Assembly (NCBI GenBank): GCA_002710685.1
Contig: PALD01000069.1
Span: 1-64,000, forward strand
From: Cytophagaceae bacterium
Lineage (GTDB): Bacteria; Bacteroidota; Bacteroidia; Flavobacteriales; Flavobacteriaceae
Length of the DNA: 64,000 nucleotides
Reading direction: 5' to 3'
Of this stretch, positions 1 to 64,000 are shown piece after piece (position 1 is the stretch's first letter; every line of letters starts with the position of its first letter). The notes under the pieces were generated by a model. The model saw only the letters and a list, made by a program, of their open reading frames with translations. It was not told where the DNA came from and made no database searches. Made by a program: the position numbers and the translations under genes.

Positions 1-68
1 AGTTCGTCCAGAATCTTCAGTTTGAAAGGTTCTGAATACCGTCTGATCACTTTGTCGTTTTTGTACAT
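1..68 (-). CDS. IS3-family transposase OrfA, N-terminal fragment
   Basis: Twenty-two codons are visible from the ATG at 68 to the window edge, beginning MYKNDKVIRRYSEPFKLKIL. This is the typical start of the helix-turn-helix OrfA (transposase_8 type) of IS3 elements in Flavobacteriia, which recognises the IS ends before OrfB catalyses transposition. The start lies 40 bp inside the inverted repeat, as expected. The rest of the gene is beyond the left edge, so whether the element is intact cannot be told. Confidence 0.7.
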   Translation of the reverse strand, partial: MYKNDKVIRRYSEPFKLKILDE

Positions 69-107
69 AATTGTAAGAATTATGTAGCCTTTATTCAGGA
101 CGGGTCA
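1..107 (-). mobile_element. End of an IS3-family insertion sequence, cut by the window edge
   Basis: Read on the minus strand, the element starts at 107 with TGACCCGTCCTGAATAAAGG, a TG-starting terminal inverted repeat as in IS3/IS150-type elements. It is followed 40 bp in by an ATG opening a transposase reading frame. To the right of 107 the sequence becomes cas1 without a break (CAA ATC ACC ATC ACC AAC), so the element is inserted in cas1. The other end and any target duplication lie outside the window. Confidence 0.75.
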
Positions 108-866
108 CCCCAAATCACCATCACCAACGGATTGCTGATGAAATTGGTACAAAACAAAACTGCCGTGGTTACCTGTGACAAACAGCATTTGCCATGCTCG
201 TTCTTGCAACCCCTGGTAGGTCATAGCGAACAAACTGAACGCATCAAGCACCAACTCAATGCCAGCCTGCCACTCAAAAAAAACTTATGGCAGCAAACCA
301 TTCAGGCGAAGATTAGCAACCAGGCGGCGCATTTGCGTTTTCACCGTAAAAACAGCCTAAAACTGGAACGTTGGGCAAACGAGGTACGTAGCGGGGATAC
401 GATGAACCATGAGGCCATTGCGGCAGCCTATTATTTTCAAAACCTATTTAATGAAGTGGAAGGATTTAGCCGCAATCAAAAAGGCGTGCCGCCCAATAAT
501 TTACTGAACTATGGTTATGCCATTTTAAGGGCGGTGACCGCACGCGCCCTGGTAAGCAGTGGCATGTTACCCTCGGTAGGCATATATCATAAAAATAAAT
601 ACAACGCCTTTTGTTTGGCAGATGATGTCATGGAACCCTATCGGCCTTTTGTGGATACCCTAGTATATGAGATGGTACGAAGCGGCGAGGAAATTAAAGA
701 ATTGAACAGAGATTTAAAAGCTGTTTTATTGACCATTCCTGCCCTGGATGTGGAGATAGATGGCAAGCAAAGTCCGCTGATGGTGGCCATGAGCCGAACT
801 ACAAACAGTTTGTACGAATGTTTTGAAGGGAGTAGCCGAAAAGTGTTGTATCCTGAGTTCATATAG
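108..866 (+). pseudogene. cas1: cas1 (type II), 5' end replaced by an IS element
   Basis: Cas1 is the integrase of the Cas1-Cas2 spacer-acquisition complex. The open frame from 108 reads PQITITNGLLMKLVQ and runs to a TAG at 864-866, about 252 codons. Type II Cas1 is normally near 300 residues, and the QITITNG strand normally lies about 55-60 residues in, so the N-terminal beta domain is lost to the IS at 1-107. The catalytic alpha domain is preserved, including the GIYHKNKYNAFCLADDVMEPYRP stretch with the metal-binding His and acidic residues. In-frame codons to the left reach a stop at 33-35 inside the IS. A TTG at 132 could restart translation, but the product would still lack the N-terminal domain. 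Adaptation by this copy is probably dead. Confidence 0.85.
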
Positions 867-867
867 T

Positions 868-905
868 ACATCTCGATACGTCCGCTTAGAGCGGACACTC
901 GATGT
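868..905. repeat. Palindromic hairpin between cas1 and cas2
   Basis: Nested inverted repeat: ACATC (868-872) pairs with GATGT (901-905), and GTCCGCT (880-886) pairs with AGCGGAC (90-96 of the same hundred) across a 3-nt loop. It resembles dispersed intergenic palindromes (REP-like) common in flavobacterial genomes. It fills the short gap between cas1 and cas2. Confidence 0.6.
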
Positions 906-907
906 GA

Positions 908-1264
<357 letters not shown>

Positions 1265-1282
1265 GTAAAGATTTAAGTGGTC

Positions 1283-1303
1283 ATGCTGAATTTAATTCAG
1301 CAT
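1283..1303. repeat. Perfect 21-bp palindrome after cas2
   Basis: ATGCTGAATT, a single T, then AATTCAGCAT form a perfect 10-bp stem 18 bp after the cas2 stop. No T-run follows directly, so it looks more like a dispersed palindromic repeat than an intrinsic terminator, although it could protect the 3' end of the cas mRNA. Confidence 0.5.
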
Positions 1304-1395
1304 CCCATTACAGGGTGACAGAATAAAAAATATGATAGCTCCCACAATTAACACCTATTTATATCGTCCATTTTTTTATTTCCAATATATGGTAT

Positions 1396-1434
1396 AAAAA
1401 ACAGGATACCAGTGATTTATGTCAGGTATCCTGT
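1396..1434 (-). terminator. Intrinsic terminator for leftward array transcription
   Basis: On the minus strand ACAGGATACC (1434-1425) pairs perfectly with GGTATCCTGT (1410-1401) across a 14-nt loop and is followed at once by TTTTT. The right arm of the DNA palindrome uses the first five bases of repeat 1 (CCTGT). This is the layout of a terminator that would stop a CRISPR transcript coming from the array before it runs into cas2 antisense. Confidence 0.55.
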
Positions 1435-4400
1435 GAATCATCTACTAAAGTAGTATTCTGAAAGCAATTCACAACATTGTGTATGGCAGTGATAACCGCT
1501 TAGGTCCTGTGAATCATCTACTAAAGTAGTATTCTGAAAGCAATTCACAACTATTGGATTTGCCGTATTTTTGAACAGGTACCTGTGAATCATCTACTAA
1601 AGTAGTATTCTGAAAGCAATTCACAACCCATTAAGGCGTTACCATGCGGTGCGAGTTCCTGTGAATCATCTACTAAAGTAGTATTCTGAAAGCAATTCAC
1701 AACTATTGAACCTTGAGAAAGGGGACGGGGCATCCTGTGAATCATCTACTAAAGTAGTATTCTGAAAGCAATTCACAACTTTTAAAGGGATAAGGCCAAG
1801 GCTTGAGCCCCTGTGAATCATCTACTAAAGTAGTATTCTGAAAGCAATTCACAACTTGGTAGGATTAATCCTAAAGGGAAGGTTACCTGTGAATCATCTA
1901 CTAAAGTAGTATTCTGAAAGCAATTCACAACTCTAGCGTAAGATTCATCGAAAGATTTTTGCCTGTGAATCATCTACTAAAGTAGTATTCTGAAAGCAAT
2001 TCACAACCAGCTTTAACTTGCCGTTATTGCCCTCAACCCTGTGAATCATCTACTAAAGTAGTATTCTGAAAGCAATTCACAACGCCCGTGTTTTCGTCAC
2101 TGGCCAAGGTTTTCCTGTGAATCATCTACTAAAGTAGTATTCTGAAAGCAATTCACAACAAAGTGAGCACCCATGAAACACCAATACCTCCTGTGAATCA
2201 TCTACTAAAGTAGTATTCTGAAAGCAATTCACAACCCACATGGCAGGATATATGGCATGTGGCGCCCTGTGAATCATCTACTAAAGTAGTATTCTGAAAG
2301 CAATTCACAACAATCTGAGCATCCGCCCACTCCAGGTACTCCCTGTGAATCATCTACTAAAGTAGTATTCTGAAAGCAATTCACAACTGTCTATATTCAA
2401 TCAAATACAGGCCAAACCTGTGAATCATCTACTAAAGTAGTATTCTGAAAGCAATTCACAACTTCAATGGGTATGGGAGCTGGTCTTACTTCCCTGTGAA
2501 TCATCTACTAAAGTAGTATTCTGAAAGCAATTCACAACGGCATCATCGCCCGTATCATTATGCAATGACCTGTGAATCATCTACTAAAGTAGTATTCTGA
2601 AAGCAATTCACAACTAGGGAAGTATTTGCCACAGCCTTCACATACCTGTGAATCATCTACTAAAGTAGTATTCTGAAAGCAATTCACAACTCTCAATGCC
2701 TTTTTCCCGTTTCCACTTGGCCTGTGAATCATCTACTAAAGTAGTATTCTGAAAGCAATTCACAACACAGCCGTCACTACGAATGCTAGTAGTGACCTGT
2801 GAATCATCTACTAAAGTAGTATTCTGAAAGCAATTCACAACCAAAATCACTCGCCCAGATGGGCATTAACTCCTGTGAATCATCTACTAAAGTAGTATTC
2901 TGAAAGCAATTCACAACTAGTTCCAGCTGCATTTCTAGCTGCCCATTCCTGTGAATCATCTACTAAAGTAGTATTCTGAAAGCAATTCACAACTGCAAAG
3001 AGCCCTTAACCTGATGAATCGCACCTGTGAATCATCTACTAAAGTAGTATTCTGAAAGCAATTCACAACTATTACAGATAGTGAAGCTTATGATTTCTAC
3101 CTGTGAATCATCTACTAAAGTAGTATTCTGAAAGCAATTCACAACACTGCGTATGACAGTGATAACCGCTTAGGTCCTGTGAATCATCTACTAAAGTAGT
3201 ATTCTGAAAGCAATTCACAACCTTCGGTTACAGTAATTTTTACTAACACCACCTGTGAATCATCTACTAAAGTAGTATTCTGAAAGCAATTCACAACTGA
3301 GAAACTGCCATTAAAGAAACTGCCCATCCTGTGAATCATCTACTAAAGTAGTATTCTGAAAGCAATTCACAACAGCATGAATTGCAGGGGATCTTCATTG
3401 ATCCCTGTGAATCATCTACTAAAGTAGTATTCTGAAAGCAATTCACAACAATAGCGGTTTGCTCCAGGCCAGCACGTCCCCTGTGAATCATCTACTAAAG
3501 TAGTATTCTGAAAGCAATTCACAACGCAAGGAGCTGTACTATGCCATAGAGAAAACCTGTGAATCATCTACTAAAGTAGTATTCTGAAAGCAATTCACAA
3601 CGTGTCGTTAAAAAGGAATGAAAAACCTTTTCCTGTGAATCATCTACTAAAGTAGTATTCTGAAAGCAATTCACAACTATCTCTTCGATGGGGAGCGTTG
3701 ACGGCACCCTGTGAATCATCTACTAAAGTAGTATTCTGAAAGCAATTCACAACTATTGATACGCCCGTATGCCAGAGCACCGTCCTGTGAATCATCTACT
3801 AAAGTAGTATTCTGAAAGCAATTCACAACGCAATTGAAGATTTGGGGATTACCATAAAACCTGTGAATCATCTACTAAAGTAGTATTCTGAAAGCAATTC
3901 ACAACGTATGATAACGGTATTCAAGGTTAGCGAACCCTGTGAATCATCTACTAAAGTAGTATTTTGAAAGCAATTCACAACAAGGAAGCAGTTAGCAATG
4001 AATACTTTGAACCTGTGAATCATCTACTAAAGTAGTATTCTGAAAGCAATTCACAACAGTGGGCCTTTGCAATATTTAATACCATTCCCTGTGAATCATC
4101 TACTAAAGTAGTATTCTGAAAGCAATTCACAACACTAGAACCAAAATTTTCCGTATCGACTGCCTGTGAATCATCTACTAAAGTAGTATTCTGAAAGCAA
4201 TTCACAACTAATGCTTGCTTATTTCTGTACCGTGGGTACCTGTGAATCATCTACTAAAGTAGTATTCTGAAAGCAATTCACAACTTCAAAGATGGAAAAC
4301 ATGAACACGAGTACCTGTGAATCATCTACTAAAGTAGTATTCTGAAAGCAATTCACAACTTCAGGGGTGAAACCTTTTTGCATCAGCTCCCTGTGAATCA

Positions 4401-4499
4401 TCTACTAAAGTAGTATTCTGAAAGCAATTCACAACTATTTCGTCACGCTCTTGCTCCGTTTGCTCCCTGTGAATCATCTACTAAAGTAGTATTCTGAAA
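1430..4499 (-). CRISPR. Type II-C CRISPR array, 40 full repeats plus one truncated, 40 spacers
   Basis: The repeat is 46 bp, on the plus strand starting CCTGTGAATCATCTACTAAA and ending TGAAAGCAATTCACAAC, with an inner palindrome CTACTAAAGTAG. Starts run from 1430 at a 76-bp period (four steps of 75). Spacers are 30 bp, but spacers 13, 18, 36 and 38 are 29 bp. All repeats are identical except repeat 34 (3936), which has T for C near 3973, and the last (4466-4499), which keeps only its first 34 bp. The polarity of known II-C repeats (GTTGTG...GCTTTC first) and the terminator at 1396-1434 point to transcription on the minus strand. Repeat decay at the right end suggests the oldest spacers are there and that acquisition took place next to cas2. 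Spacers 1 and 23 are near-identical. Confidence 0.98.
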
Positions 4500-5222
4500 C
4501 CTCTTTAAAAAACCTTTGATCAAGAAATTCTCACGGCTTGTTGCCTATACCAGCGAGAATTCATGTCCAAACCTCAAGGTGCAGCGCAGTTAAAGCAATT
4601 TACAACAAAGGATTAATGAGCGCACTGAAACTGTCTGTGAATCATCTATTATGGTGTTATTGGGCAAGAGGAATATGCTTGGTATGCTTTGCCTGGGCTC
4701 AGCGTACGGCTTGTGGTTTCTTTTTACATGTGGCCTATTTGGGTTTTGGCTTTGCTCATGGGGTGGTGGTCTTTTCGCTTTAAGCGAGATAAAATATGGG
4801 AGATAAGCGGGTGCAAGCAAGCTGTAGATAAGATGTGCGGGCGCACTTTATCATAATAAAGGCACAAAATAACTGTTTTACAATAAATTAAGACTACCTT
4901 TGACGCATTATAGTGAAAGGCAAAACAGTATAGTGGACGTTCTTTCGCGCTTTTACGGAAACAACAATAGATCATGTTGTCTTAAAAATCCGGGAATCAC
5001 AAGGTAAGTGGTCGTATTATTTTTTAGGATTGTTCTTCACTCTTTTACGGTAGTCTTCTTTCTTTTTCTTCTTTTTCTCTCTTCTTGAGATAATGTCTTT
5101 GACCTTATGGCTCCATTGCCACGGTTATCGTTGATTTTCAGAAAAAATGGATTATCAATACTATTATTATGAATTTAATTACAAGAATCAAGGACATATT
5201 TGTCCCAGTAAAAATCAGTACT
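4500..5222. other. Gene-poor stretch right of the array, with decayed repeat pieces
   Basis: I see no convincing protein gene; the open frames here are short and have no family signature. It holds the missing right half of a repeat (4592-4606), a degraded left half (4634-4664), an AT-rich stretch, a TTTTCGCTTTAAGCGAGA palindrome at 4772-4789, and the upstream region of the cold-shock gene. On the minus strand about 5020-5115 a frame reads VKDIISRREKKKKKKEDYRK and ends in a stop, but it has no start codon. It may be the tail of a lost gene. Confidence 0.5.
4566..4665 (+). ncRNA. Candidate tracrRNA or decayed repeat unit
   Basis: AAAGCAATTTACAAC (4592-4606) is complementary to the first 15 nt of the crRNA repeat, with one G-U wobble and no mismatch. 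It is followed by AAAGGATTAAT, which resembles the AAGGATTAT nexus start of Bacteroidota II-C tracrRNAs as I remember them. At 4634 a degraded repeat start follows (TCTGTGAATCATCTA). The sequence therefore fits a tracrRNA transcribed rightward, divergent from the array, and it also fits an eroded last repeat unit. I found no clear promoter or terminator, so the extent is a guess. Confidence 0.35.
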
Positions 5223-5414
5223 ATGAAAAAAGGAACCGTTAAATTTTTCAACAATACCAAAGGCTTTGGCTTTATCCAGTCTAATGAGACCAGCGAAGAG
5301 ATATTTGTTCACTCCAGTGGATTGATTGACGATGTAAGGGAAAATGATGAGGTGGAATATGAAACCACTCCCGGTAAAAAGGGATTGAATGCCATCAATG
5401 TGCGACTGGCCTAA
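5223..5414 (+). CDS. Cold-shock domain protein (CspA family)
   Basis: A 63-residue single-domain RNA/DNA chaperone with a five-stranded OB fold. RNP1 is seen as KGFGFIQ and RNP2 as EIFVHSSGL, after the typical opening MKKGTVKFFNNTKGFGFI. Such proteins melt mRNA secondary structure and often antiterminate transcription. The frame stays open upstream to an ATG at 5169, which would add 18 residues with no family match. I chose 5223 because it gives the standard length and N terminus. A strong terminator follows at once, so the gene is monocistronic. Confidence 0.9.
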   Translation: MKKGTVKFFNNTKGFGFIQSNETSEEIFVHSSGLIDDVRENDEVEYETTPGKKGLNAINVRLA

Positions 5415-5438
5415 AAGACCGGTTTGTTTACAGTATAA

Positions 5439-5466
5439 GGGCCATCGAGAGATGGCCCTTTTTTTA
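5439..5466 (+). terminator. Intrinsic terminator of the cold-shock gene
   Basis: GGGCCATC (5439-5446), loop GAGA, GATGGCCC (5451-5458), then a run of seven T. A perfect 8-bp GC-rich stem starting 24 bp after the stop codon. Confidence 0.9.
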
Positions 5467-5816
5467 TTTTATGGCTTTCGCCAAAATATTAACGTGCTGT
5501 TTTAAATAGGGAAGCCTGTGAAATGTCATGGAGTGTGCCCTCCTGAAAGCCATATTATGTATTTGCGCCCCGGCTTTGCTCAGCGGGCGGCTCCTGCATT
5601 TTTTATGTATGTAATTTTAATGAAGGCCTGGTTTTATTGCTCGTCTTTACACTTTACATGCAATACAATTTTAAGGTGTACAAGGTTGCAAGGCTGTTGC
5701 AAGATGGCCTTTCTAAATATCAATACGGGCATTGCAGGGACTTTATAGTATATCGTATTATGAAAAAGAAATAGGATATTTACACGGTTATAATTGCACT
5801 TTTTACATTTTAAGGC
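5467..5816. other. Intergenic stretch with a CRISPR-repeat-like relic
   Basis: No gene is supported. At 5473-5486 lies an exact copy of the recurring 14-mer GGCTTTCGCCAAAA. From 5515 a 46-bp segment matches the CRISPR repeat in phase at both ends (CCTGTGAA and CTGAAAGC) but not in the middle, and a GC-rich segment with GCTCAGCG follows 63 bp after its start. The final 80 bp are AT-rich and probably carry the promoter of the XRE regulator. Confidence 0.45.
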
Positions 5817-6398
5817 ATGGAAGATTATATTATAGGAATAGGAAAGAGAATTCGTGAGATAAGGAAGGAAAAAAACCTCACCATCAACACGGTTGCTACT
5901 GATGCTGAAGTAAGTAACGGCCTTATATCACGGGTGGAGAATGGCCGTACCATACCCTCATTGCCCGTACTTCTCAATATAATTAATGCGCTTGAGGTAG
6001 AGGTTGCCACTTTTTTCAATAGCTTGCCAGCCTCTGGCAAGGTTCCCTTTGTGGTATCTCGTGCTGCCGAAAACAGTGTCATAGAAAAGGAAATCGAGGC
6101 AAAGGGCCTTGAGTACAAATATATCTTTGGCAAATCACTATCTTCAATTGCTTTTGAGGCCGTGCTCCTTGAGATACAGCCCGGCTCTCAACGTGATAAA
6201 GTGGAAACCGATGCCTATGAATTTAAATACATGCTAAGTGGGCAATGTGTGTATGTCATAGGTGATGAAGAAGTCACCCTCTATGAAGGCGACTCGATTT
6301 TCTTTGATGGCCGTATTCCCCATGTTCCCGAAAACCGGGGAACACAACCCACAAAAATGCTGGTGCTTTATTTTTTTATAAAGAATGCTGAAGGATAG
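5817..6398 (+). CDS. XRE-cupin transcriptional regulator
   Basis: A 193-residue two-domain regulator. Residues about 8-63 form an XRE/lambda-repressor helix-turn-helix (IGKRIREIRKEKNLTINTVA, then SNGLISRVENGRTIPSL). Residues about 110-188 form a small cupin sensor (IQPGSQRD, then GDSIFFDGRIPHVPENRG). Regulators of this build (PuuR and MmsR-like) commonly sense small amines, polyamines or related metabolites and control the neighbouring catabolic genes. Its 3' end faces the 3' end of the leftward phosphonate-type gene set (24-bp gap), so it is the obvious candidate regulator of that locus. The ligand is unknown. Confidence 0.85.
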   Translation: MEDYIIGIGKRIREIRKEKNLTINTVATDAEVSNGLISRVENGRTIPSLPVLLNIINALEVEVATFFNSLPASGKVPFVVSRAAENSVIEKEIEAKGLEYKYIFGKSLSSIAFEAVLLEIQPGSQRDKVETDAYEFKYMLSGQCVYVIGDEEVTLYEGDSIFFDGRIPHVPENRGTQPTKMLVLYFFIKNAEG

Positions 6399-6422
6399 GG
6401 TAACGCTTTCGCGAAATTATCG

Positions 6423-7106
6423 TTATTTCAATATATACGATTCAAGGTCAGTAAGTTTATCCAGGATAAGGTCTGGTTGTGCGAGAGCCAGTTGGGCACG
6501 GTCTTGGGCGCCGCTAAGTACGGCAACCGTAAGGCCACAACATGCATTTTTGCCTTCTTCAATATCAATTTCTGAATCTCCCGCCTTTACGACCTGTTTT
6601 GCGTCAGTAATGTTGAATTTTTTCATGGCCAGCTCTATCATTTCTGGATGAGGACGCCCTCGTTCAACATCGTCTGCAGTGATTAAAGCATCAATATCGC
6701 GGCCTACTTGCCAGTCTAGTTTATCGAGTAGTTTATTTGCCGTTTTTGCATCATAACCCGTATTGAGCACCACGCGGATGCCATTGTGCCTTAGCGTGGA
6801 GAAGAAGGTATCCATTTTGGCGAAAGCCTTAATGGGAAATTTATCATAGGCAGCTTCTAGCTCTACCTTAAAATTGGCAAACGCCTCATCTGCCAATTGT
6901 CCACTGTTTTTTGCATCTGTACAATTTGTGAGAACATCTGTGATGGCCTTGTGTTTTTCTTTTCCGGCCCCGTGGAAGAGCACTTCCTCAAGCGAGACAT
7001 CAAACCCCAGGCCATTGATGCATTTTTGCACCGTCTTATACACTAGGTTATCTTCATTTACAGTGGTTCCCGCCATATCAAAGACGGCCAGTTTAATAGT
7101 ATTCAT
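6423..7106 (-). CDS. PhnX-like phosphonatase family HAD hydrolase
   Basis: A 227-residue HAD-superfamily enzyme close to phosphonoacetaldehyde hydrolase, which splits the C-P bond of phosphonoacetaldehyde into acetaldehyde and phosphate (TIGR03351 type). Motif I is FDMAGTTV with the nucleophile Asp10, and motif III/IV acidic residues are in KAGDSEIDIEEGKNA. In the cap region Lys49 of GAGKEKH lines up by eye with the Schiff-base lysine of PhnX (GLLKIDH), which would support true phosphonatase chemistry; this alignment needs checking. It is the last gene of the leftward set, 5 bp after the FAD oxidoreductase, which in this family pairing is thought to supply its substrate. Confidence 0.85.
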   Translation of the reverse strand: MNTIKLAVFDMAGTTVNEDNLVYKTVQKCINGLGFDVSLEEVLFHGAGKEKHKAITDVLTNCTDAKNSGQLADEAFANFKVELEAAYDKFPIKAFAKMDTFFSTLRHNGIRVVLNTGYDAKTANKLLDKLDWQVGRDIDALITADDVERGRPHPEMIELAMKKFNITDAKQVVKAGDSEIDIEEGKNACCGLTVAVLSGAQDRAQLALAQPDLILDKLTDLESYILK

Positions 7107-7111
7107 AAAAA

Positions 7112-8266
7112 TTATTTAAGTAATCTTGTAATATTTTCTTTAGAAAAACCCGCGCTTCCCGTCATGCCCTTGCCACCTATACCGGTTATGATGTGTATAT
7201 CTTTGTCAATGGTTTTTTGAAAGATGTCACTGTTCTTGCACTGGGCGTATATACCGTACCAGCGGTCCTGGATTTCATACGTGGGTAGGTCTATTATTTT
7301 TTTTGCTTCGGCAATCATAAAGTTGTCAATATCCATGTTGAGCTCATAATCCAGGCTGTCAGCATCTTTTGCATCTGCATACTCATGAGAATCCCCCAGG
7401 ATTACAGAGCCGTCAACGGCCTGCTTAAAGAGGATGTGCACACTCCATTTTTTTTGTTGGCTTTGTGGGTCTTCTTTTGCCTTGATTTCTTTAAATGAGG
7501 GGCACTCGTAAAAAGCCTCGTACCTGCGGATTGACCAACCTGTGAGAATTGACCCAGGAAGCCTGTATCCTGCTTGTGGCCGGGTTCTCAACATTTGTAG
7601 TTTTGAGATTTCAAGGTCGCTCTGCGCAAAATAACCGGGATATAGCGTCTTAAAATCACTACCGTTACAGATGATTACCTTGGTGGCGACATGTTTTACC
7701 TGGTCTGCGGTGACGACTTCAACACCGGTGGGGGTTTTCTCGGTATGAATGGCCTTTGTGTTGTATAGCACCGTTAACCCTTTATTCTCAATAAGGTATT
7801 GCTGCAGCTTATGGATCATGGTGCGCGGCTCTACCGTGATTTCATCAGGAAAGAAAAGCCCCGCTTGAATATAATCTTGGCGCAAGCCGGGATATTTATC
7901 CAGGCATTGCTTTTTAGTAAGAAGAGTTGAGGTGTAGTCGTTATGCCTGTTGATTGTGTGCAATTCTTCAATCAACCGTACTTCATCTTCATTAGAAGCT
8001 AGATATACTGAGCCATTTTGCCTCACCGTGATGTCAAACTGTTGCTGGATGGCCTTGTACAAGCGGAGGCTCTCTCGACCATAATTTTGCCATTTTGTGT
8101 TCATCCCAGAGGGGACCACCTGTCCAAAATTTCTTGTCGTGGCACTTTGGGGTTTGAGGTCCTGCTCCAGCAACAAGACCTTGAGGCCAGCACTGATTGC
8201 ATGATACGCATGAAAACTGCCCAAGATGCCACCACCTATGACGATAAGATCAAATTTTTTGCTCAT
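7112..8266 (-). CDS. FAD-dependent oxidoreductase, phosphonate-associated (TIGR03364 type)
   Basis: A 384-residue DAO-family flavoenzyme. The N-terminal dinucleotide-binding motif is FDLIVIGGGILGSFHAYHA (GxGxxG variant), followed by LLLEQDLKPQSATTRNFGQV. The C-terminal FAD contact is the TGIGGKGMTGS loop. Proteins of this clade sit next to TIGR03351 HAD hydrolases. From memory, characterised members oxidatively deaminate aminoethylphosphonate or its N-methyl form to phosphonoacetaldehyde, making hydrogen peroxide. That fits the PhnX-like gene 5 bp downstream. Its start overlaps the end of the DUF5690 gene by 17 bp, so the two are probably translationally coupled. The substrate is inferred, not shown. 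Confidence 0.85.
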   Translation of the reverse strand: MSKKFDLIVIGGGILGSFHAYHAISAGLKVLLLEQDLKPQSATTRNFGQVVPSGMNTKWQNYGRESLRLYKAIQQQFDITVRQNGSVYLASNEDEVRLIEELHTINRHNDYTSTLLTKKQCLDKYPGLRQDYIQAGLFFPDEITVEPRTMIHKLQQYLIENKGLTVLYNTKAIHTEKTPTGVEVVTADQVKHVATKVIICNGSDFKTLYPGYFAQSDLEISKLQMLRTRPQAGYRLPGSILTGWSIRRYEAFYECPSFKEIKAKEDPQSQQKKWSVHILFKQAVDGSVILGDSHEYADAKDADSLDYELNMDIDNFMIAEAKKIIDLPTYEIQDRWYGIYAQCKNSDIFQKTIDKDIHIITGIGGKGMTGSAGFSKENITRLLK

Positions 8267-9533
8267 GAGAAATGGGTTTGAAATGCATGGAATGATGTTT
8301 TTTCTTAAGTTGAAAATATGAGATGATGACTATGATTGACCCAAAAACCGCCAATCCATACGCACCGTTGATAAAGAAGCGAAGCCATGAAATCTGGCTC
8401 ATGCCAAAATTTTTATAAAGCAATACCGTCATGCTCCCCAGATATCCAAATGCATCAGCCAGGTAAATGAGAAAACCTGCATTACCGTTTATACGGAAGG
8501 CGGCGATAAACCTATCAAAAAACAAGGCATTGAACGGGACGTAACATATATAGAGCCCAAAGCCCGTGATAACCATCCATAAAAAGGGACTTAAGAGTTG
8601 TGCTTGCAATAAAAAAGTTGCTAATCCAAGAGATAAAGTGCCAATCAATAAAATCCCATGATAGGTCAACAGTGCCTTGAGGTTATCTTTTACCGCATAA
8701 ACAGTTCCCAGGATGATCAATACAAGTATGGCCACAAAGATTTCAGAAGAACTATACACCGAAATATCTCCTACATAACCCAGGGAATCCCAAAGCTCCC
8801 GGGCATAATTGTCCCTTAAATCCCTAAATGCCGTAAGAGCCGTGTAGAAAGCAATAAGCAGTGTGAGCGGCATCAAGAAGCGCTTGATGACGCTGCGCCT
8901 TTCCCTCTTGTTCATGGGTAGGCGCTCTACCCTCAGCTCCTTATCTTCTTCAGTGGGTGCAGGTATGGTCTCTAACAAATAGGCAAAAAACAGCAACGGT
9001 AAAATAAAAAGTGCGCCGGTTACTGCCGGCATCCAGAATTGTGAAACACCCCACGTTGCCATGGTAAACAAACCTATGGATTTTACAACCCCACTAGATA
9101 CAATAAAACTAGTGCATAGAAGTACACCCATGATCTCGGTAAACTTGCGGCCTTCAAGGTAAGAAAAAACTATACCCCATATCATACCCAGGGGTAAGCC
9201 ATTGAAGAACATGAATATACAGTTGTAAGGCGTAGGTGTGGTCGCAAAGCATATCAGGGAAATTTCGGCAACGGATATTAGCCCTAAAAGATAGGTGAGC
9301 CTTTGACTGGTCTTTAATTCACTAATGATCTTGACCCCTATACACTTTGAAAGCATATACCCCAGGACCTGCGCTATTATCAACACTATTTTATAATCTA
9401 TCCCCCATAGCTCAAGGTCATCAAATGTAGCTACGGCAAAAGGTTTCCTGAAGGCATACATACAGAAATATGTACCAAATGCCGCTAGGGAGGCCCTGCT
9501 TATAAGTCTTAAGTCGTTAGTCCTGATTTTCAT
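8250..9533 (-). CDS. DUF5690 family permease, MFS/organophosphate-antiporter-like
   Basis: A 427-residue polytopic membrane protein with about 12 hydrophobic segments. The start YFCMYAFRKPFAV followed by GYMLSKCIGVKIISE resembles the TM1-TM2 signature of the organophosphate:phosphate antiporters (GlpT, UhpT), where the Arg helps bind phosphate. I infer transport of a phosphonate or phosphate ester across the inner membrane, supported by the neighbouring oxidoreductase and phosphonatase genes. Family members are annotated only as DUF5690. The stop overlaps the next start. A 142-bp gap upstream could hold its own promoter. Confidence 0.75.
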   Translation of the reverse strand: MKIRTNDLRLISRASLAAFGTYFCMYAFRKPFAVATFDDLELWGIDYKIVLIIAQVLGYMLSKCIGVKIISELKTSQRLTYLLGLISVAEISLICFATTPTPYNCIFMFFNGLPLGMIWGIVFSYLEGRKFTEIMGVLLCTSFIVSSGVVKSIGLFTMATWGVSQFWMPAVTGALFILPLLFFAYLLETIPAPTEEDKELRVERLPMNKRERRSVIKRFLMPLTLLIAFYTALTAFRDLRDNYARELWDSLGYVGDISVYSSSEIFVAILVLIILGTVYAVKDNLKALLTYHGILLIGTLSLGLATFLLQAQLLSPFLWMVITGFGLYICYVPFNALFFDRFIAAFRINGNAGFLIYLADAFGYLGSMTVLLYKNFGMSQISWLRFFINGAYGLAVFGSIIVIISYFQLKKKHHSMHFKPISHEQKI

Positions 9534-9675
9534 GCTGAAGAATAAACCAGCTGAGAAAATTTGGCGTCCCAGCCGGTTTCAATAAATCTAAATACTCTCT
9601 TTTAATGATAAACAAATATGAAGATATATTTACAAATAGTAAAAATTAAAAACAAATTATTTACTTATTGTAAAA

Positions 9676-10725
9676 TTATTTTAAGATGCTCATTATACGT
9701 TCAGCAACTGATGTGGTGTGTAACTGTTCTTCTTGAGTTGCTTCTCCCATTTTTTTAGCCTGAGCTCCCAGAACTATCATCCAGGTTTGATCAGCCCCTT
9801 GTATATTGTTGCCATGGCTTCTCCAGGTATCCAGGGGCTGCGTACCACGACCATGGTCTGTGGTAAGTATAATGGTGGTTTTATCCTTATAGTAAGGATC
9901 TGACTGAACAAAATACCAGAGTTCTTTTAAGAACGCATCAGCATCATGCGCAGCATTGAGGTATTTGTCATATTTGCCCTGATGTGCAAAATCATCAGTT
10001 TCATCATTTGCAATATATACCATATCAGGATGCTGCTGTTTCATATATTCTAGTGCATAATAGTCAGTAAACACATCCAGGCGTGCAGAATTTCCAAATG
10101 GGCTTGGTGTCTTTTCTTCCATCCTGTTGATGAGCTTCTCACTGTAACTGGCCTTGCTTTGCTGGTTATCTACATAGCCGGCATTAACATGAACACCGCT
10201 GCGCTTATCATTGATGATGTATGGAAAAACATCCCAACTGGCAAATGCCACAACTTTGTCTTTGTACCTGGGCATTTGGTTTAACTTTTCCAGGATGGTT
10301 GTATTGGGATTGTAGATTTTGTCATTGCTCGTGATGTTCTTGTCATCTGCCTTACCGGTAAGGATTTCATTATAGCCCGGATAAGAGAACCACATACCAT
10401 TGGTAAGGTTGAACTTGCTACCTTTTTCACGGTTACCATGAATTTCTCCCACCCCTATACCTTCGGTCCAGATGAACGGCATCAAGGTTTCACGACGTTC
10501 TTGAGCAGATTCTTTCCAGAATTGTTGTTTTAAGGCCGTTGTGTCTTCTACATATTTTTCATTTGTGATCAACTGCGCATCAGCACCGGTAAAAAGTTCT
10601 TGCCAGCGGTAGCCATCTAGGGTCATGAGGATGACCTTTTGGTCATTTTTTGATTGAGCCTGTACTGTTTTGCTTTTGGCGAAAGCCATAAAAATTAGAA
10701 TAAGGCAAAGGATTGATTTTTTCAT
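9676..10725 (-). CDS. Secreted alkaline-phosphatase-superfamily hydrolase
   Basis: A 349-residue protein with a signal peptide (MKKSILCLILIFMAFAKSKTVQAQ). The AlkP/phosphodiesterase fold is seen in VILMTLDGYRWQELFTGAD (first metal Asp and likely nucleophile Thr), DETDDFAHQGKYD, and the metal pair TTDHGRG and SHG. Related enzymes hydrolyse phosphodiesters, phosphoesters, sulfates or phosphonoacetate in the periplasm. In this locus it could free aminoethylphosphonate from a lipid or glycan imported by SusCD; this role is inference. The 200-bp gap to SusD and 142-bp gap to the permease suggest a separate or internal transcript. The recurring 14-mer lies in its signal-peptide codons (10674-10687). 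Confidence 0.75.
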   Translation of the reverse strand: MKKSILCLILIFMAFAKSKTVQAQSKNDQKVILMTLDGYRWQELFTGADAQLITNEKYVEDTTALKQQFWKESAQERRETLMPFIWTEGIGVGEIHGNREKGSKFNLTNGMWFSYPGYNEILTGKADDKNITSNDKIYNPNTTILEKLNQMPRYKDKVVAFASWDVFPYIINDKRSGVHVNAGYVDNQQSKASYSEKLINRMEEKTPSPFGNSARLDVFTDYYALEYMKQQHPDMVYIANDETDDFAHQGKYDKYLNAAHDADAFLKELWYFVQSDPYYKDKTTIILTTDHGRGTQPLDTWRSHGNNIQGADQTWMIVLGAQAKKMGEATQEEQLHTTSVAERIMSILK

Positions 10726-10926
10726 TTTAAGTATGGTGTTGCGTTATTTTTTAAAGTATTTTTTAATAATGTCAAAAGCTTTTATATACCCACCCTCAAT
10801 CAATTATCAAGGGCAGGCATAATTTAAGCATATTGCTGGTGGAGTTTTACAACCGAGGCCATAATCAGAAAAATCCATTATGTTCTCTCCCGTTTCATTT
10901 TCATTTTGATCTATATGGAGAAGGTC

Positions 10927-12426
10927 TTAATCTATCAACCACATTTTTGCATTAATATCATCAGAGCCACCATATTGTGATGATAGTGCCGCATTGATGT
11001 TTGCATCATTGTTTTGGAATTCGCTTTGAGGATATTTCCACCTATTGGGTATCCTGCCCCCATTATTGTTTGATGGTCCCACATCAAATGTGGGGATACC
11101 CGTCCTACGATAGTTGAAGTAGGATTCCCTAGCAGAATTATTAAAAAAAGCGATATACTTCTGGGTCAGGATTTGCTTTAATGCCTGTGTACCGTTTGTT
11201 GTGTTATATGTTATATCATCCATGGAGAGATAGCTGTCAATAGCTGCCTGCTCCACTCCATAAAATTGCATTGAAGCAGTGATACCGGCATTATAATGTG
11301 AGGCTGCAGAGCCGCTTACCCAACCCCTGTTGATGGCCTCGGCAATGGTAAATTCCTGCTCAGCATAGCTCATAAGGATGTATGGCTCGCCAGTATAATC
11401 ATTATAATAACGCTCTTCGCTGGGGTAGGAGAGTTGTCCATTGTCTGATGCTACCTGCAATGGTCCCTGTTCCGCACCGGTTTCAGCACCCACATAGGCA
11501 TTGAGGTCCATGGGGTTATTGGCATCATACAACGCGGCGGCAGGGTCAGCTATGATATAAATCCTGGGGTCGTTTCTTTCTTTTAATAGATCTAGAAAAG
11601 TGGCCCCCATGATATTACGGTTACGGTTAAAGCCATAGTTGCCAGGATTAAAGACATAAAAGTTGTTCTGCTCATTACCATACACACGTTGCATATTATC
11701 CGCATTGCTTTCAAAAAGCGGATAGGTGCTGGGATTGTTGATGATTTCCTGAAAACGGGCAGGAACATTGAGCGCTGATGCCTTCTGGCTCAAGTTTATC
11801 AAGACCCTTAAATAAAAGGAGTTGATTGCCTTTTGCCATTTTGATAAATCCCCGTTGTAGAGGAAATCACCTTCTAGGTCGCCTGTTTCCACTTCTGTCA
11901 TAGCCGTAGTGATTAGAGTATTGGCTTCTTTTAACCACTCTAGGATTTTTGCATAGACTTCTTCTTGATTATCGTAGGCTGGCTCTTGAATGCTGTTTTC
12001 GCCCTCAGCCATGAGAGATTCATCAAGGGGTATATCTCCCACGCGCCTGGTCATATAATCATAGTAGTAAGCCTTAAGGAAAAGGGCAATGGCATTATAT
12101 TTATTCTCTGTTGATAGTCCAGCTGCCTCTTCAGCCATGGCGTTGATGTTTGCAAGCGTGTCATATTTATAATCAATCTCGCCCCAGTTATAATCCTGGT
12201 CACCATAATAATCAAATGAAATCACCCAGAACTGGTTATCTCTCTGGGCTTCGCTCCATGGGCCTTCATCATCTGCCATTTCTTTTAATACACCGGCAAG
12301 TAACATGGATGGGGGGACGCTTGTAGCCGAGTTAGGGTCGTTTTCCAACTCGTCAAAAGGTGTACATGAGACAGCAAGAACGAGTGTCATCATGATTGAC
12401 CAAAAGGTTATCGTAAACTTTTTCAT
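10927..12426 (-). CDS. SusD/RagB family outer-membrane lipoprotein (SusD-like_2)
   Basis: A 499-residue surface lipoprotein that forms the lid of a SusC barrel and captures the substrate. The signal peptide ends in the lipobox LAVSC (Cys21). The TPR-like helical body is typical of SusD-like_2 proteins, which accept sugars as well as peptides and other solutes. It follows SusC by 10 bp, so the two are co-transcribed. Nothing in the sequence identifies a sugar ligand, and no glycoside hydrolase lies in this set; the neighbouring enzymes point to a phosphorus-bearing ligand. Confidence 0.9.
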   Translation of the reverse strand: MKKFTITFWSIMMTLVLAVSCTPFDELENDPNSATSVPPSMLLAGVLKEMADDEGPWSEAQRDNQFWVISFDYYGDQDYNWGEIDYKYDTLANINAMAEEAAGLSTENKYNAIALFLKAYYYDYMTRRVGDIPLDESLMAEGENSIQEPAYDNQEEVYAKILEWLKEANTLITTAMTEVETGDLEGDFLYNGDLSKWQKAINSFYLRVLINLSQKASALNVPARFQEIINNPSTYPLFESNADNMQRVYGNEQNNFYVFNPGNYGFNRNRNIMGATFLDLLKERNDPRIYIIADPAAALYDANNPMDLNAYVGAETGAEQGPLQVASDNGQLSYPSEERYYNDYTGEPYILMSYAEQEFTIAEAINRGWVSGSAASHYNAGITASMQFYGVEQAAIDSYLSMDDITYNTTNGTQALKQILTQKYIAFFNNSARESYFNYRRTGIPTFDVGPSNNNGGRIPNRWKYPQSEFQNNDANINAALSSQYGGSDDINAKMWLID

Positions 12427-12436
12427 TGCTTGTATT

Positions 12437-15400
12437 TTAGAATTTGATATTTAGGTTGATACCATAACTTTTTACGGTAGGTGTTTGTAGTGGTGATGAG
12501 CTTTCATCAACAAACTGGTCAAGATCAATATTCTTGTTCTTTGAGAAATAGATCAAATCCCTGCCCACAAATGAAACAGACGCTTGATTGATGAATATGT
12601 CCTCTAGCATGCTTTGTGGAAAATTATAGGTCAACGTCAATTCACGTAGCTTAAAGAATGTCTTGTCGATAAGGTTTGCCGCTACCTGCCCGTGATAGGA
12701 TTTTGCATAATCCTGATAATAGATTGCAGTGGTATTAGGCGAGAATGTCCGGGTGTCAGAAATCACATTGCCCTCACCATCCCTGATGAGTTCTCCACCG
12801 CTTACGACCACACCTTCAACAATATATGATTTTACTCCTTGAACATCGTTAGCCCTTTCTGGGGTGTCACTATCTGGATGCCTACCACTTTGCCATAGTT
12901 TTTGATTGACGTAATTGTTGATTTTTCCTCCATAGCGCCCATCAAAAGTAAAATTGAGTGTCCAGTTTTTATAGGTGAGGGCATTACGGATTCCCGCGGC
13001 CCAGTCTGGCGTCCTGTATCCTGCAAGCCTTTGATAAGGGTCAACCACAGGTTTGCCATCATCACCCACGATGAGCTGACCATCGCTTGTTCTCATGAAG
13101 TCATTGATGTAATACGGGTCGTAGCGGTCACCTACATTGATTCTTCCTATATTGTTGATAGTCTCGCCGCTGGTATTATCAGTATATACTTTTTCTAGAA
13201 ATTCCTTGTATGTAGACCAGTTGATACCTATGTTCCATTCAAAATTGTCATTGCGCACGGGCGTAACATCAAGTGCAACCTCAAACCCCTTTGTCTTTGT
13301 GGTGATCCCATTTTCTTTTTTACCAGAATATCCACTTGCCAGCGAATAGTTAAGGTTGAATATACCAGGGCCGTTCTTGTTTTCATAATATGTGGCATTG
13401 ATACCTAGGCGATTGCTAAAAAGATTTGATTCTAGACCAAACTCTGTTGAAGAGTTATATGCAGGTTCTAAATTGGGATTTGACAGGATGCTGTTGACAT
13501 AGGCCCAGTTATACGTCCTGCCCCCTATGGTAAATGGGGAACCCAGGTTATATGTGTCCTGATTGCTGTAAATACTGGTAAGTGATGTTCCTACTTTTGC
13601 ATATGAAGCCCGCAGCTTGAGAAAGTTCACTTCTTTAGGCATGTTAAAAATGCTGCTCATCACACCACTTAGAGCAACTGATGGATAGAAAAAAGCATTG
13701 TTGCCACTGGGCAGTCTCGAGTCTTTCTCGTAGCGTCCCGTAAGGCCTAGATACACATAATCTTTGTACGATAAATCCGCGGAAGCGTAACCGCTATAGG
13801 TTTCATAATGTGTGCGGTAATTATTGGGCTGTACCGGTGTTTGAGAATTGCTCAAAGTATACAGGCCCGGTACAATGAGATAGTCAGTTGATGCATACAG
13901 GTATTTTGTCTTGTTTATATCAAGGTTTGCCCCTATAAGTGCTTTGATACCAAAATCACCAAAATCATTCTCATAGTTCAACATTACGTCTGAGTAGCTT
14001 TTCAGGCTATAATCGTGTTGTTCTTTATAGTCACCTTGAGCTTTTTCCCTGCCGTATGTAGTTGCTGAGTAAGGAAATTTTTCATCTTGAATAAGGTTGC
14101 TTACGGCCACGTTAGAGCGCAACACGACATTAAATTTGTCTGTAAATCTGTGCGTAAGGCTCAACTGTCCTGTATAGTCATTCTTGTAATATCCCCTTAA
14201 CCATTCGTAGGCCATGAAGTAGGGGTTGTTATATCGGGTATATTCAAAATTTACCTGTTGTAGGCCTTCTTTACCTTCTTGCCAGTAGTCTCTTAAATCC
14301 CTGATATCCCAGTCTGCACCCCCCCATATAAGTATGTTATAGATATAACTGTTGGGGCCATATTGTACATTGGGATTGTTTGGAGACGTTTGAAAATTGA
14401 AGTTTGTGTATCCATTGACTTCTGTCTTGTCGCTAAATTTGAAATTTCCCGATAGGTTGTAGTTGAAGATATTGAGGCGAGTATTAGGGTTGATACCTTT
14501 TTGATAGGTATGTGATGTTGAAAACCTGATGTTGCCCTTGTCAAAATTAGAAGCCACGGTGAGGTTGTTTGTCTCAAGAAAACCGTTTTCCATAAAATTG
14601 GTAAAGTTATCCTTACCCCTTGCTAGCCATGGAGTGGGGATCCTGTTTCCTTCTGCGTCAAGCGGACTATCATATTGAGGAATAAGTTGCCCCTCAAACC
14701 TTGGTCCCCATTGATCATAATCAGCATCATTGATACCACCACCTTTACCATCAACAAAGGCATAGTTGCCATATGAACCCGGGCCATAAGAACTCTGTAC
14801 TTCTGGGATGGCATTATAGCCTGCCTGGAGTATAGAGCTGTTATTGTATTCAATCACAAAACCCCTTCCATTGCCAGTTCCTCTTTTTGTGGTGATCTGT
14901 ATGGCTCCATTTGCACCATCAGCACCATAAAGCGCTGCCGCGTTAGCACCTTTTAACACGGTTACCGTTTCAATATCATCTGGACTTATGTTATAGCTAT
15001 CAGTGCCCAAGGGAACACCATCTACCACAATGAGCGGTCTTTTGCCCCGTAAGGAAATATTGGGCATTTTAAAAAACTCTGGACTTTGTGCGATGATTAG
15101 ACCAGAGACTTTACCTGAAAGACTGTTCACAAAGTTTACGTCCCTAGCTTTATTGAGCTCACCATCAACTTCCTGTACGGAGTAGCCTATACGTTTCTTT
15201 TCTTTCTTGATGCCCAGGGCGGTAATGACCACTTCATCAAGACCTTCAGCATCTTCTTGAAGAATGACTTCTATGGTGGTCTTACCTGTAATATCAACTT
15301 CCTGGGTCGTAAAACCCACAAAACTGATTGTCAAAAGCTGATTGTCAGAAGGAACTGATAGGGAGAAGTTGCCTTCAAAATCTGTTATCGTACCAATGCT

Positions 15401-15544
15401 GGTCCCCTTGACCATCACCGTCGCACCAGGTAAGGGAAGTGAATTGACATCAAGTACCTTTCCTTTTACCGAATTTTCCTGCCCATGAAGCAGGCTAGAA
15501 AAAAGACAGAAACACAGTAATGTTATCTGGTAGATTGTTTTCAT
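12437..15544 (-). CDS. SusC/RagA family TonB-linked outer-membrane transporter
   Basis: A 1035-residue TonB-dependent barrel. In order: signal peptide (residues 1-21), a CarboxypepD_reg-like domain (about 25-100, GKVLDVNSLPLPGATVMVKG), the plug with the SusC signature (LRGKRPLIVVDGVPL, then ETVTVLKGANAAALYGADGA), and the beta-barrel ending in YGINLNIKF. It imports ligands handed over by the SusD lid, powered by TonB. It is the first gene of the leftward set. No anti-sigma/ECF pair lies beside it, so control probably depends on the XRE-cupin regulator at the far end or on phosphate status. Confidence 0.92.
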   Translation of the reverse strand: MKTIYQITLLCFCLFSSLLHGQENSVKGKVLDVNSLPLPGATVMVKGTSIGTITDFEGNFSLSVPSDNQLLTISFVGFTTQEVDITGKTTIEVILQEDAEGLDEVVITALGIKKEKKRIGYSVQEVDGELNKARDVNFVNSLSGKVSGLIIAQSPEFFKMPNISLRGKRPLIVVDGVPLGTDSYNISPDDIETVTVLKGANAAALYGADGANGAIQITTKRGTGNGRGFVIEYNNSSILQAGYNAIPEVQSSYGPGSYGNYAFVDGKGGGINDADYDQWGPRFEGQLIPQYDSPLDAEGNRIPTPWLARGKDNFTNFMENGFLETNNLTVASNFDKGNIRFSTSHTYQKGINPNTRLNIFNYNLSGNFKFSDKTEVNGYTNFNFQTSPNNPNVQYGPNSYIYNILIWGGADWDIRDLRDYWQEGKEGLQQVNFEYTRYNNPYFMAYEWLRGYYKNDYTGQLSLTHRFTDKFNVVLRSNVAVSNLIQDEKFPYSATTYGREKAQGDYKEQHDYSLKSYSDVMLNYENDFGDFGIKALIGANLDINKTKYLYASTDYLIVPGLYTLSNSQTPVQPNNYRTHYETYSGYASADLSYKDYVYLGLTGRYEKDSRLPSGNNAFFYPSVALSGVMSSIFNMPKEVNFLKLRASYAKVGTSLTSIYSNQDTYNLGSPFTIGGRTYNWAYVNSILSNPNLEPAYNSSTEFGLESNLFSNRLGINATYYENKNGPGIFNLNYSLASGYSGKKENGITTKTKGFEVALDVTPVRNDNFEWNIGINWSTYKEFLEKVYTDNTSGETINNIGRINVGDRYDPYYINDFMRTSDGQLIVGDDGKPVVDPYQRLAGYRTPDWAAGIRNALTYKNWTLNFTFDGRYGGKINNYVNQKLWQSGRHPDSDTPERANDVQGVKSYIVEGVVVSGGELIRDGEGNVISDTRTFSPNTTAIYYQDYAKSYHGQVAANLIDKTFFKLRELTLTYNFPQSMLEDIFINQASVSFVGRDLIYFSKNKNIDLDQFVDESSSPLQTPTVKSYGINLNIKF

Positions 15545-16111
15545 TAGTGATTGAATGTTTATTAATAGTAAATTTTATACCACAAAATAAATCATATATT
15601 CACTATATGTAAACTTTTGAAATTTAAGAAATCATTAATCATTTTAATTTAAAATGGGGGTTATAACGATTTCTTAGAGGTAAAAAAGGGATTTCTTAAC
15701 AATTAATTGAGATTTAAAATACATCAGGTATACGTGCAAAATTGAGGTGACGCTCGGGAGCTCCTTAAAATATTTAGTAAAACCGGGGCTATCCAGAAAT
15801 TCAAAGCAGTAAAAGAGTTGGCTTTCGCCAAAAAACATCAATCTTTATTCCGCTTCTAATTATTTTTAATAGCATCAATGAGCGATCTAAATAATAAAAT
15901 CAGCGTCCAACTGCTTTGTTATCTTAAAGATACGGGGCGTGTGGCCCTTTGGCGTAAGCCAAAGGCATTGAGTTGGAATTTTATGTTCTATTATACCGGA
16001 AGTGTTCTTTATCAATACCCATGGGAATCATACATATTCACAGAGGCACAATATGTAGGTCATGATTCATAAGGAACATGGTCATGAAACCTTAATCCCT
16101 ATGTCAACGTA
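15545..16111. other. Intergenic stretch between susC and the efflux operon
   Basis: The left half is the susC control region (AT-rich). At 15820-15833 is an exact copy of the 14-mer GGCTTTCGCCAAAA. At 15946-15965 a perfect 8-bp hairpin (CCTTTGGC-GTAA-GCCAAAGG) is present. A 64-codon frame at 15878-16072 spans this hairpin, has no recognisable features and is not called as a gene. Confidence 0.5.
15593..15609. promoter_or_regulatory. Inverted repeat upstream of susC, possible operator
   Basis: CATATA (15593-15598), spacer TTCAC, TATATG (15604-15609) lies 49 bp before the susC start in an AT-rich control region. A dimeric regulator such as the XRE-cupin protein could bind it. I did not find an equally good copy upstream of the regulator gene itself. 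Confidence 0.3.
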
Positions 16112-17500
16112 TTAAAACTGGGTGGTCAGTTTAAGGAGCGAGGCCATGCTCTTGACATATTTAACGGCCAGGCTTATCTCCTTGATACGTGCTGAGATAT
16201 AATAGTTTTCCCTACTGTTTACCAGGAATAATGAACTGTCTCCCAGTTCAAACTTTCGACGTTCTGCGGTCACAAGGGAGGCATAATCCTCCACCAGGGC
16301 ACCCATCTTTTCCCCTTGGCTTCTATAAGATACAATCTCGTTTTGCAGGGAGGTCAACTTATTCTTTATTTCCACATTGGCATGGAGCAGGTCATATCTG
16401 GAGTTTTGCAGCTGTATCCTGGCGAGTTGCAGGTCCCCGCGTTCTTTTCGCAAGAACAGGGGTACACTCAGTTTTAACCCAAACTTATAATTATCAGTAT
16501 CGAGTCTTTGCCATTCTTCCGGTTGCTCCATTAAAAAGTTATAGCTTAGGTCAAGGTCTGGTAAAAGCTTGTTGAGCCTTAGTTTACGTTCTACCTCCAT
16601 CATCTGTACATCATATTCCAGTGACCTGATCTTGGGGTTTTGATCTAAAGTGGGTATGGCAAGTATTTCACTTGCTATCCACAAGCTGTTAACCTCGGTG
16701 ATCAGTTCTTGATTGGGCATTACCCGGGGCGTGATTTCCAGGGGGATGTTGTTTTCTGCCCACAGGTAGTTGGATAGTTTAAGGGATGCCTTGAGGTAAT
16801 CCAGTTGAGCCTGCTGCAATGCGATGGCGCGGTTCTCCCTGTTGATGTTTGCCTCCAGGGTGTCCACGGCGGGCTTGTCACCAGCCTCAAATTGCTTGCG
16901 CACGGAGCGTAAGGTAAAATCGGCATTCGCTAAAAAATCCTCGTAAAGGTTCAGTTCTTGAAAAGCGGCATACCACTCAAAGTAGGCCACGGCGGCATCA
17001 TATAGAACCTCGGCCGCCCGGAGGTCCCTTTTCAGTTCTGTTTGCTCCCGGTAGATTTTTGCCTGGCGCAGGGTGGCCATGCGCTCGCTCATGAAGATGC
17101 CATTGGTCACGTCCAGGGTAATCCCGGCAGAATATAGCCCATCTTGGGGCACGGTGTTTTGCGGGTTGAGGTAATAGCCGGAATTTTGTTCATATTTTGC
17201 GTTAAGCTCAAGACCATAGTATGTGGGCACCTTGAAGGCCGCACCAAAAATAGTATAGTATTCAGTGCCCTTGTAGTTTTTTTCAGCAAGGTCTGCCTGA
17301 ACCTTGGGGTCAAACCCTCCACGGGCTTTCATGAGCTTAAAGCTTCCTTCATCAACCACGAGGCCAGCCTGTTTTACCAGGGGGTGATATGTTTTTACGA
17401 TGGCAAGGTACTCCGCAAATTCCAGGTTGAGCGTATCCTGTTCCTGCGCGTGACCCAGTTGTGCCAGGAGGACAATAAGTAATATTACTAGTCTTCTCAT
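16112..17500 (-). CDS. TolC-family outer-membrane efflux protein
   Basis: A 462-residue outer-membrane exit duct of a tripartite exporter. The ATG at 17500 gives a clean signal peptide (MRRLVILLIVLLAQLGHAQ) and overlaps the HlyD stop by four bases (ATGA). The longer open frame to 17575 only adds shadow sequence. The body shows the two repeated OEP halves: long helical segments such as LRAAEVLYDAAVAYFEWYAAFQELNLYEDFL and a second set near IQLQNSRYDLLHANVEIKNKL. It is the last gene of the TetR-ABC-HlyD-TolC operon and presumably works with those proteins only. Confidence 0.9.
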   Translation of the reverse strand: MRRLVILLIVLLAQLGHAQEQDTLNLEFAEYLAIVKTYHPLVKQAGLVVDEGSFKLMKARGGFDPKVQADLAEKNYKGTEYYTIFGAAFKVPTYYGLELNAKYEQNSGYYLNPQNTVPQDGLYSAGITLDVTNGIFMSERMATLRQAKIYREQTELKRDLRAAEVLYDAAVAYFEWYAAFQELNLYEDFLANADFTLRSVRKQFEAGDKPAVDTLEANINRENRAIALQQAQLDYLKASLKLSNYLWAENNIPLEITPRVMPNQELITEVNSLWIASEILAIPTLDQNPKIRSLEYDVQMMEVERKLRLNKLLPDLDLSYNFLMEQPEEWQRLDTDNYKFGLKLSVPLFLRKERGDLQLARIQLQNSRYDLLHANVEIKNKLTSLQNEIVSYRSQGEKMGALVEDYASLVTAERRKFELGDSSLFLVNSRENYYISARIKEISLAVKYVKSMASLLKLTTQF

Positions 17501-18852
17501 TTGCTGGCAGCTTTTTCGCCTTGAGCGTTTTGTGGGGTATAATAATTGGGTGGGAAACCGTTGAGCTGTCGCCATAGTTCATACCAGATGGGTACATCTT
17601 CCAGCAGAGCAAGTGTGGTAGCCCCGGCACCTATCTTGATTTCTTCTGGCCATGGATGACTATTTTCGTCAGGGGCGAGCAGTACGCGGTACTTGCCATT
17701 GGGGCTGATAAAGTTTTCCATGGCCACGATTTTTGCTCCATAGGTACCAAAGGAACTATTGGGCCACCCGCTGAACACGATGGCTGGCCACCCTTCAAAC
17801 TGTACGCGGGTCCTCTCGCCCACGTGCAAGAGGGGCATGTCTATGGGGTCAACATAGGTCTCCACGGCAATGTCATAGTTTGACGGCATGATGCCCACCA
17901 GGGGTTCTCCTTCCTTAAAGCTCTCGCCCACCCCGCCTTTGATGGCCTTGTTGATGTATCCTGACTGTGGGGCGCGTATATAATACAGCCCCCGGCGCAT
18001 GTCATAATTTGCATAGGCGGTCTCCAGCTTGCTTATATCAGCCTGGGTCTGGTACAGGGAGGTCTCTGCGGTAGAGCGGTCGCTCTGGGCCTTTGATACC
18101 TTCTCGCCATATTCTGCATCAATGCGGTTCAGTTCTATCTCTGCATTGATGATCTCGTTCTTTGCGGCAAGAACCTTGTTTTCCTGGGCAATCCTCTTGG
18201 CCTGGGCTTCCTGTAACTTCAGGCGGTAGTTCTCCAGGTCAGTGAGTGATTTGAGCCCCTCATCATTCAATGTTTTTGCACGGTTGAATTGCAGTTCGGC
18301 AATCTCAAGGTTGGTCTTGGCAGCCTCCAGGTCTATACTATCGCTCCTATATTTTAACCGGCTTTGTTGCAGCTTGTTCCCGGCCTGGTTGATCTTTAGT
18401 TTTTTCTCTTGGTTCAATGCGCCTATTTGATTGCCCAAAAACTGGATTTTTTGTAAATAGGATTCTTTTGAGCTCTCCTTGACCCGTATCTGGTCACCGG
18501 TACGGTCAACAAGCTTGGGGTCAAAGTATTCATTCTTGATTTCTGAAATATGAAGGATGGTATCTCCCTTCTCTACATAATCCCCCTCGTTGATGTACCA
18601 TTTTTCTATTCTTCCCGGTATGGGGGATTGTATGGTCTGTGGGCGCTGCTCAGGCGTCAATGTGGTTACATACCCTTGTCCAGCCACGGTCTGCGTCCAG
18701 GGTAAGAACAACACGATGACCAATATGATCCCGAAGGCAATCAAGAACCTGTTGAAGTATTTTTGGTTCCTTTCGGCAAATACCTTTTTCCCAGATGTAT
18801 ATTCCATCAGGTCGACACGCTCCTTGATCTTGTTGTTTGTTATGTTCAGCAT
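17497..18852 (-). CDS. HlyD-family membrane-fusion (periplasmic adaptor) protein
   Basis: A 451-residue adaptor joining the inner-membrane ABC protein to TolC. One transmembrane helix (about residues 33-52, FLIAFGIILVIVLFLPW) is followed by a split lipoyl/barrel-sandwich domain (IPGRIEKWYINEGDYVEKGDTI and YIRAPQSGYINKAIKGGVGESF). Between them lies a long coiled-coil hairpin rich in Q, K and E (about 110-290), and a beta-barrel follows. The three-base gap to the ABC gene and the ATGA overlap with tolC mark one transcript. Confidence 0.9.
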   Translation of the reverse strand: MLNITNNKIKERVDLMEYTSGKKVFAERNQKYFNRFLIAFGIILVIVLFLPWTQTVAGQGYVTTLTPEQRPQTIQSPIPGRIEKWYINEGDYVEKGDTILHISEIKNEYFDPKLVDRTGDQIRVKESSKESYLQKIQFLGNQIGALNQEKKLKINQAGNKLQQSRLKYRSDSIDLEAAKTNLEIAELQFNRAKTLNDEGLKSLTDLENYRLKLQEAQAKRIAQENKVLAAKNEIINAEIELNRIDAEYGEKVSKAQSDRSTAETSLYQTQADISKLETAYANYDMRRGLYYIRAPQSGYINKAIKGGVGESFKEGEPLVGIMPSNYDIAVETYVDPIDMPLLHVGERTRVQFEGWPAIVFSGWPNSSFGTYGAKIVAMENFISPNGKYRVLLAPDENSHPWPEEIKIGAGATTLALLEDVPIWYELWRQLNGFPPNYYTPQNAQGEKAASK

Positions 18853-18855
18853 GAC

Positions 18856-20523
18856 TTATTTATTAGGTATTATTTTTCCATTTTTAAGCGTGAGTATCCT
18901 GTCGCAGAGTTTCTCCCAGCGTTTTCCACGGCTGGTCACCAAGATGGTCCAGGAGTTTTCCTTGCTAAACAGGAAATTCATGATGTTCTTCTCCTCAGTA
19001 GGGTCGAGCTGGTCCAGCGGATCATTGAGCAGCAGTACGCTGGGTTTTCTCACGATGGCCCGTGCCAGGATGAGTTTTTTTGATATGGAATAGGGCATTT
19101 GTATCCCTTCAGGATAGATCATGGTATGAAGGCCCTGTGGCTGCTGTTTTACAAATGACAATAGCCCGGTGTTTTGAAGTGCCCATTGCACATCTGCCTT
19201 GGGCACGGTATCGTCACCCAGTGTGATGTTATCCAGGATGGTTCCCTCAAAGGGGGATTCTTCGGTTATGGACTGTCCCAGCAGGGAGCGGTAATGGTTT
19301 ATTTTTATGCTTTTCAGCGAAATATCATTGATATATATATCGCCCAGGTCAGGTTGCATGAGCCCTGCCAAAATCTTCAGTAGGGTTGATTTACCAGAAC
19401 CATTGGGGCCATTCAATAGAATTTTCTCGCCCGGATTGATCTTTAGCGTGATGTTCTTCAAGATCTTATCTTCCCTAAACCCTCTATACTGAATTCCATC
19501 CAGCTCAAGCACCAGGGGTTCGCCCATTGTAAAGGGTTCTTCGCCCCTTTGATCTTCAAGCTCCTTATCAACCACCTGGCCCATTTTGTCAAGCGAGGTA
19601 AGGACGTCATAAAAAGATTCAATGCCCGTGATTATTTTTTCAAAAGAACCTATGATGAGCAGGATGATAATTTCTGCCGCGACAAACTGCCCTATGTTCA
19701 TCCGTTGATTGAGCACCAGCATGCCACCTATGGCAAGAAGCCCCGCAGTGACCAGCACCTTAAAGATGATAAGCTGTATAAACTGAATCTTCAATACTTG
19801 AAAGTGACCTTCCCTTGCATCCAGATAATCGCTGAGCATCGCGTCGTTCTTGTTAATGGCCATATTGGTACGGCCGCTCATCTTAAAGCTCATGAGCGAG
19901 CGCGCCACCTCCTGTATCCAGTGGGCGATACGGTATTTATGCTTGGACTCGCGTATGCTGCTGTCCATGCCCCGCTTACCGGTAATCTTAAAACCTATGT
20001 AGATGAGCACAACCAGCAAGAGGCCATAAATGATAAAAAATGGATGGTAGAGGGAGAGCAGGATGAGTCCAAAAACTACCTGCACCAACGCCGCAGGAAA
20101 GTCAATCACGACTTTGGACAACCCTTTTTGAATGGTGAGCACATCAAAAAAACGGTTGGCCAGTTCTGGGGGGTAATAATTGCGCAACTGGTCCATCTTG
20201 ATTTTTGGAAAACGGTAGATAAACTCAAAGGATGACCGTGTAAAAATCTTCTGCTGTACGTTCTCCAGGATGCGTATCTGCATATATTGCAAGATGCCCA
20301 CAAAGGCCACGCCCAGGGTAACCAGAACCACCAGTACAAACCAGGAAGTCGATATCCTTGCACCCTGCATCAAGTTTACAATGGCTTGAATGCCCAGCGG
20401 TACAGAGAGGCTTACAAGCCCCCCAAAAATGGCATAGTATAAAATCTGTAGAAAATCCTTTCGCTCCAGCTTCAATAATCCTACAAAGCGCTGTAAGGGG
20501 GTAAGTTTGGGTTTCTGCTCCAT
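18856..20523 (-). CDS. ABC exporter, fused permease-ATPase with a degenerate nucleotide-binding site
   Basis: A 555-residue half-transporter of the type I secretion/MsbA class without a peptidase domain. The six-helix membrane domain spans about residues 25-310. The ATPase domain has a good Walker A (GPNGSGKST, 372-380), but the later motifs are poor. The signature is YSISKK (478-483) instead of LSGGQ. Walker B ends LLLNDP (497-502) where LLLDEP is usual. The switch-histidine position reads VTSRGKRW, with Ser in place of His. The protein may hydrolyse ATP slowly or work in a different way. It lies between the TetR and HlyD genes with almost no gaps. Confidence 0.88.
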   Translation of the reverse strand: MEQKPKLTPLQRFVGLLKLERKDFLQILYYAIFGGLVSLSVPLGIQAIVNLMQGARISTSWFVLVVLVTLGVAFVGILQYMQIRILENVQQKIFTRSSFEFIYRFPKIKMDQLRNYYPPELANRFFDVLTIQKGLSKVVIDFPAALVQVVFGLILLSLYHPFFIIYGLLLVVLIYIGFKITGKRGMDSSIRESKHKYRIAHWIQEVARSLMSFKMSGRTNMAINKNDAMLSDYLDAREGHFQVLKIQFIQLIIFKVLVTAGLLAIGGMLVLNQRMNIGQFVAAEIIILLIIGSFEKIITGIESFYDVLTSLDKMGQVVDKELEDQRGEEPFTMGEPLVLELDGIQYRGFREDKILKNITLKINPGEKILLNGPNGSGKSTLLKILAGLMQPDLGDIYINDISLKSIKINHYRSLLGQSITEESPFEGTILDNITLGDDTVPKADVQWALQNTGLLSFVKQQPQGLHTMIYPEGIQMPYSISKKLILARAIVRKPSVLLLNDPLDQLDPTEEKNIMNFLFSKENSWTILVTSRGKRWEKLCDRILTLKNGKIIPNK

Positions 20524-21201
20524 CTAAGGGGATTTTAAGAGTTGGGCAATCAGGTTTTTATAAAACATCGTGGGGCCTATACCATCTTTGCAATCTGTGA
20601 TGCTTGAAAAATGCTCGCTCACAAAATGCAGGTTCAATGAACCGTTTATGATGGTGGTGGCCAAGCTCAACGGAAAGGTGTACGTGCGGTCAACGTCCTG
20701 TATCATCGCGCTTACATGTTTTACCAGGTGCTTATAGCTTAAAAAATAACCATGGTCGTTATCTTCATCCACTTTTTTGGTGAGGTAGGATTTTGACGAC
20801 TCGTTGATGATGATATTGTTGAGTGCGACCTCATTGATATGCTTAAAGCGAATGTCTTCCTTCACCGGCATCGCCATGACCTCGATGGCGGTGTTGAGTT
20901 TTTTTACGGGGTCCTTGATATTATTGGTGGCAAGCAATAACTGAAACTCCTTCCATCCCCAGAACCAGGAGGTGATGTACACTAAAAAATTGTGCTTGTT
21001 CTCAAAGTAACGGTAGATGGAGCTTTCGTTAGATTGAATCTCGGCGCCCAACTTCCTGAACGTGAAATCCTCAAAACCTATCTTGTCAATAAGCATAATG
21101 CCATTACCTATAATTTTCTTGCCCAGATCGCTAGATTCAGGGTCTTTTAAATAAAGCCCATCGCTAACGGAAATCTTCAGGTTATTCAATAAATCATCCA
21201 T
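20524..21201 (-). CDS. TetR-family regulator of the exporter operon
   Basis: A 225-residue protein with an N-terminal TetR helix-turn-helix (about residues 25-75: IIGNGIMLIDKIGFEDFTFRK, then SSIYRYFENKHNFLVYI) and a variable all-helical ligand domain. It is the first gene of the leftward operon and abuts the ABC gene without a gap, so it probably represses its own operon and is released by an exported compound. The ligand is unknown. Confidence 0.85.
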   Translation of the reverse strand: MDDLLNNLKISVSDGLYLKDPESSDLGKKIIGNGIMLIDKIGFEDFTFRKLGAEIQSNESSIYRYFENKHNFLVYITSWFWGWKEFQLLLATNNIKDPVKKLNTAIEVMAMPVKEDIRFKHINEVALNNIIINESSKSYLTKKVDEDNDHGYFLSYKHLVKHVSAMIQDVDRTYTFPLSLATTIINGSLNLHFVSEHFSSITDCKDGIGPTMFYKNLIAQLLKSP

Positions 21202-21440
21202 TTGAGCGTATTTGCCGCGAATATAATAGTAATACTATTAATTTTAAAAGTTTTGCTATTGATTTAAGGAATTTTTATGGTTTAGTCAAGATAGAAACCA
21301 GAGATTTATAATGCTGTTTTATTGCATGACATTGATGGTCAGATACTAAGAACGATTAGATGTAAAATATCCTAAAAACCCATTTTGTTTTCAAAACGAA
21401 AAATTATTCAAAGCGGACAAAAAAGTTTTGACATCAAAAT

Positions 21441-21460
21441 ATTAATCGTAATATTGCAAT
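21441..21460. promoter_or_regulatory. ArsR operator, copy 1
   Basis: ATTAATCGTAATATTGCAAT, 17 bp before the arsR start. It matches the 20-mer at 21824-21843 at 17 of 20 positions, including ATTAATCG and TATTGC. The dyad ATCG-N8-CAAT is one base off perfect. Position and similarity suggest ArsR autorepression. Confidence 0.65.
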
Positions 21461-21476
21461 TAAATAAGTTGTTTAA

Positions 21477-21809
21477 ATGGGGTTGACCAAATCTGAAATA
21501 TTTACCGACGAGCAAAATGCCATTGCACAATTTGCAAAAGCATTTGCACATCCTGCCCGGGTGGCCATTTTGCAACAGCTGTTTAAAATGGATAGTTGCT
21601 ATTGCGGTAACCTGGTAGATGAGATAGGCTTGGCACAGCCCACCATATCCCAGCACCTCAAGGAGTTGAGAAACCTGGGGCTTATCAAGGGCAATGTTGA
21701 AGGCACAAGCGTTTGTTATTGTATTGATAAGGAAAAATGGGAGGGGATGAAACATGTTATGACCTTGTTTTTTGACCAGGATATTGAGGCTACGGGTGAC
21801 TGTTGCTAA
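21477..21809 (+). CDS. arsR: ArsR/SmtB-family arsenic-responsive repressor
   Basis: A 110-residue winged-helix repressor: FAHPARVAILQQLF, the recognition helix LAQPTISQHLKELRNLGLI and the wing GNVEGTSVCYCID. Metalloid-binding thiols are available at Cys41 and Cys43 (SCYCGNLVDE, near the start of the DNA-binding helices as in classical ArsR), in the wing (CYC) and at the C terminus (DCC). It should leave the DNA when As(III) binds. It is transcribed just ahead of the MPE-GcvH-ACR3 genes and shares an operator motif with them. Confidence 0.88.
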   Translation: MGLTKSEIFTDEQNAIAQFAKAFAHPARVAILQQLFKMDSCYCGNLVDEIGLAQPTISQHLKELRNLGLIKGNVEGTSVCYCIDKEKWEGMKHVMTLFFDQDIEATGDCC

Positions 21810-21823
21810 AAAAATTTAAACTT

Positions 21824-21843
21824 ATTAATCGTTTTATTGCGAT
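21824..21843. promoter_or_regulatory. ArsR operator, copy 2
   Basis: ATTAATCGTTTTATTGCGAT between arsR and the metallophosphoesterase gene. It contains a perfect dyad, ATCG-N8-CGAT, and repeats the site upstream of arsR. It ties the three downstream genes to ArsR control even if they have their own promoter. Confidence 0.65.
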
Positions 21844-21892
21844 ATATTAATATAAAGTTGATGACTATTCATTATATAAAAAACAACTTACA

Positions 21893-22666
21893 ATGAGGAT
21901 TGCATTATTCAGTGATATTCACGCAAATTTACCCGCCCTGGAAGCTTTTTTTGATGATGTTGAAAAAAGGGAAATCGACGCCATGTATTGCCTTGGTGAT
22001 TTAGTGGGGTACAATATCTGGCCTAATGAGGTTATAGAAGAAATCAGGAAAAGGAACATTCCCACAATTGCCGGAAATTATGATTATGGTATAGGGAGAA
22101 ACAGCAATGACTGTGGTTGTGCCTATAAAACCGATGAAGAAAAGGAAAATGGTGCGGTATCCATTGCATTGACCAATACGTTGATAAACGATGCCAACAG
22201 GCAATATCTAAGGACATTGCCTGCCCATCTTAGGGTGGAATTTCAACTGAACGATGATAAATTCAACCTGTTAATGGTTCACGGTAGCCCGCGACGTATT
22301 AATGAATACCTTTTTGAGGACAGGGCAGAAAAAAGCATGATACGCATCATGGAGCAAGCTGATGCAGACGTGATGTGCTTTGGGCACACCCATAAACCCT
22401 ATCACAGGATTTTTGAAACTGCCACGGGCGATACCCCACATTTTAGGCATGCCATCAATCTGGGCTCCATAGGTAAACCTAAGGACCGTGACAACCGGGG
22501 CAGTTACGTCATCCTGGATATAGGTGAAAATACATCTGTGATGGACAAGGAAAGTGTCTCCGTAGAATTTGTGAAATTTGAATATGCTATAGAAAAAGCA
22601 GCCCGGGCAGTGGAGGAGAGTATATTGCCAAACACGTATGCAGATAACTTGAGAAACGGATTTTAA
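21893..22666 (+). CDS. Calcineurin-like metallophosphoesterase of the arsenic operon
   Basis: A 257-residue cytoplasmic enzyme of the Metallophos_2 (YfcE/MJ0936-like) group. Binuclear metal motifs in order: Asp8-x-His10 (FSDIHANLPAL), GDLVGY (about 36-41), GNYDYG, MVHGSPR and GHTHKPY. The family splits phosphomono- or diesters. Its place directly behind an ArsR operator and in front of GcvH and ACR3 suggests a role in arsenic handling, perhaps with an arsenate ester or as a phosphate-stress enzyme, but the substrate is not evident. A CGC pair near residue 78 is unusual for the family. The next gene begins 11 bp after the stop. Confidence 0.8.
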   Translation: MRIALFSDIHANLPALEAFFDDVEKREIDAMYCLGDLVGYNIWPNEVIEEIRKRNIPTIAGNYDYGIGRNSNDCGCAYKTDEEKENGAVSIALTNTLINDANRQYLRTLPAHLRVEFQLNDDKFNLLMVHGSPRRINEYLFEDRAEKSMIRIMEQADADVMCFGHTHKPYHRIFETATGDTPHFRHAINLGSIGKPKDRDNRGSYVILDIGENTSVMDKESVSVEFVKFEYAIEKAARAVEESILPNTYADNLRNGF

Positions 22667-22677
22667 ACAACATACCT

Positions 22678-23058
22678 ATGGAAACCACTAAAGACTTCTA
22701 TTTATCTAAAGAGCATACCTGGGTCAAGATTGAAGGCAATACGGGTATTGTGGGTATCACGGCATTTGCCCAAAAAGAGCTTGGCGAGATTGTCTATGTT
22801 GACCTTCCTGATGTGGGCGATACCTTTCAGCAAGATGAGGTTTTTGGCTCAGTCGAGGCGCTTAAAACGGTGAGTGATTTGTTCATGCCCCTTACCGGGA
22901 TGGTTGCAGCGGTCAATGACAACCTTCTAGAACATCCCACCCTTGTAAATGAAAAGCCTTTGACTGAAGGCTGGATGATAAAAATACAAATTGACAACCT
23001 GGATGAAATTTCAACCCTGTTGAACCCAGAGGCTTATAAAAACTTAATTAATCAATAA
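22678..23058 (+). CDS. GcvH-like lipoyl-carrier protein in an arsenic operon
   Basis: A 126-residue protein with the full glycine-cleavage H fold: [32 protein letters not shown] and the lipoyl-lysine hairpin [19 protein letters not shown] with Lys63 as attachment site. Canonical GcvH carries aminomethyl groups on a lipoamide arm. Here no gcvT or gcvP is near; the gene sits between a metallophosphoesterase and ACR3, one base before the latter. The dihydrolipoyl dithiol binds As(III) tightly, so a metallochaperone or buffer role is conceivable. That is inference. It could instead be a spare GcvH that replaces arsenic-poisoned protein. Confidence 0.8.
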
Positions 23059-23059
23059 T

Positions 23060-24106
23060 ATGACCCAGAAAAAACTGAGCTTTCTCGATAGGAACCTGAC
23101 CTTATGGATTTTTGTGGCCATGGCCATAGGCGTGGGCCTGGGGTATTTTATCCCCACATTTCCTGATGTCATCAACTCTTTTAGCAGTGGGGCAACAAAC
23201 ATCCCCATTGCAATAGGCTTGATATTGATGATGTACCCGCCCCTGGCAAAGGTCAATTATGCACTGTTGCCCAAGGTGTTTAAAAACACAAAGATACTTT
23301 CCATTTCACTTGTACTGAACTGGATAATAGGCCCTGTGCTGATGTTCATACTGGCAATTACCTTTTTAAGGGATTATCCCGAATATATGGTTGGCCTTAT
23401 CTTAATAGGTCTGGCACGGTGCATAGCCATGGTCCTGGTGTGGAACGACCTTGCCGAGGGCAGCAGTGAATATGGGGCCGGCCTGGTGGCACTGAACAGT
23501 ATTTTTCAGGTATTTGCGTACAGTTTTTACGCTTGGATATTCATCACCATCCTCCCGCCTTATTTTGGTTTTGAAGGGGCCATGGTGGATATTTCAATTG
23601 GCACCATTGCCGAAAGTGTTGCCATCTATCTGGGCATTCCCTTTGTCATGGGCATCTTGAGCAGGCTTGTCCTGGTAAGGTTAAAAGGGGAGGAGTGGTA
23701 CACGCATACCTTTATCCCCAGGGTCTCGCCCATGACCTTGATAGCCCTCCTGTTTACCATTGTGGTCATGTTTTCCCTAAAAGGTGAATTGATTGTGGAG
23801 ATCCCCATGGATGTCCTAATCATAGCCATACCCTTGCTCATCTATTTCACGTTGATGTTCATCATTGGCTTTTTTGTCACCAAGGCCACGGGCGCAACGT
23901 ATGACAAGACAACTTCAGTGGCATTTACGGCCGCCGGGAATAACTTTGAGCTGGCAATCGCCGTTGCCATTGCTGTTTTTGGACTCAATTCTGGACAGGC
24001 ATTTGCGGGCGTCATAGGTCCATTGGTCGAGGTTCCCGCGTTGATTCTGCTGGTTCGGGTTTCTTTTTGGTTAAGAAAAAAATATTTTAAAAAAGAGCAT
24101 CCCTAA
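23060..24106 (+). CDS. acr3: ACR3-family arsenite efflux permease
   Basis: A 348-residue inner-membrane antiporter with about ten transmembrane segments that expels As(III). ACR3 marks are [18 protein letters not shown] with the conserved Cys121, and [16 protein letters not shown] and [13 protein letters not shown] with the conserved Glu near the C terminus. It is the last gene of the arsR-controlled set, one base after the GcvH-like gene. An arsenate reductase (ArsC) is absent from this locus, so As(V) would have to be reduced elsewhere. Confidence 0.92.
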
Positions 24107-24134
24107 AATTCAAAGCAACATGATCTTGTAAAAG

Positions 24135-24158
24135 TTTATTTCGCTATAGCGAAATAAA
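24135..24158. terminator. Perfect palindrome between convergent genes, likely bidirectional terminator
   Basis: A 24-bp perfect palindrome centred on TTTCGCTATAGCGAAA (24139-24154), with A- and T-rich arms, lies between the acr3 stop and the GH43 stop. It is also a member of the TTTCGC...GCGAAA palindrome family seen throughout the window. Confidence 0.6.
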
Positions 24159-24159
24159 A

Positions 24160-25965
24160 TCACTCCACTTTAATTGTCCCACTGCGTTTAGAAATCCCGT
24201 TTTCATTGAAGGATTCAATGGTGAAATAATACGTTTGGTCACGGTCCAGTGAGCGCATAAAAAGTGTATTCTTGTCATAGACCAGCCAGGATTGATACAG
24301 TTTATCTGGCGCGATACCCCAGCGTATGTTATATCCCTGGGCATTATTTACGGGTTTCCAGGAGAGGCTGGCATCGCGCTTATCTTCTTCTCGTTTTACC
24401 TCAAATCCTTTTACCATCGCTGGCTGTTTGCCCATGCCTTTACCAAAGACACGAACCTCTGAAAGTGCCAGGTTCTTGCCGGGGACCTTGATGTTCTTGT
24501 AGCGCACTAATTTTGCCCTCACGGGTTGGGGTAATGCCAAATATGCATTGGGGCTGTCCTTATAGCTGGTTGAATGGTCAACCACGGTTTGCCATGTGCT
24601 ACCATCTTCTGAGACTTCAATGATAAAGCGGTGTTTCAACCCTTCTACCCGGGTATAGATACCTGATTCCTGGTCATGAAAATTGAGTTGAATTGCATAT
24701 ATGTCACCGGGATTTTTCATTTCTATCTCCACCCATTGCCTGTCATCGTTTGCATCAGCCACCCAAAAGGATTTCGGGTTTTCATCGGTTAAAACCCCTG
24801 CGGTTATTTTGCCTTGAGCATTAACTTTTTGCGGTATTTGCGTGACTTTAAAATCGCCGTCTGTGATCGTGCTTTTAGTAACCTGCAACTGTGAAGAAGA
24901 CACGGTGGCCTTGCCCTGGTAAGACAGTAACATCCAGCCGGTGTGTTGACCCGCTTTTGTGGGGTGGCTGGGGGCATACAGCGGGTAGTCACCATAACTG
25001 GTGTTGGCGTGCATGAGTCCATCATGGTCAAAATAAGTGGGAAACATGGCCAGGCGACGCTCCCAGTGCGAGTTTGACGCCAGTGCCATCGTGGCAAAAT
25101 GCCAGTACTGGCCATTGGTCTGCTTTACGGTGATGCCATGGCCGGCACCATTGGTAAATCCGCCGGGTTTAAAACTCATGGGGTTGCTGGGCATGTATGT
25201 AAAAGGGCCCAGGGGTGTTTCACCAATGTACACACCATCAGCATACACATTGAACTGTGTGCCTGGCGCGGCATATTGTAAATAGTATTTTCCGTTGTGT
25301 TTTGTCATTGATGCGCCTTCCATGTACCCTTCTTTAATGGTAGGATGATAGTTATTTTCGCCAAAGCGTTCCCAGCCATGTTCTTCTTCCACGAGGTTGA
25401 TGAGGTCTTTTTTCTCGCCCGTTTCCAGCATGCGATCGTCTTTATCGAGCATCTTGACACGTATGGGGTGCACGTTTGACGAGCCCCAGTACAGATAGGT
25501 CTTGCCATCATCGTCAATAAAAAGCTCAGAGTCCTGAATGTTGTTGCTTATGGATGCCACGGGTGTCCACTTGCCATCTTTGGGATTATCGGTGTGGATG
25601 ATACTGCCATAACCTGCGGGGTCCCCGGCAAAATAGAGCAGCGAATCTTTATAGTTGAATGCCGTGGGTGCGTTGCTCCCTTCAAAGTACCATTGTGCGG
25701 GCTTGATAAAATCCCAGTGCACCAGGTCAGTTGAATGCCAGTAGCCAAAGGACCGGGTGACAAACATGTAATATTCCCCACGAAACTCAACCACGGCCGG
25801 GTCTGCACCAGAGCGGTATGATATATTGTTTGCAGAGTTGTACACCATATAGGTATAATCAATGTCCAGTGGATTGATATAGGTCTCGGGGACGGTTTCT
25901 TGCGCTCCTGTTTTTGTGTTGAACACGAAAAGGAAAAAAGCAATCATGTATACGCTATACTTCAT
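24160..25965 (-). CDS. Secreted glycoside hydrolase family 43 with F5/8C and Fn3 domains
   Basis: A 601-residue exported enzyme. Signal peptide residues 1-22; GH43 five-bladed propeller about 30-345, with the catalytic-base region ISYRSGADPAVVEFRGEYYMF and later acidic blocks (NIQDSELFIDDDGKTYLYWG, KEGYMEGASM). A discoidin/F5-8C-type carbohydrate-binding domain spans about 390-510 (SFWVADANDDRQWVEIEMKN), and an Fn3-like module ends the protein. GH43 enzymes act on arabinose- or xylose-containing or related glycans. The ATG at 25965 is preferred over a TTG nine bases upstream. No SusCD pair or second hydrolase adjoins it, so it may act alone. Confidence 0.85.
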   Translation of the reverse strand: MKYSVYMIAFFLFVFNTKTGAQETVPETYINPLDIDYTYMVYNSANNISYRSGADPAVVEFRGEYYMFVTRSFGYWHSTDLVHWDFIKPAQWYFEGSNAPTAFNYKDSLLYFAGDPAGYGSIIHTDNPKDGKWTPVASISNNIQDSELFIDDDGKTYLYWGSSNVHPIRVKMLDKDDRMLETGEKKDLINLVEEEHGWERFGENNYHPTIKEGYMEGASMTKHNGKYYLQYAAPGTQFNVYADGVYIGETPLGPFTYMPSNPMSFKPGGFTNGAGHGITVKQTNGQYWHFATMALASNSHWERRLAMFPTYFDHDGLMHANTSYGDYPLYAPSHPTKAGQHTGWMLLSYQGKATVSSSQLQVTKSTITDGDFKVTQIPQKVNAQGKITAGVLTDENPKSFWVADANDDRQWVEIEMKNPGDIYAIQLNFHDQESGIYTRVEGLKHRFIIEVSEDGSTWQTVVDHSTSYKDSPNAYLALPQPVRAKLVRYKNIKVPGKNLALSEVRVFGKGMGKQPAMVKGFEVKREEDKRDASLSWKPVNNAQGYNIRWGIAPDKLYQSWLVYDKNTLFMRSLDRDQTYYFTIESFNENGISKRSGTIKVE

Positions 25966-26086
25966 GAGGGTCAAGGGTATTAAGGGATGGTGCGTTATTT
26001 TTTAAAGCCTATTTTTTTACCGAAATATTCAGGATGGGCAAATGCACCGCGTTTTCTGGATGTTGATTAAAAACGAACCGGGTAAA

Positions 26087-26120
26087 TATAAAAAAACCAC
26101 TCGACCTGAGTAGTTTTTTA
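26087..26120 (-). terminator. Likely terminator of the AraC gene
   Basis: AAAAACCACTC and GAGTAGTTTTTT form a stem across a GACCT loop (one mismatch), with T-rich tails on both strands. It lies downstream of the AraC gene and upstream of the GH43 gene, both leftward, and suggests that they are transcribed separately. Confidence 0.6.
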
Positions 26121-26243
26121 GTTGAGTAACACCCCTTTGAAAGATTATTGTAATGCAAGAAGATAAAAAATTTTAAAGAAAATATATAACTGACTATCAA
26201 TTATTTAAATCTTTTTAGGGAGTTGTGGCCTATCGTATGGACT

Positions 26244-27137
26244 TTAGTTGTTGAGCCTATATTCGTTAGGCGTCATACCCGTGTTCTTTTTAAATAACCG
26301 GCTAAAATGCTGCGGATATTTAAAGCCCAGTTCATAGGCAATCTCACTGATGGATTTTTCTGCATTGAAGATGCGTTCCTTGGCAATGTCAATAAGTTTG
26401 AGATGTATATAATCCATCGTAGATTTACCGGTCTCTTTTTTTACCAGGTCGCCAAAGTAATTTGCGCTCAGGTTCAATTTTTCAGCAAAATAGCCCACGG
26501 AAGGAAGGCCATGGTTTGCGGGGCTACCAGAGTCAAAATAATTATTAAGCAGTTTTTCAAACTTTGAGATGGTATTGCTGTTTACATCTTCGCGGGTGAT
26601 AAATTGTCTATCATAAAAACGCTCACAGTAATTCAATAAAAGCTCAATATTATTGGCGATGATGGTCTTGCTGTGCTTGTCAATATTCTGGTCCAGTTCA
26701 TAATCTATCTTGCCAAAAAGTTCCTTGATTATCTGCTGCTCTTTTAAAGATAGGTGCAGGGCTTCATCAAGGGCGTATGAAAAGAAGGAATACTGGTTCA
26801 TTTTAGAGGCAAGTGCGGTGCCCTTGATAAAGTCAGGATGAAAGACGAGCGCATTGCCCTTTGGGTTGTAATCCTTCTGGCTTTTTATGCCCACCACTTG
26901 CCCGGGGCCCATAAATACCATGGTGCCTTCTTCATAATCATAGGTATTTCTACCATACTGTAATTTTCCGCAGTCAACGCCTTTCAAGAATATGGCATAA
27001 AAGCCAAAGTTAAACTTGCCACTGGGCAATGGCGTGGCCGTTGCACTATCAAAATGACTGATGAGGGGATGCCTGTTGGGAACCCCTTTGAGTGCATTGT
27101 ACTGGGCGATGGTATCCACCTTGATTATCTCTTCCAT
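26244..27137 (-). CDS. AraC-family transcriptional regulator
   Basis: A 297-residue regulator with an N-terminal cupin-like sensor (about 25-150) and a C-terminal double helix-turn-helix (about 195-297): GYFAEKLNLSANYFGDLVKK, then SISEIAYELGFKYPQHFSRLFKKNTGMTPNEYR. It diverges from the aldo/keto reductase operon with a 158-bp gap, the usual position for the activator of that operon. Its proteins of this subgroup often respond to redox-active or aromatic compounds; the ligand is unknown here. Confidence 0.88.
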   Translation of the reverse strand: MEEIIKVDTIAQYNALKGVPNRHPLISHFDSATATPLPSGKFNFGFYAIFLKGVDCGKLQYGRNTYDYEEGTMVFMGPGQVVGIKSQKDYNPKGNALVFHPDFIKGTALASKMNQYSFFSYALDEALHLSLKEQQIIKELFGKIDYELDQNIDKHSKTIIANNIELLLNYCERFYDRQFITREDVNSNTISKFEKLLNNYFDSGSPANHGLPSVGYFAEKLNLSANYFGDLVKKETGKSTMDYIHLKLIDIAKERIFNAEKSISEIAYELGFKYPQHFSRLFKKNTGMTPNEYRLNN

Positions 27138-27283
27138 ACCTGTGTGATGTTGTTACATAACAAATATACCAATCACAGGATAAGAATATTAAGCGGTAAG
27201 GTGCAATAAGTAAAAATGGTATGTATTGCAGTAAAATATATAAGACCTGTGGGTGGGGTTTGGGTGAAATTTGTTAAAAATAA

Positions 27284-28276
<993 letters not shown>

Positions 28277-28291
28277 TATAAAACTATACAT

Positions 28292-28741
28292 ATGAAAATG
28301 AAACTTATAGGAGTTTTGGTAATGCTTTTGAGTCAAATAAGTTTTGCTCAAGATGCGACCGTTGAAAAAGAACTCAAGGAATTGTCAAAGAACAAGTGGC
28401 AATGGATGGCTGATAAGGATGTCACCAAATTAGATAGACTGTTTGACGACGACTCAAGGTTTGTTCACATGAGCGGAACTTGGGATAAGAAAAGAGAACT
28501 GGAAATCATTGAATCTGGCAGTATCTGGTATAAAAATGCCGATGTACACGATGTACTGGTAAAAATGTTTGGCCATACTGCGGTAATCTGGAACAGGATT
28601 ACACTTACTGCTTGGGTAAGAGGAAACGATGTCATAACAGAGTTTACAGTAACCGAAATCTATCAAAAACAAGGGGAATCCTGGAAGTTGCTAGACCTTA
28701 CGTTCAGCAGCGTGAGGGATACCCATGAAATTGTACATTAA
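28292..28741 (+). CDS. NTF2-like/DUF4440 secreted protein, copy 1
   Basis: A 149-residue protein with a signal peptide (MKMKLIGVLVMLLSQISFAQ) and a cone-shaped NTF2/SnoaL-like domain (KNKWQWMADKDVTKLDRLFDDDSRFVHMSG ... EIYQKQGESWKLLDLTFS). Such domains are small-molecule pockets or weak enzymes. It lies 15 bp after the aldo/keto reductase and 10 bp before a paralogue, so it is a tandem duplicate. Confidence 0.8.
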   Translation: MKMKLIGVLVMLLSQISFAQDATVEKELKELSKNKWQWMADKDVTKLDRLFDDDSRFVHMSGTWDKKRELEIIESGSIWYKNADVHDVLVKMFGHTAVIWNRITLTAWVRGNDVITEFTVTEIYQKQGESWKLLDLTFSSVRDTHEIVH

Positions 28742-28751
28742 ACTAAGAACA

Positions 28752-29213
28752 ATGAAATTTTCTAAATTAATACAAGGGGCTTGTGTGCTTTTGCTTGTTT
28801 TAGTAAGTACGCAGGTCATTGCTCAAGACGACGCCACAGGTGATGCTGTAAAAGAATTGTCAAAGAACAAATGGCAATGGATGTCAGACAAGAATATGGA
28901 CAAGCTCACAGCTTTGTTCCATCCACAGGCGCAGTTTGTACATATGGGCGGCTCATGGGGCACTGACCGCGAGCTCGAAATAATAAAGAACGGATTCATT
29001 TGGTATAAAAAAGCTGACATTCAAGAAGTAAACGTTGATGTGCTGGGCGATACGGCAATACTTTTAAACCGTATCACCTTGCTTGCAGAAGTAGGAGGTA
29101 ACGAGGTGACAAATCCGTTTATGGTGACTGAAGTATATAAAAAAGAGGGTGCCGACTGGAAGCTGGCAAACCTCTCATTTGTAAAACTGCTTACAGGGCC
29201 ACCCGGAGATTAA
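28752..29213 (+). CDS. NTF2-like/DUF4440 secreted protein, copy 2
   Basis: A 153-residue paralogue of the preceding gene: both share KELSKNKWQWM, FVHM-G-W, RELEII and NRITL in the same order. Signal peptide MKFSKLIQGACVLLLVLVSTQVIAQ. The ATG at 28752 is chosen because it starts the signal peptide; an upstream ATG at 28725 lies inside the end of copy 1. Function unknown; probably periplasmic. Confidence 0.8.
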   Translation: MKFSKLIQGACVLLLVLVSTQVIAQDDATGDAVKELSKNKWQWMSDKNMDKLTALFHPQAQFVHMGGSWGTDRELEIIKNGFIWYKKADIQEVNVDVLGDTAILLNRITLLAEVGGNEVTNPFMVTEVYKKEGADWKLANLSFVKLLTGPPGD

Positions 29214-29222
29214 ACCTAGAAG

Positions 29223-29828
29223 ATGAAAACACTTGTTTTGGCATTGCATATCCTATGTAGCGTGGTAAGCTGCGGGCAGTCTGTGGACAAGCAGGAAAAT
29301 ATGGGAGATAATAAGATTTTAATTGTTTATCTCTCGCGAACTAACAATACTATGGCTGTCGCCAAAATGATACAGGAGCAAACCGGCGGTCGCCTCGTTG
29401 AACTTGAGCTTGAGAAACCCTACCCCAAAGATTACAAGGCCATTGTCGCGCAAGTAGCAGAAGAAAATGAGACAGGATTTTTGCCTCCTTTAAAGACCAA
29501 AATCGATAATCTTGAAGATTACGATACGGTCTTTGTGGGTTTTCCCACGTGGGGGATGCAATTGCCACCACCCATGAAAAGTTTTTTGACCGAAAATGAC
29601 CTAACTGGAAAAACCGTGGTACCTTTTAATACCAATGCCGGCTACGGTCTGGGTAGCACTATTGGGACTATCAATACCTTGTGTCCAGGTTCAGAAATAC
29701 TTGAGGCATTCTCAGTAAAGGGAGGCATTGAACGCGACGGAATCCTTTTTGTCATGGAAGGAGAAAAGGAAAGTGAGGTCAAAGAAAAGGTCAACAAATG
29801 GTTGACATCAATTTTTAAACACCAATAA
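29223..29828 (+). CDS. Flavodoxin-like lipoprotein
   Basis: A 201-residue protein with a lipobox-like start (LCSVVSC-G, Cys at about 17) and a flavodoxin domain from about residue 30. The FMN phosphate loop is YLSRTNNTMAVAKMI, and the isoalloxazine loops are FPTWGMQLPPPM and NTNAGYGLG. It should carry electrons or act on quinones. A cell-surface flavodoxin is unusual; exported flavodoxins of this type occur in anaerobes and Bacteroidota redox operons. It lies 9 bp after copy 2 of the NTF2-like pair. Confidence 0.85.
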   Translation: MKTLVLALHILCSVVSCGQSVDKQENMGDNKILIVYLSRTNNTMAVAKMIQEQTGGRLVELELEKPYPKDYKAIVAQVAEENETGFLPPLKTKIDNLEDYDTVFVGFPTWGMQLPPPMKSFLTENDLTGKTVVPFNTNAGYGLGSTIGTINTLCPGSEILEAFSVKGGIERDGILFVMEGEKESEVKEKVNKWLTSIFKHQ

Positions 29829-29830
29829 CA

Positions 29831-30970
29831 ATGGGTAGGAGTACAGGGATACGAGTGATTTTGGCTTTAAGCATACTATTATTTTTAAACACCTCCGGGC
29901 TCAATGCCCAGGATGATGCTGCGCTGAGCCCTGCGCAGGCTGCCATCGCTGCAATCGCCATGACAACGGCTCATGGTGATCTAGAGGATATTGAATCTAC
30001 ATTGAATAAAGGGCTGGATGCAGGGTTGACCATCAATCAGGTCAAAGAAGAACTGGTACACCTGTATGCCTATTGCGGGTTTCCCCGAAGTTTGATGGCG
30101 ATAAATACCCTTACCAAAGTGCTGGGGGAGCGAAATAAAAAAGGGATTCAGGATAAAGAAGGCCCGGCAGGAACAGATTTAAAAACGGGTGATAAATATG
30201 AAATAGGCAAGGAAGTCCTGGCTGAGTTGACCGGGGTTACTGACAGGCCCAGGGCCGGCTACGCAGAAACGGTTCCCATTATCGAAGTCTTTTTAAAAGA
30301 ACACCTTTTTGCAGATATTTTCAAACGCGGTGTTTTAACTTTTGAAGAACGTGAAATTGCCACCGTCTCGGCCTTGTTGACCATGGGCAATCTCGACCCC
30401 ATGGCCCGCGGGCATATGGGCATCGCGATGCGGCAAGGGGTTACAGAGGCACAGATGCAGCAACTTCTTGACATGATTGAGGGGTATATAGGGCCAGAAA
30501 AAGCATATAAGGGCAGGCTGCTCCTGGCATCACTTGTTGATGGTGATGCGCCCACACCTGCTTTCGCTTTAAGTGAAAGTAAAAATCTGATATTTCCCCG
30601 GGGCGACAGAATTGATGCCCCCGTGTTTACCGGCACTGCCTATCTCACCTCGCTGGTGACGGCTGATGAAGAGAATACAAACGCGGTGGGCGTGGTCACA
30701 TTTGAGCCGGGTGCCCGTACTTATTGGCACCAGCACCCCACGGGACAGATTATCATATCCCTTCTGGGGAAGGGGTTCTATCAGGAAGAAGGTAGCCCCA
30801 AAAAGATTTTGCAAAAGGGAGATACGGTAAAATGCCCTGCAAACACCCCGCACTGGCATGGGGCGAGTGATGATGAAACCTTTGTGCAGATTGCCATCAC
30901 CGGAAGGTCAAAAGGCCCCACGGAATGGCTACAAGAAGTAACACAAGCAGAATATACCTCTGAAAATTAG
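29831..30970 (+). CDS. Carboxymuconolactone decarboxylase-cupin fusion protein
   Basis: A 379-residue exported protein (signal peptide to about residue 26). It has two CMD/AhpD-like helical domains (about 35-115 and 140-235; GFPRSLMAINTLTKVL, EREIATVSALLTMGNLDPM) and a C-terminal cupin (about 265-365; metal ligands in YWHQHPTGQ, Glu in GFYQEEG, and PHWHG). The CMD part lacks an obvious CxxC pair of AhpD. Only two bases separate it from flavodoxin. The operon composition suggests detoxification or reduction of a peroxide, quinone or carbonyl outside the cytoplasm. Confidence 0.85.
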   Translation: MGRSTGIRVILALSILLFLNTSGLNAQDDAALSPAQAAIAAIAMTTAHGDLEDIESTLNKGLDAGLTINQVKEELVHLYAYCGFPRSLMAINTLTKVLGERNKKGIQDKEGPAGTDLKTGDKYEIGKEVLAELTGVTDRPRAGYAETVPIIEVFLKEHLFADIFKRGVLTFEEREIATVSALLTMGNLDPMARGHMGIAMRQGVTEAQMQQLLDMIEGYIGPEKAYKGRLLLASLVDGDAPTPAFALSESKNLIFPRGDRIDAPVFTGTAYLTSLVTADEENTNAVGVVTFEPGARTYWHQHPTGQIIISLLGKGFYQEEGSPKKILQKGDTVKCPANTPHWHGASDDETFVQIAITGRSKGPTEWLQEVTQAEYTSEN

Positions 30971-31003
30971 TATCTTTAAGAAGAACCTTTTAAATCAAAA
31001 ACT

Positions 31004-31159
31004 ATGGTGACACTTCAGGTTAATGGCAAGAAAATGCAAGTGGATGTTCACCCAGAAACTCCGCTGCTTTGGGTTTTAAGAGAACATCTGGATTTGATGG
31101 GAACAAAGTATGGCATAACGCACTCTAATTTAATCAATTTGAGGCGCATTTGCCCGTAG
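31004..31159 (+). pseudogene. N-terminal stump of a [2Fe-2S] oxidoreductase small subunit (IorA/CoxS-like)
   Basis: The frame from ATG 31004 reads [20 protein letters not shown] and [17 protein letters not shown], the standard start of isoquinoline 1-oxidoreductase/aldehyde dehydrogenase [2Fe-2S] subunits. It then departs exactly where the cluster motif CGxAxCGACT should begin, continues 14 more codons and stops at 31157-31159. The break leaves no cysteine ligands. It is probably the remains of an iorAB operon tail deleted after the CMD-cupin gene. The downstream partner gene is absent. Confidence 0.8.
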
Positions 31160-31267
31160 CCTACTTGCTATCAGTAAAAATGGTAAGCAATACTGTAAAA
31201 TGGTTTAGTGGCGTTGCGGCAATTGATTTCATTTCGCTTTAAGCGAAAACTAAATATTTAAAATACA

Positions 31268-31678
31268 TTACATTTTCTTGAAGATAAGTGGCATGGCGTC
31301 CTTATCAATGGTAGACATTTCTATAAGTTTTAGCGAGTCAACCATCTTGAGCGTGGCAGTCTTGTAATATTTAAAATGGGGAGTCTGTAAATGGGCTTCA
31401 TATGCTTCCCTGCTGGCATAAATCTCCAACAAGCGGATGGATGTGGGATTTTCCTTTTTGTACATGGGGAAAATGGAAATCACGCCCGGCTCCAGTTTGA
31501 CCGAAGCATTTGATTCTTCCTGGAGGATGCTGAGGTACTCGTCCAGATAGTCTGGGATTATCTCTATAGAAGCGATGCGCACCATCAGGGTTTTAGGTGC
31601 TGGTGATGGAGTGGGTTTTTTATGTGTGCAAGAAAATAGTGTAAATGATAAAAGTAAAAGCAGGTAGATATTTCTCAT
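31268..31678 (-). CDS. Antibiotic biosynthesis monooxygenase (YgiN-like) lipoprotein
   Basis: A 136-residue protein: lipoprotein signal (LSFTLFSC, Cys at about 17), then a ferredoxin-like ABM domain (about 32-125; LMVRIASIEIIPDYLDEYLSI, EPGVISIFPMYKKENPTSIRLLEIYAS). ABM proteins act on quinones or phenolics without cofactors. Converges with the redox operon to its left, so it may belong to the same function. A TTTCGCTTTAAGCGAAA palindrome (31232-31248) lies in the gap. Confidence 0.8.
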   Translation of the reverse strand: MRNIYLLLLLSFTLFSCTHKKPTPSPAPKTLMVRIASIEIIPDYLDEYLSILQEESNASVKLEPGVISIFPMYKKENPTSIRLLEIYASREAYEAHLQTPHFKYYKTATLKMVDSLKLIEMSTIDKDAMPLIFKKM

Positions 31679-31764
31679 GGCTTTAATTTATATGCGGGTC
31701 AAGCTACAATGAAATTTATAATTTGTCAATATAATGTGGTTTGAACGTAATATACCCAGCCTTT

Positions 31765-33162
31765 TTACTTCCCGATACAGAAATTAGCAAAGATGTTCCC
31801 TAAAAGTTCATCGTTTGTCACCTGGCCCGTGATCTCACCAAAGTGGTATAACGCCTCCCGTATATCAATGGCAAGTAAATCGCCGCTTAACCCAGCATCG
31901 ATGCCCGCCTGCACTTTTTCAATTTCCTCCAGGGCCTTGAGCAGCGCATCATAGTGGCGGCTATTAGTCACAATGGTTTCATCGTTGCGCAAAGCACCTG
32001 TGTTTACCAGTCCCAGCAGTTTATCGGTAAGTTCATCAACACCTGTTTTGGCTTTCGCCGAAAGGAATAAAGGAGATTCAATGACAGCTTTTAATGTTTC
32101 TTGGTCTTCAGCGGTTATTGCATCCACCTTGTTGGCCACCACGATAAGCGGCTTCAACGGAAATTTATTCTTTATTTTTTTAACTTCAACCTGGATTTCA
32201 TTCAAGCGCTCCATGCTGTGTGAGGCTTTTTCGCTGTCAAGCAACAGAATAACAAGGTTGGCTTGCTTTATTTTTTCAAAGGTTTTCTTGATGCCCAGTC
32301 CTTCAATCACATCCTCAGTCTCCCTGATGCCGGCGGTATCAATAAACCGAAATCCGATGCCCCCTATGGAAATCTCGTCTTCAATGGTGTCGCGGGTGGT
32401 GCCGGCAATGTCGCTCACAATGGCACGTTCTTCGTTGAGCAGGGCATTGAGCAGGGTAGATTTTCCTACATTGGGCTCGCCCACTATGGCGACCGGGATC
32501 CCATTTTTGAGCACGTTACCCGTGGCAAAAGAATCGATGAGGCGTTTTAAGACCCGGGTAATCCGGGTAATCAAATCCTGAAACTGGTCAGGGTTAGCAA
32601 ACTCTACATCTTCTTCGGCAAAGTCGAGTTCCAGCTCGATGAGCGAGGCAAAATTGAGCAGCTCCTCCCGCAGTCTTGCAATCTCGTTGCTAAATCCACC
32701 GCGCATCTGCTGCATGGCGAGCTGGTGAGAAGCTTTGCTATCGCTGGCTATGAGGTCTGCGACGGCTTCCGCCTGGCTGAGGTCCATCTTGCCATTGATA
32801 AAGGCGCGCAGGGTAAACTCTCCTGCTTTTGCGGCGCGGCAGCCTTTTCTTAGTAATAACTGTAAAATCTCCTGCTGTATATAAGGACTGCCATGACAAC
32901 TTATCTCAAGGGTGGGTTCACCGGTATAGGACCTTGTGCCCTTAAAGATTGAAACAAGGGCTTCGTCAATAATACGTGCCCCATCATGTACCTGGCCCAA
33001 GTGCAGGGTGTGTGAGGGCTGGTTGCCCAGTTTTTTTTCGCCGTAAGGCTTAAAAACCGCATCGCCTATCTCAAGGGCATCAGGACCAGAAACCCGTATC
33101 ACCGCTATTGCGCCCGCACCTGCCGGTGTTGCAAGTGCCGTAATGTTGTCTTTTAACTGCAT
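31765..33162 (-). CDS. mnmE: tRNA modification GTPase MnmE
   Basis: A 465-residue GTPase which, with MnmG, puts the carboxymethylaminomethyl group on U34 of tRNAs. N-terminal folate-binding domain (TPAGAGAIAVIRVSGPDA), helical domain, and inserted G domain with G1 GEPNVGKST, G2 TTRDTIED, G3 DTAG and G4 NKVD. The C terminus FCIGK contains the catalytic Cys. Length and motifs are typical. It stands alone, read leftward, after a hypothetical gene. Confidence 0.97.
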   Translation of the reverse strand: MQLKDNITALATPAGAGAIAVIRVSGPDALEIGDAVFKPYGEKKLGNQPSHTLHLGQVHDGARIIDEALVSIFKGTRSYTGEPTLEISCHGSPYIQQEILQLLLRKGCRAAKAGEFTLRAFINGKMDLSQAEAVADLIASDSKASHQLAMQQMRGGFSNEIARLREELLNFASLIELELDFAEEDVEFANPDQFQDLITRITRVLKRLIDSFATGNVLKNGIPVAIVGEPNVGKSTLLNALLNEERAIVSDIAGTTRDTIEDEISIGGIGFRFIDTAGIRETEDVIEGLGIKKTFEKIKQANLVILLLDSEKASHSMERLNEIQVEVKKIKNKFPLKPLIVVANKVDAITAEDQETLKAVIESPLFLSAKAKTGVDELTDKLLGLVNTGALRNDETIVTNSRHYDALLKALEEIEKVQAGIDAGLSGDLLAIDIREALYHFGEITGQVTNDELLGNIFANFCIGK

Positions 33163-33195
33163 GTGGCAAAATTACTGAACATTACCGGATAAAAT

Positions 33196-33228
33196 GATAA
33201 AACCCCCACCCGAAGAGGGCAGGGGCTC
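33196..33228 (-). terminator. Terminator-like hairpin before mnmE
   Basis: On the minus strand a C-rich arm (CCCCTGCCC) and a G-rich arm (GGGTGGGG) form an imperfect hairpin followed by TTTTATCATTTT. It lies between the hypothetical gene at 33271-33789 and mnmE. Confidence 0.45.
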
Positions 33229-33270
33229 AATCAATAAACCAACCAATCAAATCAACTATGTAATCATTTT

Positions 33271-33789
33271 TTAATCCCTGCGGGACCTATCTCCTATGGC
33301 GACGGCCTGGTAATCCTCCTGGTACAGCCTGCCGGTATAATGGGTGACGGTGCCATAGCGGTCATAATGTACCTTCATGCGGCCCACGGTATCCACCAGT
33401 CCCCGTTTATAATCTACATCTAGGCTTCCCACCTGTGTGACGCGCCCCAGGATATCATACCTGATGTTCACGGTTCCCACGCGGTAGATGCGGCCCATCC
33501 TGTCTATCGCAACATACTGTCTCTGTTGTAGCTGGTTGCGGTAGTAGCTCGTACGGCTTATGGCGTTTCCACGAAAATTATTTTGTGTAGGGCCATTGTT
33601 GAGCGATGTGCCATATTCAATACTTCCATCTGGGTAGAGGTAGAATTTTACACCCTGCTCTACCAGGACCACCGGTTGCATCATGGCATGGTTTGCACTT
33701 GGCAATAACCTGCCGGGATCATTTATTTCACTTGCCTGGGTCATGCTCGTGCCCAGCATTATCATCAATAAAAGTAAAGATCGTTTCAT
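33271..33789 (-). CDS. Exported hypothetical protein with tyrosine/arginine-rich repeats
   Basis: A 172-residue protein, signal peptide MKRSLLLLMIMLGTSMTQA. The mature part is built of short beta-rich repeats such as FYLYPDGSIEYGT, VAIDRMGRIYRVGTVNIRYD, ILGRVTQVGSLDVDY and RMKVHYDRYGTVTHYTG, which look like YD/RHS- or MORN-like hairpin strands. No family is recognised. The ATG at 33789 is chosen for the signal peptide; the frame is open to 33825. Probably periplasmic or at the outer membrane. Confidence 0.7.
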   Translation of the reverse strand: MKRSLLLLMIMLGTSMTQASEINDPGRLLPSANHAMMQPVVLVEQGVKFYLYPDGSIEYGTSLNNGPTQNNFRGNAISRTSYYRNQLQQRQYVAIDRMGRIYRVGTVNIRYDILGRVTQVGSLDVDYKRGLVDTVGRMKVHYDRYGTVTHYTGRLYQEDYQAVAIGDRSRRD

Positions 33790-33974
33790 AACTTCAGGTT
33801 TTAGCGAATGTTCCGCGGTGCACATTCAGGTTTTGTATAAATGAATATTCAAAGCGCGTGCCAAAAATGAAAATTGCCTCACCAGGAGGAGAGACTAAAT
33901 TATTTTAGTAAATTGATTATTAGGCGTTTAAAATTTCATGTTGGCTTTCGCCAAAATCAATCTGGAAGCAATTC

Positions 33975-34373
33975 TTATTTATTCAGCCCCATGTGCATCC
34001 CTGTTTTTATACAGGTCACAACGATGAGCATTATCAAGAGACCATTAAAAATCATGATTAAGCCCCTGGGCTCAAGAGGAGCTAAGGATGAAGAAGAAAA
34101 CAACAATATCAAAATAGCTGAAAGTAAAAAGACAATGTTGACCGTGAGGATTTTAAAATTAACTACTAGCATTCTTATAAGATAAATCCAGAAAAACAGC
34201 AACGTTATAAGCATGAGCAGGAAAGATAGACCCTCCATGACAAAATAGGTGTCGTGAATGTTGAGGTCTATTGAAGCATTGGATATCAGGTCATCAAAAC
34301 CAAAAAAAACCACGGTTATAATTAAACCAAGCATTAAGACAGATGTAAACCAGATGATCTCTTTTATTTTCAA
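33975..34373 (-). CDS. Small integral membrane protein of unknown function
   Basis: A 132-residue protein with four hydrophobic segments (about 7-25, 48-70, 75-95, 105-125) and a loop NIHDTYFVMEG, which resembles the D-T-Y/F-V segment of haem-copper oxidase subunits but is too short to assign. The start would be TTG at 34373, nine bases after the uvrA stop, which suggests co-transcription with uvrA. Function unknown. Confidence 0.6.
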   Translation of the reverse strand: MKIKEIIWFTSVLMLGLIITVVFFGFDDLISNASIDLNIHDTYFVMEGLSFLLMLITLLFFWIYLIRMLVVNFKILTVNIVFLLSAILILLFSSSSLAPLEPRGLIMIFNGLLIMLIVVTCIKTGMHMGLNK

Positions 34374-34382
34374 CGGGAATTT

Positions 34383-37163
34383 TTAAAGCTTTTCTTTTAG
34401 ATATGCAGCAGTATAGGATGTTTTGTTTTTTGCCACTTCTTCGGGCGTGCCCGCCGCCACAATATTCCCTCCGGTTTCCCCACCATTGAGCCCTAGGTCA
34501 ATAATATGATCGGCACATTTGATCAAGTCCAGGTTATGCTCGACCACCAGGATAGAATGCCCTTTTTCAAGCAACGCCTCAAATGAAGCAAGCAGCTTTT
34601 TTATATCGTGAAAGTGCAGCCCCGTGGTGGGTTCATCAAAAATAAAAAGTGCCTTGTCCTTGGTCATACCCTTTACTAAAAAGGAGGCCAGTTTGATACG
34701 CTGTGCCTCACCGCCAGAGAGGGTGGATGAACTTTGACCCAGCGTGACATAGCCCAGCCCCACGTCTTGCAATGGTTTTAGCTTGCGGCTTATCTTATCT
34801 TCTTTATGCTCTGTAAAAAATGCCACTGCATCGTCAATGGTCATGTTGAGCACATCGTCGATATTCTTGTCTTTAAAGGTTACCTCAAGCACTTCCTTTT
34901 TAAAACGCTTGCCCTTGCAGGTCTCACACTCCAGGTGCACATCTGCCATAAACTGCATTTCAATGGTAACCTCGCCCTCGCCCTTACAGGTCTCACAACG
35001 GCCACCATCAACATTAAAAGAAAAATGCTTGGTCTTAAAGTTCCTTATCTTGCTTAGTTTTTGGTCTGCAAAAAGACTGCGGATGTCATCATAGGCCTTG
35101 ATATACGTGACGGGGTTTGAGCGTGAAGAACGGCCTATGGGGTTTTGATCAACAAACTCAATGTTCTTTATATTGTCAAACTTGCCCTCGACTTTTGAGA
35201 TCTGGCCCAGTTTTTCTCCATAGCCGCCGGTTTCCTTTAACATGGCAGGGTAGAGCAATTTCTTTACCAGTGTGGATTTACCACTACCAGACACCCCCGT
35301 CACGGCCACAAAAACACCCAGGGGGATGTGGGCATCAATATTTTTCAGGTTGTTTTCACGGCAACCTATGAGGTCCACATAATATTTTGATTCCCTTCGC
35401 TTTCGCGGAACTGGGATTTCTTCCTCCCCGTTTAGATATTTCGCCGTAAGGCTATCAGCTTTTAAAATCTCATCATAGGTGCCGGTCGCGACCACGTTAC
35501 CGCCAAAGGTTCCTGCCTCTGGGCCTATGTCTATGATTTCATCAGCCGCCTTCATGATGTCCTCGTCGTGCTCCACGACAATGACCGTGTTGCCCAGGTC
35601 GCGCAGGGATTTGAGCACGCCGATGAGTTTTTCGGTATCCTTGGGGTGCAGGCCTATACTGGGTTCATCTAAGATATACATGCTTCCCACCAGGCTACTG
35701 CCCAGCGAGGTTGCAAGGTTGATGCGCTGCGACTCACCACCTGAAAGTGTATTTGATTTTCGGTTGAGGGTGAGGTAGTCTAGCCCCACTTTTGACAAGA
35801 AATCCAGGCGGCTGGTGATTTCCTGGAGCAATCTTTTGGCCACCTTGTTCTCATAATCTGTAAGTTCAAGCTGGGCAAAGAACCGGGCCACCTTGGTAAG
35901 CGGTAAGTTCACCAGGTCAGTAATGGGGGTTCCGCCCACCTTTACATAAGAAGCTTCCTTGCGCAGGCGCTTGCCCCCACAGGTACGGCATCTGGTTTTT
36001 CCGCGGTAGCGGGAGAGCATCACGCGGTTCTGTATCTTATAGCTTTTTGACTCCAGGTGCTCAAAGAACTGGTTGAGGCCCTCAAAATATTCGTTACCCT
36101 TCCAGAGGGTTTTTTTCTGCTCTTCGGTAAGTTCAAAGTAGGGTTTATGTATGGGAAAATCAAACTTGTAGGCATTGTTTACCAGTACATCACGGTACCA
36201 GCTCATACTTTCTCCACGCCAGGGGAAAACGGCATTCTCGTAGATTGAAAGGCCTGTATTTGGCACGACGAGGTCCTCATCGATACCTATAACATCGCCA
36301 TAACCTTCACAGGTGGGGCAGGCACCATAGGGGTTGTTAAAACTGAACAGGTGAACGTTGGGCTCCATGAAGGTCATGCCATCCAGCTCAAAACTGTTGC
36401 TGAAAAGCCGTTGCTTGCCGCCATTCACCTCTTCAATGATGGCCTGGCCCTTGCCTTCATAAAAGGCCGTCTGCACGGCGTCTGCCAGGCGGTTGTAAAA
36501 ATCTTCATCATCAGCCGTGATGATGCGGTCCACCACCAAGAACAGCAAGTCGTCATCTGTTGCATCAGCCTCATCGATACGCACCACGGTATCGTTCACC
36601 TTGATACGTGCATACCCCTGTTGTTGCAATATTTTCAGCTTGTCCTCAAGGCTTCTTCCCTGTTCCACGAGCAAGGGTGCCAGCAACAGCAGTTTAGACC
36701 TATCATCATAGGTCTTTACATATTCAATGACATCAGTGACCGTGTCCTTTTTTACCTCGTTGCCAGAAACCGGCGAAAATGTCTTCCCTATACGGGCATA
36801 AAGCAACTTGAGGTAATCATAGATTTCCGTGCTGGTCCCCACGGTAGAGCGGGGGTTTGTGCTGTTGACCTTTTGCTCAATGGCAATGGCGGGGGCAATG
36901 CCCTTGATGTAGTCCACCTTGGGCTTATCTAACCGCCCCAAAAATTGACGCGCGTATGAAGAAAGGCTCTCCACATAACGCCGCTGCCCCTCTGCATAGA
37001 GTGTATCAAACGCCAGGCTGGACTTGCCAGACCCCGAAAGACCGGTAATGACCACCAGTTTATTGCGCGGGATGATGGCATCGATATCCTTGAGGTTGTG
37101 CAGTTTTGCACCTTTGATAATAATATTTTTTCTGGGGTCAACGGTTGAAACGTCTATTGTCAT
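34383..37163 (-). CDS. uvrA: UvrABC system protein A (excision nuclease ATPase)
   Basis: A 926-residue DNA damage-recognition ATPase. Two ABC modules: Walker A GLSGSGKSSLAFDTLYAEGQ near residue 33 and GVSGSGKSTL near 635, with signatures LSGGESQRI and LSGGEAQRI. Zinc-finger cysteines are seen in CPTCEGYG, CRTCGGKRL and CETCKGEGEV...CETCKGKRF. Length matches the family. It diverges from the sigma-factor gene. Confidence 0.97.
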   Translation of the reverse strand: MTIDVSTVDPRKNIIIKGAKLHNLKDIDAIIPRNKLVVITGLSGSGKSSLAFDTLYAEGQRRYVESLSSYARQFLGRLDKPKVDYIKGIAPAIAIEQKVNSTNPRSTVGTSTEIYDYLKLLYARIGKTFSPVSGNEVKKDTVTDVIEYVKTYDDRSKLLLLAPLLVEQGRSLEDKLKILQQQGYARIKVNDTVVRIDEADATDDDLLFLVVDRIITADDEDFYNRLADAVQTAFYEGKGQAIIEEVNGGKQRLFSNSFELDGMTFMEPNVHLFSFNNPYGACPTCEGYGDVIGIDEDLVVPNTGLSIYENAVFPWRGESMSWYRDVLVNNAYKFDFPIHKPYFELTEEQKKTLWKGNEYFEGLNQFFEHLESKSYKIQNRVMLSRYRGKTRCRTCGGKRLRKEASYVKVGGTPITDLVNLPLTKVARFFAQLELTDYENKVAKRLLQEITSRLDFLSKVGLDYLTLNRKSNTLSGGESQRINLATSLGSSLVGSMYILDEPSIGLHPKDTEKLIGVLKSLRDLGNTVIVVEHDEDIMKAADEIIDIGPEAGTFGGNVVATGTYDEILKADSLTAKYLNGEEEIPVPRKRRESKYYVDLIGCRENNLKNIDAHIPLGVFVAVTGVSGSGKSTLVKKLLYPAMLKETGGYGEKLGQISKVEGKFDNIKNIEFVDQNPIGRSSRSNPVTYIKAYDDIRSLFADQKLSKIRNFKTKHFSFNVDGGRCETCKGEGEVTIEMQFMADVHLECETCKGKRFKKEVLEVTFKDKNIDDVLNMTIDDAVAFFTEHKEDKISRKLKPLQDVGLGYVTLGQSSSTLSGGEAQRIKLASFLVKGMTKDKALFIFDEPTTGLHFHDIKKLLASFEALLEKGHSILVVEHNLDLIKCADHIIDLGLNGGETGGNIVAAGTPEEVAKNKTSYTAAYLKEKL

Positions 37164-37330
37164 ATCGTTAAAAAGACTTCGGTTTAATGTAGTGTGCGCT
37201 CGTTCAGATCACTAGGAAATCACACGTTTTTCTGGCTTTCGCCAAAAGGTTTACAAAGATAATTCAATGCAAGTATTATTTTAAGGATAATACGCTAACA
37301 AGCTGTTAATGTTAAATTTATTGGCATAAA

Positions 37331-37362
37331 TTGTTTATTTGGAATGAAAGTTGTTATATTTG
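37331..37362 (+). promoter_or_regulatory. Promoter of the ECF sigma gene
   Basis: TTG (37331-37333), 21 bp, TATATTTG (37355-37362), matching the Bacteroidota -33/-7 pattern TTG...TAnnTTTG. It predicts an untranslated leader of about 95 nt. Confidence 0.5.
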
Positions 37363-37462
37363 ATCCAATGTTAACAAATAAATAAGAGCCTATATACACT
37401 ATTACTTTTTAGCTTATTAATCCCGGCCGCAAGGTCAAACTTTAACCTACAAAAGTAATCGT

Positions 37463-38047
37463 ATGAAGGATGTGTTAACTAATGACGCGACCCTAGTCAA
37501 GAACTACCTCAAGGGTGATGAGACTGCACTTTCCTGCCTCATCAATAGACATCAACAAAGAATTTATAGTTTTATCTACAGCAAGGTCTACGACCGTGAC
37601 ATCACTGAAGATATCTTCCAGGATACCTTTATCAAGGTCATAAAGACCCTTAAACGCGGTGGATATAATGAAGAAGGTAAATTTCTTCCATGGGTCATGC
37701 GCATCGCACATAACCTGGTCATTGACCATTTTAGAAAAAACAACCGCATGCCCAAGTTTGACAACAGCGGCGAGTTCAGTATTTTTTCGGTTTTGAGCGA
37801 CAGTAGCCTCAATGCCGAGAAACAAATCATCAAGGACCAGGTTGAAGATGATGTAAGAAAACTTATCGAGGAACTACCTGATGATCAAAAGGAAGTCCTC
37901 AAAATGAGGATCTATAAAGATATGAGTTTCAAGGAAATCGCAGATAAGACAGATGTAAGCATCAATACCGCTCTGGGGCGTATGCGCTATGCACTTATCA
38001 ATTTAAGAAAGGTCATTGACAAGCATAATATAATTTTAACAAACTAA
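37463..38047 (+). CDS. ECF-type RNA polymerase sigma factor
   Basis: A 194-residue sigma-70-family protein with region 2 (about 20-90; YSFIYSKVYDRDITEDIFQDTFIKVIKTL, FLPWVMRIAHNLVIDHFRKN) and region 4 (about 130-185; LIEELPDDQKEVLKMRIYKDMSFKEIADKTDVSINTALGRMRYAL). No anti-sigma transmembrane gene follows. Instead a 47-codon gene starts 58 bp downstream. This sigma type is common and conserved in Flavobacteriia; the regulon is not visible here. Confidence 0.92.
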   Translation: MKDVLTNDATLVKNYLKGDETALSCLINRHQQRIYSFIYSKVYDRDITEDIFQDTFIKVIKTLKRGGYNEEGKFLPWVMRIAHNLVIDHFRKNNRMPKFDNSGEFSIFSVLSDSSLNAEKQIIKDQVEDDVRKLIEELPDDQKEVLKMRIYKDMSFKEIADKTDVSINTALGRMRYALINLRKVIDKHNIILTN

Positions 38048-38105
38048 GGTAAACTAAAACCATAAACGGTGCGTTATTAAGTAGATTAATATTAAAACGC
38101 ATCGC

Positions 38106-38249
38106 ATGGCTCAAAGCTACCCTAAACCCCACGATTGTGGGTCACATTGTCAACCTAAAAAAGAAACCGTTGAATTTCTGCTAAGTTATTCAAGGGCTTT
38201 AAGTGTTATCAATTCCAAGAATGGGAAGTATGAAATCCTTCTCAACTAA
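38106..38249 (+). CDS. Small conserved protein downstream of the sigma factor
   Basis: A 47-residue gene (MAQSYPKPHDCGSHCQPKKE ... ETVEFLLSYSRAL ... KYEILLN). The PHDCGSHC motif has two cysteines and two histidines suitable for binding one metal ion, followed by a short amphipathic helix. It lies between the sigma gene and a strong terminator, so it is probably co-transcribed. I recall similar short proteins beside this sigma factor in other Flavobacteriia. Its role as a zinc-binding partner or anti-sigma factor is speculation. Confidence 0.75.
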   Translation: MAQSYPKPHDCGSHCQPKKETVEFLLSYSRALSVINSKNGKYEILLN

Positions 38250-38255
38250 ACTTTG

Positions 38256-38285
38256 AAAAGCCCGTTTCGCCAGCGGGCTTTTTTT
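38256..38285. terminator. Bidirectional intrinsic terminator
   Basis: AAGCCCG (38258-38264) pairs with CGGGCTT (38274-38280) across TTTCGCCAG-type loop bases, with an A-run on the left and a seven-T run on the right. It separates the sigma operon from the convergent endonuclease III gene. Confidence 0.85.
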
Positions 38286-38934
38286 ATTTTTTGTAATATT
38301 CTTTCAACACGGTTTTCCTGCCTATCGTGGCCGTGATGATATCGTTTTCCAGTTTCCATCCACGTGCCGGGCTGTATTGGCGGCCATACCATATTATCTG
38401 CAGGTGCAAGGTGTTCCATAAATCTTTAGGAAACATACGTTTTGCATCTTTTTCTGTCTGTACCACATTTTTACCATTGCTCAAGCCCCAGCGGTACATC
38501 AAGCGGTGAATATGCGTGTCCACGGGAAATGCCGGTACATTAAAAGCTTGAGAAACAACCACACTGGCGGTCTTGTGCCCCACGGCTGGTAACTGTTCTA
38601 GTTCTTCAATGGTCTGGGGTACCTGTCCTTTGTATTTTTCAATTAAAATCTGCGAAAGGCCGTGAATACCCTTTGATTTCATGGGCGAGAGCCCCACAGG
38701 TTTGATGATTTCCCGTATTTCTTCAATGGATAATTTGACCATGTCATAAGGATTGTCAGCTACTTCAAATAGCAAAGGCGTGATTTGATTGACCTTGACA
38801 TCAGTGCTCTGGGCGCTCATCAACACGGCGATCAACAAGGTATAGGGGTCTTTGTGGTCTAAGGGGATGGGGATTTGTGGATAGAGCCTATTTAACGTGG
38901 ATATAACGAAACCTACCTTTTCAGCCTTGGTCAT
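38284..38934 (-). CDS. nth: Endonuclease III without an iron-sulfur cluster
   Basis: A 216-residue base-excision glycosylase/AP lyase for oxidised pyrimidines. The helix-hairpin-helix LPAVGHKTASVVVSQAF holds the catalytic Lys, and FPVDTHIHRL the catalytic Asp. The C terminus, GRQYSPARGWKLENDIITATIGRK, lacks all four cysteines of the usual [4Fe-4S] loop, and the whole protein contains no cysteine. The ATG at 38934 is preferred over a GTG at 38952, because a TATTTTTG promoter box (38954-38961) would start transcription near 38947. Confidence 0.92.
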   Translation of the reverse strand: MTKAEKVGFVISTLNRLYPQIPIPLDHKDPYTLLIAVLMSAQSTDVKVNQITPLLFEVADNPYDMVKLSIEEIREIIKPVGLSPMKSKGIHGLSQILIEKYKGQVPQTIEELEQLPAVGHKTASVVVSQAFNVPAFPVDTHIHRLMYRWGLSNGKNVVQTEKDAKRMFPKDLWNTLHLQIIWYGRQYSPARGWKLENDIITATIGRKTVLKEYYKK

Positions 38935-38967
38935 TTTGTCTAATTTTAGCACACAAAAATAGAGAAT

Positions 38968-39426
38968 ATGTTAACGAATAGACTTCAAATAGGGGACAAG
39001 GTGCCAAATTTTACCGCAAAAGATCAAGATGGAAATGAAATTTCACTTGACGATTACAAGGGAAAGAAACTTGTGGTCTTCTTTTATCCCAAAGCTTCAA
39101 CCCCTGGCTGCACGGCAGAGGCCTGTAACCTGAGTGATAATTACAAGGCCCTGCAGGATGCGGGCTATGAAATACTGGGTGTGAGCGCAGACTCAGAAAA
39201 GAGACAGGCCAATTTTAAGAATAAATACGGTTTTCCCTATCCCTTACTTGCAGATGAAGGCAAGATTGTCATCAATACCTTTGGCGTGTGGGGACCCAAA
39301 AAATTCATGGGCAAGGAGTATGATGGCATACACCGCACCACTTTTTTGATTGATGAAGAGGGCAAGGTGGCTGATGTCATCGAGAAGGTCAAGACAAAAG
39401 ATCATGCCGCACAGATATTGGGCTGA
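38968..39426 (+). CDS. bcp: Thioredoxin-dependent thiol peroxidase (Bcp/PrxQ)
   Basis: A 152-residue peroxiredoxin that reduces peroxides. The peroxidatic centre is PKASTPGCTAEACNL with the second (resolving) Cys five residues on, as in the two-Cys PrxQ type. FLIDEEGKVADVIEKVK closes the fold. It diverges from nth with 33 bp between starts. Confidence 0.95.
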   Translation: MLTNRLQIGDKVPNFTAKDQDGNEISLDDYKGKKLVVFFYPKASTPGCTAEACNLSDNYKALQDAGYEILGVSADSEKRQANFKNKYGFPYPLLADEGKIVINTFGVWGPKKFMGKEYDGIHRTTFLIDEEGKVADVIEKVKTKDHAAQILG

Positions 39427-39545
39427 TTTTCGCTTAAAGCGAAAAAGGAACAAGCCCCTTCTCATGGAGGATTTTATCTAGTCTGATTTTTTATATTTGA
39501 AAGAATAGGGTGTGAACAACATAATTAATTGAGCACATATAAAAT

Positions 39546-39576
39546 AAAAAACCCCAGCAAGATGCTGGGGTTTTTT
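39546..39576 (-). terminator. Terminator of tRNA-Met
   Basis: ACCCCAGCA, loop AGA, TGCTGGGGT (39551-39571): a perfect 9-bp stem; the minus-strand transcript ends in a T-run. It starts right after the tRNA 3' end. Confidence 0.88.
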
Positions 39577-39577
39577 G

Positions 39578-39651
39578 TAGCGTGGGGGAGATTTGAACTC
39601 CCGACCTCCGGGTTATGAATCCGACGCTCTAACCAACTGAGCTACCACGCC
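39578..39651 (-). tRNA. tRNA-Met (anticodon CAT)
   Basis: On the minus strand a 74-nt cloverleaf: acceptor GGCGTGG with CCACGCT, D arm GCTCAGTTGGTTAGAGC, anticodon loop TTCATAA (CAT at positions 34-36), T arm with GTTCAAATC. The 31-39 pair is A-C, otherwise the anticodon stem pairs. CCA is not encoded. The T at 33 and A at 37 are normal. It is an elongator-type tRNA by its acceptor stem, because position 1-72 pairs (G-T). Confidence 0.93.
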
Positions 39652-39802
39652 ATTTTACATTTTCAATAAAAAAAGTACTAAAGTCAACTTTTAAGCAAGC
39701 TTGCTCTTCTAAGCATCACAAACAACTGGAAAACACAATAATCTTCAAGCCTAAAACCGGGGTTAAAATAACCTTGTGAGAGCCTACCTGCTTTAGCGGG
39801 TG

Positions 39803-39832
39803 CAAATATAATAACATTTGTTTGTTGCGCAA
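39803..39832 (-). promoter_or_regulatory. Promoter of tRNA-Met
   Basis: On the minus strand TTG (39832-39830), 19 bp, TATATTTG (39810-39803): an exact fit to the Bacteroidota sigma consensus. Start point predicted near 39796, which gives a precursor leader of about 145 nt. Confidence 0.6.
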
Positions 39833-39918
39833 GTGTGGATAACGTCAAAATATTTTTTTTTCGTATCCTTTAAAAGTAACACGAGAATATTTATATTGGC
39901 GGGCATAACAAGAAATCA

Positions 39919-40311
39919 ATGGAAGACAAAGTGAAATTTGAGATGGAATTTCCTATACAGGCATCACCATCACTATTATATCAATATATGTCCACCCCTT
40001 CAGGTATGTCAGAGTGGTTTGCTGACAACGTAAACTCCCGTGGGGAATACTATACATTTATCTGGAACGGAGCTGAGGAAAAAGCAAAACTACTGGGCAA
40101 AAAAAGCGGTGAACGCATAAAATTTAGGTGGATGGATGACGTGGAGGATGAAGAACCCTATTTCTTTGAACTGCGCATCCAGGTAGATGACATCACAAAA
40201 GATGTATCGCTTATCGTTACTGATTTTGCCGAGGAAGATGAGGTAGATGAAGGAAAAATGTTCTGGGACAATCAGATATCAGAATTGAAACACGTCATAG
40301 GTTCAACCTAG
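39919..40311 (+). CDS. START-like domain protein
   Basis: A 130-residue protein of the Bacteroidota START-like (AHSA1/SRPBCC-related) family, with a hydrophobic cavity built on a helix-grip fold: VKFEMEFPIQASPSLLYQYMSTPSGMSEWFADNV, then IKFRWMDD and VTDFAEEDEVDEGKMFWDNQISELKHVIG. Conserved next to this aminotransferase gene in relatives as far as I remember. Ligand unknown. Confidence 0.85.
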   Translation: MEDKVKFEMEFPIQASPSLLYQYMSTPSGMSEWFADNVNSRGEYYTFIWNGAEEKAKLLGKKSGERIKFRWMDDVEDEEPYFFELRIQVDDITKDVSLIVTDFAEEDEVDEGKMFWDNQISELKHVIGST

Positions 40312-40337
40312 AAAAGCATACATAAAACGTATATTTG

Positions 40338-40365
40338 TCCCTTTGTCTTGCAAAGGGATTTTTTT
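40338..40365 (+). terminator. Intrinsic terminator ending at the next start codon
   Basis: TCCCTTTG (40338-40345), loop TCTTG, CAAAGGGA (40351-40358), then seven T (40359-40365). The ATG of the aminotransferase is at 40366. A perfect 8-bp stem. Confidence 0.8.
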
Positions 40366-41205
40366 ATGATTAATTTCAACGGAAATATAGTTGAATCACC
40401 CACGTTCACTGCTGATAACCGGGGTGTGCTTTATGGGGATGGCGTGTTTGAGACCATGCGCTACAGCGGGGATAAAATCTATTTTTGGGAAGAACATTAC
40501 CTCAGGCTCATGGCCTCGATGCGCATCATGCGTATGGATATCCCCATGGGGTTTACCATGGAAAAGCTAGAGGAAGAAGTTATAAAATGCCTTACGGCGA
40601 ATGGTCTTGCACAGGCATCTGCACGGGTGCGCCTTACCGTTTATAGAAACGATGGGGGCACATACCTTCCTCAAGACAATGGCGTGGGGTATTTTATTTC
40701 GGCGAAAGCCTTACAGAACCCCTTTTTTACCCTGGATGATGAAACCTATGAGGTAGAACTCTACAAGGACCACTACCTCAGTGCAGACCTGCTTTCTACC
40801 ATAAAATCAACAAACAGGCTCATCAATATTACCGGAAGCATCTTTGCTGATGAAAATGGTTATCAAAACTGCCTATTGCTCAACAATAACAAGATGGTTG
40901 TAGAGGCCTTGAACGGCAATGTCTTCCTGGTGAAGGGCAATACCCTTAAAACGCCTCCCCTTGCAGATGGTTGCCTGCGGGGCATCATCCGCAAGCAGGT
41001 TCTTGATATATTGGGCAAGGTTGAGGATTTTGAAGTTGAAGAAGCATCCATCTCGCCCTTTGAACTGCAAAAGGCAGATGAGGTTTTTATAACCAATTCA
41101 ATCTTGGGGATACGGCCGGTGACTAAATACCGCAAGAAGTCATTTAATACAGGCGTTGCCCGCAAGCTGCTGGGCATGTTGAACGCCAAGGCAAGGTTGG
41201 GTTAA
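40366..41205 (+). CDS. PLP-dependent aminotransferase, class IV
   Basis: A 279-residue fold-type IV enzyme (branched-chain/D-amino acid aminotransferase or aminodeoxychorismate lyase). N terminus MINFNGNIVESPTFTADNRG, RGVLYGDGVFETMRY, and the PLP lysine in IKSTNRLINIT-type context (DLLSTIKSTNRLINI). The C-terminal phosphate-binding part is GCLRGIIRKQVLDI and FITNSILGIRPV. The substrate class cannot be fixed by reading; PabC-like lyase activity is likely given the length. The start at 40366 follows a terminator without a gap. Its stop overlaps that of the convergent yqgE by four bases. Confidence 0.88.
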   Translation: MINFNGNIVESPTFTADNRGVLYGDGVFETMRYSGDKIYFWEEHYLRLMASMRIMRMDIPMGFTMEKLEEEVIKCLTANGLAQASARVRLTVYRNDGGTYLPQDNGVGYFISAKALQNPFFTLDDETYEVELYKDHYLSADLLSTIKSTNRLINITGSIFADENGYQNCLLLNNNKMVVEALNGNVFLVKGNTLKTPPLADGCLRGIIRKQVLDILGKVEDFEVEEASISPFELQKADEVFITNSILGIRPVTKYRKKSFNTGVARKLLGMLNAKARLG

Positions 41206-41762
41206 TTGTACGCAGGATTTTCAGGTGCATTTGACCATATGAGGTAATCACCTCCCAGTTCTACCATTTTTTCTTTCCAGAATTCTGGCAAACACTTGCT
41301 TATGATTTCTTTTTCATAGGTGTTTTCTGCAATGATCCAGGAACGGGAGTCCAGCTCATCGTCAAGTTGATTACTATCCCAACCGCTATATCCTAGAAAG
41401 AAACGTATTTCATCTTCCCGTATCTTGTTTTGCGCAAGGAGTTCTATGACCTTGTTGAAATTACCGCCCCAGTAAATACCGGCTGATATCTCCACGCTGT
41501 CAGGGATAAGTTCTGGCACCTTGTGTATAAAATAGAGGTTATCCTGCTCAACGGGGCCACCGTTAAAGATCTTCATGGTTGATTTTACCTCTGGGATGAG
41601 TTCTGAAAGCGTAAAGCTCAGGGGCTTGTTAAGTATGAACCCTACAGAGCCTTCGTGGGTATGGTTTGCCAGTAAAACCACTGACCTATTGAAAGAAACA
41701 TCCCCGATGATAGAAGGTTCTGCTATAAGAAGATTACCTTTTGTGGGCCTGCTTGTGTCCAT
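41202..41762 (-). CDS. YqgE/AlgH family protein
   Basis: A 186-residue protein with the family signature GNLLIAEPSIIGDVSFNRSVVLLANH, GSVGFILNKPL, FNGGPVEQDNLYFIHKVP and FLGYSGWDSNQLDDEL. The fold is known but the biochemical role is not. The usual order in relatives is yqgE beside HU and the aminotransferase, as here. Confidence 0.93.
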   Translation of the reverse strand: MDTSRPTKGNLLIAEPSIIGDVSFNRSVVLLANHTHEGSVGFILNKPLSFTLSELIPEVKSTMKIFNGGPVEQDNLYFIHKVPELIPDSVEISAGIYWGGNFNKVIELLAQNKIREDEIRFFLGYSGWDSNQLDDELDSRSWIIAENTYEKEIISKCLPEFWKEKMVELGGDYLIWSNAPENPAYN

Positions 41763-41826
41763 AGGCTATTTTTGTTAACTTCTAATCTAAGGTATTTTTC
41801 TTTTAAATCCAATTTTGAACAAAAAA

Positions 41827-41851
41827 ATAAGCCCTTTATAAAAGGGCTTAT
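41827..41851. terminator. Intrinsic terminator of the HU gene
   Basis: An 11-bp perfect stem, ATAAGCCCTTT / AAAGGGCTTAT with a 3-nt loop, flanked by A-runs and T-runs on both strands. It lies 22 bp after the HU stop. Confidence 0.88.
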
Positions 41852-41872
41852 CAAAAAATATGTTTAACTATC

Positions 41873-42145
41873 TTAGTTTACAGAGTCAGAAAGTTCTGAT
41901 CCAGCTTTGAATTTTACTACGTTTTTAGCAGCAATCTTGATAGTTTTTCCTGTTTGTGGGTTTCTACCTTCGCGGGCTGCACGTTTAGAAACGCTCCAAG
42001 AACCAAAACCAACTAGGGAAATACGGCCACCTTTTTTAAGGGTTCCTTCTACATTTCCTAGAAAAGATTCTAGTGCTTTCTTAGCAGCAGCTTTTGTAAT
42101 TCCAGCGTCAGCCGCCATTGCATCAATTAAATCTGATTTGTTCAT
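41873..42145 (-). CDS. HU-family DNA-binding protein
   Basis: A 90-residue histone-like protein: MNKSDLIDAMAADAGITKAAAKKALESFL, RISLVGFGSWSVSKRAAREGRNPQTGKTIKI (DNA-bending arm) and AAKNVVKFKAGSELSDSVN. It coats and bends DNA. Strong promoter upstream and terminator downstream fit an abundant product. Confidence 0.97.
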   Translation of the reverse strand: MNKSDLIDAMAADAGITKAAAKKALESFLGNVEGTLKKGGRISLVGFGSWSVSKRAAREGRNPQTGKTIKIAAKNVVKFKAGSELSDSVN

Positions 42146-42195
42146 AATATGAATTTTAAAATTAAATGTTGGTTAAACTTTGTTTTATGGACTAA

Positions 42196-42225
42196 CAAAT
42201 TTATGTGGATTATCCTATTAGCCAA
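42196..42225 (-). promoter_or_regulatory. Promoter of the HU gene
   Basis: On the minus strand TTG (42225-42223), 19 bp, TAAATTTG (42203-42196), an exact match to the Bacteroidota pattern. Predicted leader about 45 nt. Confidence 0.65.
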
Positions 42226-42330
42226 GTAATGACGCAGGAAATAGACTGTTTTGTTGATAACTTGGGGCTATTGTTGATAATCGTTCGGCATTTTTAAGAA
42301 AAATTTGGTAACTATCAGTGTTAATGCGGC

Positions 42331-43284
42331 TTAAAGCAGTTTTGCATTTTTTACGAAAACGTAACCGTTGAGTAAATCCCTTACCATCATTTTACGTTTT
42401 CCGGGCAGTTGGATTTCCATGATTTTTATTGCACCATCCCCAGTGGTGACATACATCTCGTTGTCTTTTATGGTAATATGTCCCGGGGTATTGATAAGCG
42501 TATCAATCGTATCGATTTTTTCAACTTCATATATTTTTACCATGTCTTCCCTGTCCCCATTTTTTAATGTGCACCAGGCTGATGGATATGGGCTCAACCC
42601 CCTTATGAGGTTAAAGATTTCATCTGTGGGTTTTGTCCAATCAATCTTGGTATTCTCCCTTGTCAGCTTGTATGCGGTATGCGTTTGGGCAGACTTGGGT
42701 TGGGGTTGTGTCTTTACGTCGCCTTTTTCAATATTGAGTACGGTTTCAAGCAATAGCTCACTGCCCAGGGCCATCAACCTGTCGTGGAGGCTACCGGCAT
42801 TCTCCGTACTTGAGATTGCAAGTTCCCGCTGGTCGATGATTTCACCGGTATCTATTTTTTCATCTATAAAAAAGGTGGTCGCGCCGGTCATGGTATCACC
42901 ATTGATAATGGTCCAGTTGATGGGGGCGGCGCCACGATATGCGGGCAGGAGTGAGGCATGCAGGTTAAAGGTGCCGTATTGTGGCATTTTCCACACGGCT
43001 TCTGGCAGCATCCTGAAGGCCACGACAACCTGGAGGTTTGCGTTCAAACTTCTTAATTCTTCAAGAAAATGCGGGTCCTTGAGGTTTGTGGGCTGCAGCA
43101 CGGGTATATTGTGTGCCACGGCGTGTTGCTTTACGGCACTCTGTTTTAATTGTCTCCCCCGGCCGGCAGGGCGGTCAGGTGCGGTGATGACGCCCACCAC
43201 GTTTTTTTTTGCCTTGATGAGTTTATCCAGGCTGGCCACGGCAAACTCAGGTGTGCCCATGAAAACTATGCGTAAATCCCTCAT
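42331..43284 (-). CDS. fmt: Methionyl-tRNA formyltransferase
   Basis: A 317-residue enzyme that formylates initiator Met-tRNA using 10-formyl-THF. MRDLRIVFMGTPEFAVASLDKL, the catalytic HxSLLPxYRGAAPINW motif (Asn-His in FNLHASLLPAYRGAAPINW) and the Asp in GDTMTGATTFFIDEKIDTGEI are present. Overlaps the recQ stop by four bases (ATGA). Confidence 0.97.
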   Translation of the reverse strand: MRDLRIVFMGTPEFAVASLDKLIKAKKNVVGVITAPDRPAGRGRQLKQSAVKQHAVAHNIPVLQPTNLKDPHFLEELRSLNANLQVVVAFRMLPEAVWKMPQYGTFNLHASLLPAYRGAAPINWTIINGDTMTGATTFFIDEKIDTGEIIDQRELAISSTENAGSLHDRLMALGSELLLETVLNIEKGDVKTQPQPKSAQTHTAYKLTRENTKIDWTKPTDEIFNLIRGLSPYPSAWCTLKNGDREDMVKIYEVEKIDTIDTLINTPGHITIKDNEMYVTTGDGAIKIMEIQLPGKRKMMVRDLLNGYVFVKNAKLL

Positions 43285-45185
43285 AAAAGTTCGTATCTAT
43301 TAGCTGGTGTAATCCTTATTTTTTTGTCCTCGAGCAGGATTTGCAATACCCTTAGCAGGTCTTTGCCCGCTATTGCCGGCATGGCGGTTTCCAGTTCACG
43401 CGAGGTTGCGGGTCCTTGTTCAAGCAAGAGCAAAAGTACATTTTTTGCTTCCGCGAAAGCGAGCCCCCCGCCATCCCTTTTCTTTTTTTGACATACATCA
43501 CAGATGCCACAGGCCTGGGCGGTCTTCTCGTCAAAATAGTTCAATAACTGCACGTTCCTGCACACGTTGTCGTTTTCAATAAACCGGAGCATGGCGTTCA
43601 CCTGTTCTATCTTTCTCTTGTTCTGCACCTTGATGTCCGGGGCAATCCTGTTGATGGTGTGCCTGTCTTCTCGTGGCTCAAGAAAGGTGACCGCCGTGTC
43701 ATGGCTCTTGTGGTCATAGGTGCCCATCTCATCTTTTTCTAGGGTAATCAGGACTTCATGGACCTTCTTGACGGGTCGTGCTGCTTTTTTTGCGACCGTG
43801 GCGTGGTCAATGGTCATTGCCTGGTCAAAAATACCCCCGTAGGTCCTTAAGATCGTCTTGACGATTTCATCCATTCCCGGGTTTTTGATAAGGTAGTAGG
43901 TAAGGTTTACCGGCGAGGTCTCAAATTTAAAGGTTGCCCTGCGGTAAAACTCTTGCGACAACTGCAAGACACTGTTGCGGTCAAGAGATTGTAGGGCGTT
44001 GAATGTGATGATGGTGTTGAGTTTGTAGGTGCTGCAAAATTCCATGAAATTGAACCGGTAGGTCTCATCATGACCCTCGCCATACCCTATTGAGAAATAG
44101 GCACATAGTTTTTTATAGACCCATGCGATGTCCTTGATGGAGGGGATGACCTTTACAAATTGGTTGTTGAGCTTTTTTTTATCGCTTTCGCTGAAAAGCA
44201 TAATGCTATGGGCGTCGTTGCCATCACGGCCTGCCCTTCCAGCTTCTTGAAAGTAGCTCTCGATGCTTTCTGGGATTTCAACGTGGACCACGGTATGTAC
44301 ATCAGCCTTGTCTATGCCCATGCCAAAGGCGCTCGTGGCCACCATGACCTGAACCTTGCCCTGTGACCATTCCTTGAATTTTTCATCACGTTCAGCATTG
44401 CTCAGGCCGCCATGATAGTAATGTGCCTTGATCTGTTTGGTTTTCAGGAAATCAGCAAATAGTTGTGCTGACTTCCTGCTCCTTACATAGACGATGCCGC
44501 TGCCCTGGTGTTTCTTGAAAATATATGCCAGCCTACCGTGCTTATCCTGTTCTTCATGGATTATGTAAGCCAGGTTGTCCCGTTTGAACGAGGTCTTGAA
44601 CAGGGTTGCCCCGGGCATCTCCAGTTGATTCATGATATCCTGGGTGACCATCTGGGTAGCGGTTGCCGTCAGGGCAAGGTAGGGGGTGTCAGGCAATATT
44701 TCGCGCAAGCGGGAAAGGTTGCGGTATGCGGGCCTAAAGTCGTGGCCCCATTGTGAAATGCAGTGGGCCTCATCTATGGCTATGAGACTGACCTGTATGC
44801 CGGCCAGCCGCTCGATGACCATATCCTGCTGTAACCGCTCTGGAGAAAGGTAGAGCAGCTTGTACCCTCCATAGATGCAGTTGTCAAGCTTGGTTCCCAG
44901 CTCATTGTAATGTATGCCGCTGGCGATGTGCATGGCCTTTATACCGCGCTGCTGCAGTTGCATCACCTGGTCCTTCATCAATGCTATAAGTGGTGAAACC
45001 ACAATGGTTATGCCCGGCAAGAGCAGTGCGGGAAGTTGATAGCATAGTGATTTACCGCCCCCGGTGGGCAAGAGTGCCATGGTGTCCCTGTGCTGGAGGA
45101 TGTTGTTTATAATGTCTTCCTGCCTGGGCCTAAAATGGTCAAACCCCCAGTATTTTTTGAGTATGTCATAGGGGCCTGAGGTCAT
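43281..45185 (-). CDS. recQ: RecQ-family ATP-dependent DNA helicase
   Basis: A 634-residue superfamily 2 helicase. Motif I LLPTGGGKSLCYQLP, motif II DEAH (IAIDEAHCISQWGHDFRPAY), motif VI QEAGRAGRDG. The zinc-binding segment CRNVQLLNYFDEKTAQACGICDVC (Cys4) and a partial HRDC-like tail follow. The ATG at 45185 overlaps the upstream stop by one base (TGATG). A TTG at 45188 is unlikely. It shares an operon with the upstream kinase and with fmt. Confidence 0.95.
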   Translation of the reverse strand: MTSGPYDILKKYWGFDHFRPRQEDIINNILQHRDTMALLPTGGGKSLCYQLPALLLPGITIVVSPLIALMKDQVMQLQQRGIKAMHIASGIHYNELGTKLDNCIYGGYKLLYLSPERLQQDMVIERLAGIQVSLIAIDEAHCISQWGHDFRPAYRNLSRLREILPDTPYLALTATATQMVTQDIMNQLEMPGATLFKTSFKRDNLAYIIHEEQDKHGRLAYIFKKHQGSGIVYVRSRKSAQLFADFLKTKQIKAHYYHGGLSNAERDEKFKEWSQGKVQVMVATSAFGMGIDKADVHTVVHVEIPESIESYFQEAGRAGRDGNDAHSIMLFSESDKKKLNNQFVKVIPSIKDIAWVYKKLCAYFSIGYGEGHDETYRFNFMEFCSTYKLNTIITFNALQSLDRNSVLQLSQEFYRRATFKFETSPVNLTYYLIKNPGMDEIVKTILRTYGGIFDQAMTIDHATVAKKAARPVKKVHEVLITLEKDEMGTYDHKSHDTAVTFLEPREDRHTINRIAPDIKVQNKRKIEQVNAMLRFIENDNVCRNVQLLNYFDEKTAQACGICDVCQKKKRDGGGLAFAEAKNVLLLLLEQGPATSRELETAMPAIAGKDLLRVLQILLEDKKIRITPANRYELL

Positions 45186-45721
45186 CAATCCATGTTTTTT
45201 AATATAAATTGCATGCGGTCGCTCACCGGTGCCCTGGGCACTTCGATGGGGGTATATCCATATTCGTTATAGGTCTTGAGGAGGTGTTCCTGTATCGCGG
45301 TTGCCTGTTCAAAACTTTCATAGCGTTCACCATCAGTGGTGTGTATTTCTTTCCATGGGGGTAGCACAAAAACCTTGTTGTAGGTATAGTCCTTACAGGC
45401 CTTGATAAAATTCTCGGGATATTGCTGCCCAGCATAGTCCATGTAGGCTAGTACATCGGGCAGGCCACGGTCATAAAACACATATTCATCTTTTACCCCG
45501 TCAGCATACCTGAACTGCGTGATGCGTTTTTCAAGCAGTTTTTGGCTAAAGAGCAATGGCTGCGTGAGGAAGAGCTGTGCTATACCCTGTTCCTGGGCCT
45601 CACGGGTCACTTGCCGCGATATTTCTTCAAGGCAGGTATACCCCTTTTTTTCCAGTTTGTCTATAAGAGTGGTCTTACCTGTTGATGGACCGCCTATGAT
45701 AACGATGCGTTTTGCTGACAC
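45185..45721 (-). CDS. AAA_28/NadR-like P-loop ATPase
   Basis: A 178-residue nucleoside-kinase-like P-loop protein. Walker A IGGPSTGKTTLIDKL at residues about 7-21, EEISRQV, a DRGLPD motif near 86 (lid Asp), and an ERYESFEQ lid loop. Related domains phosphorylate nicotinamide riboside or act on NAD precursors; the substrate is unknown here. It is the first gene of the operon with recQ and fmt. Confidence 0.85.
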   Translation of the reverse strand: MSAKRIVIIGGPSTGKTTLIDKLEKKGYTCLEEISRQVTREAQEQGIAQLFLTQPLLFSQKLLEKRITQFRYADGVKDEYVFYDRGLPDVLAYMDYAGQQYPENFIKACKDYTYNKVFVLPPWKEIHTTDGERYESFEQATAIQEHLLKTYNEYGYTPIEVPRAPVSDRMQFILKNMD

Positions 45722-45780
45722 TTCAATGATTTTTTTCGGGCTTTAAAGGTAGGGCCTTAAATCTTATTGCTAAAAACATC

Positions 45781-45813
45781 TTGATGATTACCGTGATCAA
45801 AAGCGTATCTTTG
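45781..45813 (+). promoter_or_regulatory. Promoter of the DUF493 gene
   Basis: TTG (45781-45783), 22 bp, TATCTTTG (45806-45813), with the ATG at 45830. The -7 box is a perfect TAnnTTTG. Confidence 0.55.
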
Positions 45814-45829
45814 CAGTAAATAATGATGC

Positions 45830-46120
45830 ATGAGTTTAGAAAAGGATCCTGACGCGTTTTACAACAAACTCAAGTCTCAGCTTATTGAGACTTCTGAGTG
45901 GCCCACGGAATATCTATATAAATTTATCGTTTCTTCAGACATACACAAGATTGCTGAAATCGAGGCGGTGTTCAACAACATGGGTGCCGTTATAAATACC
46001 AAGGAGAGCAGGAACGGTAAGTATACCAGTGTTTCTGTCAATGTGAGGATGAAGACGCCTGATGATGTTATAGAAAAGTACAAGGAGGTAGGTAAGATAG
46101 AAGGGGTCATTTCATTATAG
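45830..46120 (+). CDS. DUF493 (YbeD-like) family protein
   Basis: A 96-residue ferredoxin-like protein of the YbeD/DUF493 family: EWPTEYLYKFIVSSDIHKIAEIEAVF, RNGKYTSVSVNVRMKTPDDVIEKYKEVGKIEGVISL. Probably a small regulator related to ACT domains; function unknown. It heads the DUF4290-murA segment. Confidence 0.92.
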   Translation: MSLEKDPDAFYNKLKSQLIETSEWPTEYLYKFIVSSDIHKIAEIEAVFNNMGAVINTKESRNGKYTSVSVNVRMKTPDDVIEKYKEVGKIEGVISL

Positions 46121-46238
46121 ATTTGGCCTGAGCCAAAAAATTGACACCTTTTAAACAAGGCTTTCTTTTACCTCTCAAAGGTTTTTGTTATTTTGCAACC
46201 GTTGCCGTGCAGGCAATACTTCACTTAAAATTTTACAG

Positions 46239-46868
46239 TTGGTAGATCAATTAGAATACAATACAGAGCGGGAAAGGCTTATTATCCCAGAATATGGTCG
46301 TCATATACAAAAGATGATCAACCAGGCCATAGAAATTGAAGATCGTGATGAGCGCAACAAGGTGGCAAGGTCCATCATTGCCGTCATGGGCAACATGCAG
46401 CCACACCTGCGTGATGTAAGTGATTTTCAACATAAATTATGGGATCAGCTCTTCATCATGGGTGATTTTAAACTGGATGTTGATTCACCGTTTGAAAAAC
46501 CCTCAAAAGAAAAACTTCAAGAAAGGCCAGAACCTCTTGAATATCCGCAAAATCATCCCAAATACCGTTTTTACGGTAATAACATCAAGCGCATGATTGA
46601 TGTTGCCGTAAAGTGGGATAAAGGTGAGATGCGTGAAGCCCTTGAATTTACCATTGCAAACCACATGAAAAAAAGCTTCCTTAACTGGAACAAGGACACC
46701 GTGGATGACGATGTGATCTTTAAGCACCTTTTTGAGCTTAGCGAAGGCCAGATCAATCTTGCAAAAAAAGATGAGGACCTCCGTGATGCCCACAAGCTGG
46801 TGAGGAGCAAGAAGGCCAAGCCAACCAATAACCATAGAAAAAAAGGAGGCCGCAAAAAGCGCTATTAA
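46239..46868 (+). CDS. DUF4290 family protein
   Basis: A 209-residue protein conserved in Bacteroidota, all-helical with a lysine-rich C-terminal tail (RKKGGRKKRY). Start at the TTG of 46239 gives (M)VDQLEYNTERERLIIPEYGR, which matches the family N terminus as I recall it; the frame is open to 46185 but that part is unlike the family. Directly upstream of murA (gap 18 bp), with which it is usually linked. Function unknown; the basic tail suggests RNA or DNA contact. Confidence 0.85.
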   Translation: MVDQLEYNTERERLIIPEYGRHIQKMINQAIEIEDRDERNKVARSIIAVMGNMQPHLRDVSDFQHKLWDQLFIMGDFKLDVDSPFEKPSKEKLQERPEPLEYPQNHPKYRFYGNNIKRMIDVAVKWDKGEMREALEFTIANHMKKSFLNWNKDTVDDDVIFKHLFELSEGQINLAKKDEDLRDAHKLVRSKKAKPTNNHRKKGGRKKRY

Positions 46869-46886
46869 TCCTTAGTTTATTCTTCC

Positions 46887-48200
46887 ATGGGAACATTTCA
46901 GATAGAAGGGGGGCACCAACTCAAAGGTGACATCCAGCCACAGGGCGCAAAAAACGAAGCACTTCAAATTCTTTGTGCTGTTCTTCTTACGCCAGAGCGC
47001 GTTATAATCAACAACATTCCAGATATTGTTGATGTCAATAAACTCATCACCATACTCAGTAACCTGGGCGTAAAGATCCAGAAACTGGGCAAGGGTAAGT
47101 ACAGCTTTAAGAGCGACGCCCTTAACCTGGATTACCTCGAGGGCGAGCAGTTTAAAAAAGAAGGTGGAGGCCTACGTGGTTCAATCATGATTGTGGGGCC
47201 CTTGCTGGCCCGTTTTGGCAAAGGGTACATTCCACGTCCCGGGGGAGATAAAATAGGCCGTCGTCGTTTAGATACCCACTTTGAGGGCATGATAAAACTG
47301 GGAGCTACCTTTAGGTACAACAAAGAAGAACGCTTTTATGGCGTTGAAGCTCCTGAAGGTCTCAAGGGGACGTACATGCTTCTCGATGAAGCCTCTGTTA
47401 CCGGTACGGCAAACATCGTGATGGCCGCCGTGATGGCAAAGGGAACAACCACCATTTACAACGCCGCCTGCGAACCTTACTTACAGCAATTGTGTAAAAT
47501 GTTGAACCGCATGGGGGCAAAGATCACCGGTGTAGGGTCAAACATGCTGCACATAGAAGGGGTGCAAGAGCTGCATGGATGCGAGCACACCATCCTGCCA
47601 GATATGATTGAGATAGGTTCATGGATAGGCCTTGCCGCCATGACCCGTAGCGAGATCACCATAAAAAACGTGAGCTGGGATGACCTGGGCTTGATCCCTG
47701 AAACCTTTAGGAAACTGGGCATCACCGTTGAGAAACAAGGTGAGGACATCCATATTCCCGCGCATACAGGTGGATATACCATCGAGAAATTTATTGACGG
47801 ATCATTCATGACCATCAGCGATGCCCCATGGCCAGGGTTTACCCCAGACCTCTTGAGTATCATTCTCGTGGTCGCCACCCAGGCAAAGGGAGAGGTGCTC
47901 GTACATCAAAAAATGTTTGAGAGCAGGCTGTTCTTTGTGGATAAGCTAATTGACATGGGGGCAAAAATCATTCTTTGTGACCCCCACCGCGCCACGGTCA
48001 TAGGCCATGACTTCAAGTCAACATTAAAGGCAACGACCATGAGCTCTCCAGACATTCGTGCAGGGATATCCCTGTTGATTGCTGCCCTTAGTGCAAAAGG
48101 TACATCCACGATTCACAACATCGAGCAGATTGACAGGGGGTATGAAGATATTGACGGGAGGTTGCGTGCCATAGGGGCCAGGATAATCAGGACCGCCTAG
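46887..48200 (+). CDS. murA: UDP-N-acetylglucosamine 1-carboxyvinyltransferase MurA, Asp form
   Basis: A 437-residue enzyme for the first committed step of peptidoglycan synthesis. Motifs: GAKNEALQILCAVLL (Lys22, Asn23), LRGSIMIVGPLLARFG, PGGDKIGRRRLDTHFEGM, SRLFFVDKLIDMGA and IDRGYEDIDGRL. The catalytic Cys of E. coli MurA (Cys115 in PGGCTIG) is Asp121 here. The same change is known to make MurA insensitive to fosfomycin. Convergent with hutG with a 4-bp overlap. Confidence 0.96.
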   Translation: MGTFQIEGGHQLKGDIQPQGAKNEALQILCAVLLTPERVIINNIPDIVDVNKLITILSNLGVKIQKLGKGKYSFKSDALNLDYLEGEQFKKEGGGLRGSIMIVGPLLARFGKGYIPRPGGDKIGRRRLDTHFEGMIKLGATFRYNKEERFYGVEAPEGLKGTYMLLDEASVTGTANIVMAAVMAKGTTTIYNAACEPYLQQLCKMLNRMGAKITGVGSNMLHIEGVQELHGCEHTILPDMIEIGSWIGLAAMTRSEITIKNVSWDDLGLIPETFRKLGITVEKQGEDIHIPAHTGGYTIEKFIDGSFMTISDAPWPGFTPDLLSIILVVATQAKGEVLVHQKMFESRLFFVDKLIDMGAKIILCDPHRATVIGHDFKSTLKATTMSSPDIRAGISLLIAALSAKGTSTIHNIEQIDRGYEDIDGRLRAIGARIIRTA

Positions 48201-49141
48201 ACCCAGTATTTCATCAAATAATACGCTAACCTTGCGGCAAGCCTTGCCGTCGCATTGTCCTGGTCAAAAGCTGGGTTGAGTTCCACGATATCCACGCTCA
48301 ATAATTTGCCAGAACTGCAAATCAATTCCATGGATTTCAATGCGGTTTCAGGTGAGAAGCCTAACGGTGACGGCGCACTCACCCCCGGGGCATAGGCAGA
48401 TGAAAACCCATCGAGGTCCACGGTGATGTACACATGTTCCACACGCTGTATAAAATCTGTAATTTCGGCGGCTATCGTTGCCCAATTCCCCAGGCAAAAA
48501 TCAATGTTGAGCAGGAATTCGGTATTTGTCGCTTCCGCGAAAGCAAAAAGTTCACGGTTGTTGCTTTCTTCTTGTATGCCGAGGGCCAGGTAGTAGAAAT
48601 CCTCTTTTTCTTCCTGGGCAATTTGCCAAAAGGGAGTCCCTGAATTTCTTTTTCCATCCACCTGCCGCAGGTCAAAATGCGCGTCAAAATTGATTATTCC
48701 TATTTTGCCTTGTGGCAAAAATTTTCTCAATCCATTGTAATGGGCGTATGCTAGGTCATGCCCACCGCCCAGCAGTATGGGCTTGATCCCGTTGCTCAAA
48801 AGCCTTGCGACGGCATGGGTTATTTTATCATGTAATGCTTCCAGTTGGTCATCTTTGGCGCAGGCCAAATCCCCAAAATCGTGGATGTTTACCCTGTTGT
48901 CAAAATGATTGCTCAGCGTGGCCATTATTTTCCTGATGCTTGCTGGGCCGGCCGCGGCGCCCACCCGTCCCAGGTTTCTGGCAACGCCTATATCTCCTGC
49001 ATAACCCAATATGCCATAGGCGTTTGCCAAAGGTTCATTATCATCAAGGTTGCTCAACTTTACCTTTTCATGCAGGTAAAGTTGACTGCCAGACTTTCTG
49101 CCTTGCCAGTTTTCAGGCGATGGGGGAGTGTAAAAGTCCAT
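48197..49141 (-). CDS. hutG: Formimidoylglutamase
   Basis: A 314-residue arginase/ureohydrolase-family enzyme, last step of histidine use (formimidoyl-glutamate to glutamate and formamide). Manganese ligands are in LLGGGHDLAYAH, INFDAHFDLR and YITVDLDGFSSAYAPGVSAPSPLGFS. Its start abuts the hutU stop, and it ends the hut operon. Confidence 0.92.
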   Translation of the reverse strand: MDFYTPPSPENWQGRKSGSQLYLHEKVKLSNLDDNEPLANAYGILGYAGDIGVARNLGRVGAAAGPASIRKIMATLSNHFDNRVNIHDFGDLACAKDDQLEALHDKITHAVARLLSNGIKPILLGGGHDLAYAHYNGLRKFLPQGKIGIINFDAHFDLRQVDGKRNSGTPFWQIAQEEKEDFYYLALGIQEESNNRELFAFAEATNTEFLLNIDFCLGNWATIAAEITDFIQRVEHVYITVDLDGFSSAYAPGVSAPSPLGFSPETALKSMELICSSGKLLSVDIVELNPAFDQDNATARLAARLAYYLMKYWV

Positions 49142-51142
49142 TTATCCTAGATTGTCTAAAATATCTTCATCCACCATTTGTGGCAAGGTGACCTTGAGAT
49201 GTGGTGTTCTTTTCATTTCGCGCTTGATGGCAAAAACAGCTTCTTCATTGCGCGCCCAGCTGCGACGGGCAATACCATTGTTTACATCATAAAAGAGCAT
49301 GTTTTTTATTTTGGCCTTGGTTTCTTCCCTGCCATCCAGCAACATCCCAAACCCACCATTGATGACCTCGCCCCAGCCCACACCGCCGCCGTTGTGGATA
49401 GAGATCCACGTCGCACCACGAAAACCATCGCCTATCACATTATGAATGGCCATATCAGCCGTAAAGCGGCTTCCATCATAGATATTGCTGGTTTCTCGAT
49501 AGGGAGAATCCGTACCGCTCACATCGTGATGGTCACGGCCCAAGATCACCGGAGCTGTGATCCTGCCAGAGGCAATCGCTTCATTGAAGGCAATAGCGAT
49601 TTTTTGCCTTCCTTCAGCATCAGCATACAGAATCCTGGCTTGAGAGCCCACAACGAGATTGTTGTTCTCGGCTTCGCGTATCCAGGTGATATTGTCCTGC
49701 ATTTGCTGTTGTATCTCGGCAGGTGAGTTTTGTTTTATTTCTTCCAGTATATGCAAAGCAAGCTGGTCAGTCGTGCTTAGATCTTCAGGTTTGCCAGAAG
49801 TACACACCCAGCGAAATGGCCCAAAACCATAATCAAAGCACATGGGCCCCAGGATGTCCTGTACGTATGATGGATAACGAAATTCGTTATTGTTTTTTCC
49901 AGCGATATCAGCACCGGCACGGGAGGCCTCGAGTAAAAAAGCATTGCCATAATCAAAAAAATAGGTTCCTCTTGCTGCATGCTGGTTTATGGCATCAACT
50001 TGTCTTATCAGGCTCTTTTGTACTTCTTCTTTAAAAGCCTTGGCATCGTTTTTAAGCAGGTCATTTGATGCTTCATAACCCAGCCCTACGGGATAATAAC
50101 CACCAGACCACGGGTTGTGCAACGAGGTCTGGTCAGAACCTAGGTGTATGTGAATTTCTTCGGTATAAAAGCGCTCCCACACCTCCACGACGTTGCCCAC
50201 AAAGCCTATCGAGACCGTTTCTTTTTTGGTGACAGCCTGTTTAGTTCTCTTGACCAGGTCGTCAATGTTCTCCTGGAGTTCGTCAATCCAGCCCTGTTGA
50301 TGTCTTTTTCTTGCGGCGGTGGGGTTGACTTCTGCACAAATCGTGATACATCCCGCAATATTACCCGCCTTGGGCTGAGCCCCGCTCATACCTCCTAGGC
50401 CAGCGGTGAGAAAAATCTTTCCTTTTGGGCTTTCGCCGAAAGGCAAACATTTTCTAAACGCGTTCATCACGGTAATCGTGGTGCCGTGTACGATACCCTG
50501 TGGGCCAATGTACATATAGCTGCCCGCGGTCATCTGCCCATACTGTGTCACGCCCAGGGCATTATATTTTTCCCAGTCATCGGGCTTGCTGTAATTAGGG
50601 ATCATCATTCCGTTGGTGACCACCACACGGGGGGCATCCTTGGATGATGGAAACAGGCCCATGGGATGACCGCTGTACATATGCAGGGTTTGCTCATCAC
50701 TCATCATGGCGAGGTACTGCATGGTGAGCAGGTATTGTGCCCAGTTTTGAAATACCGCGCCATTGCCACCATAGGTGATGAGTTCATCAGGATGCTGGGC
50801 AACCGCGGGGTCAAGGTTGTTCTGGATCATGAGCATGATGCCCGCTGCCTGTTGTGACTGGGCGGGATAGTGGTCAATGGGCCGGGCATGCATCTCATAA
50901 CCGGGCTTAAAGCGATACATATAGATGCGGCCGTATTCTTTTAACTCTGCATAAAATTCCTTTGCAAGTTCTGCATGCCAGGATGTATTAAAATAACGCA
51001 GGGCATTTTTCAAGGCCAGTTTTTCTTCATCGTGCGAGAGTATCTGTTTGCGTTTTGGGGCATGCGAAATTGAAGTGTCCACCGGTTTGGGTGGGGGTAG
51101 TTTATCTGGGATACCCTGTAATACCTGTTCTTTAAATGTCAT
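49142..51142 (-). CDS. hutU: Urocanate hydratase
   Basis: A 666-residue NAD-dependent enzyme that turns urocanate into imidazolonepropionate. Features: GGNGAVFQNWAQYLLTMQYL, MYSGHPMGLFPSS, the NAD site TAGLGGMSGAQPKAG, and HNGGGVGWGEVINGG near the C terminus. It is about 100 residues longer than the Pseudomonas enzyme, as is usual in Bacteroidota. The ATG at 51142 (MTFKEQVLQGIPDKLPP) is chosen over the longer frame to 51256, because that part overlaps the hutI end. Overlaps hutI by 11 bp. Confidence 0.95.
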   Translation of the reverse strand: MTFKEQVLQGIPDKLPPPKPVDTSISHAPKRKQILSHDEEKLALKNALRYFNTSWHAELAKEFYAELKEYGRIYMYRFKPGYEMHARPIDHYPAQSQQAAGIMLMIQNNLDPAVAQHPDELITYGGNGAVFQNWAQYLLTMQYLAMMSDEQTLHMYSGHPMGLFPSSKDAPRVVVTNGMMIPNYSKPDDWEKYNALGVTQYGQMTAGSYMYIGPQGIVHGTTITVMNAFRKCLPFGESPKGKIFLTAGLGGMSGAQPKAGNIAGCITICAEVNPTAARKRHQQGWIDELQENIDDLVKRTKQAVTKKETVSIGFVGNVVEVWERFYTEEIHIHLGSDQTSLHNPWSGGYYPVGLGYEASNDLLKNDAKAFKEEVQKSLIRQVDAINQHAARGTYFFDYGNAFLLEASRAGADIAGKNNNEFRYPSYVQDILGPMCFDYGFGPFRWVCTSGKPEDLSTTDQLALHILEEIKQNSPAEIQQQMQDNITWIREAENNNLVVGSQARILYADAEGRQKIAIAFNEAIASGRITAPVILGRDHHDVSGTDSPYRETSNIYDGSRFTADMAIHNVIGDGFRGATWISIHNGGGVGWGEVINGGFGMLLDGREETKAKIKNMLFYDVNNGIARRSWARNEEAVFAIKREMKRTPHLKVTLPQMVDEDILDNLG

Positions 51143-52388
51143 GGGCTTGTTGTATAAGTTCACCGTTCTTGAATACTTTACTGGGTCGCAACTGGCCTTG
51201 CCTGTATAAAACCTCGTGTGGATTTCCCGTTTCAAAAACGACAATATCTGCGGCATAACCTGGTCTGATACGTCCTATCTTCTCCCTGCGTAGGGCATGT
51301 GCGGCACGATAGGTCATCCCGGTAAGAATCTCTGTTGAGGTCAATTTTTCAAAAGCTCCCAAAATTGAAGCTTGCGTCAGTAGATCTCCCATGGGTGCTG
51401 ACCCGGGATTCCAGTCGCTGGCAATGGCAAGGCATGCACCCTGGTCGAGTAACCTGCGCGCGGGCGCAAACCCGCAACCCAGTCCCAGTGTTGCGCCAGG
51501 GAGAGCGGTTGCGACTGTGTTGCTCTGTGCTAGAAGTGCAATTTCAACCTCACCGCTGGCCTCAAGGTGGTCAGCACTCACGGCCTCATAATTAATGGCT
51601 ACCTTGCTGCCACCCGTCGTAAACTGGTCAGCATGCACCGTGATATCCAGGTTTGATTCCCGGGCCTTTTCAAAAAATGGCTTGACCATCAAGGGGGTGT
51701 AAGAACCCTGCTCGATAAAAGCATCCACGCGGGCTGCGAGGTTTTCTTCTTTGATGATGGGGAGCAGATTATTGACAATGGTATCCACGTATTTTTCCGC
51801 TTTGCCCTTAAATTCACGCGGGATGATATGCAGCGCAAGACAAGTGGGGACCAAAGTGGCCTTTGTCAATTTTTGAGCCTGGGCAATGGCACGGAGCATC
51901 TTCAATTCTTCTTCAATAGATTGTCCATAACCGCTTTTTACCTCGATGGTCGTGATGCCCCTGGAGAGCAGCAAATTGGCACGTTGTGCCGTGAGCTGGG
52001 CCAGTTCCTGCTGGCCTGCATTGCGGGTGTGGGTTACCGTATCCCAGATGCCGCCGCCTTTTTCAGCGATTTCAAGATAGGTCATGCCTGCGTTGCGGCG
52101 CGCATAATCAAGCGCACGGTCACCGCTAAAACAGATATGTGTGTGACTGTCAATAAAACCTGGGAGGACCGTTGATTTTTTAGGTAGCCCGTAAATTTTT
52201 GCCTTGAGTTTTTCCGCTTTTGCAAAAAGTGCCCCGTGGTCATCAACGGCTTCAATCCTTCCATTTTTCATGAGGATTCCCTGGTTTTTTTTTGGCGCAA
52301 GCCCATCATCATGCAAAGCACCTTTTAAAGGGGTTTCCTCAAAGGTTATGAGTTGCGAAATGGGGCCTATGTATGTGTAGTTTATCAA
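51132..52388 (-). CDS. hutI: Imidazolonepropionase
   Basis: A 418-residue amidohydrolase that opens the imidazolone ring. Metal motif PGFIDSHTHICFSGDRALDY, then HADQFTTGGSKVA, DHLEASGEVE and ASDWNPGSAPMGDLL. The start is a TTG at 52388 inside the hutH stop (TTGA), so translation is coupled. Confidence 0.95.
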   Translation of the reverse strand: MINYTYIGPISQLITFEETPLKGALHDDGLAPKKNQGILMKNGRIEAVDDHGALFAKAEKLKAKIYGLPKKSTVLPGFIDSHTHICFSGDRALDYARRNAGMTYLEIAEKGGGIWDTVTHTRNAGQQELAQLTAQRANLLLSRGITTIEVKSGYGQSIEEELKMLRAIAQAQKLTKATLVPTCLALHIIPREFKGKAEKYVDTIVNNLLPIIKEENLAARVDAFIEQGSYTPLMVKPFFEKARESNLDITVHADQFTTGGSKVAINYEAVSADHLEASGEVEIALLAQSNTVATALPGATLGLGCGFAPARRLLDQGACLAIASDWNPGSAPMGDLLTQASILGAFEKLTSTEILTGMTYRAAHALRREKIGRIRPGYAADIVVFETGNPHEVLYRQGQLRPSKVFKNGELIQQAHDI

Positions 52389-53959
52389 AACGTTTGTAGT
52401 TCTGGGTGAAGGTTGATTTTTTCAATTTTGGCTGTAGCCAAACTATCTTTATAAATATCCAGCAACATCTGGTCTTCAATGATTGAGGTTGCTGTGTTTA
52501 TGTCTTCGGCAAAGACGCGGTCACGCTCTGCAAAATCAACGTGTTTGCGTATTTCCGCATGTACTTTTTCCAAGAAGGGACTCGATTTGAGGTTGCCCTT
52601 AAAATCAAATGCCTGCGCTGCGGTGAGCATCTCGATGGCCAGTATTTTTTCAACGTTTTCAATAACCTCCATTGCCTTGCGACCACTTATGGAGCCCATG
52701 CTCACGTGGTCTTCCTGCCCCAGTGATGTGGGTATGCTGTCAGCACTTGCGGGATGGCAAAGGCCCTTGTTTTCACTGGCAAGTGCCGCGCTTGTGTATT
52801 GCAAGATCATGTAGCCGGAGTTTGTGCCCGTTTCATTGAGCAACAATTTTGGTACGTTTGCGTATCGGCCTTCGAGGGCGAGGTAGATGCGGCGGTCAGA
52901 GATATTGCCCAGTTCTGATGCGGCTAACGTGGCATAGTCCAGGGCCATGGCAAGCGGTTGCCCATGAAAATTGCCACCGCTTATGGTGAGGTCCTCGTTA
53001 AAGACAATGGGGTTGTCAGTCACCGCATTGAGTTCTACCTCGAGCAGTTCTTTGAGATGTAGCCAGGTATTGCGCGAAGCACCATGAACCTGGGGCATAC
53101 AGCGCAGGGAGTACGGGTCCTGCACGCGGTCACAATATTTATGGGATACCAAAATCTCTGAACCTTCCACAAAGCTCTTGATTCGGGCAGCTACGAGTTG
53201 ATTGCCCTTGTATGGCCTTAATTCATGAAGTTGCGGCAGAAATGGCCTCGCCGAACCCTGCAAGGCCTCGAGCATCAGAGCCCCGATGATATCAGCTTGA
53301 TTTAAAAGCGAGTCCAGGCCTTCAATGACCTTTACCGCGTGCGCCGCGATGAACTGTGTGCCGTTGATGAGGGCGAGGCCTTCCTTGGGCTTTAGGGCAA
53401 CGGGGTCAAGCCCAAATGCTTTTAAGACCGGTCCCGTCTTCATGCGCTTGCCCTGATGCTGAACTTCTCCCAGACCTATGAGCGGGAGGAACAAATGTGA
53501 TAAGGGGGCGAGGTCACCACTGGCGCCCACGGAGCCTTTGTGTGGTACTATGGGGATGACATCATTTTCAATATGCCAGATGATGCGGTTGAGCGTTTCT
53601 AAAGAAATACCCGAAAACCCCTGTGCCAGGGCATGTACCTTTAATATCATCATGAGCTTGGCAGTTTCTGGGTCTATGGGACTGCCCACCCCCACGCTGT
53701 GGCTCATTAGGATATTGGTCTGCAATTGCAGGGTCTCATCACGAGAAATCTTTGTGGTACAAAGAGGGCCAAAACCAGTGTTTATGCCATAAACGGCTTC
53801 ATCCTGTGAAGCAATTTTTTTAACGATGGCCTGGCTGGCGCTTACCTTCTCCCGGGATTCCCGGGTAAGTCCAGCCTTGAGGGTGCCTCGTGCAATTGCT
53901 AGGGCTTTACCTGCGGTAAGATGGTCAAGACCGTACTTAAATGTTGTTTCCTGCTCCAT
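52385..53959 (-). CDS. hutH: Histidine ammonia-lyase
   Basis: A 524-residue enzyme, first step of histidine breakdown to urocanate. The MIO prosthetic group forms from Ala-Ser-Gly in GSVGASGDLAPLSHL. Also GINTGFGPLCTTKIS and NPIVFNEDLTISGGNFHGQP. First gene of the hutH-I-U-G operon. No HutC or cupin-type regulator is next to it; the promoter region is the 120 bp upstream. Confidence 0.97.
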   Translation of the reverse strand: MEQETTFKYGLDHLTAGKALAIARGTLKAGLTRESREKVSASQAIVKKIASQDEAVYGINTGFGPLCTTKISRDETLQLQTNILMSHSVGVGSPIDPETAKLMMILKVHALAQGFSGISLETLNRIIWHIENDVIPIVPHKGSVGASGDLAPLSHLFLPLIGLGEVQHQGKRMKTGPVLKAFGLDPVALKPKEGLALINGTQFIAAHAVKVIEGLDSLLNQADIIGALMLEALQGSARPFLPQLHELRPYKGNQLVAARIKSFVEGSEILVSHKYCDRVQDPYSLRCMPQVHGASRNTWLHLKELLEVELNAVTDNPIVFNEDLTISGGNFHGQPLAMALDYATLAASELGNISDRRIYLALEGRYANVPKLLLNETGTNSGYMILQYTSAALASENKGLCHPASADSIPTSLGQEDHVSMGSISGRKAMEVIENVEKILAIEMLTAAQAFDFKGNLKSSPFLEKVHAEIRKHVDFAERDRVFAEDINTATSIIEDQMLLDIYKDSLATAKIEKINLHPELQTF

Positions 53960-54080
53960 GAATTTCCATTAAAGGGTTGTAGTACAAAATTAACAATCCT
54001 TTTATGGAATAATTATGGAATCGATAGAAGTTTGAAAAAGTGCTCCAGTTTTATTGTCAATATGGCAATGGCCAGGGCAT

Positions 54081-54602
54081 TTACAATAGTTTTTCGCCAA
54101 TCTCCTTCCAGCTGGTTACCCGCTCAAATCCCGAGGTATGGATGTTGTGAGGCGATGTGAACTGTATGCCGCGGCCATCAAAGGCTTCAAGGTTGTATGC
54201 GCGGTCATCGATAAGTATATCGCCCTTTAAGATATGTTTGTGCCCGCAAAGTATGCGGTTTTGCCAAGGTATGAATGGAAAATGCTCATCCAGCCAGTCG
54301 GCTTTTTCGCGCAAGCTGTTTTTAAATTGCATGGCTGCGCTGGCGATATAGACATCGTGTTTCTCATGAAGGGCCCTCAATACTTCTTGGCTATCTGGGA
54401 TGACGGCAAGCTCACGGAAGAAACCGTCTTGATTAGTCTGGTCCCTCAGGTAATCCACGTGCTCCTCTGGGATGGACTGCCACACTTCTTTACCCATGCA
54501 TTCCTCAAGGGTGAGGCATTGCTGTAAATCGCGGTTATACCAGTCTATGTGCGCCATGTAGGTGTCTGCGATCACCTCGTCCATATCTACAAAAATCGTC
54601 AT
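54081..54602 (-). CDS. 5'(3')-deoxyribonucleotidase-like HAD hydrolase
   Basis: A 173-residue NT5C-family enzyme: catalytic Asp motif FVDMDEVIADT at residues 4-14, ASAAMQFKNSLREK, and DILIDDRAYNLEAF near the end. It dephosphorylates deoxynucleoside monophosphates. The ATG at 54602 matches the family; the frame runs open to 54662. No linked gene. Confidence 0.9.
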   Translation of the reverse strand: MTIFVDMDEVIADTYMAHIDWYNRDLQQCLTLEECMGKEVWQSIPEEHVDYLRDQTNQDGFFRELAVIPDSQEVLRALHEKHDVYIASAAMQFKNSLREKADWLDEHFPFIPWQNRILCGHKHILKGDILIDDRAYNLEAFDGRGIQFTSPHNIHTSGFERVTSWKEIGEKLL

Positions 54603-54724
54603 TTTATGTACTGTTTTTAAGTGGGCAAAAATAAGAACTTTATATGAAGTCCATGTCAACAAATGATTAAATGAGAAGCATTGGCCCTAGAGGGGTAATG
54701 GTTTGATAATGTTTAAAATGATCA

Positions 54725-54750
54725 TTGATTTTCATAAAATTATATATTTG
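54725..54750 (+). promoter_or_regulatory. Probable promoter of the endonuclease gene
   Basis: TATATTTG at 54743-54750 is a clear -7 box, 17 bp before the ATG at 54767. The nearest TTG (54725-54727) is 15 bp upstream, closer than usual. Confidence 0.4.
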
Positions 54751-54766
54751 CGAAAAATACCCCTCT

Positions 54767-56722
54767 ATGAAAAGAATAACTACCCTATTGCTCTTTGTGT
54801 TTCCATTTTTTTTTGGCTATAGCCAAATAGTGATTAACGAACTTGACTGTGACAGCCAGGGGGTTGATGATATGGAGTTTATTGAGCTGAAGACTGATAC
54901 TCCCCACATGGCACTTGATGGTTATGTGGTGGTTTTTTTTAATGGAAGCAACAGCGGTGGAGATAGCAGTTATTTTACCGTAAGCCTTGATGGTTATACC
55001 TCAGACATCAACGGGATCCTATTGATAGGAAGCACCACGGTGTCGCCCGTTCCACAACTAATCATATCGGCAAATACCATACAAAATGGAGCTGATGCCG
55101 TTGCCGTTTATGCAGGGAGTTACCACGACTTTCCCGAAGGTACTCTTGCCACGACTGACAATCTTATCGATGCCCTTGTCTATGATACCAGTGACGCTGA
55201 TGATACAGGATTGATGAACCTGCTGGGGGTAAATGAACAGGTCAATGAAAACGAGAACGGTAAAAAAGATACCGAGTCTATACAGCGCAATAGTGATGGT
55301 ACGTATACCGTCAAGGCACCCACACCTCGTAGAACCAATGATGGGAGTGGCGTCAACGTGAACGGCATCACCTTTTCTGTGGCTCAAGAACACTATGACG
55401 AGGGTGAATCCTTCATGATTGATTTTATGGTTGAAGAAGCCGTGAGTGATGACACAACTATAGATTTTTCTTTAATTAATGGTGGGTTTGACACGGCAGA
55501 TTTTACAGGAGCCACCTCAGTTATTATCCCCGCAGGAACCACGACCTCGAGCGTGACCATCACCTTGGTGGATGATAGTGATGATGAAGGTGATGAGGAG
55601 CTGCTCATAAAATTTGATAATCTCCCTGAAGACCTTGTGCCGCTGCGCGATCAGGTAATCATAAGGGTCGTTGACAATGATTTTACCACGGCAGGTTTTG
55701 GTACCCCGCTTGCCCCCACCCATGGCCTTGTTTCCAGCACGGCAACTGCCGGATATTACCAGGGCATAGATGGACTTGCGGGCGACCAGTTAAAACAGGC
55801 CATCCAGGATATTATTGCTGATCCCGAAATCGTGCGCGAGCAGACCTATGCTGATATCATAGATATCCTCAAAGAGGCCGATGAAAACCCCGCAAACAGT
55901 AATCAAGTTTGGCTGGTCTATACAGAGCAGGGGAGGGCAAAACTTGATTTTCAAAGCACCAGCGACGGCACGGGCAAGTGGAACAGGGAGCATACCTACC
56001 CCCGCAGCCGTGGTGGTTTTTATAGCATAGAAGAAGATGAAATTGCTGACGGCAAGGACATTTATGTAACCACCAATGCAGATTCACTACGTCACGGAAA
56101 CTCAGATGCACATGCCCTGAGAGCGGTAGATTTTACGGCTAACAGTACCCGGAACAACTCAAACTATGGCGAGTACACCGGCCCACAAGGAACGGCAGGT
56201 AGTTTTTATGGCGATGTGGCAAGAAGTGTGTTCTACATGGCTGTGCGCTACAATGGCCTGCAAGTGGTCAATGGCTTCCCGGCTGATGGGGTTGAGGGGC
56301 AACTGGGCGACCTGGCCACCCTGCTCGAGTGGCACCGTAACGACCCGCCTGATGATTTTGAGATGAACCGCAACAACGTGGTAGAGAACTGGCAGTTCAA
56401 TAGAAATCCCTTTATAGATAACCCAGACCTGGTGGAATATATTTGGGGAGACAAGGTAGGGCAGGAGTATACCCTCGCTACACAAGATGTGGGCCTAGCT
56501 GCAAAAACCGAACTGTATCCAAACCCATCCCTGGGGCAAATCAAGATTACAGGCTTTACTGGGACTGGTGACCTTAAACTGGTAGATCTTAACGGAAGGA
56601 TCCTCCAACATAAAAAAATCACCGCGGGGCAACCCATTGAATTAAATGTTTCCACCGGTATCTACATCGTGCAGCTCCAGGCAGAAGATGGTAAGGTGAC
56701 AAAAAAGCTTATCGTGCGCTAG
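54767..56722 (+). CDS. T9SS-exported endonuclease I with lamin-tail and Calx-beta domains
   Basis: A 651-residue multidomain protein. Signal peptide (1-20), lamin-tail domain (about 20-150; IVINELDCDSQGVDDMEFIEL), Calx-beta domain (about 210-320; GITFSVAQEHYDEGESFMIDF ... VVDNDF), endonuclease I domain (about 330-560) with the His-Me-finger WNREHTYPRSRG and RHGNSDAHALRAVD, and a C-terminal type IX sorting domain (LYPNPSLGQIKITG ... KLIVR). It should cut extracellular DNA for phosphate or nucleotides. The ATG at 54767 is chosen because the signal peptide begins there. Confidence 0.9.
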   Translation: MKRITTLLLFVFPFFFGYSQIVINELDCDSQGVDDMEFIELKTDTPHMALDGYVVVFFNGSNSGGDSSYFTVSLDGYTSDINGILLIGSTTVSPVPQLIISANTIQNGADAVAVYAGSYHDFPEGTLATTDNLIDALVYDTSDADDTGLMNLLGVNEQVNENENGKKDTESIQRNSDGTYTVKAPTPRRTNDGSGVNVNGITFSVAQEHYDEGESFMIDFMVEEAVSDDTTIDFSLINGGFDTADFTGATSVIIPAGTTTSSVTITLVDDSDDEGDEELLIKFDNLPEDLVPLRDQVIIRVVDNDFTTAGFGTPLAPTHGLVSSTATAGYYQGIDGLAGDQLKQAIQDIIADPEIVREQTYADIIDILKEADENPANSNQVWLVYTEQGRAKLDFQSTSDGTGKWNREHTYPRSRGGFYSIEEDEIADGKDIYVTTNADSLRHGNSDAHALRAVDFTANSTRNNSNYGEYTGPQGTAGSFYGDVARSVFYMAVRYNGLQVVNGFPADGVEGQLGDLATLLEWHRNDPPDDFEMNRNNVVENWQFNRNPFIDNPDLVEYIWGDKVGQEYTLATQDVGLAAKTELYPNPSLGQIKITGFTGTGDLKLVDLNGRILQHKKITAGQPIELNVSTGIYIVQLQAEDGKVTKKLIVR

Positions 56723-56764
56723 CACGTTTTAAAACTGTATTTTTAAGCTTAAGCTTATCGGTAC

Positions 56765-57058
56765 ATGTTTAGATTCTACATTGATGTTACCAAGTTTGCC
56801 CTGGCGTTCTGCACCTTGCTCGTCCCGCTTATGGGGGTTTTACAGGGTATCCTGGTTTTTGGGATTTTTGGGACACCCCTGGGGCTGATAGGGTTTTATC
56901 AGTTTCATAAAAGCGAATTTTTTACCTATTACAACCTGGGCCATACAAAGCGGGAACTCATTCTCAAGACCTGGATGTTCAACCTTATCCTGATGATTCC
57001 GTTGTTTTTGCTCTATCTACTGGGTAGTTGGGTCAAAAACCTAATCCTATTGCCATGA
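56765..57058 (+). CDS. Small membrane protein of an ABC unit
   Basis: A 97-residue protein with two long hydrophobic segments (about 12-45 and 68-92) and a short charged loop GHTKRELILKTW between them. Its stop overlaps the start of an ABC ATPase gene by four bases (ATGA), so it is probably the membrane partner. The family is not recognised. It resembles a minimal, split permease half; a second membrane subunit is not present. Confidence 0.65.
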   Translation: MFRFYIDVTKFALAFCTLLVPLMGVLQGILVFGIFGTPLGLIGFYQFHKSEFFTYYNLGHTKRELILKTWMFNLILMIPLFLLYLLGSWVKNLILLP

Positions 57059-57741
57059 ATGAAATGGTCGTCAAGAATGTACAAAAGGCCTATGGAGGCA
57101 GGACAATACTGCAGCAAATAGGTTTTCGCTTAAAGCGAAATGAAATTCTGGGTATTTTTGGCAGGAATGGTTGTGGCAAGAGTACCCTTTTGCAAATTCT
57201 TTATGGCACCATAAAGGCAGATGAGTTACTTGTGGAGTTTGATGCACGGCCCTATGAATCTGATTATGGTAAATGGGGAAAAAACACAATAATAAAACAG
57301 CGCTTGATAGGGTATTTGCCCCAGTTTTCTTTTTTGCCGGCGGGCATGCGGGTCTATAATGTAATCCCGTTGTTTTATCCCGGGGGTGAGGAGCAGGACA
57401 GGATTTTTAACGCACCACGCCTCGCCAGGTTTTCAAAGAAGAAGGTAGGAGAACTCTCTATAGGTGAGCGGCGATATCTAGAAATTCAGCTGGTGGGCAA
57501 TCTCGACCATCCATTTCTGTTTCTGGATGAACCCTTTAGCATGGTTGAGCCGCTCTATGCCGAGGTAATCACTCAGTTATTGCAGGTATTGAAGCAGCGC
57601 AAAGGCATTATCATAACTGATCATTATTATGAAGAGGTATGGAAAGTGGCGACCGTAAAAAAGGTGCTTGTCAATGCCAGGCTCCATGATGTTCATGAAA
57701 AGGAAGACTTGGTAAGGCTGGGGTATCTTAGTACGCTTTGA
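57055..57741 (+). CDS. ABC transporter ATP-binding protein
   Basis: A 228-residue ATPase: Walker A GIFGRNGCGKSTLLQIL, Q-loop IGYLPQFSFLPAG, signature ELSIGERRYLEIQLV (SIGE instead of SGGQ), Walker B PFLFLDEPFSMVEP, and the His of TDHYYEEV. All catalytic residues are in place. The start at ATG 57055 is in the overlap with the small membrane gene; a TTTTCGCTTAAAGCGAAA palindrome sits at its 5' part (57123-57140). Substrate unknown. Confidence 0.85.
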   Translation: MNEMVVKNVQKAYGGRTILQQIGFRLKRNEILGIFGRNGCGKSTLLQILYGTIKADELLVEFDARPYESDYGKWGKNTIIKQRLIGYLPQFSFLPAGMRVYNVIPLFYPGGEEQDRIFNAPRLARFSKKKVGELSIGERRYLEIQLVGNLDHPFLFLDEPFSMVEPLYAEVITQLLQVLKQRKGIIITDHYYEEVWKVATVKKVLVNARLHDVHEKEDLVRLGYLSTL

Positions 57742-57916
57742 GAAGGGTTGTGTCACGGTAGATCAACAATTGTATACCTCATATCATCTTTTTATCAGAA
57801 ATGGTTAAGTATTTGATCAAGGTCAGAAAATAACGGGTGCCCTACCTAAAATGGAAATCATCAATCTTTTTTATGAGCATATTTTTTTGTAATATGATAG
57901 GATTATCCCATCGTTT

Positions 57917-58651
57917 ATGAAAGATAATTTTTCTGGTCACGCAGCAGATTATGCCAAGTACAGGCCCACATATCCCGAGGGTTTGTACAGGTACCTGTTT
58001 TCGCTTGTCGCGGAAAAGAACAATGCCTGGGACTGTGGTACCGGCAATGGCCAGGTCGCCGTGCACCTTGCCACGACCTTTAACCATGTACTGGCCACAG
58101 ATTTAAGTGAAGAGCAACTTGCCGAAGCCCCAAAGATGGACAATATCGTGTACAGAAAACAGACCGCCGAGGAGCGTTTTTCGCCGGAAGGCAAATATGA
58201 CCTCATAACCGTGGCACAAGCAGTACACTGGTTTGATTTTGACAGGTTTTATGATAATGTGCGGCAGGTGCTCCATCCTAAGGGGAGGCTTGCGGTTTTT
58301 GGCTATGGGCTCATGCAGGTCCATGGCCCCATCGATACGGTGGTTCAATATTTTTATAAAGAGGTCACTGATGCTTACTGGGACCCCGAGCGTAAATACC
58401 TGGATGATGGCTATACCACGATACCGTTTCCATTTAAGGAAGAAATAGTGCCCACGCTCCATATCAAGGTGAGCTGGACACGGGAGCAGTTCTTGCAGTA
58501 TCTCAACACGTGGTCAGCCGTGAAGCATTTTATTGAGCAGGAAGGTTCCAATCCACTGGATTTGATTATTGATGATGTGGAGAAATCCTGGGGCAGCGAA
58601 GAAATGCTGGAGTTCAGGTTTCCGTTGCTCTTGCGCGTGGGCAGGCTTTAA
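57917..58651 (+). CDS. Class I SAM-dependent methyltransferase
   Basis: A 244-residue methyltransferase_11/25-type enzyme. Motif I is AWDCGTGNGQVAVHLATTF, motif II ATDLSEEQLAEA and motif IV FDLITVAQAVHWFDFDRFYD. The opening MKDNFSGHAADYAKYRPTYP is typical of this group, often of trans-aconitate or small-acid methyltransferases. Substrate unknown. Its stop overlaps the convergent photolyase stop by four bases. Confidence 0.9.
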   Translation: MKDNFSGHAADYAKYRPTYPEGLYRYLFSLVAEKNNAWDCGTGNGQVAVHLATTFNHVLATDLSEEQLAEAPKMDNIVYRKQTAEERFSPEGKYDLITVAQAVHWFDFDRFYDNVRQVLHPKGRLAVFGYGLMQVHGPIDTVVQYFYKEVTDAYWDPERKYLDDGYTTIPFPFKEEIVPTLHIKVSWTREQFLQYLNTWSAVKHFIEQEGSNPLDLIIDDVEKSWGSEEMLEFRFPLLLRVGRL

Positions 58652-59958
58652 GCTATACCTTCTTTATAGGTTTTTAGGGCGCGCTCACGGGCTTCTTTAT
58701 GGTCAACCATCTTTTCAGGATATTCCCCAGTGCCATACTCTGGGATGAATTTTTTGATGTATTTCTTATCCTTGTCAAATTTATCCACCTGCGTCATGGG
58801 GTTGAAGATCCTAAAATACGGTGCGGCGTCAACGCCACTGCCCGCTGCCCATTGCCAGTTGCCCACATTGCTGGCCTGTTCATAATCAAGTAGTTTTTCG
58901 GCAAAATAGGCTTCGCCCCAGCGCCAGTCTATCAATAAATGCTTACATAAAAAACTGGCAACTACCATGCGCACCCGGTTGTGCATGTACCCGGTAGTGT
59001 TTAACTGCCGCATACCGGCATCTACCATGGCATAACCGGTCTTGCCTTCTTTCCACTTTTCAAAATCCTTCTTGCTCCTGCGCCATTGCACCCGGTCATA
59101 TTTTTTATGGAAAGCTTTATTGACGGTCTCGGGAAAATGATAGAGAATCTGCATGAAAAACTCCCGCCATATCAATTCCTGGAGAAAGGTCTTGTTGTTT
59201 TCGGCGTAAGCCTTCTTGACCATCTTGCGCACGCTCACGGTACCAAATCTAAGGTGCGGTCCCAGCCGCGAAGTCCCCCCAGAAATAGCTGGAAAGTTGC
59301 GTGTGTCTTCATACCCCTTGATGAGCGAGGGGCTCACGTCATACTCTGGCACCTTGAGCGATGAGGTATTGAAGCCCATGTCGCCCAGGCTTAGGTTGGG
59401 CAACCGCGAATTTTGCACTAGGTTATCGAGGTATTGGCTTGTATAGTGAATCTTGAGGTGTTGCCCTGGGTCAAATTGTGATTTCCACTGTTTCATGAAG
59501 GGTGTGTACACCACATAGGGGTCGCCATCGCTTTTTGTGATATCGTCCTTTTCAAAAATCACCTGGTCCTTGAAGGTGTGCAACTCAATGTCATTGTCGT
59601 TGAGCAGCTTACCTACCTGCTCATCGCGCTGGCGTGCATAAGGCTCATAATCATGGTTTGTGTATACTGCCCCTATGTGATGATCTTTAATTAGCTTTCG
59701 CCAAATTTCTTCTGGTTTCCCATGATACATGGCGATGGAACTGCCCTGCTCATCCTGCAATTGCTTGCGCATTTTTTGCAGGGTCTCATAGATAAAGGTC
59801 ACACGTGCATCATCTTCAGGAAGTTCATCCAGGATTTCTGAATCAAAAATAAAGATAGGCATGAGGGGCGCATCGCCCTTAAGTGCCTTGAGGAACCCCA
59901 CATTGTCATCAAGTCTTAAATCTCTCCTAAACCAGAATATGTTTATCGTATCAGCCAT
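58648..59958 (-). CDS. phr: Deoxyribodipyrimidine photolyase
   Basis: A 436-residue photolyase/cryptochrome. N-terminal photoantenna domain (INIFWFRRDLRLDDNVG) and C-terminal FAD domain with TSRLGPHLRFGTVSVRK, LIWREFFMQILYHFP and the Trp chain/DNA motif GNWQWAAGSGVDAAPYFRIFNP. It repairs pyrimidine dimers with blue light. Followed leftward by an SRPBCC gene, a pairing usual in Flavobacteriia. Confidence 0.95.
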   Translation of the reverse strand: MADTINIFWFRRDLRLDDNVGFLKALKGDAPLMPIFIFDSEILDELPEDDARVTFIYETLQKMRKQLQDEQGSSIAMYHGKPEEIWRKLIKDHHIGAVYTNHDYEPYARQRDEQVGKLLNDNDIELHTFKDQVIFEKDDITKSDGDPYVVYTPFMKQWKSQFDPGQHLKIHYTSQYLDNLVQNSRLPNLSLGDMGFNTSSLKVPEYDVSPSLIKGYEDTRNFPAISGGTSRLGPHLRFGTVSVRKMVKKAYAENNKTFLQELIWREFFMQILYHFPETVNKAFHKKYDRVQWRRSKKDFEKWKEGKTGYAMVDAGMRQLNTTGYMHNRVRMVVASFLCKHLLIDWRWGEAYFAEKLLDYEQASNVGNWQWAAGSGVDAAPYFRIFNPMTQVDKFDKDKKYIKKFIPEYGTGEYPEKMVDHKEARERALKTYKEGIA

Positions 59959-59964
59959 TTTGTA

Positions 59965-60450
59965 TTATTTATGAGTCGTTTTCGCGAAAGCATATTGCCC
60001 AAAAATATCTTCGAGTTTTTTCTTTCTGTAGGCAAAGATTTCCTCTATTTTTTTGCGCACCAGCATACCGTGCATGAGTTGGCCCAAAATACCCAAGGGC
60101 AGCTTGTAATCTATGATATCTTCCATCTCCACGCCCCCGTCAATAGGCTTGATAAAATGCTTGTGGTGCCATAGGGAATAGGGCCCAAAGCGCTGTTCAT
60201 CTACAAAATAATGCTTGTTCATGACATGGGTAATCTCAGTGACCCACTTGGTCTTGATCCCCGCAATGGGCGACACATGGTATTCAATAATCTGGCCCGG
60301 GTACATGGCGCGGTTAGCTCCTGAAACGATGTCAAAGCCCATGTAGTCTGGGGTAATCACCTTTAAGTTTTGAGGGGCTGAAAGAAAATCCCAGGCTTCA
60401 TCAACCGTGATGGGCAGGTTCTGTTTTTTATGTAGGCGGTATAGCTTCAT
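59965..60450 (-). CDS. SRPBCC-family protein (cyclase/START-like)
   Basis: A 161-residue helix-grip protein: AWDFLSAPQNLKVITPDYMGFDIVSG, YHVSPIAGIKTKWVTEITHV, FGPYSLWHHKHFI and DIIDYKLPLGILGQLMHGMLV. Related to CapK/YfiR-type SRPBCC proteins next to photolyases. It lies six bases upstream of photolyase and is read in the same direction, so the two form a light-stress operon. Confidence 0.85.
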   Translation of the reverse strand: MKLYRLHKKQNLPITVDEAWDFLSAPQNLKVITPDYMGFDIVSGANRAMYPGQIIEYHVSPIAGIKTKWVTEITHVMNKHYFVDEQRFGPYSLWHHKHFIKPIDGGVEMEDIIDYKLPLGILGQLMHGMLVRKKIEEIFAYRKKKLEDIFGQYAFAKTTHK

Positions 60451-60534
60451 CGTTTACGGGATGATGTGTAATCATTTTTCCGTAAAGATAAATGTCATTT
60501 TGTTTAAAGAAATTATATTTTAGTTAAACAAAAT

Positions 60535-60903
60535 TTAAATCTCTACCAGGTGTATCGTTGCCCATTGTACGGCATCGTCCAGCGTGGTAAAAAATGCATA
60601 GGGATTGTTGAAGTTCTGTTGTTCTTGCCATAGCACATTGCGGTCATAATCTTCATGGGCCACCACGGCCACTGCCACAAGATTGGGCATGGTGGTCTTG
60701 AAAAATCTAGGGTCTATCTTTATTTCTTCTTCACGATTGTTGATGAGTACAAATCTATTGTTCTGATAAAATTTAGCAAGATGGCTCCTTACTTCAGTAA
60801 CCACTGATTTTTTTAGGGTTGCCATGTTGAAATAGGTGACGATGGCATAATTTTCATGCATTATCAACTTATAAAAAGGAGAGAGAACTGTTTCAGCGGG
60901 CAT
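60535..60903 (-). CDS. Hypothetical protein
   Basis: A 122-residue soluble protein with an alternating alpha/beta pattern (NYAIVTYFNMATLKKSVVTEVRSHLAKFY, NRFVLINNREEEIKIDPRFF, NLVAVAVVAHEDYDRNV). It recalls small STAS/SpoIIAA-like domains, but I do not recognise the family. It has its own space on both sides. Confidence 0.6.
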   Translation of the reverse strand: MPAETVLSPFYKLIMHENYAIVTYFNMATLKKSVVTEVRSHLAKFYQNNRFVLINNREEEIKIDPRFFKTTMPNLVAVAVVAHEDYDRNVLWQEQQNFNNPYAFFTTLDDAVQWATIHLVEI

Positions 60904-61121
60904 ATGTAATGAAGATTATTGTTCTCAAATAGGTTGACTTTATATGTATCCCGAAACACCTTTACGGATTGTACTAAGATAAATAATATCCTATTTTATT
61001 TTAAGTTTTTATTAACGTTTTTAAAGCCCCATATTATAATTATGAAATCCTTATTTTTAAGCAGTTTTTAGGCGATGGTACTTGATATATTATCAACACA
61101 CCTTTTAAATTATTAATAATC

Positions 61122-61967
61122 ATGAAATATTTTTCGAGCGTATTTTTAATGCTTCTTTTTGTAACGTTTACCGTAGAGGCACAAATCAATATCCCGGCAC
61201 CGAGCCCCGCGGCGAGTTTGACTCAAGTGGTGGGCCTTACAGATGTATCTTTATCGTATTCAAGACCTAATATGCGGGGCAGGAAAATCTTTGGCGACCT
61301 GGTTCCTTATGGCAGGATATGGCGTACAGGTGCCAATGCCACGACAAAGCTCACGGTAGATCGTGCTATTTCAATCAATGATAAAACATTGAAGCCAGGT
61401 ACGTACAGCATCTACACCATCCCGCAAGAAGATGTGTGGGAGGTGGTGTTTTATACTGACCCTAGCAATCCGCTCATAGCTGAGTTTGATGAATCAAAGG
61501 TTGCCCTGCGCATCAACGCAGAGGCCATGAATCTGGATTATGCTTTTGAAACCTTCACGATACTTATAGAAGATGTGACCTCTAACGGGGCCACACTGGG
61601 CCTCTTATGGGAAAACACCTATGTAGGTATCCCGTTCAAGGTGGGGACGGATGAAGAAGTGATGGCGAGCATAGACGCAACATTAAACGGGCCTTCTGCC
61701 GGTGATTATTACAATGCGGCAGTGTATTACCTCAATAGTGATAAGGATATTTCAAAAGCTAAAGAATGGATGGACAAGGCCATGGAGATGACCGAAACCC
61801 CCATGTTCTGGCAACTGCGTCAGCAATCGCTTATTTTGGCAAAAGCCGGGGATATAAAAGGCGCCATTGCAGCTGCAAAAGCTTCACTGGAAGGGGCAAA
61901 AAAAGCTGGGAACAAGGATTATATCAAGATGAATGAAGATGCCCTTAAAGAATGGGGTGCTAAATAA
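61122..61967 (+). CDS. DUF2911 domain protein, exported
   Basis: A 281-residue protein with a signal peptide (to about residue 21). The DUF2911 domain (about 25-190; PAPSPAASLTQVVGLTDVSLSYSRP, FGDLVPYGRIWRTGANATTKLT) is a beta-sandwich found in Bacteroidota; a TPR-like pair follows (SKAKEWMDKAMEMTETP, GDIKGAIAAAKASLEGAKKAGN). Function unknown; probably periplasmic. Confidence 0.88.
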   Translation: MKYFSSVFLMLLFVTFTVEAQINIPAPSPAASLTQVVGLTDVSLSYSRPNMRGRKIFGDLVPYGRIWRTGANATTKLTVDRAISINDKTLKPGTYSIYTIPQEDVWEVVFYTDPSNPLIAEFDESKVALRINAEAMNLDYAFETFTILIEDVTSNGATLGLLWENTYVGIPFKVGTDEEVMASIDATLNGPSAGDYYNAAVYYLNSDKDISKAKEWMDKAMEMTETPMFWQLRQQSLILAKAGDIKGAIAAAKASLEGAKKAGNKDYIKMNEDALKEWGAK

Positions 61968-61989
61968 GGTATTTTTTTTTTGAGTGATG

Positions 61990-62023
61990 AACCGTCTCCA
62001 TAAGGGGACGGTTTCTTTATTTT
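61990..62023 (+). terminator. Terminator of the DUF2911 gene
   Basis: AACCGTCTCC (61990-61999), loop ATAA, GGGGACGGTT (62004-62013), then TCTTTATTTT; a 10-bp stem with one G-T pair. Confidence 0.8.
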
Positions 62024-62041
62024 GCCCCATACGATTTTAAA

Positions 62042-62070
62042 TTGCATGAGGCATAGTTTTCTTACCTTTG
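62042..62070 (+). promoter_or_regulatory. Promoter of recR, six bases before the start codon
   Basis: TTG (62042-62044), 18 bp, TACCTTTG (62063-62070), a near-perfect Bacteroidota promoter. The ATG of recR is at 62077, so transcription would begin at or next to the start codon. Confidence 0.6.
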
Positions 62071-62076
62071 CCCCCT

Positions 62077-62694
62077 ATGGATTTTTCTTCAAAATTGCTA
62101 GAGAATGCAGTCTATGAAATGTCGCAGTTGCCCGGAGTGGGCAAGCGCACGGCCTTGCGCCTTGTACTGCATTTATTGAGGCAATCAGAGTCCCAGACGC
62201 TGCAACTGGCCGACGCCCTGACAAGCTTGAGGACACAGGTCAAGTTTTGCAGTAACTGCCATAATATTTCAGATACCGTTTTATGCGAGATTTGTGCAAG
62301 CCCGCACCGGGATGCCTCACTGGTGTGCGTGGTGGAGGATGTGAGGGATGTTATGGCCATTGAGAACACGAGCCAGTACAGGGGGCATTATCATGTACTG
62401 GGCGGTAAGATATCTCCCATGGATGGCATGGGGCCACAGGATCTTACCATTGCATCCCTGGTTGAAAAAGTAAAGAAAGGGAGCATCGAGGAAGTGATTT
62501 TTGCACTGAGCTCGACCATGGAGGGGGACACCACAAACTTCTACATCTTCAGGCAGCTGGAACCGCATGACGTCAAGATGAGCACCATTGCCCGTGGTAT
62601 CGCCGTGGGTGATGAACTGGAGTATGCTGATGAGGTTACCCTGGGACGCAGTATCTTGAACAGGATTCCTTTTGAAAACTCGCTAAAAAGCTAG
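62077..62694 (+). CDS. recR: Recombination mediator RecR
   Basis: A 205-residue protein of the RecFOR pathway, which loads RecA at gaps. Helix-hairpin-helix [17 protein letters not shown], zinc-finger cysteines [16 protein letters not shown], and Toprim domain [18 protein letters not shown]. The ATG at 62077 ([12 protein letters not shown]) matches the family; a TTG at 62068 lies in the promoter box. Confidence 0.96.
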
Positions 62695-62696
62695 GT

Positions 62697-63803
62697 TTGC
62701 AGCTATCGGTAATCATCCTTAACTATAATGTTTCTCCCTGGCTTCAACTTTGTTTGCAGTCTGTAAAGAGAGCAATTGCCGGCATGGATGCAGAGGTTGT
62801 TGTTGTTGATAATGCCTCGGTTGATGACAGTGTCATTATGTTAAAAAGGGATTATCCAGAGGTAAGGTGTATTGTCAATGCTGAAAACCTAGGATTTGCA
62901 AAGGCAAATAATATGGGGGTTGCAGCGGCAAGGGGCGAGTATGTCTGCATCCTCAATCCAGATACGGTGGTACCAGAAGATATTTTCAAGGATTTTATGG
63001 CTTTCGCCAAAAGTACTCCGCAAATGGGCGCTGCCGGCCCTCAATTCATAGATGGTCAGGGACGGTTTTTACCCGAAAGCAAGCGTAACCTGCCCACCCC
63101 ACGGGTAGCCCTCAAGAAATTGCTCAACATGGACAATGCCTATTATGCCACCCACATCAGGGAAGAGGAACAAGCCAAAACCGAAATCCTGGTGGGCGCG
63201 CTGTTGTTCATTTCGCGAAAGCATTATAACGCGATTGGAGGCTTTGATGAATCCTACTATATGTATGGCGAGGATATTGATTTTTCATACAGTATTACAA
63301 GAAGTGGGCTGCACAATTATTACCTGGGGACCACAAGGGTCATCCATTTTAAGGGGGAGAGCACTTTACGTGACAAGGACCAGGCAGAACGTTTTTATGG
63401 GGCCATGCGCATTTTTTATAAAAAATATTTCAAGAGAGGTTTTTTAAGGGATTTTGGAGTGTATTTTTTGACTGGATTTGCCAAGGTCATCAACAGGAAA
63501 CCTAAACCCACCATAATCAATCCCAGTTTCATGATCTATGTGGGGCAAGATGATTTCATCACACAGTTTGCACAATTCAAGAATAGGGATTTTAAAAAGT
63601 CATCCCTAGTTCAATTGATGGAAATGCAACCAGAAAACACCCTGGTAATCATTGATGCGGCATATGTACGGTTTCAGGAAATAATCAATGTCATGCATGC
63701 GTTGAGGGGGCGTGGCAACACCTTTAGGATAAGGCCAGAGGGTTGCAACTTCATACTGGGCAGTGATAGTCCATCACACCGTGGAGAGGTCATAAGGCCC
63801 TAA
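62697..63803 (+). CDS. Glycosyltransferase family 2
   Basis: A 368-residue GT-A fold transferase: LSVIILNYNVSPWLQLCL, VVVDNASVDDSV, ENLGFAKANNMG, the DxD-like CILNPDTVVPEDIF, and YMYGEDIDFSYSI with the catalytic acid. It resembles rhamnosyl- or other transferases for surface glycans. The start is TTG at 62697, two bases after the recR stop. Moving to the first ATG would lose the nucleotide-sugar strand. Two copies of the GCTTTCGC-type motif are within the gene. Confidence 0.9.
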   Translation: MQLSVIILNYNVSPWLQLCLQSVKRAIAGMDAEVVVVDNASVDDSVIMLKRDYPEVRCIVNAENLGFAKANNMGVAAARGEYVCILNPDTVVPEDIFKDFMAFAKSTPQMGAAGPQFIDGQGRFLPESKRNLPTPRVALKKLLNMDNAYYATHIREEEQAKTEILVGALLFISRKHYNAIGGFDESYYMYGEDIDFSYSITRSGLHNYYLGTTRVIHFKGESTLRDKDQAERFYGAMRIFYKKYFKRGFLRDFGVYFLTGFAKVINRKPKPTIINPSFMIYVGQDDFITQFAQFKNRDFKKSSLVQLMEMQPENTLVIIDAAYVRFQEIINVMHALRGRGNTFRIRPEGCNFILGSDSPSHRGEVIRP

Positions 63804-63840
63804 CTTTGAAAAATTGCCGCTCCTTTTGTTTTGAATTGAG

Positions 63841-63848
63841 TAATTTTG
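63841..63848 (+). promoter_or_regulatory. Possible -7 box of the E2 gene
   Basis: TAATTTTG fits TAnnTTTG and lies 34 bp before the E2 start codon. No clear TTG box is at the right distance. Confidence 0.35.
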
Positions 63849-63882
63849 CAAAGAATTTTAATGAAATACTTCTTTAAAGAAT

Positions 63883-64000
63883 ATGGCAAAATTTGAACTG
63901 AAACTTCCAAAAATGGGCGAAAGCGTGTCTGAAGCAACCTTGACCCACTGGTTGAAGGAAGTGGGAGATACCATAGAGCTCGATGAACCCGTTGTGGAAA
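63883..64000 (+). CDS. 2-oxoacid dehydrogenase E2 (dihydrolipoamide acyltransferase), 5' end only
   Basis: Thirty-nine codons from ATG 63883 to the window edge. The sequence [20 protein letters not shown] followed by [19 protein letters not shown] is the first half of a lipoyl domain; the lipoyl lysine would follow just outside. Probably the E2 of the branched-chain or pyruvate/2-oxoglutarate complex; which one cannot be told from this part. Confidence 0.85.

Follow-up and report, generated by a model that had tools for sequence, protein, structure and literature searches.

The stretch analysed here (the window, 64,000 nucleotides) carries a SusC-SusD pair beside genes that resemble those of phosphonate breakdown, and the question it raises is whether this type of outer-membrane gate could feed a pathway for aminophosphonates. 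All seven open reading frames assigned to positions 5817-15544 in the original prediction were found within that span. Six of the seven genes are co-directional, since the XRE-cupin gene lies convergently on the plus strand, and the single reading direction that had been claimed thus holds for the minus-strand genes only. The 142-bp gap between the hydrolase and DUF5690 genes (9534-9675) contains operator-like sites, and the six-gene block may therefore have two promoters.

Features of the locus with their positions in the window and the profile scores on which the assignments are based
Feature	Position	Strand	Model and score
SusC-type TonB-dependent outer-membrane transporter	12437..15544	-	TIGR04056, 547 bits (cut-off 368)
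SusD-type outer-membrane lipoprotein	10927..12426	-	PF12771, 261 bits (cut-off 27)
Secreted alkaline-phosphatase-superfamily hydrolase, putative phospho-/phosphonoesterase	9676..10725	-	PF01676, 29.0 bits (cut-off 24.3)
Two exact TTTAC-N5-GTAAA palindromes, predicted operators of DUF5690-FAD-HAD	9629..9674 (9629-9643, 9660-9674; starts 31 bp apart)		
DUF5690, predicted inner-membrane aminophosphonate permease (MFS, OPA-like fold)	8250..9533	-	PF18943, 553 bits (cut-off 25)
TIGR03364 (PbfD-type) FAD-dependent oxidase	7112..8266	-	TIGR03364, 421.5 bits (cut-off 285.1)
PhnX-like HAD hydrolase, predicted phosphonoacetaldehyde hydrolase	6423..7106	-	nearest model TIGR03351, 217.8 bits (cut-off 218.9)
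XRE-cupin transcription regulator, convergent	5817..6398	+	HTH_3 + Cupin_2
Two one-mismatch palindromes upstream of SusC	15558..15613 (15558-15572, 15599-15613; 41 bp apart)		

The FAD protein, which had been predicted to be a TIGR03364-type oxidoreductase, passed the curated cut-off of that family by 136 bits. Its glycines G11, G13 and G16, which we take to be those of the GxGxxG dinucleotide-binding motif, are invariant in 23 of 23 sequences; the FAD gene at locus L105 scored slightly below the cut-off (278.5 vs. 285.1). PbfD1 is annotated as TIGR03364 and converts N-methyl-AEP (M1AEP) and 2-aminoethylphosphonate (AEP) to phosphonoacetaldehyde (PAA) (PMC10590968). By analogy with such published relatives, the enzyme of the locus is predicted to form PAA from M1AEP or AEP. 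The FAD gene is patchily distributed, being absent from 8 of the 12 same-genus genomes. As had been claimed, PhnW is missing: none was found in the own genome at E ≤ 1e-30, and the same genome yielded no PhnJ (E ≤ 1e-20), no PbfA (E ≤ 1e-60) and no canonical PhnX over threshold. Among the FAD-positive genomes, PhnW exceeded its cut-off in 0 of 27 and PhnJ was likewise found in 0 of 27, and oxidation is therefore the likeliest entry of AEP in these 27 genomes.

The HAD protein aligned with TIGR03351 over residues 4-222 of 227 and fell 1.1 bits short of its cut-off. The best PDB matches of its profile were PhnX (2iof, 117.8 bits), with K51 aligned to K53 of PhnX. When the window HAD was aligned with 24 of a set of 43 HADs, D10, A12-G13-T14, K51, T116-G117, R151 and D177 were invariant (25/25), and these residues are also present in three annotated PhnX. 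The residues of the phosphonatase mechanism are in place, namely D10 of the DxAGT motif, presumably the nucleophile, and K51, which we take to be the Schiff-base lysine. The description of this protein as a PhnX-like hydrolase was thus upheld: it shares with canonical PhnX the DxAGT motif, a lysine aligned with K53, the GRP motif and the aspartate D177, but it is shorter and clearly misses the cut-off of the canonical model TIGR01422 (93.1 vs. 220 bits). On these sequence features, we predict that it is a phosphonoacetaldehyde hydrolase.

The genes adjoining this set in relatives include PbfA, PhnW, PhnA, PhnY-like, Phn-HD and canonical PhnX genes; the labels were confirmed with curated models for a subset of loci and are BLAST labels for the remainder. 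A Novosphingobium plasmid, one of the confirmed cases, has the order of the window, DUF5690-TIGR03364-PhnX, with a canonical PhnX (344 bits, cut-off 220). PbfA matches were detected by BLAST at all four other Leeuwenhoekiella FAD loci (the curated model agrees for L055) and at 13 of the 80 named loci (the model agrees for L121), and a PbfA-labelled match also occurred in one control window. Generic aldehyde dehydrogenase and class-III aminotransferase matches were excluded as phosphonate markers, and 28 survey loci were scored with a marker, or 27 once the PhnY-labelled match of L062 (29%) had been dropped. Conserved synteny with unrelated catabolic genes, named in the original prediction as an outcome that would speak against it, was not seen among the loci examined. 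These neighbours also bear on the substrate. The breadth of the DAO and HAD superfamilies, the narrow miss of the HAD family cut-off and the weak PuuR-likeness of the XRE-cupin protein (49 bits, cut-off 211) would fit a role of the FAD and HAD enzymes on another amino compound, as in an amino-acid or polyamine route; we regard this as highly improbable, given the margin on TIGR03364, the retained PhnX lysine and the PbfA, PhnW, PhnA, Phn-HD and PhnX genes of the relatives. It is also improbable, if somewhat less so, that the locus serves mainly (R)-HAEP, phosphonoalanine or some other aminophosphonate in place of AEP and M1AEP. PbfA, which is active on (R)-HAEP, is present in congeners, but the own genome keeps the FAD enzyme while lacking PbfA at the threshold given above, and AEP or M1AEP is therefore the likelier substrate here.

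The SusC and SusD genes are separated by 10 bp. At 27 of the 51 surveyed and 40 of the 80 named loci, both lie no more than 11 kb away from the FAD gene; six loci are common to the two sets, so that these counts must not be summed, and the loci are non-independent events. SusC together with SusD occurred in none of the 40 control windows, and we therefore rejected a chance neighbourhood of SusCD and the FAD gene. The window SusD falls inside a 22-row clade of FAD-locus SusDs (SH-aLRT 100) that contains 0 of the 19 background paralogues. Altogether, 68 of the 72 rows of FAD-locus SusDs belong to four clades free of background paralogues, and the other four are placed elsewhere, three of them among the background.

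The original prediction had presented the link to SusCD as the novelty. This part did not stand in full, since PusCD clusters of Flavobacterium were reported earlier to be co-localised with phosphonate-degrading enzymes (Lidbury 2020, PMC8115612, section 19); the main text of that report contains no 'phn' gene name. The locus likewise combines phosphonate enzymes with a putative phosphoesterase. However, PusCD systems are defined by induction upon Pi depletion, whereas the present locus has a predicted XRE-cupin regulator and a palindrome.

As described there, PusCD systems also sit beside PMEs and PDEs (PMC8115612), which favours a different view of the locus: SusCD and the hydrolase could serve general organophosphate scavenging, with the phosphonate enzymes as mere neighbours and free aminophosphonate entering through porins. 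The 24 surveyed and 40 named FAD loci at which SusC plus SusD were not scored, some of them with a lone TonB receptor, point in the same direction, as does the fold of the hydrolase, which is common to phosphatases, phosphodiesterases and sulfatases. The grouping of the locus SusDs in background-free clades argues against such a general role, and so do the PF01663 phosphodiesterase homologues that adjoin PhnW, PbfA, PhnA and PhnY genes at L096 and L099 (no SusCD was seen within the stretch fetched for these two loci). A separate organophosphate role also agrees poorly with the palindrome described below, which occurs twice in both the SusC and the DUF5690 upstream regions. We consider general scavenging possible but the less probable explanation.

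The hydrolase itself carries a signal peptide, recognised by eye. Its phmmer search against PDB sequences gave no matches and its profile gave two weak ones, and its structure model, of middling confidence (pLDDT 73), matched PafA (5tj3, Z 21.8) and ENPP7 (Z 20.4). Residues D37, S114, D244, H248, D290, H291 and H304 are invariant (11/11), several of them being putative metal ligands. The fold together with the putative metal-ligand residues assigns the protein to the alkaline phosphatase superfamily. Activation of sulfatases to formylglycine uses the motif C/S-x-P-S/A-R; the likely nucleophile stretch of the hydrolase, S-Y-P-G-Y in 11 of 11 sequences, does not match this motif. The model matches would fit a phosphatase, a phosphodiesterase, a sulfatase-like enzyme or a phosphonate-ester hydrolase alike.

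For DUF5690, the structure model (pLDDT 90.7) had SLC37A4, presumably an OPA family member, as its top VIA row (Z 34.4, rmsd 3.1, 362 aligned), and the first row from another MFS family followed at Z 31.7. Among MFS structures, the model is therefore nearest to an OPA protein, if by a modest margin. R29-K30, which we assume to correspond to the OPA arginine, is invariant in 39 of 39 sequences. The OPA model TIGR00881 gave 28.2 bits (cut-off 407.75), a PDB profile search had no matches, and hhalign (probability 1.5) detected no similarity to an OPA-like protein encoded in a phosphonate cluster. A phosphonate-gene neighbour lies within 1.5 kb of 20 of the 29 DUF5690 genes, the window's own counted, and is missing from this distance in the other nine; the gene orders DUF5690-PhnW-PhnX (L247) and PbfA-DUF5690-PhnW (L249) were observed. 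DUF5690 is thus predicted to carry aminophosphonate across the inner membrane. As described in PMC8316502, the 2-aminoethylphosphonate permease AepP is similarly an MFS protein related to organophosphate antiporters and used for AEP, but DUF5690 is a separate Pfam family with the low TIGR00881 score given above.

The XRE-cupin gene lies close to the FAD gene at 77 of the 80 named loci. We newly found that the palindrome TTTAC-N5-GTAAA has two exact copies before DUF5690, where 0.05 were expected, and two copies with one mismatch each before SusC. The exact pair occurs in three places among 38 genomes, every one of them directly upstream of DUF5690, and is missing from 24 of the 27 FAD-positive genomes. 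In relatives the most frequent spacing is 41 bp. A copy with at most one mismatch was present in only 8 of 18 SusC-first upstream regions, and the window's XRE gene has none. The exact palindrome was found at 48 of the 80 named loci vs. 7 of 40 control windows, and the refined form TTTACWAWTWGTAAA at 43 of the 80 vs. a single copy in the control windows. In shuffled operon regions the commonest dyad of the same shape reached 5 of 107, compared with 48 for the palindrome. A general promoter element was rejected, as the exact palindrome turned up in one of the 447 upstream regions that served as controls (intergenic and other DNA; the operon regions are AT-rich, with 27% GC). The single palindrome was also rejected as a genome-wide marker, since the own genome contains 14 exact copies vs. 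11 of the backward pattern. We predict that the palindromes are operators of the XRE-cupin protein at the SusC and DUF5690 promoters.

In the mechanism we propose, an aminophosphonate or its ester would pass the outer membrane through SusCD, the secreted hydrolase of AlkP fold would release the small aminophosphonate, and DUF5690 would move it through the inner membrane. The TIGR03364 flavoenzyme would then convert AEP or N-methyl-AEP to PAA and ammonia or methylamine; as PAA would be made directly in this way, PhnW would be unneeded. The PhnX-like HAD would cleave PAA to acetaldehyde and phosphate by a Schiff-base route, and the XRE-cupin protein would govern the two promoters via the paired 15-bp palindromes. 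This scheme resembles the PbfD/PhnX hydrolytic pathway (Zangelmi 2023, PMC10590968), in which a FAD oxidase of the same curated family forms PAA without PhnW and a phosphonatase follows. It differs in having the PhnX-like HAD instead of canonical PhnX and in being joined to SusCD, DUF5690 and a secreted hydrolase. The main text of that paper contains none of the words Bacteroid-, TonB and outer membrane.

The phosphonate genes in relatives, the frequency of SusCD compared with the control, the SusD clades and the palindrome common to both upstream regions sustain the SusCD-linked utilisation locus of the original prediction, and we conclude that the locus is very probably a substrate-controlled aminophosphonate utilisation system. 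Its substrate may be polymer- or lipid-bound. The wider reading, to which we give an even chance, is a Bacteroidota regulon for esterified aminophosphonates (phosphonolipids, phosphonoglycans), comprising SusCD, secreted phosphonoesterases, DUF5690 as a new permease family, a second, TIGR03351-type phosphonatase family and a sensor formed by the XRE-cupin protein and the 15-bp palindrome, with import across both membranes without an ABC importer. DUF5690 and the TIGR03351-type HADs, labels named nowhere in the literature searched, gain a predicted function, and the predicted operator allows part of the regulon to be recognised from raw sequence. Since the gene set recurs in Bacteroidota beside known phosphonate enzymes, the transporter and the regulator are directly testable. 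PhnW-independent breakdown of aminophosphonates would be extended to Flavobacteriaceae and other Bacteroidota, and an outer-membrane gate type better known for sugars most likely serves natural carbon-phosphorus compounds here. If the ester reading is true, it would explain how bacteria gain access to aminophosphonates bound in lipids and polymers.

The claim of a shared reading direction held for six of the seven predicted genes and failed for the XRE-cupin regulator (see table). All seven open reading frames were recovered at their places in the window. Contamination of the assembly is given as 8.79%, so that both the absences and the presences recorded in its own genome carry some doubt.

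Features of the window, with selected stretches in loci of relatives (L-numbers)
Feature	Position	Strand	Model	Bits	Cut-off	Remark
SusC			TIGR04056	547	368	curated model
SusD			PF12771	261		curated model
Alkaline-phosphatase-superfamily hydrolase			PF01676	29.0	24.3	curated model
DUF5690			PF18943	553		curated model
FAD protein			TIGR03364	421.5	285.1	curated model
HAD			TIGR03351	217.8	218.9	nearest model; below cut-off
XRE-cupin regulator						curated models; convergent with the other six genes
Exact palindromes	9629-9643, 9660-9674					sole exact copies, 31 bp apart, upstream of DUF5690
One-mismatch palindromes	15558, 15599					41 bp apart, before SusC
cas1-like ORF	132-866					named by eye
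cas2-like ORF	911-1264					named by eye
CRISPR-like array	from 1427					41 copies, 75-76 nt spacing; after the cas-like ORFs, upstream of the XRE-cupin gene
TolC-HlyD-ABC exporter-like set and TetR-like gene	16112-21201	minus				named by eye; adjoins the locus beyond the SusC promoter
Homologues (41-43%) of the L055 PF01663 phosphodiesterase	L096:6886-9351, L099:5239-7695, L076:2781-5291					no SusCD within the stretch fetched
Divergent DUF5690 (38-42% identical) with own XRE-cupin	L059:14563-19812, L067:14496-17636					beside FAD gene

FAD genes scoring above the TIGR03364 cut-off turned up in 8 of 60 relatives, in 19 of 249 genomes of the family and in 32 of 395 of the phylum (own genome included each time), and in 4 of the 12 other genomes of the genus. 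Besides the window we fetched 51 FAD loci, including L105, which lies just below the cut-off (278.5), and scored neighbours by BLAST (at least 60 bits, no more than 11 kb from the FAD gene). DUF5690 was present in 43/51, HAD in 42/51, XRE-cupin in 35/51 and SusC with SusD in 27/51. Among the best 80 of at least 543 named loci the corresponding counts were 79, 80, 77 and 40; a TonB receptor of any kind occurred in 65/80, an AlkP/PDE/PAP-type hydrolase in 59/80 and PbfA in 13/80. The two sets have six loci in common, and the loci are not independent. In 40 control windows of 20 kb from 15 FAD-positive genomes, placed by hand at spread-out positions and not drawn randomly, FAD, DUF5690, HAD, XRE-cupin and the SusC-SusD pair were each found in 0/40, a TonB receptor of any kind in 4/40, and a PbfA-labelled match once.

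A predicted operator precedes many of the operons. When the 350 bp ahead of each operon were scanned for inverted repeats, TTTAC-N5-GTAAA emerged in 48 of 107 regions (46/104 with duplicates removed); in shuffled regions no dyad of this shape exceeded 5. The exact palindrome occurred in 13/101 XRE-cupin regions and in 1/447 control regions, which were taken without restriction to intergenic DNA; with up to one mismatch, the counts were 79/107, 19/101 and 24/447, respectively. Sorted by first gene, such copies preceded DUF5690 in 44/47 regions, a lone TonB receptor in 22/23, FAD in 3/3, SusC in 8/18 and other genes in 2/16. Exact copies were found in 7/40 control windows versus 48 of the best 80 of at least 543 named loci, and the refined form TTTACWAWTWGTAAA gave one copy in the 40 control windows versus 43 of the same 80. 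The most frequent distance to a second copy was 41 bp, or some four turns of the helix. In the window 0.05 exact copies were expected; with four further one-mismatch copies elsewhere, the total was 8 against 3.03 expected, and the XRE gene had no upstream copy at up to one mismatch. Among 38 genomes, a pair of exact copies separated by 14-30 bases occurred at three places, all directly upstream of DUF5690 in a FAD locus, and was absent from 24 of the 27 FAD-positive genomes. XRE-cupin was missing in 3 of the best 80 of at least 543 named loci; none of their operon regions carried the exact palindrome and two carried a mismatched copy. We infer that the XRE-cupin protein binds the palindrome.

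The absence of PhnW was borne out, as own-genome searches gave no PhnW (E ≤ 1e-30), PhnJ (E ≤ 1e-20) or PbfA (E ≤ 1e-60). Among the 27 FAD-positive genomes none had PhnJ or a PhnW over the cut-off of 400.8, with weak PhnW matches in two (153 and 163 bits). The canonical PhnX search of the own genome returned the locus HAD on top, under the cut-off. PhnX K53 forms a Schiff base. A HAD profile found PhnX first in the PDB (2iof, 117.8 bits) and aligned HAD K51 onto K53; D10, A12-G13-T14, K51, T116-G117, R151 and D177 were kept in 25/25 HADs (the window and 24 of 43 collected) and recur in three annotated PhnX, two of which were tested with the TIGR01422 model. According to PMC10590968, the Acinetobacter baumannii enzyme PbfD1 bears the TIGR03364 annotation, PbfC and PbfD enzymes convert N-methyl-AEP (AEP, 2-aminoethylphosphonate) to phosphonoacetaldehyde and oxidise AEP less efficiently, and some substitute for missing PhnW.

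Phosphonate genes also occur in loci of relatives. L105 carries PhnW (TIGR02326, 563.8 bits, cut-off 400.8), PbfA (634), DUF5690 and a TIGR03351-type HAD under the cut-off (203.5 bits); L099, with a FAD gene, has PhnW (461), PbfA (656) and PhnA (496, cut-off 407.6), L096 has PhnW, L076 has PhnA together with a PhnY-like dehydrogenase that misses its cut-off by 1.7 bits, and L078 has a Phn-HD exactly at its own cut-off (TIGR03276, 214.6 bits). A Novosphingobium plasmid shows the order DUF5690 (45% identical), TIGR03364 (413 bits), canonical PhnX (344 bits, cut-off 220), and an Acinetobacter plasmid annotated AEP transport genes, TIGR03364, PhnW, PhnX. On a Hymenobacter plasmid SusC, SusD, an AlkP homologue (50% identical) and a second alkaline-phosphatase-family gene are followed by an opposed PhnX-like HAD (165 bits, under the cut-off), XRE and TIGR03364. 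PMC12366243 notes pbfA with phnX in other phyla. The PF01663 homologues in L096, L099 and L076 adjoin PhnW, PbfA, PhnA or PhnY genes, an arrangement hinting that phosphonate esters are more widely used as substrates. In L059 and L067 an HpnZ-like alcohol dehydrogenase (L059 TIGR03366, 320 bits, cut-off 328) lies near the FAD gene, and this set with the divergent DUF5690 is perhaps another phosphonate route.

In the reverse survey DUF5690 was present in 29 of 296 phylum genomes, own genome included, and a FAD, HAD, PbfA, PhnW, Phn-HD or HpnZ match lay within 1.5 kb of 20 of the 29 genes (none at nine). One locus (L247) reads DUF5690, PhnW, PhnX start (truncated at the end of the locus; 117.5 bits on TIGR01422, covering the model's first third), and another (L249) PbfA, DUF5690, PhnW. 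The predicted structure is an MFS protein (pLDDT 90.7) whose two top matches were both SLC37A4/G6PT (Z 34.4 and 32.3), with other MFS families from Z 31.7; R29-K30 was invariant in 39/39 sequences (the window and 38 of 81). The OPA-family sequence model did not accept DUF5690, and hhalign against an OPA-like protein found no similarity. According to PMC8316502, P. putida requires AepP, a GlpT-related MFS permease, to grow with AEP as its nitrogen source. Because of its neighbours, the SLC37A4-like MFS model and the AepP precedent, our best guess is that DUF5690 would be an AEP permease. Members in L233, L250, L252, L255 and L256 had no phosphonate neighbour within 1.5 kb; those of L233, L250 and L252 share a deviating N-terminal motif (IFGFRKSFTV) and may carry another substrate.

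The AlkP-type hydrolase has an N-terminal signal, judged by eye. Its model (pLDDT 73) matched PafA (Z 21.8), ENPP7 (20.4), carrageenan sulfatase (20.0), phosphonate monoester hydrolase 2w8s (19.3) and PhnA 3szy (18.8), scores too close to choose among; the first Foldseek rows were sulfatases. The sulfatase activation motif is not present in the S114 stretch. We infer a phospho- or phosphonoesterase.

The four other Leeuwenhoekiella FAD loci (L055-L058) contain SusC, SusD, a PF01663 phosphodiesterase, PbfA, a purple-acid-phosphatase-like protein, the AlkP homologue, DUF5690, FAD and HAD, with XRE-cupin convergent in all four; families were tested by model in L055 only (PbfA NF049939, 686 bits, cut-off 525) and by BLAST in the others. 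In comparison, the window locus lacks PbfA, the phosphodiesterase and the purple-acid-phosphatase-like gene, and its SusD belongs to a different clade, nearer to Flavobacterium. A quick tree with long branches (91 rows: 72 locus SusDs plus 19 background paralogues taken from three genomes) placed the window SusD within a clade of 22 rows (SH-aLRT 100), all of them locus SusDs, of Flavobacterium and of other families. Three more clades (14, 13 and 19 rows), one holding L055-L058, were likewise free of background. Four locus rows strayed: those of L169, L065 and L182 paired with background, and the fourth is a remote second SusD of L183. The SusDs thus joined these loci on a few occasions and were mostly retained afterwards; between the window and L055-L058 the gate seems to have been swapped and the enzymes retained.

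The joining to SusCD had been proposed as novel. The SusCD-phosphonate link is already hinted at in print, since PMC8115612 describes PusCD clusters of Flavobacterium as lying together with phosphonate-degrading enzymes, although its main text contains no 'phn' gene name; our literature search found no paper on the gene order, DUF5690 or the palindrome. The context gives good support to a predicted, conserved, SusCD-linked and PhnW-independent aminophosphonate utilisation locus, in which a variant PbfD/PhnX pathway would be coupled to a PusCD-like gate.
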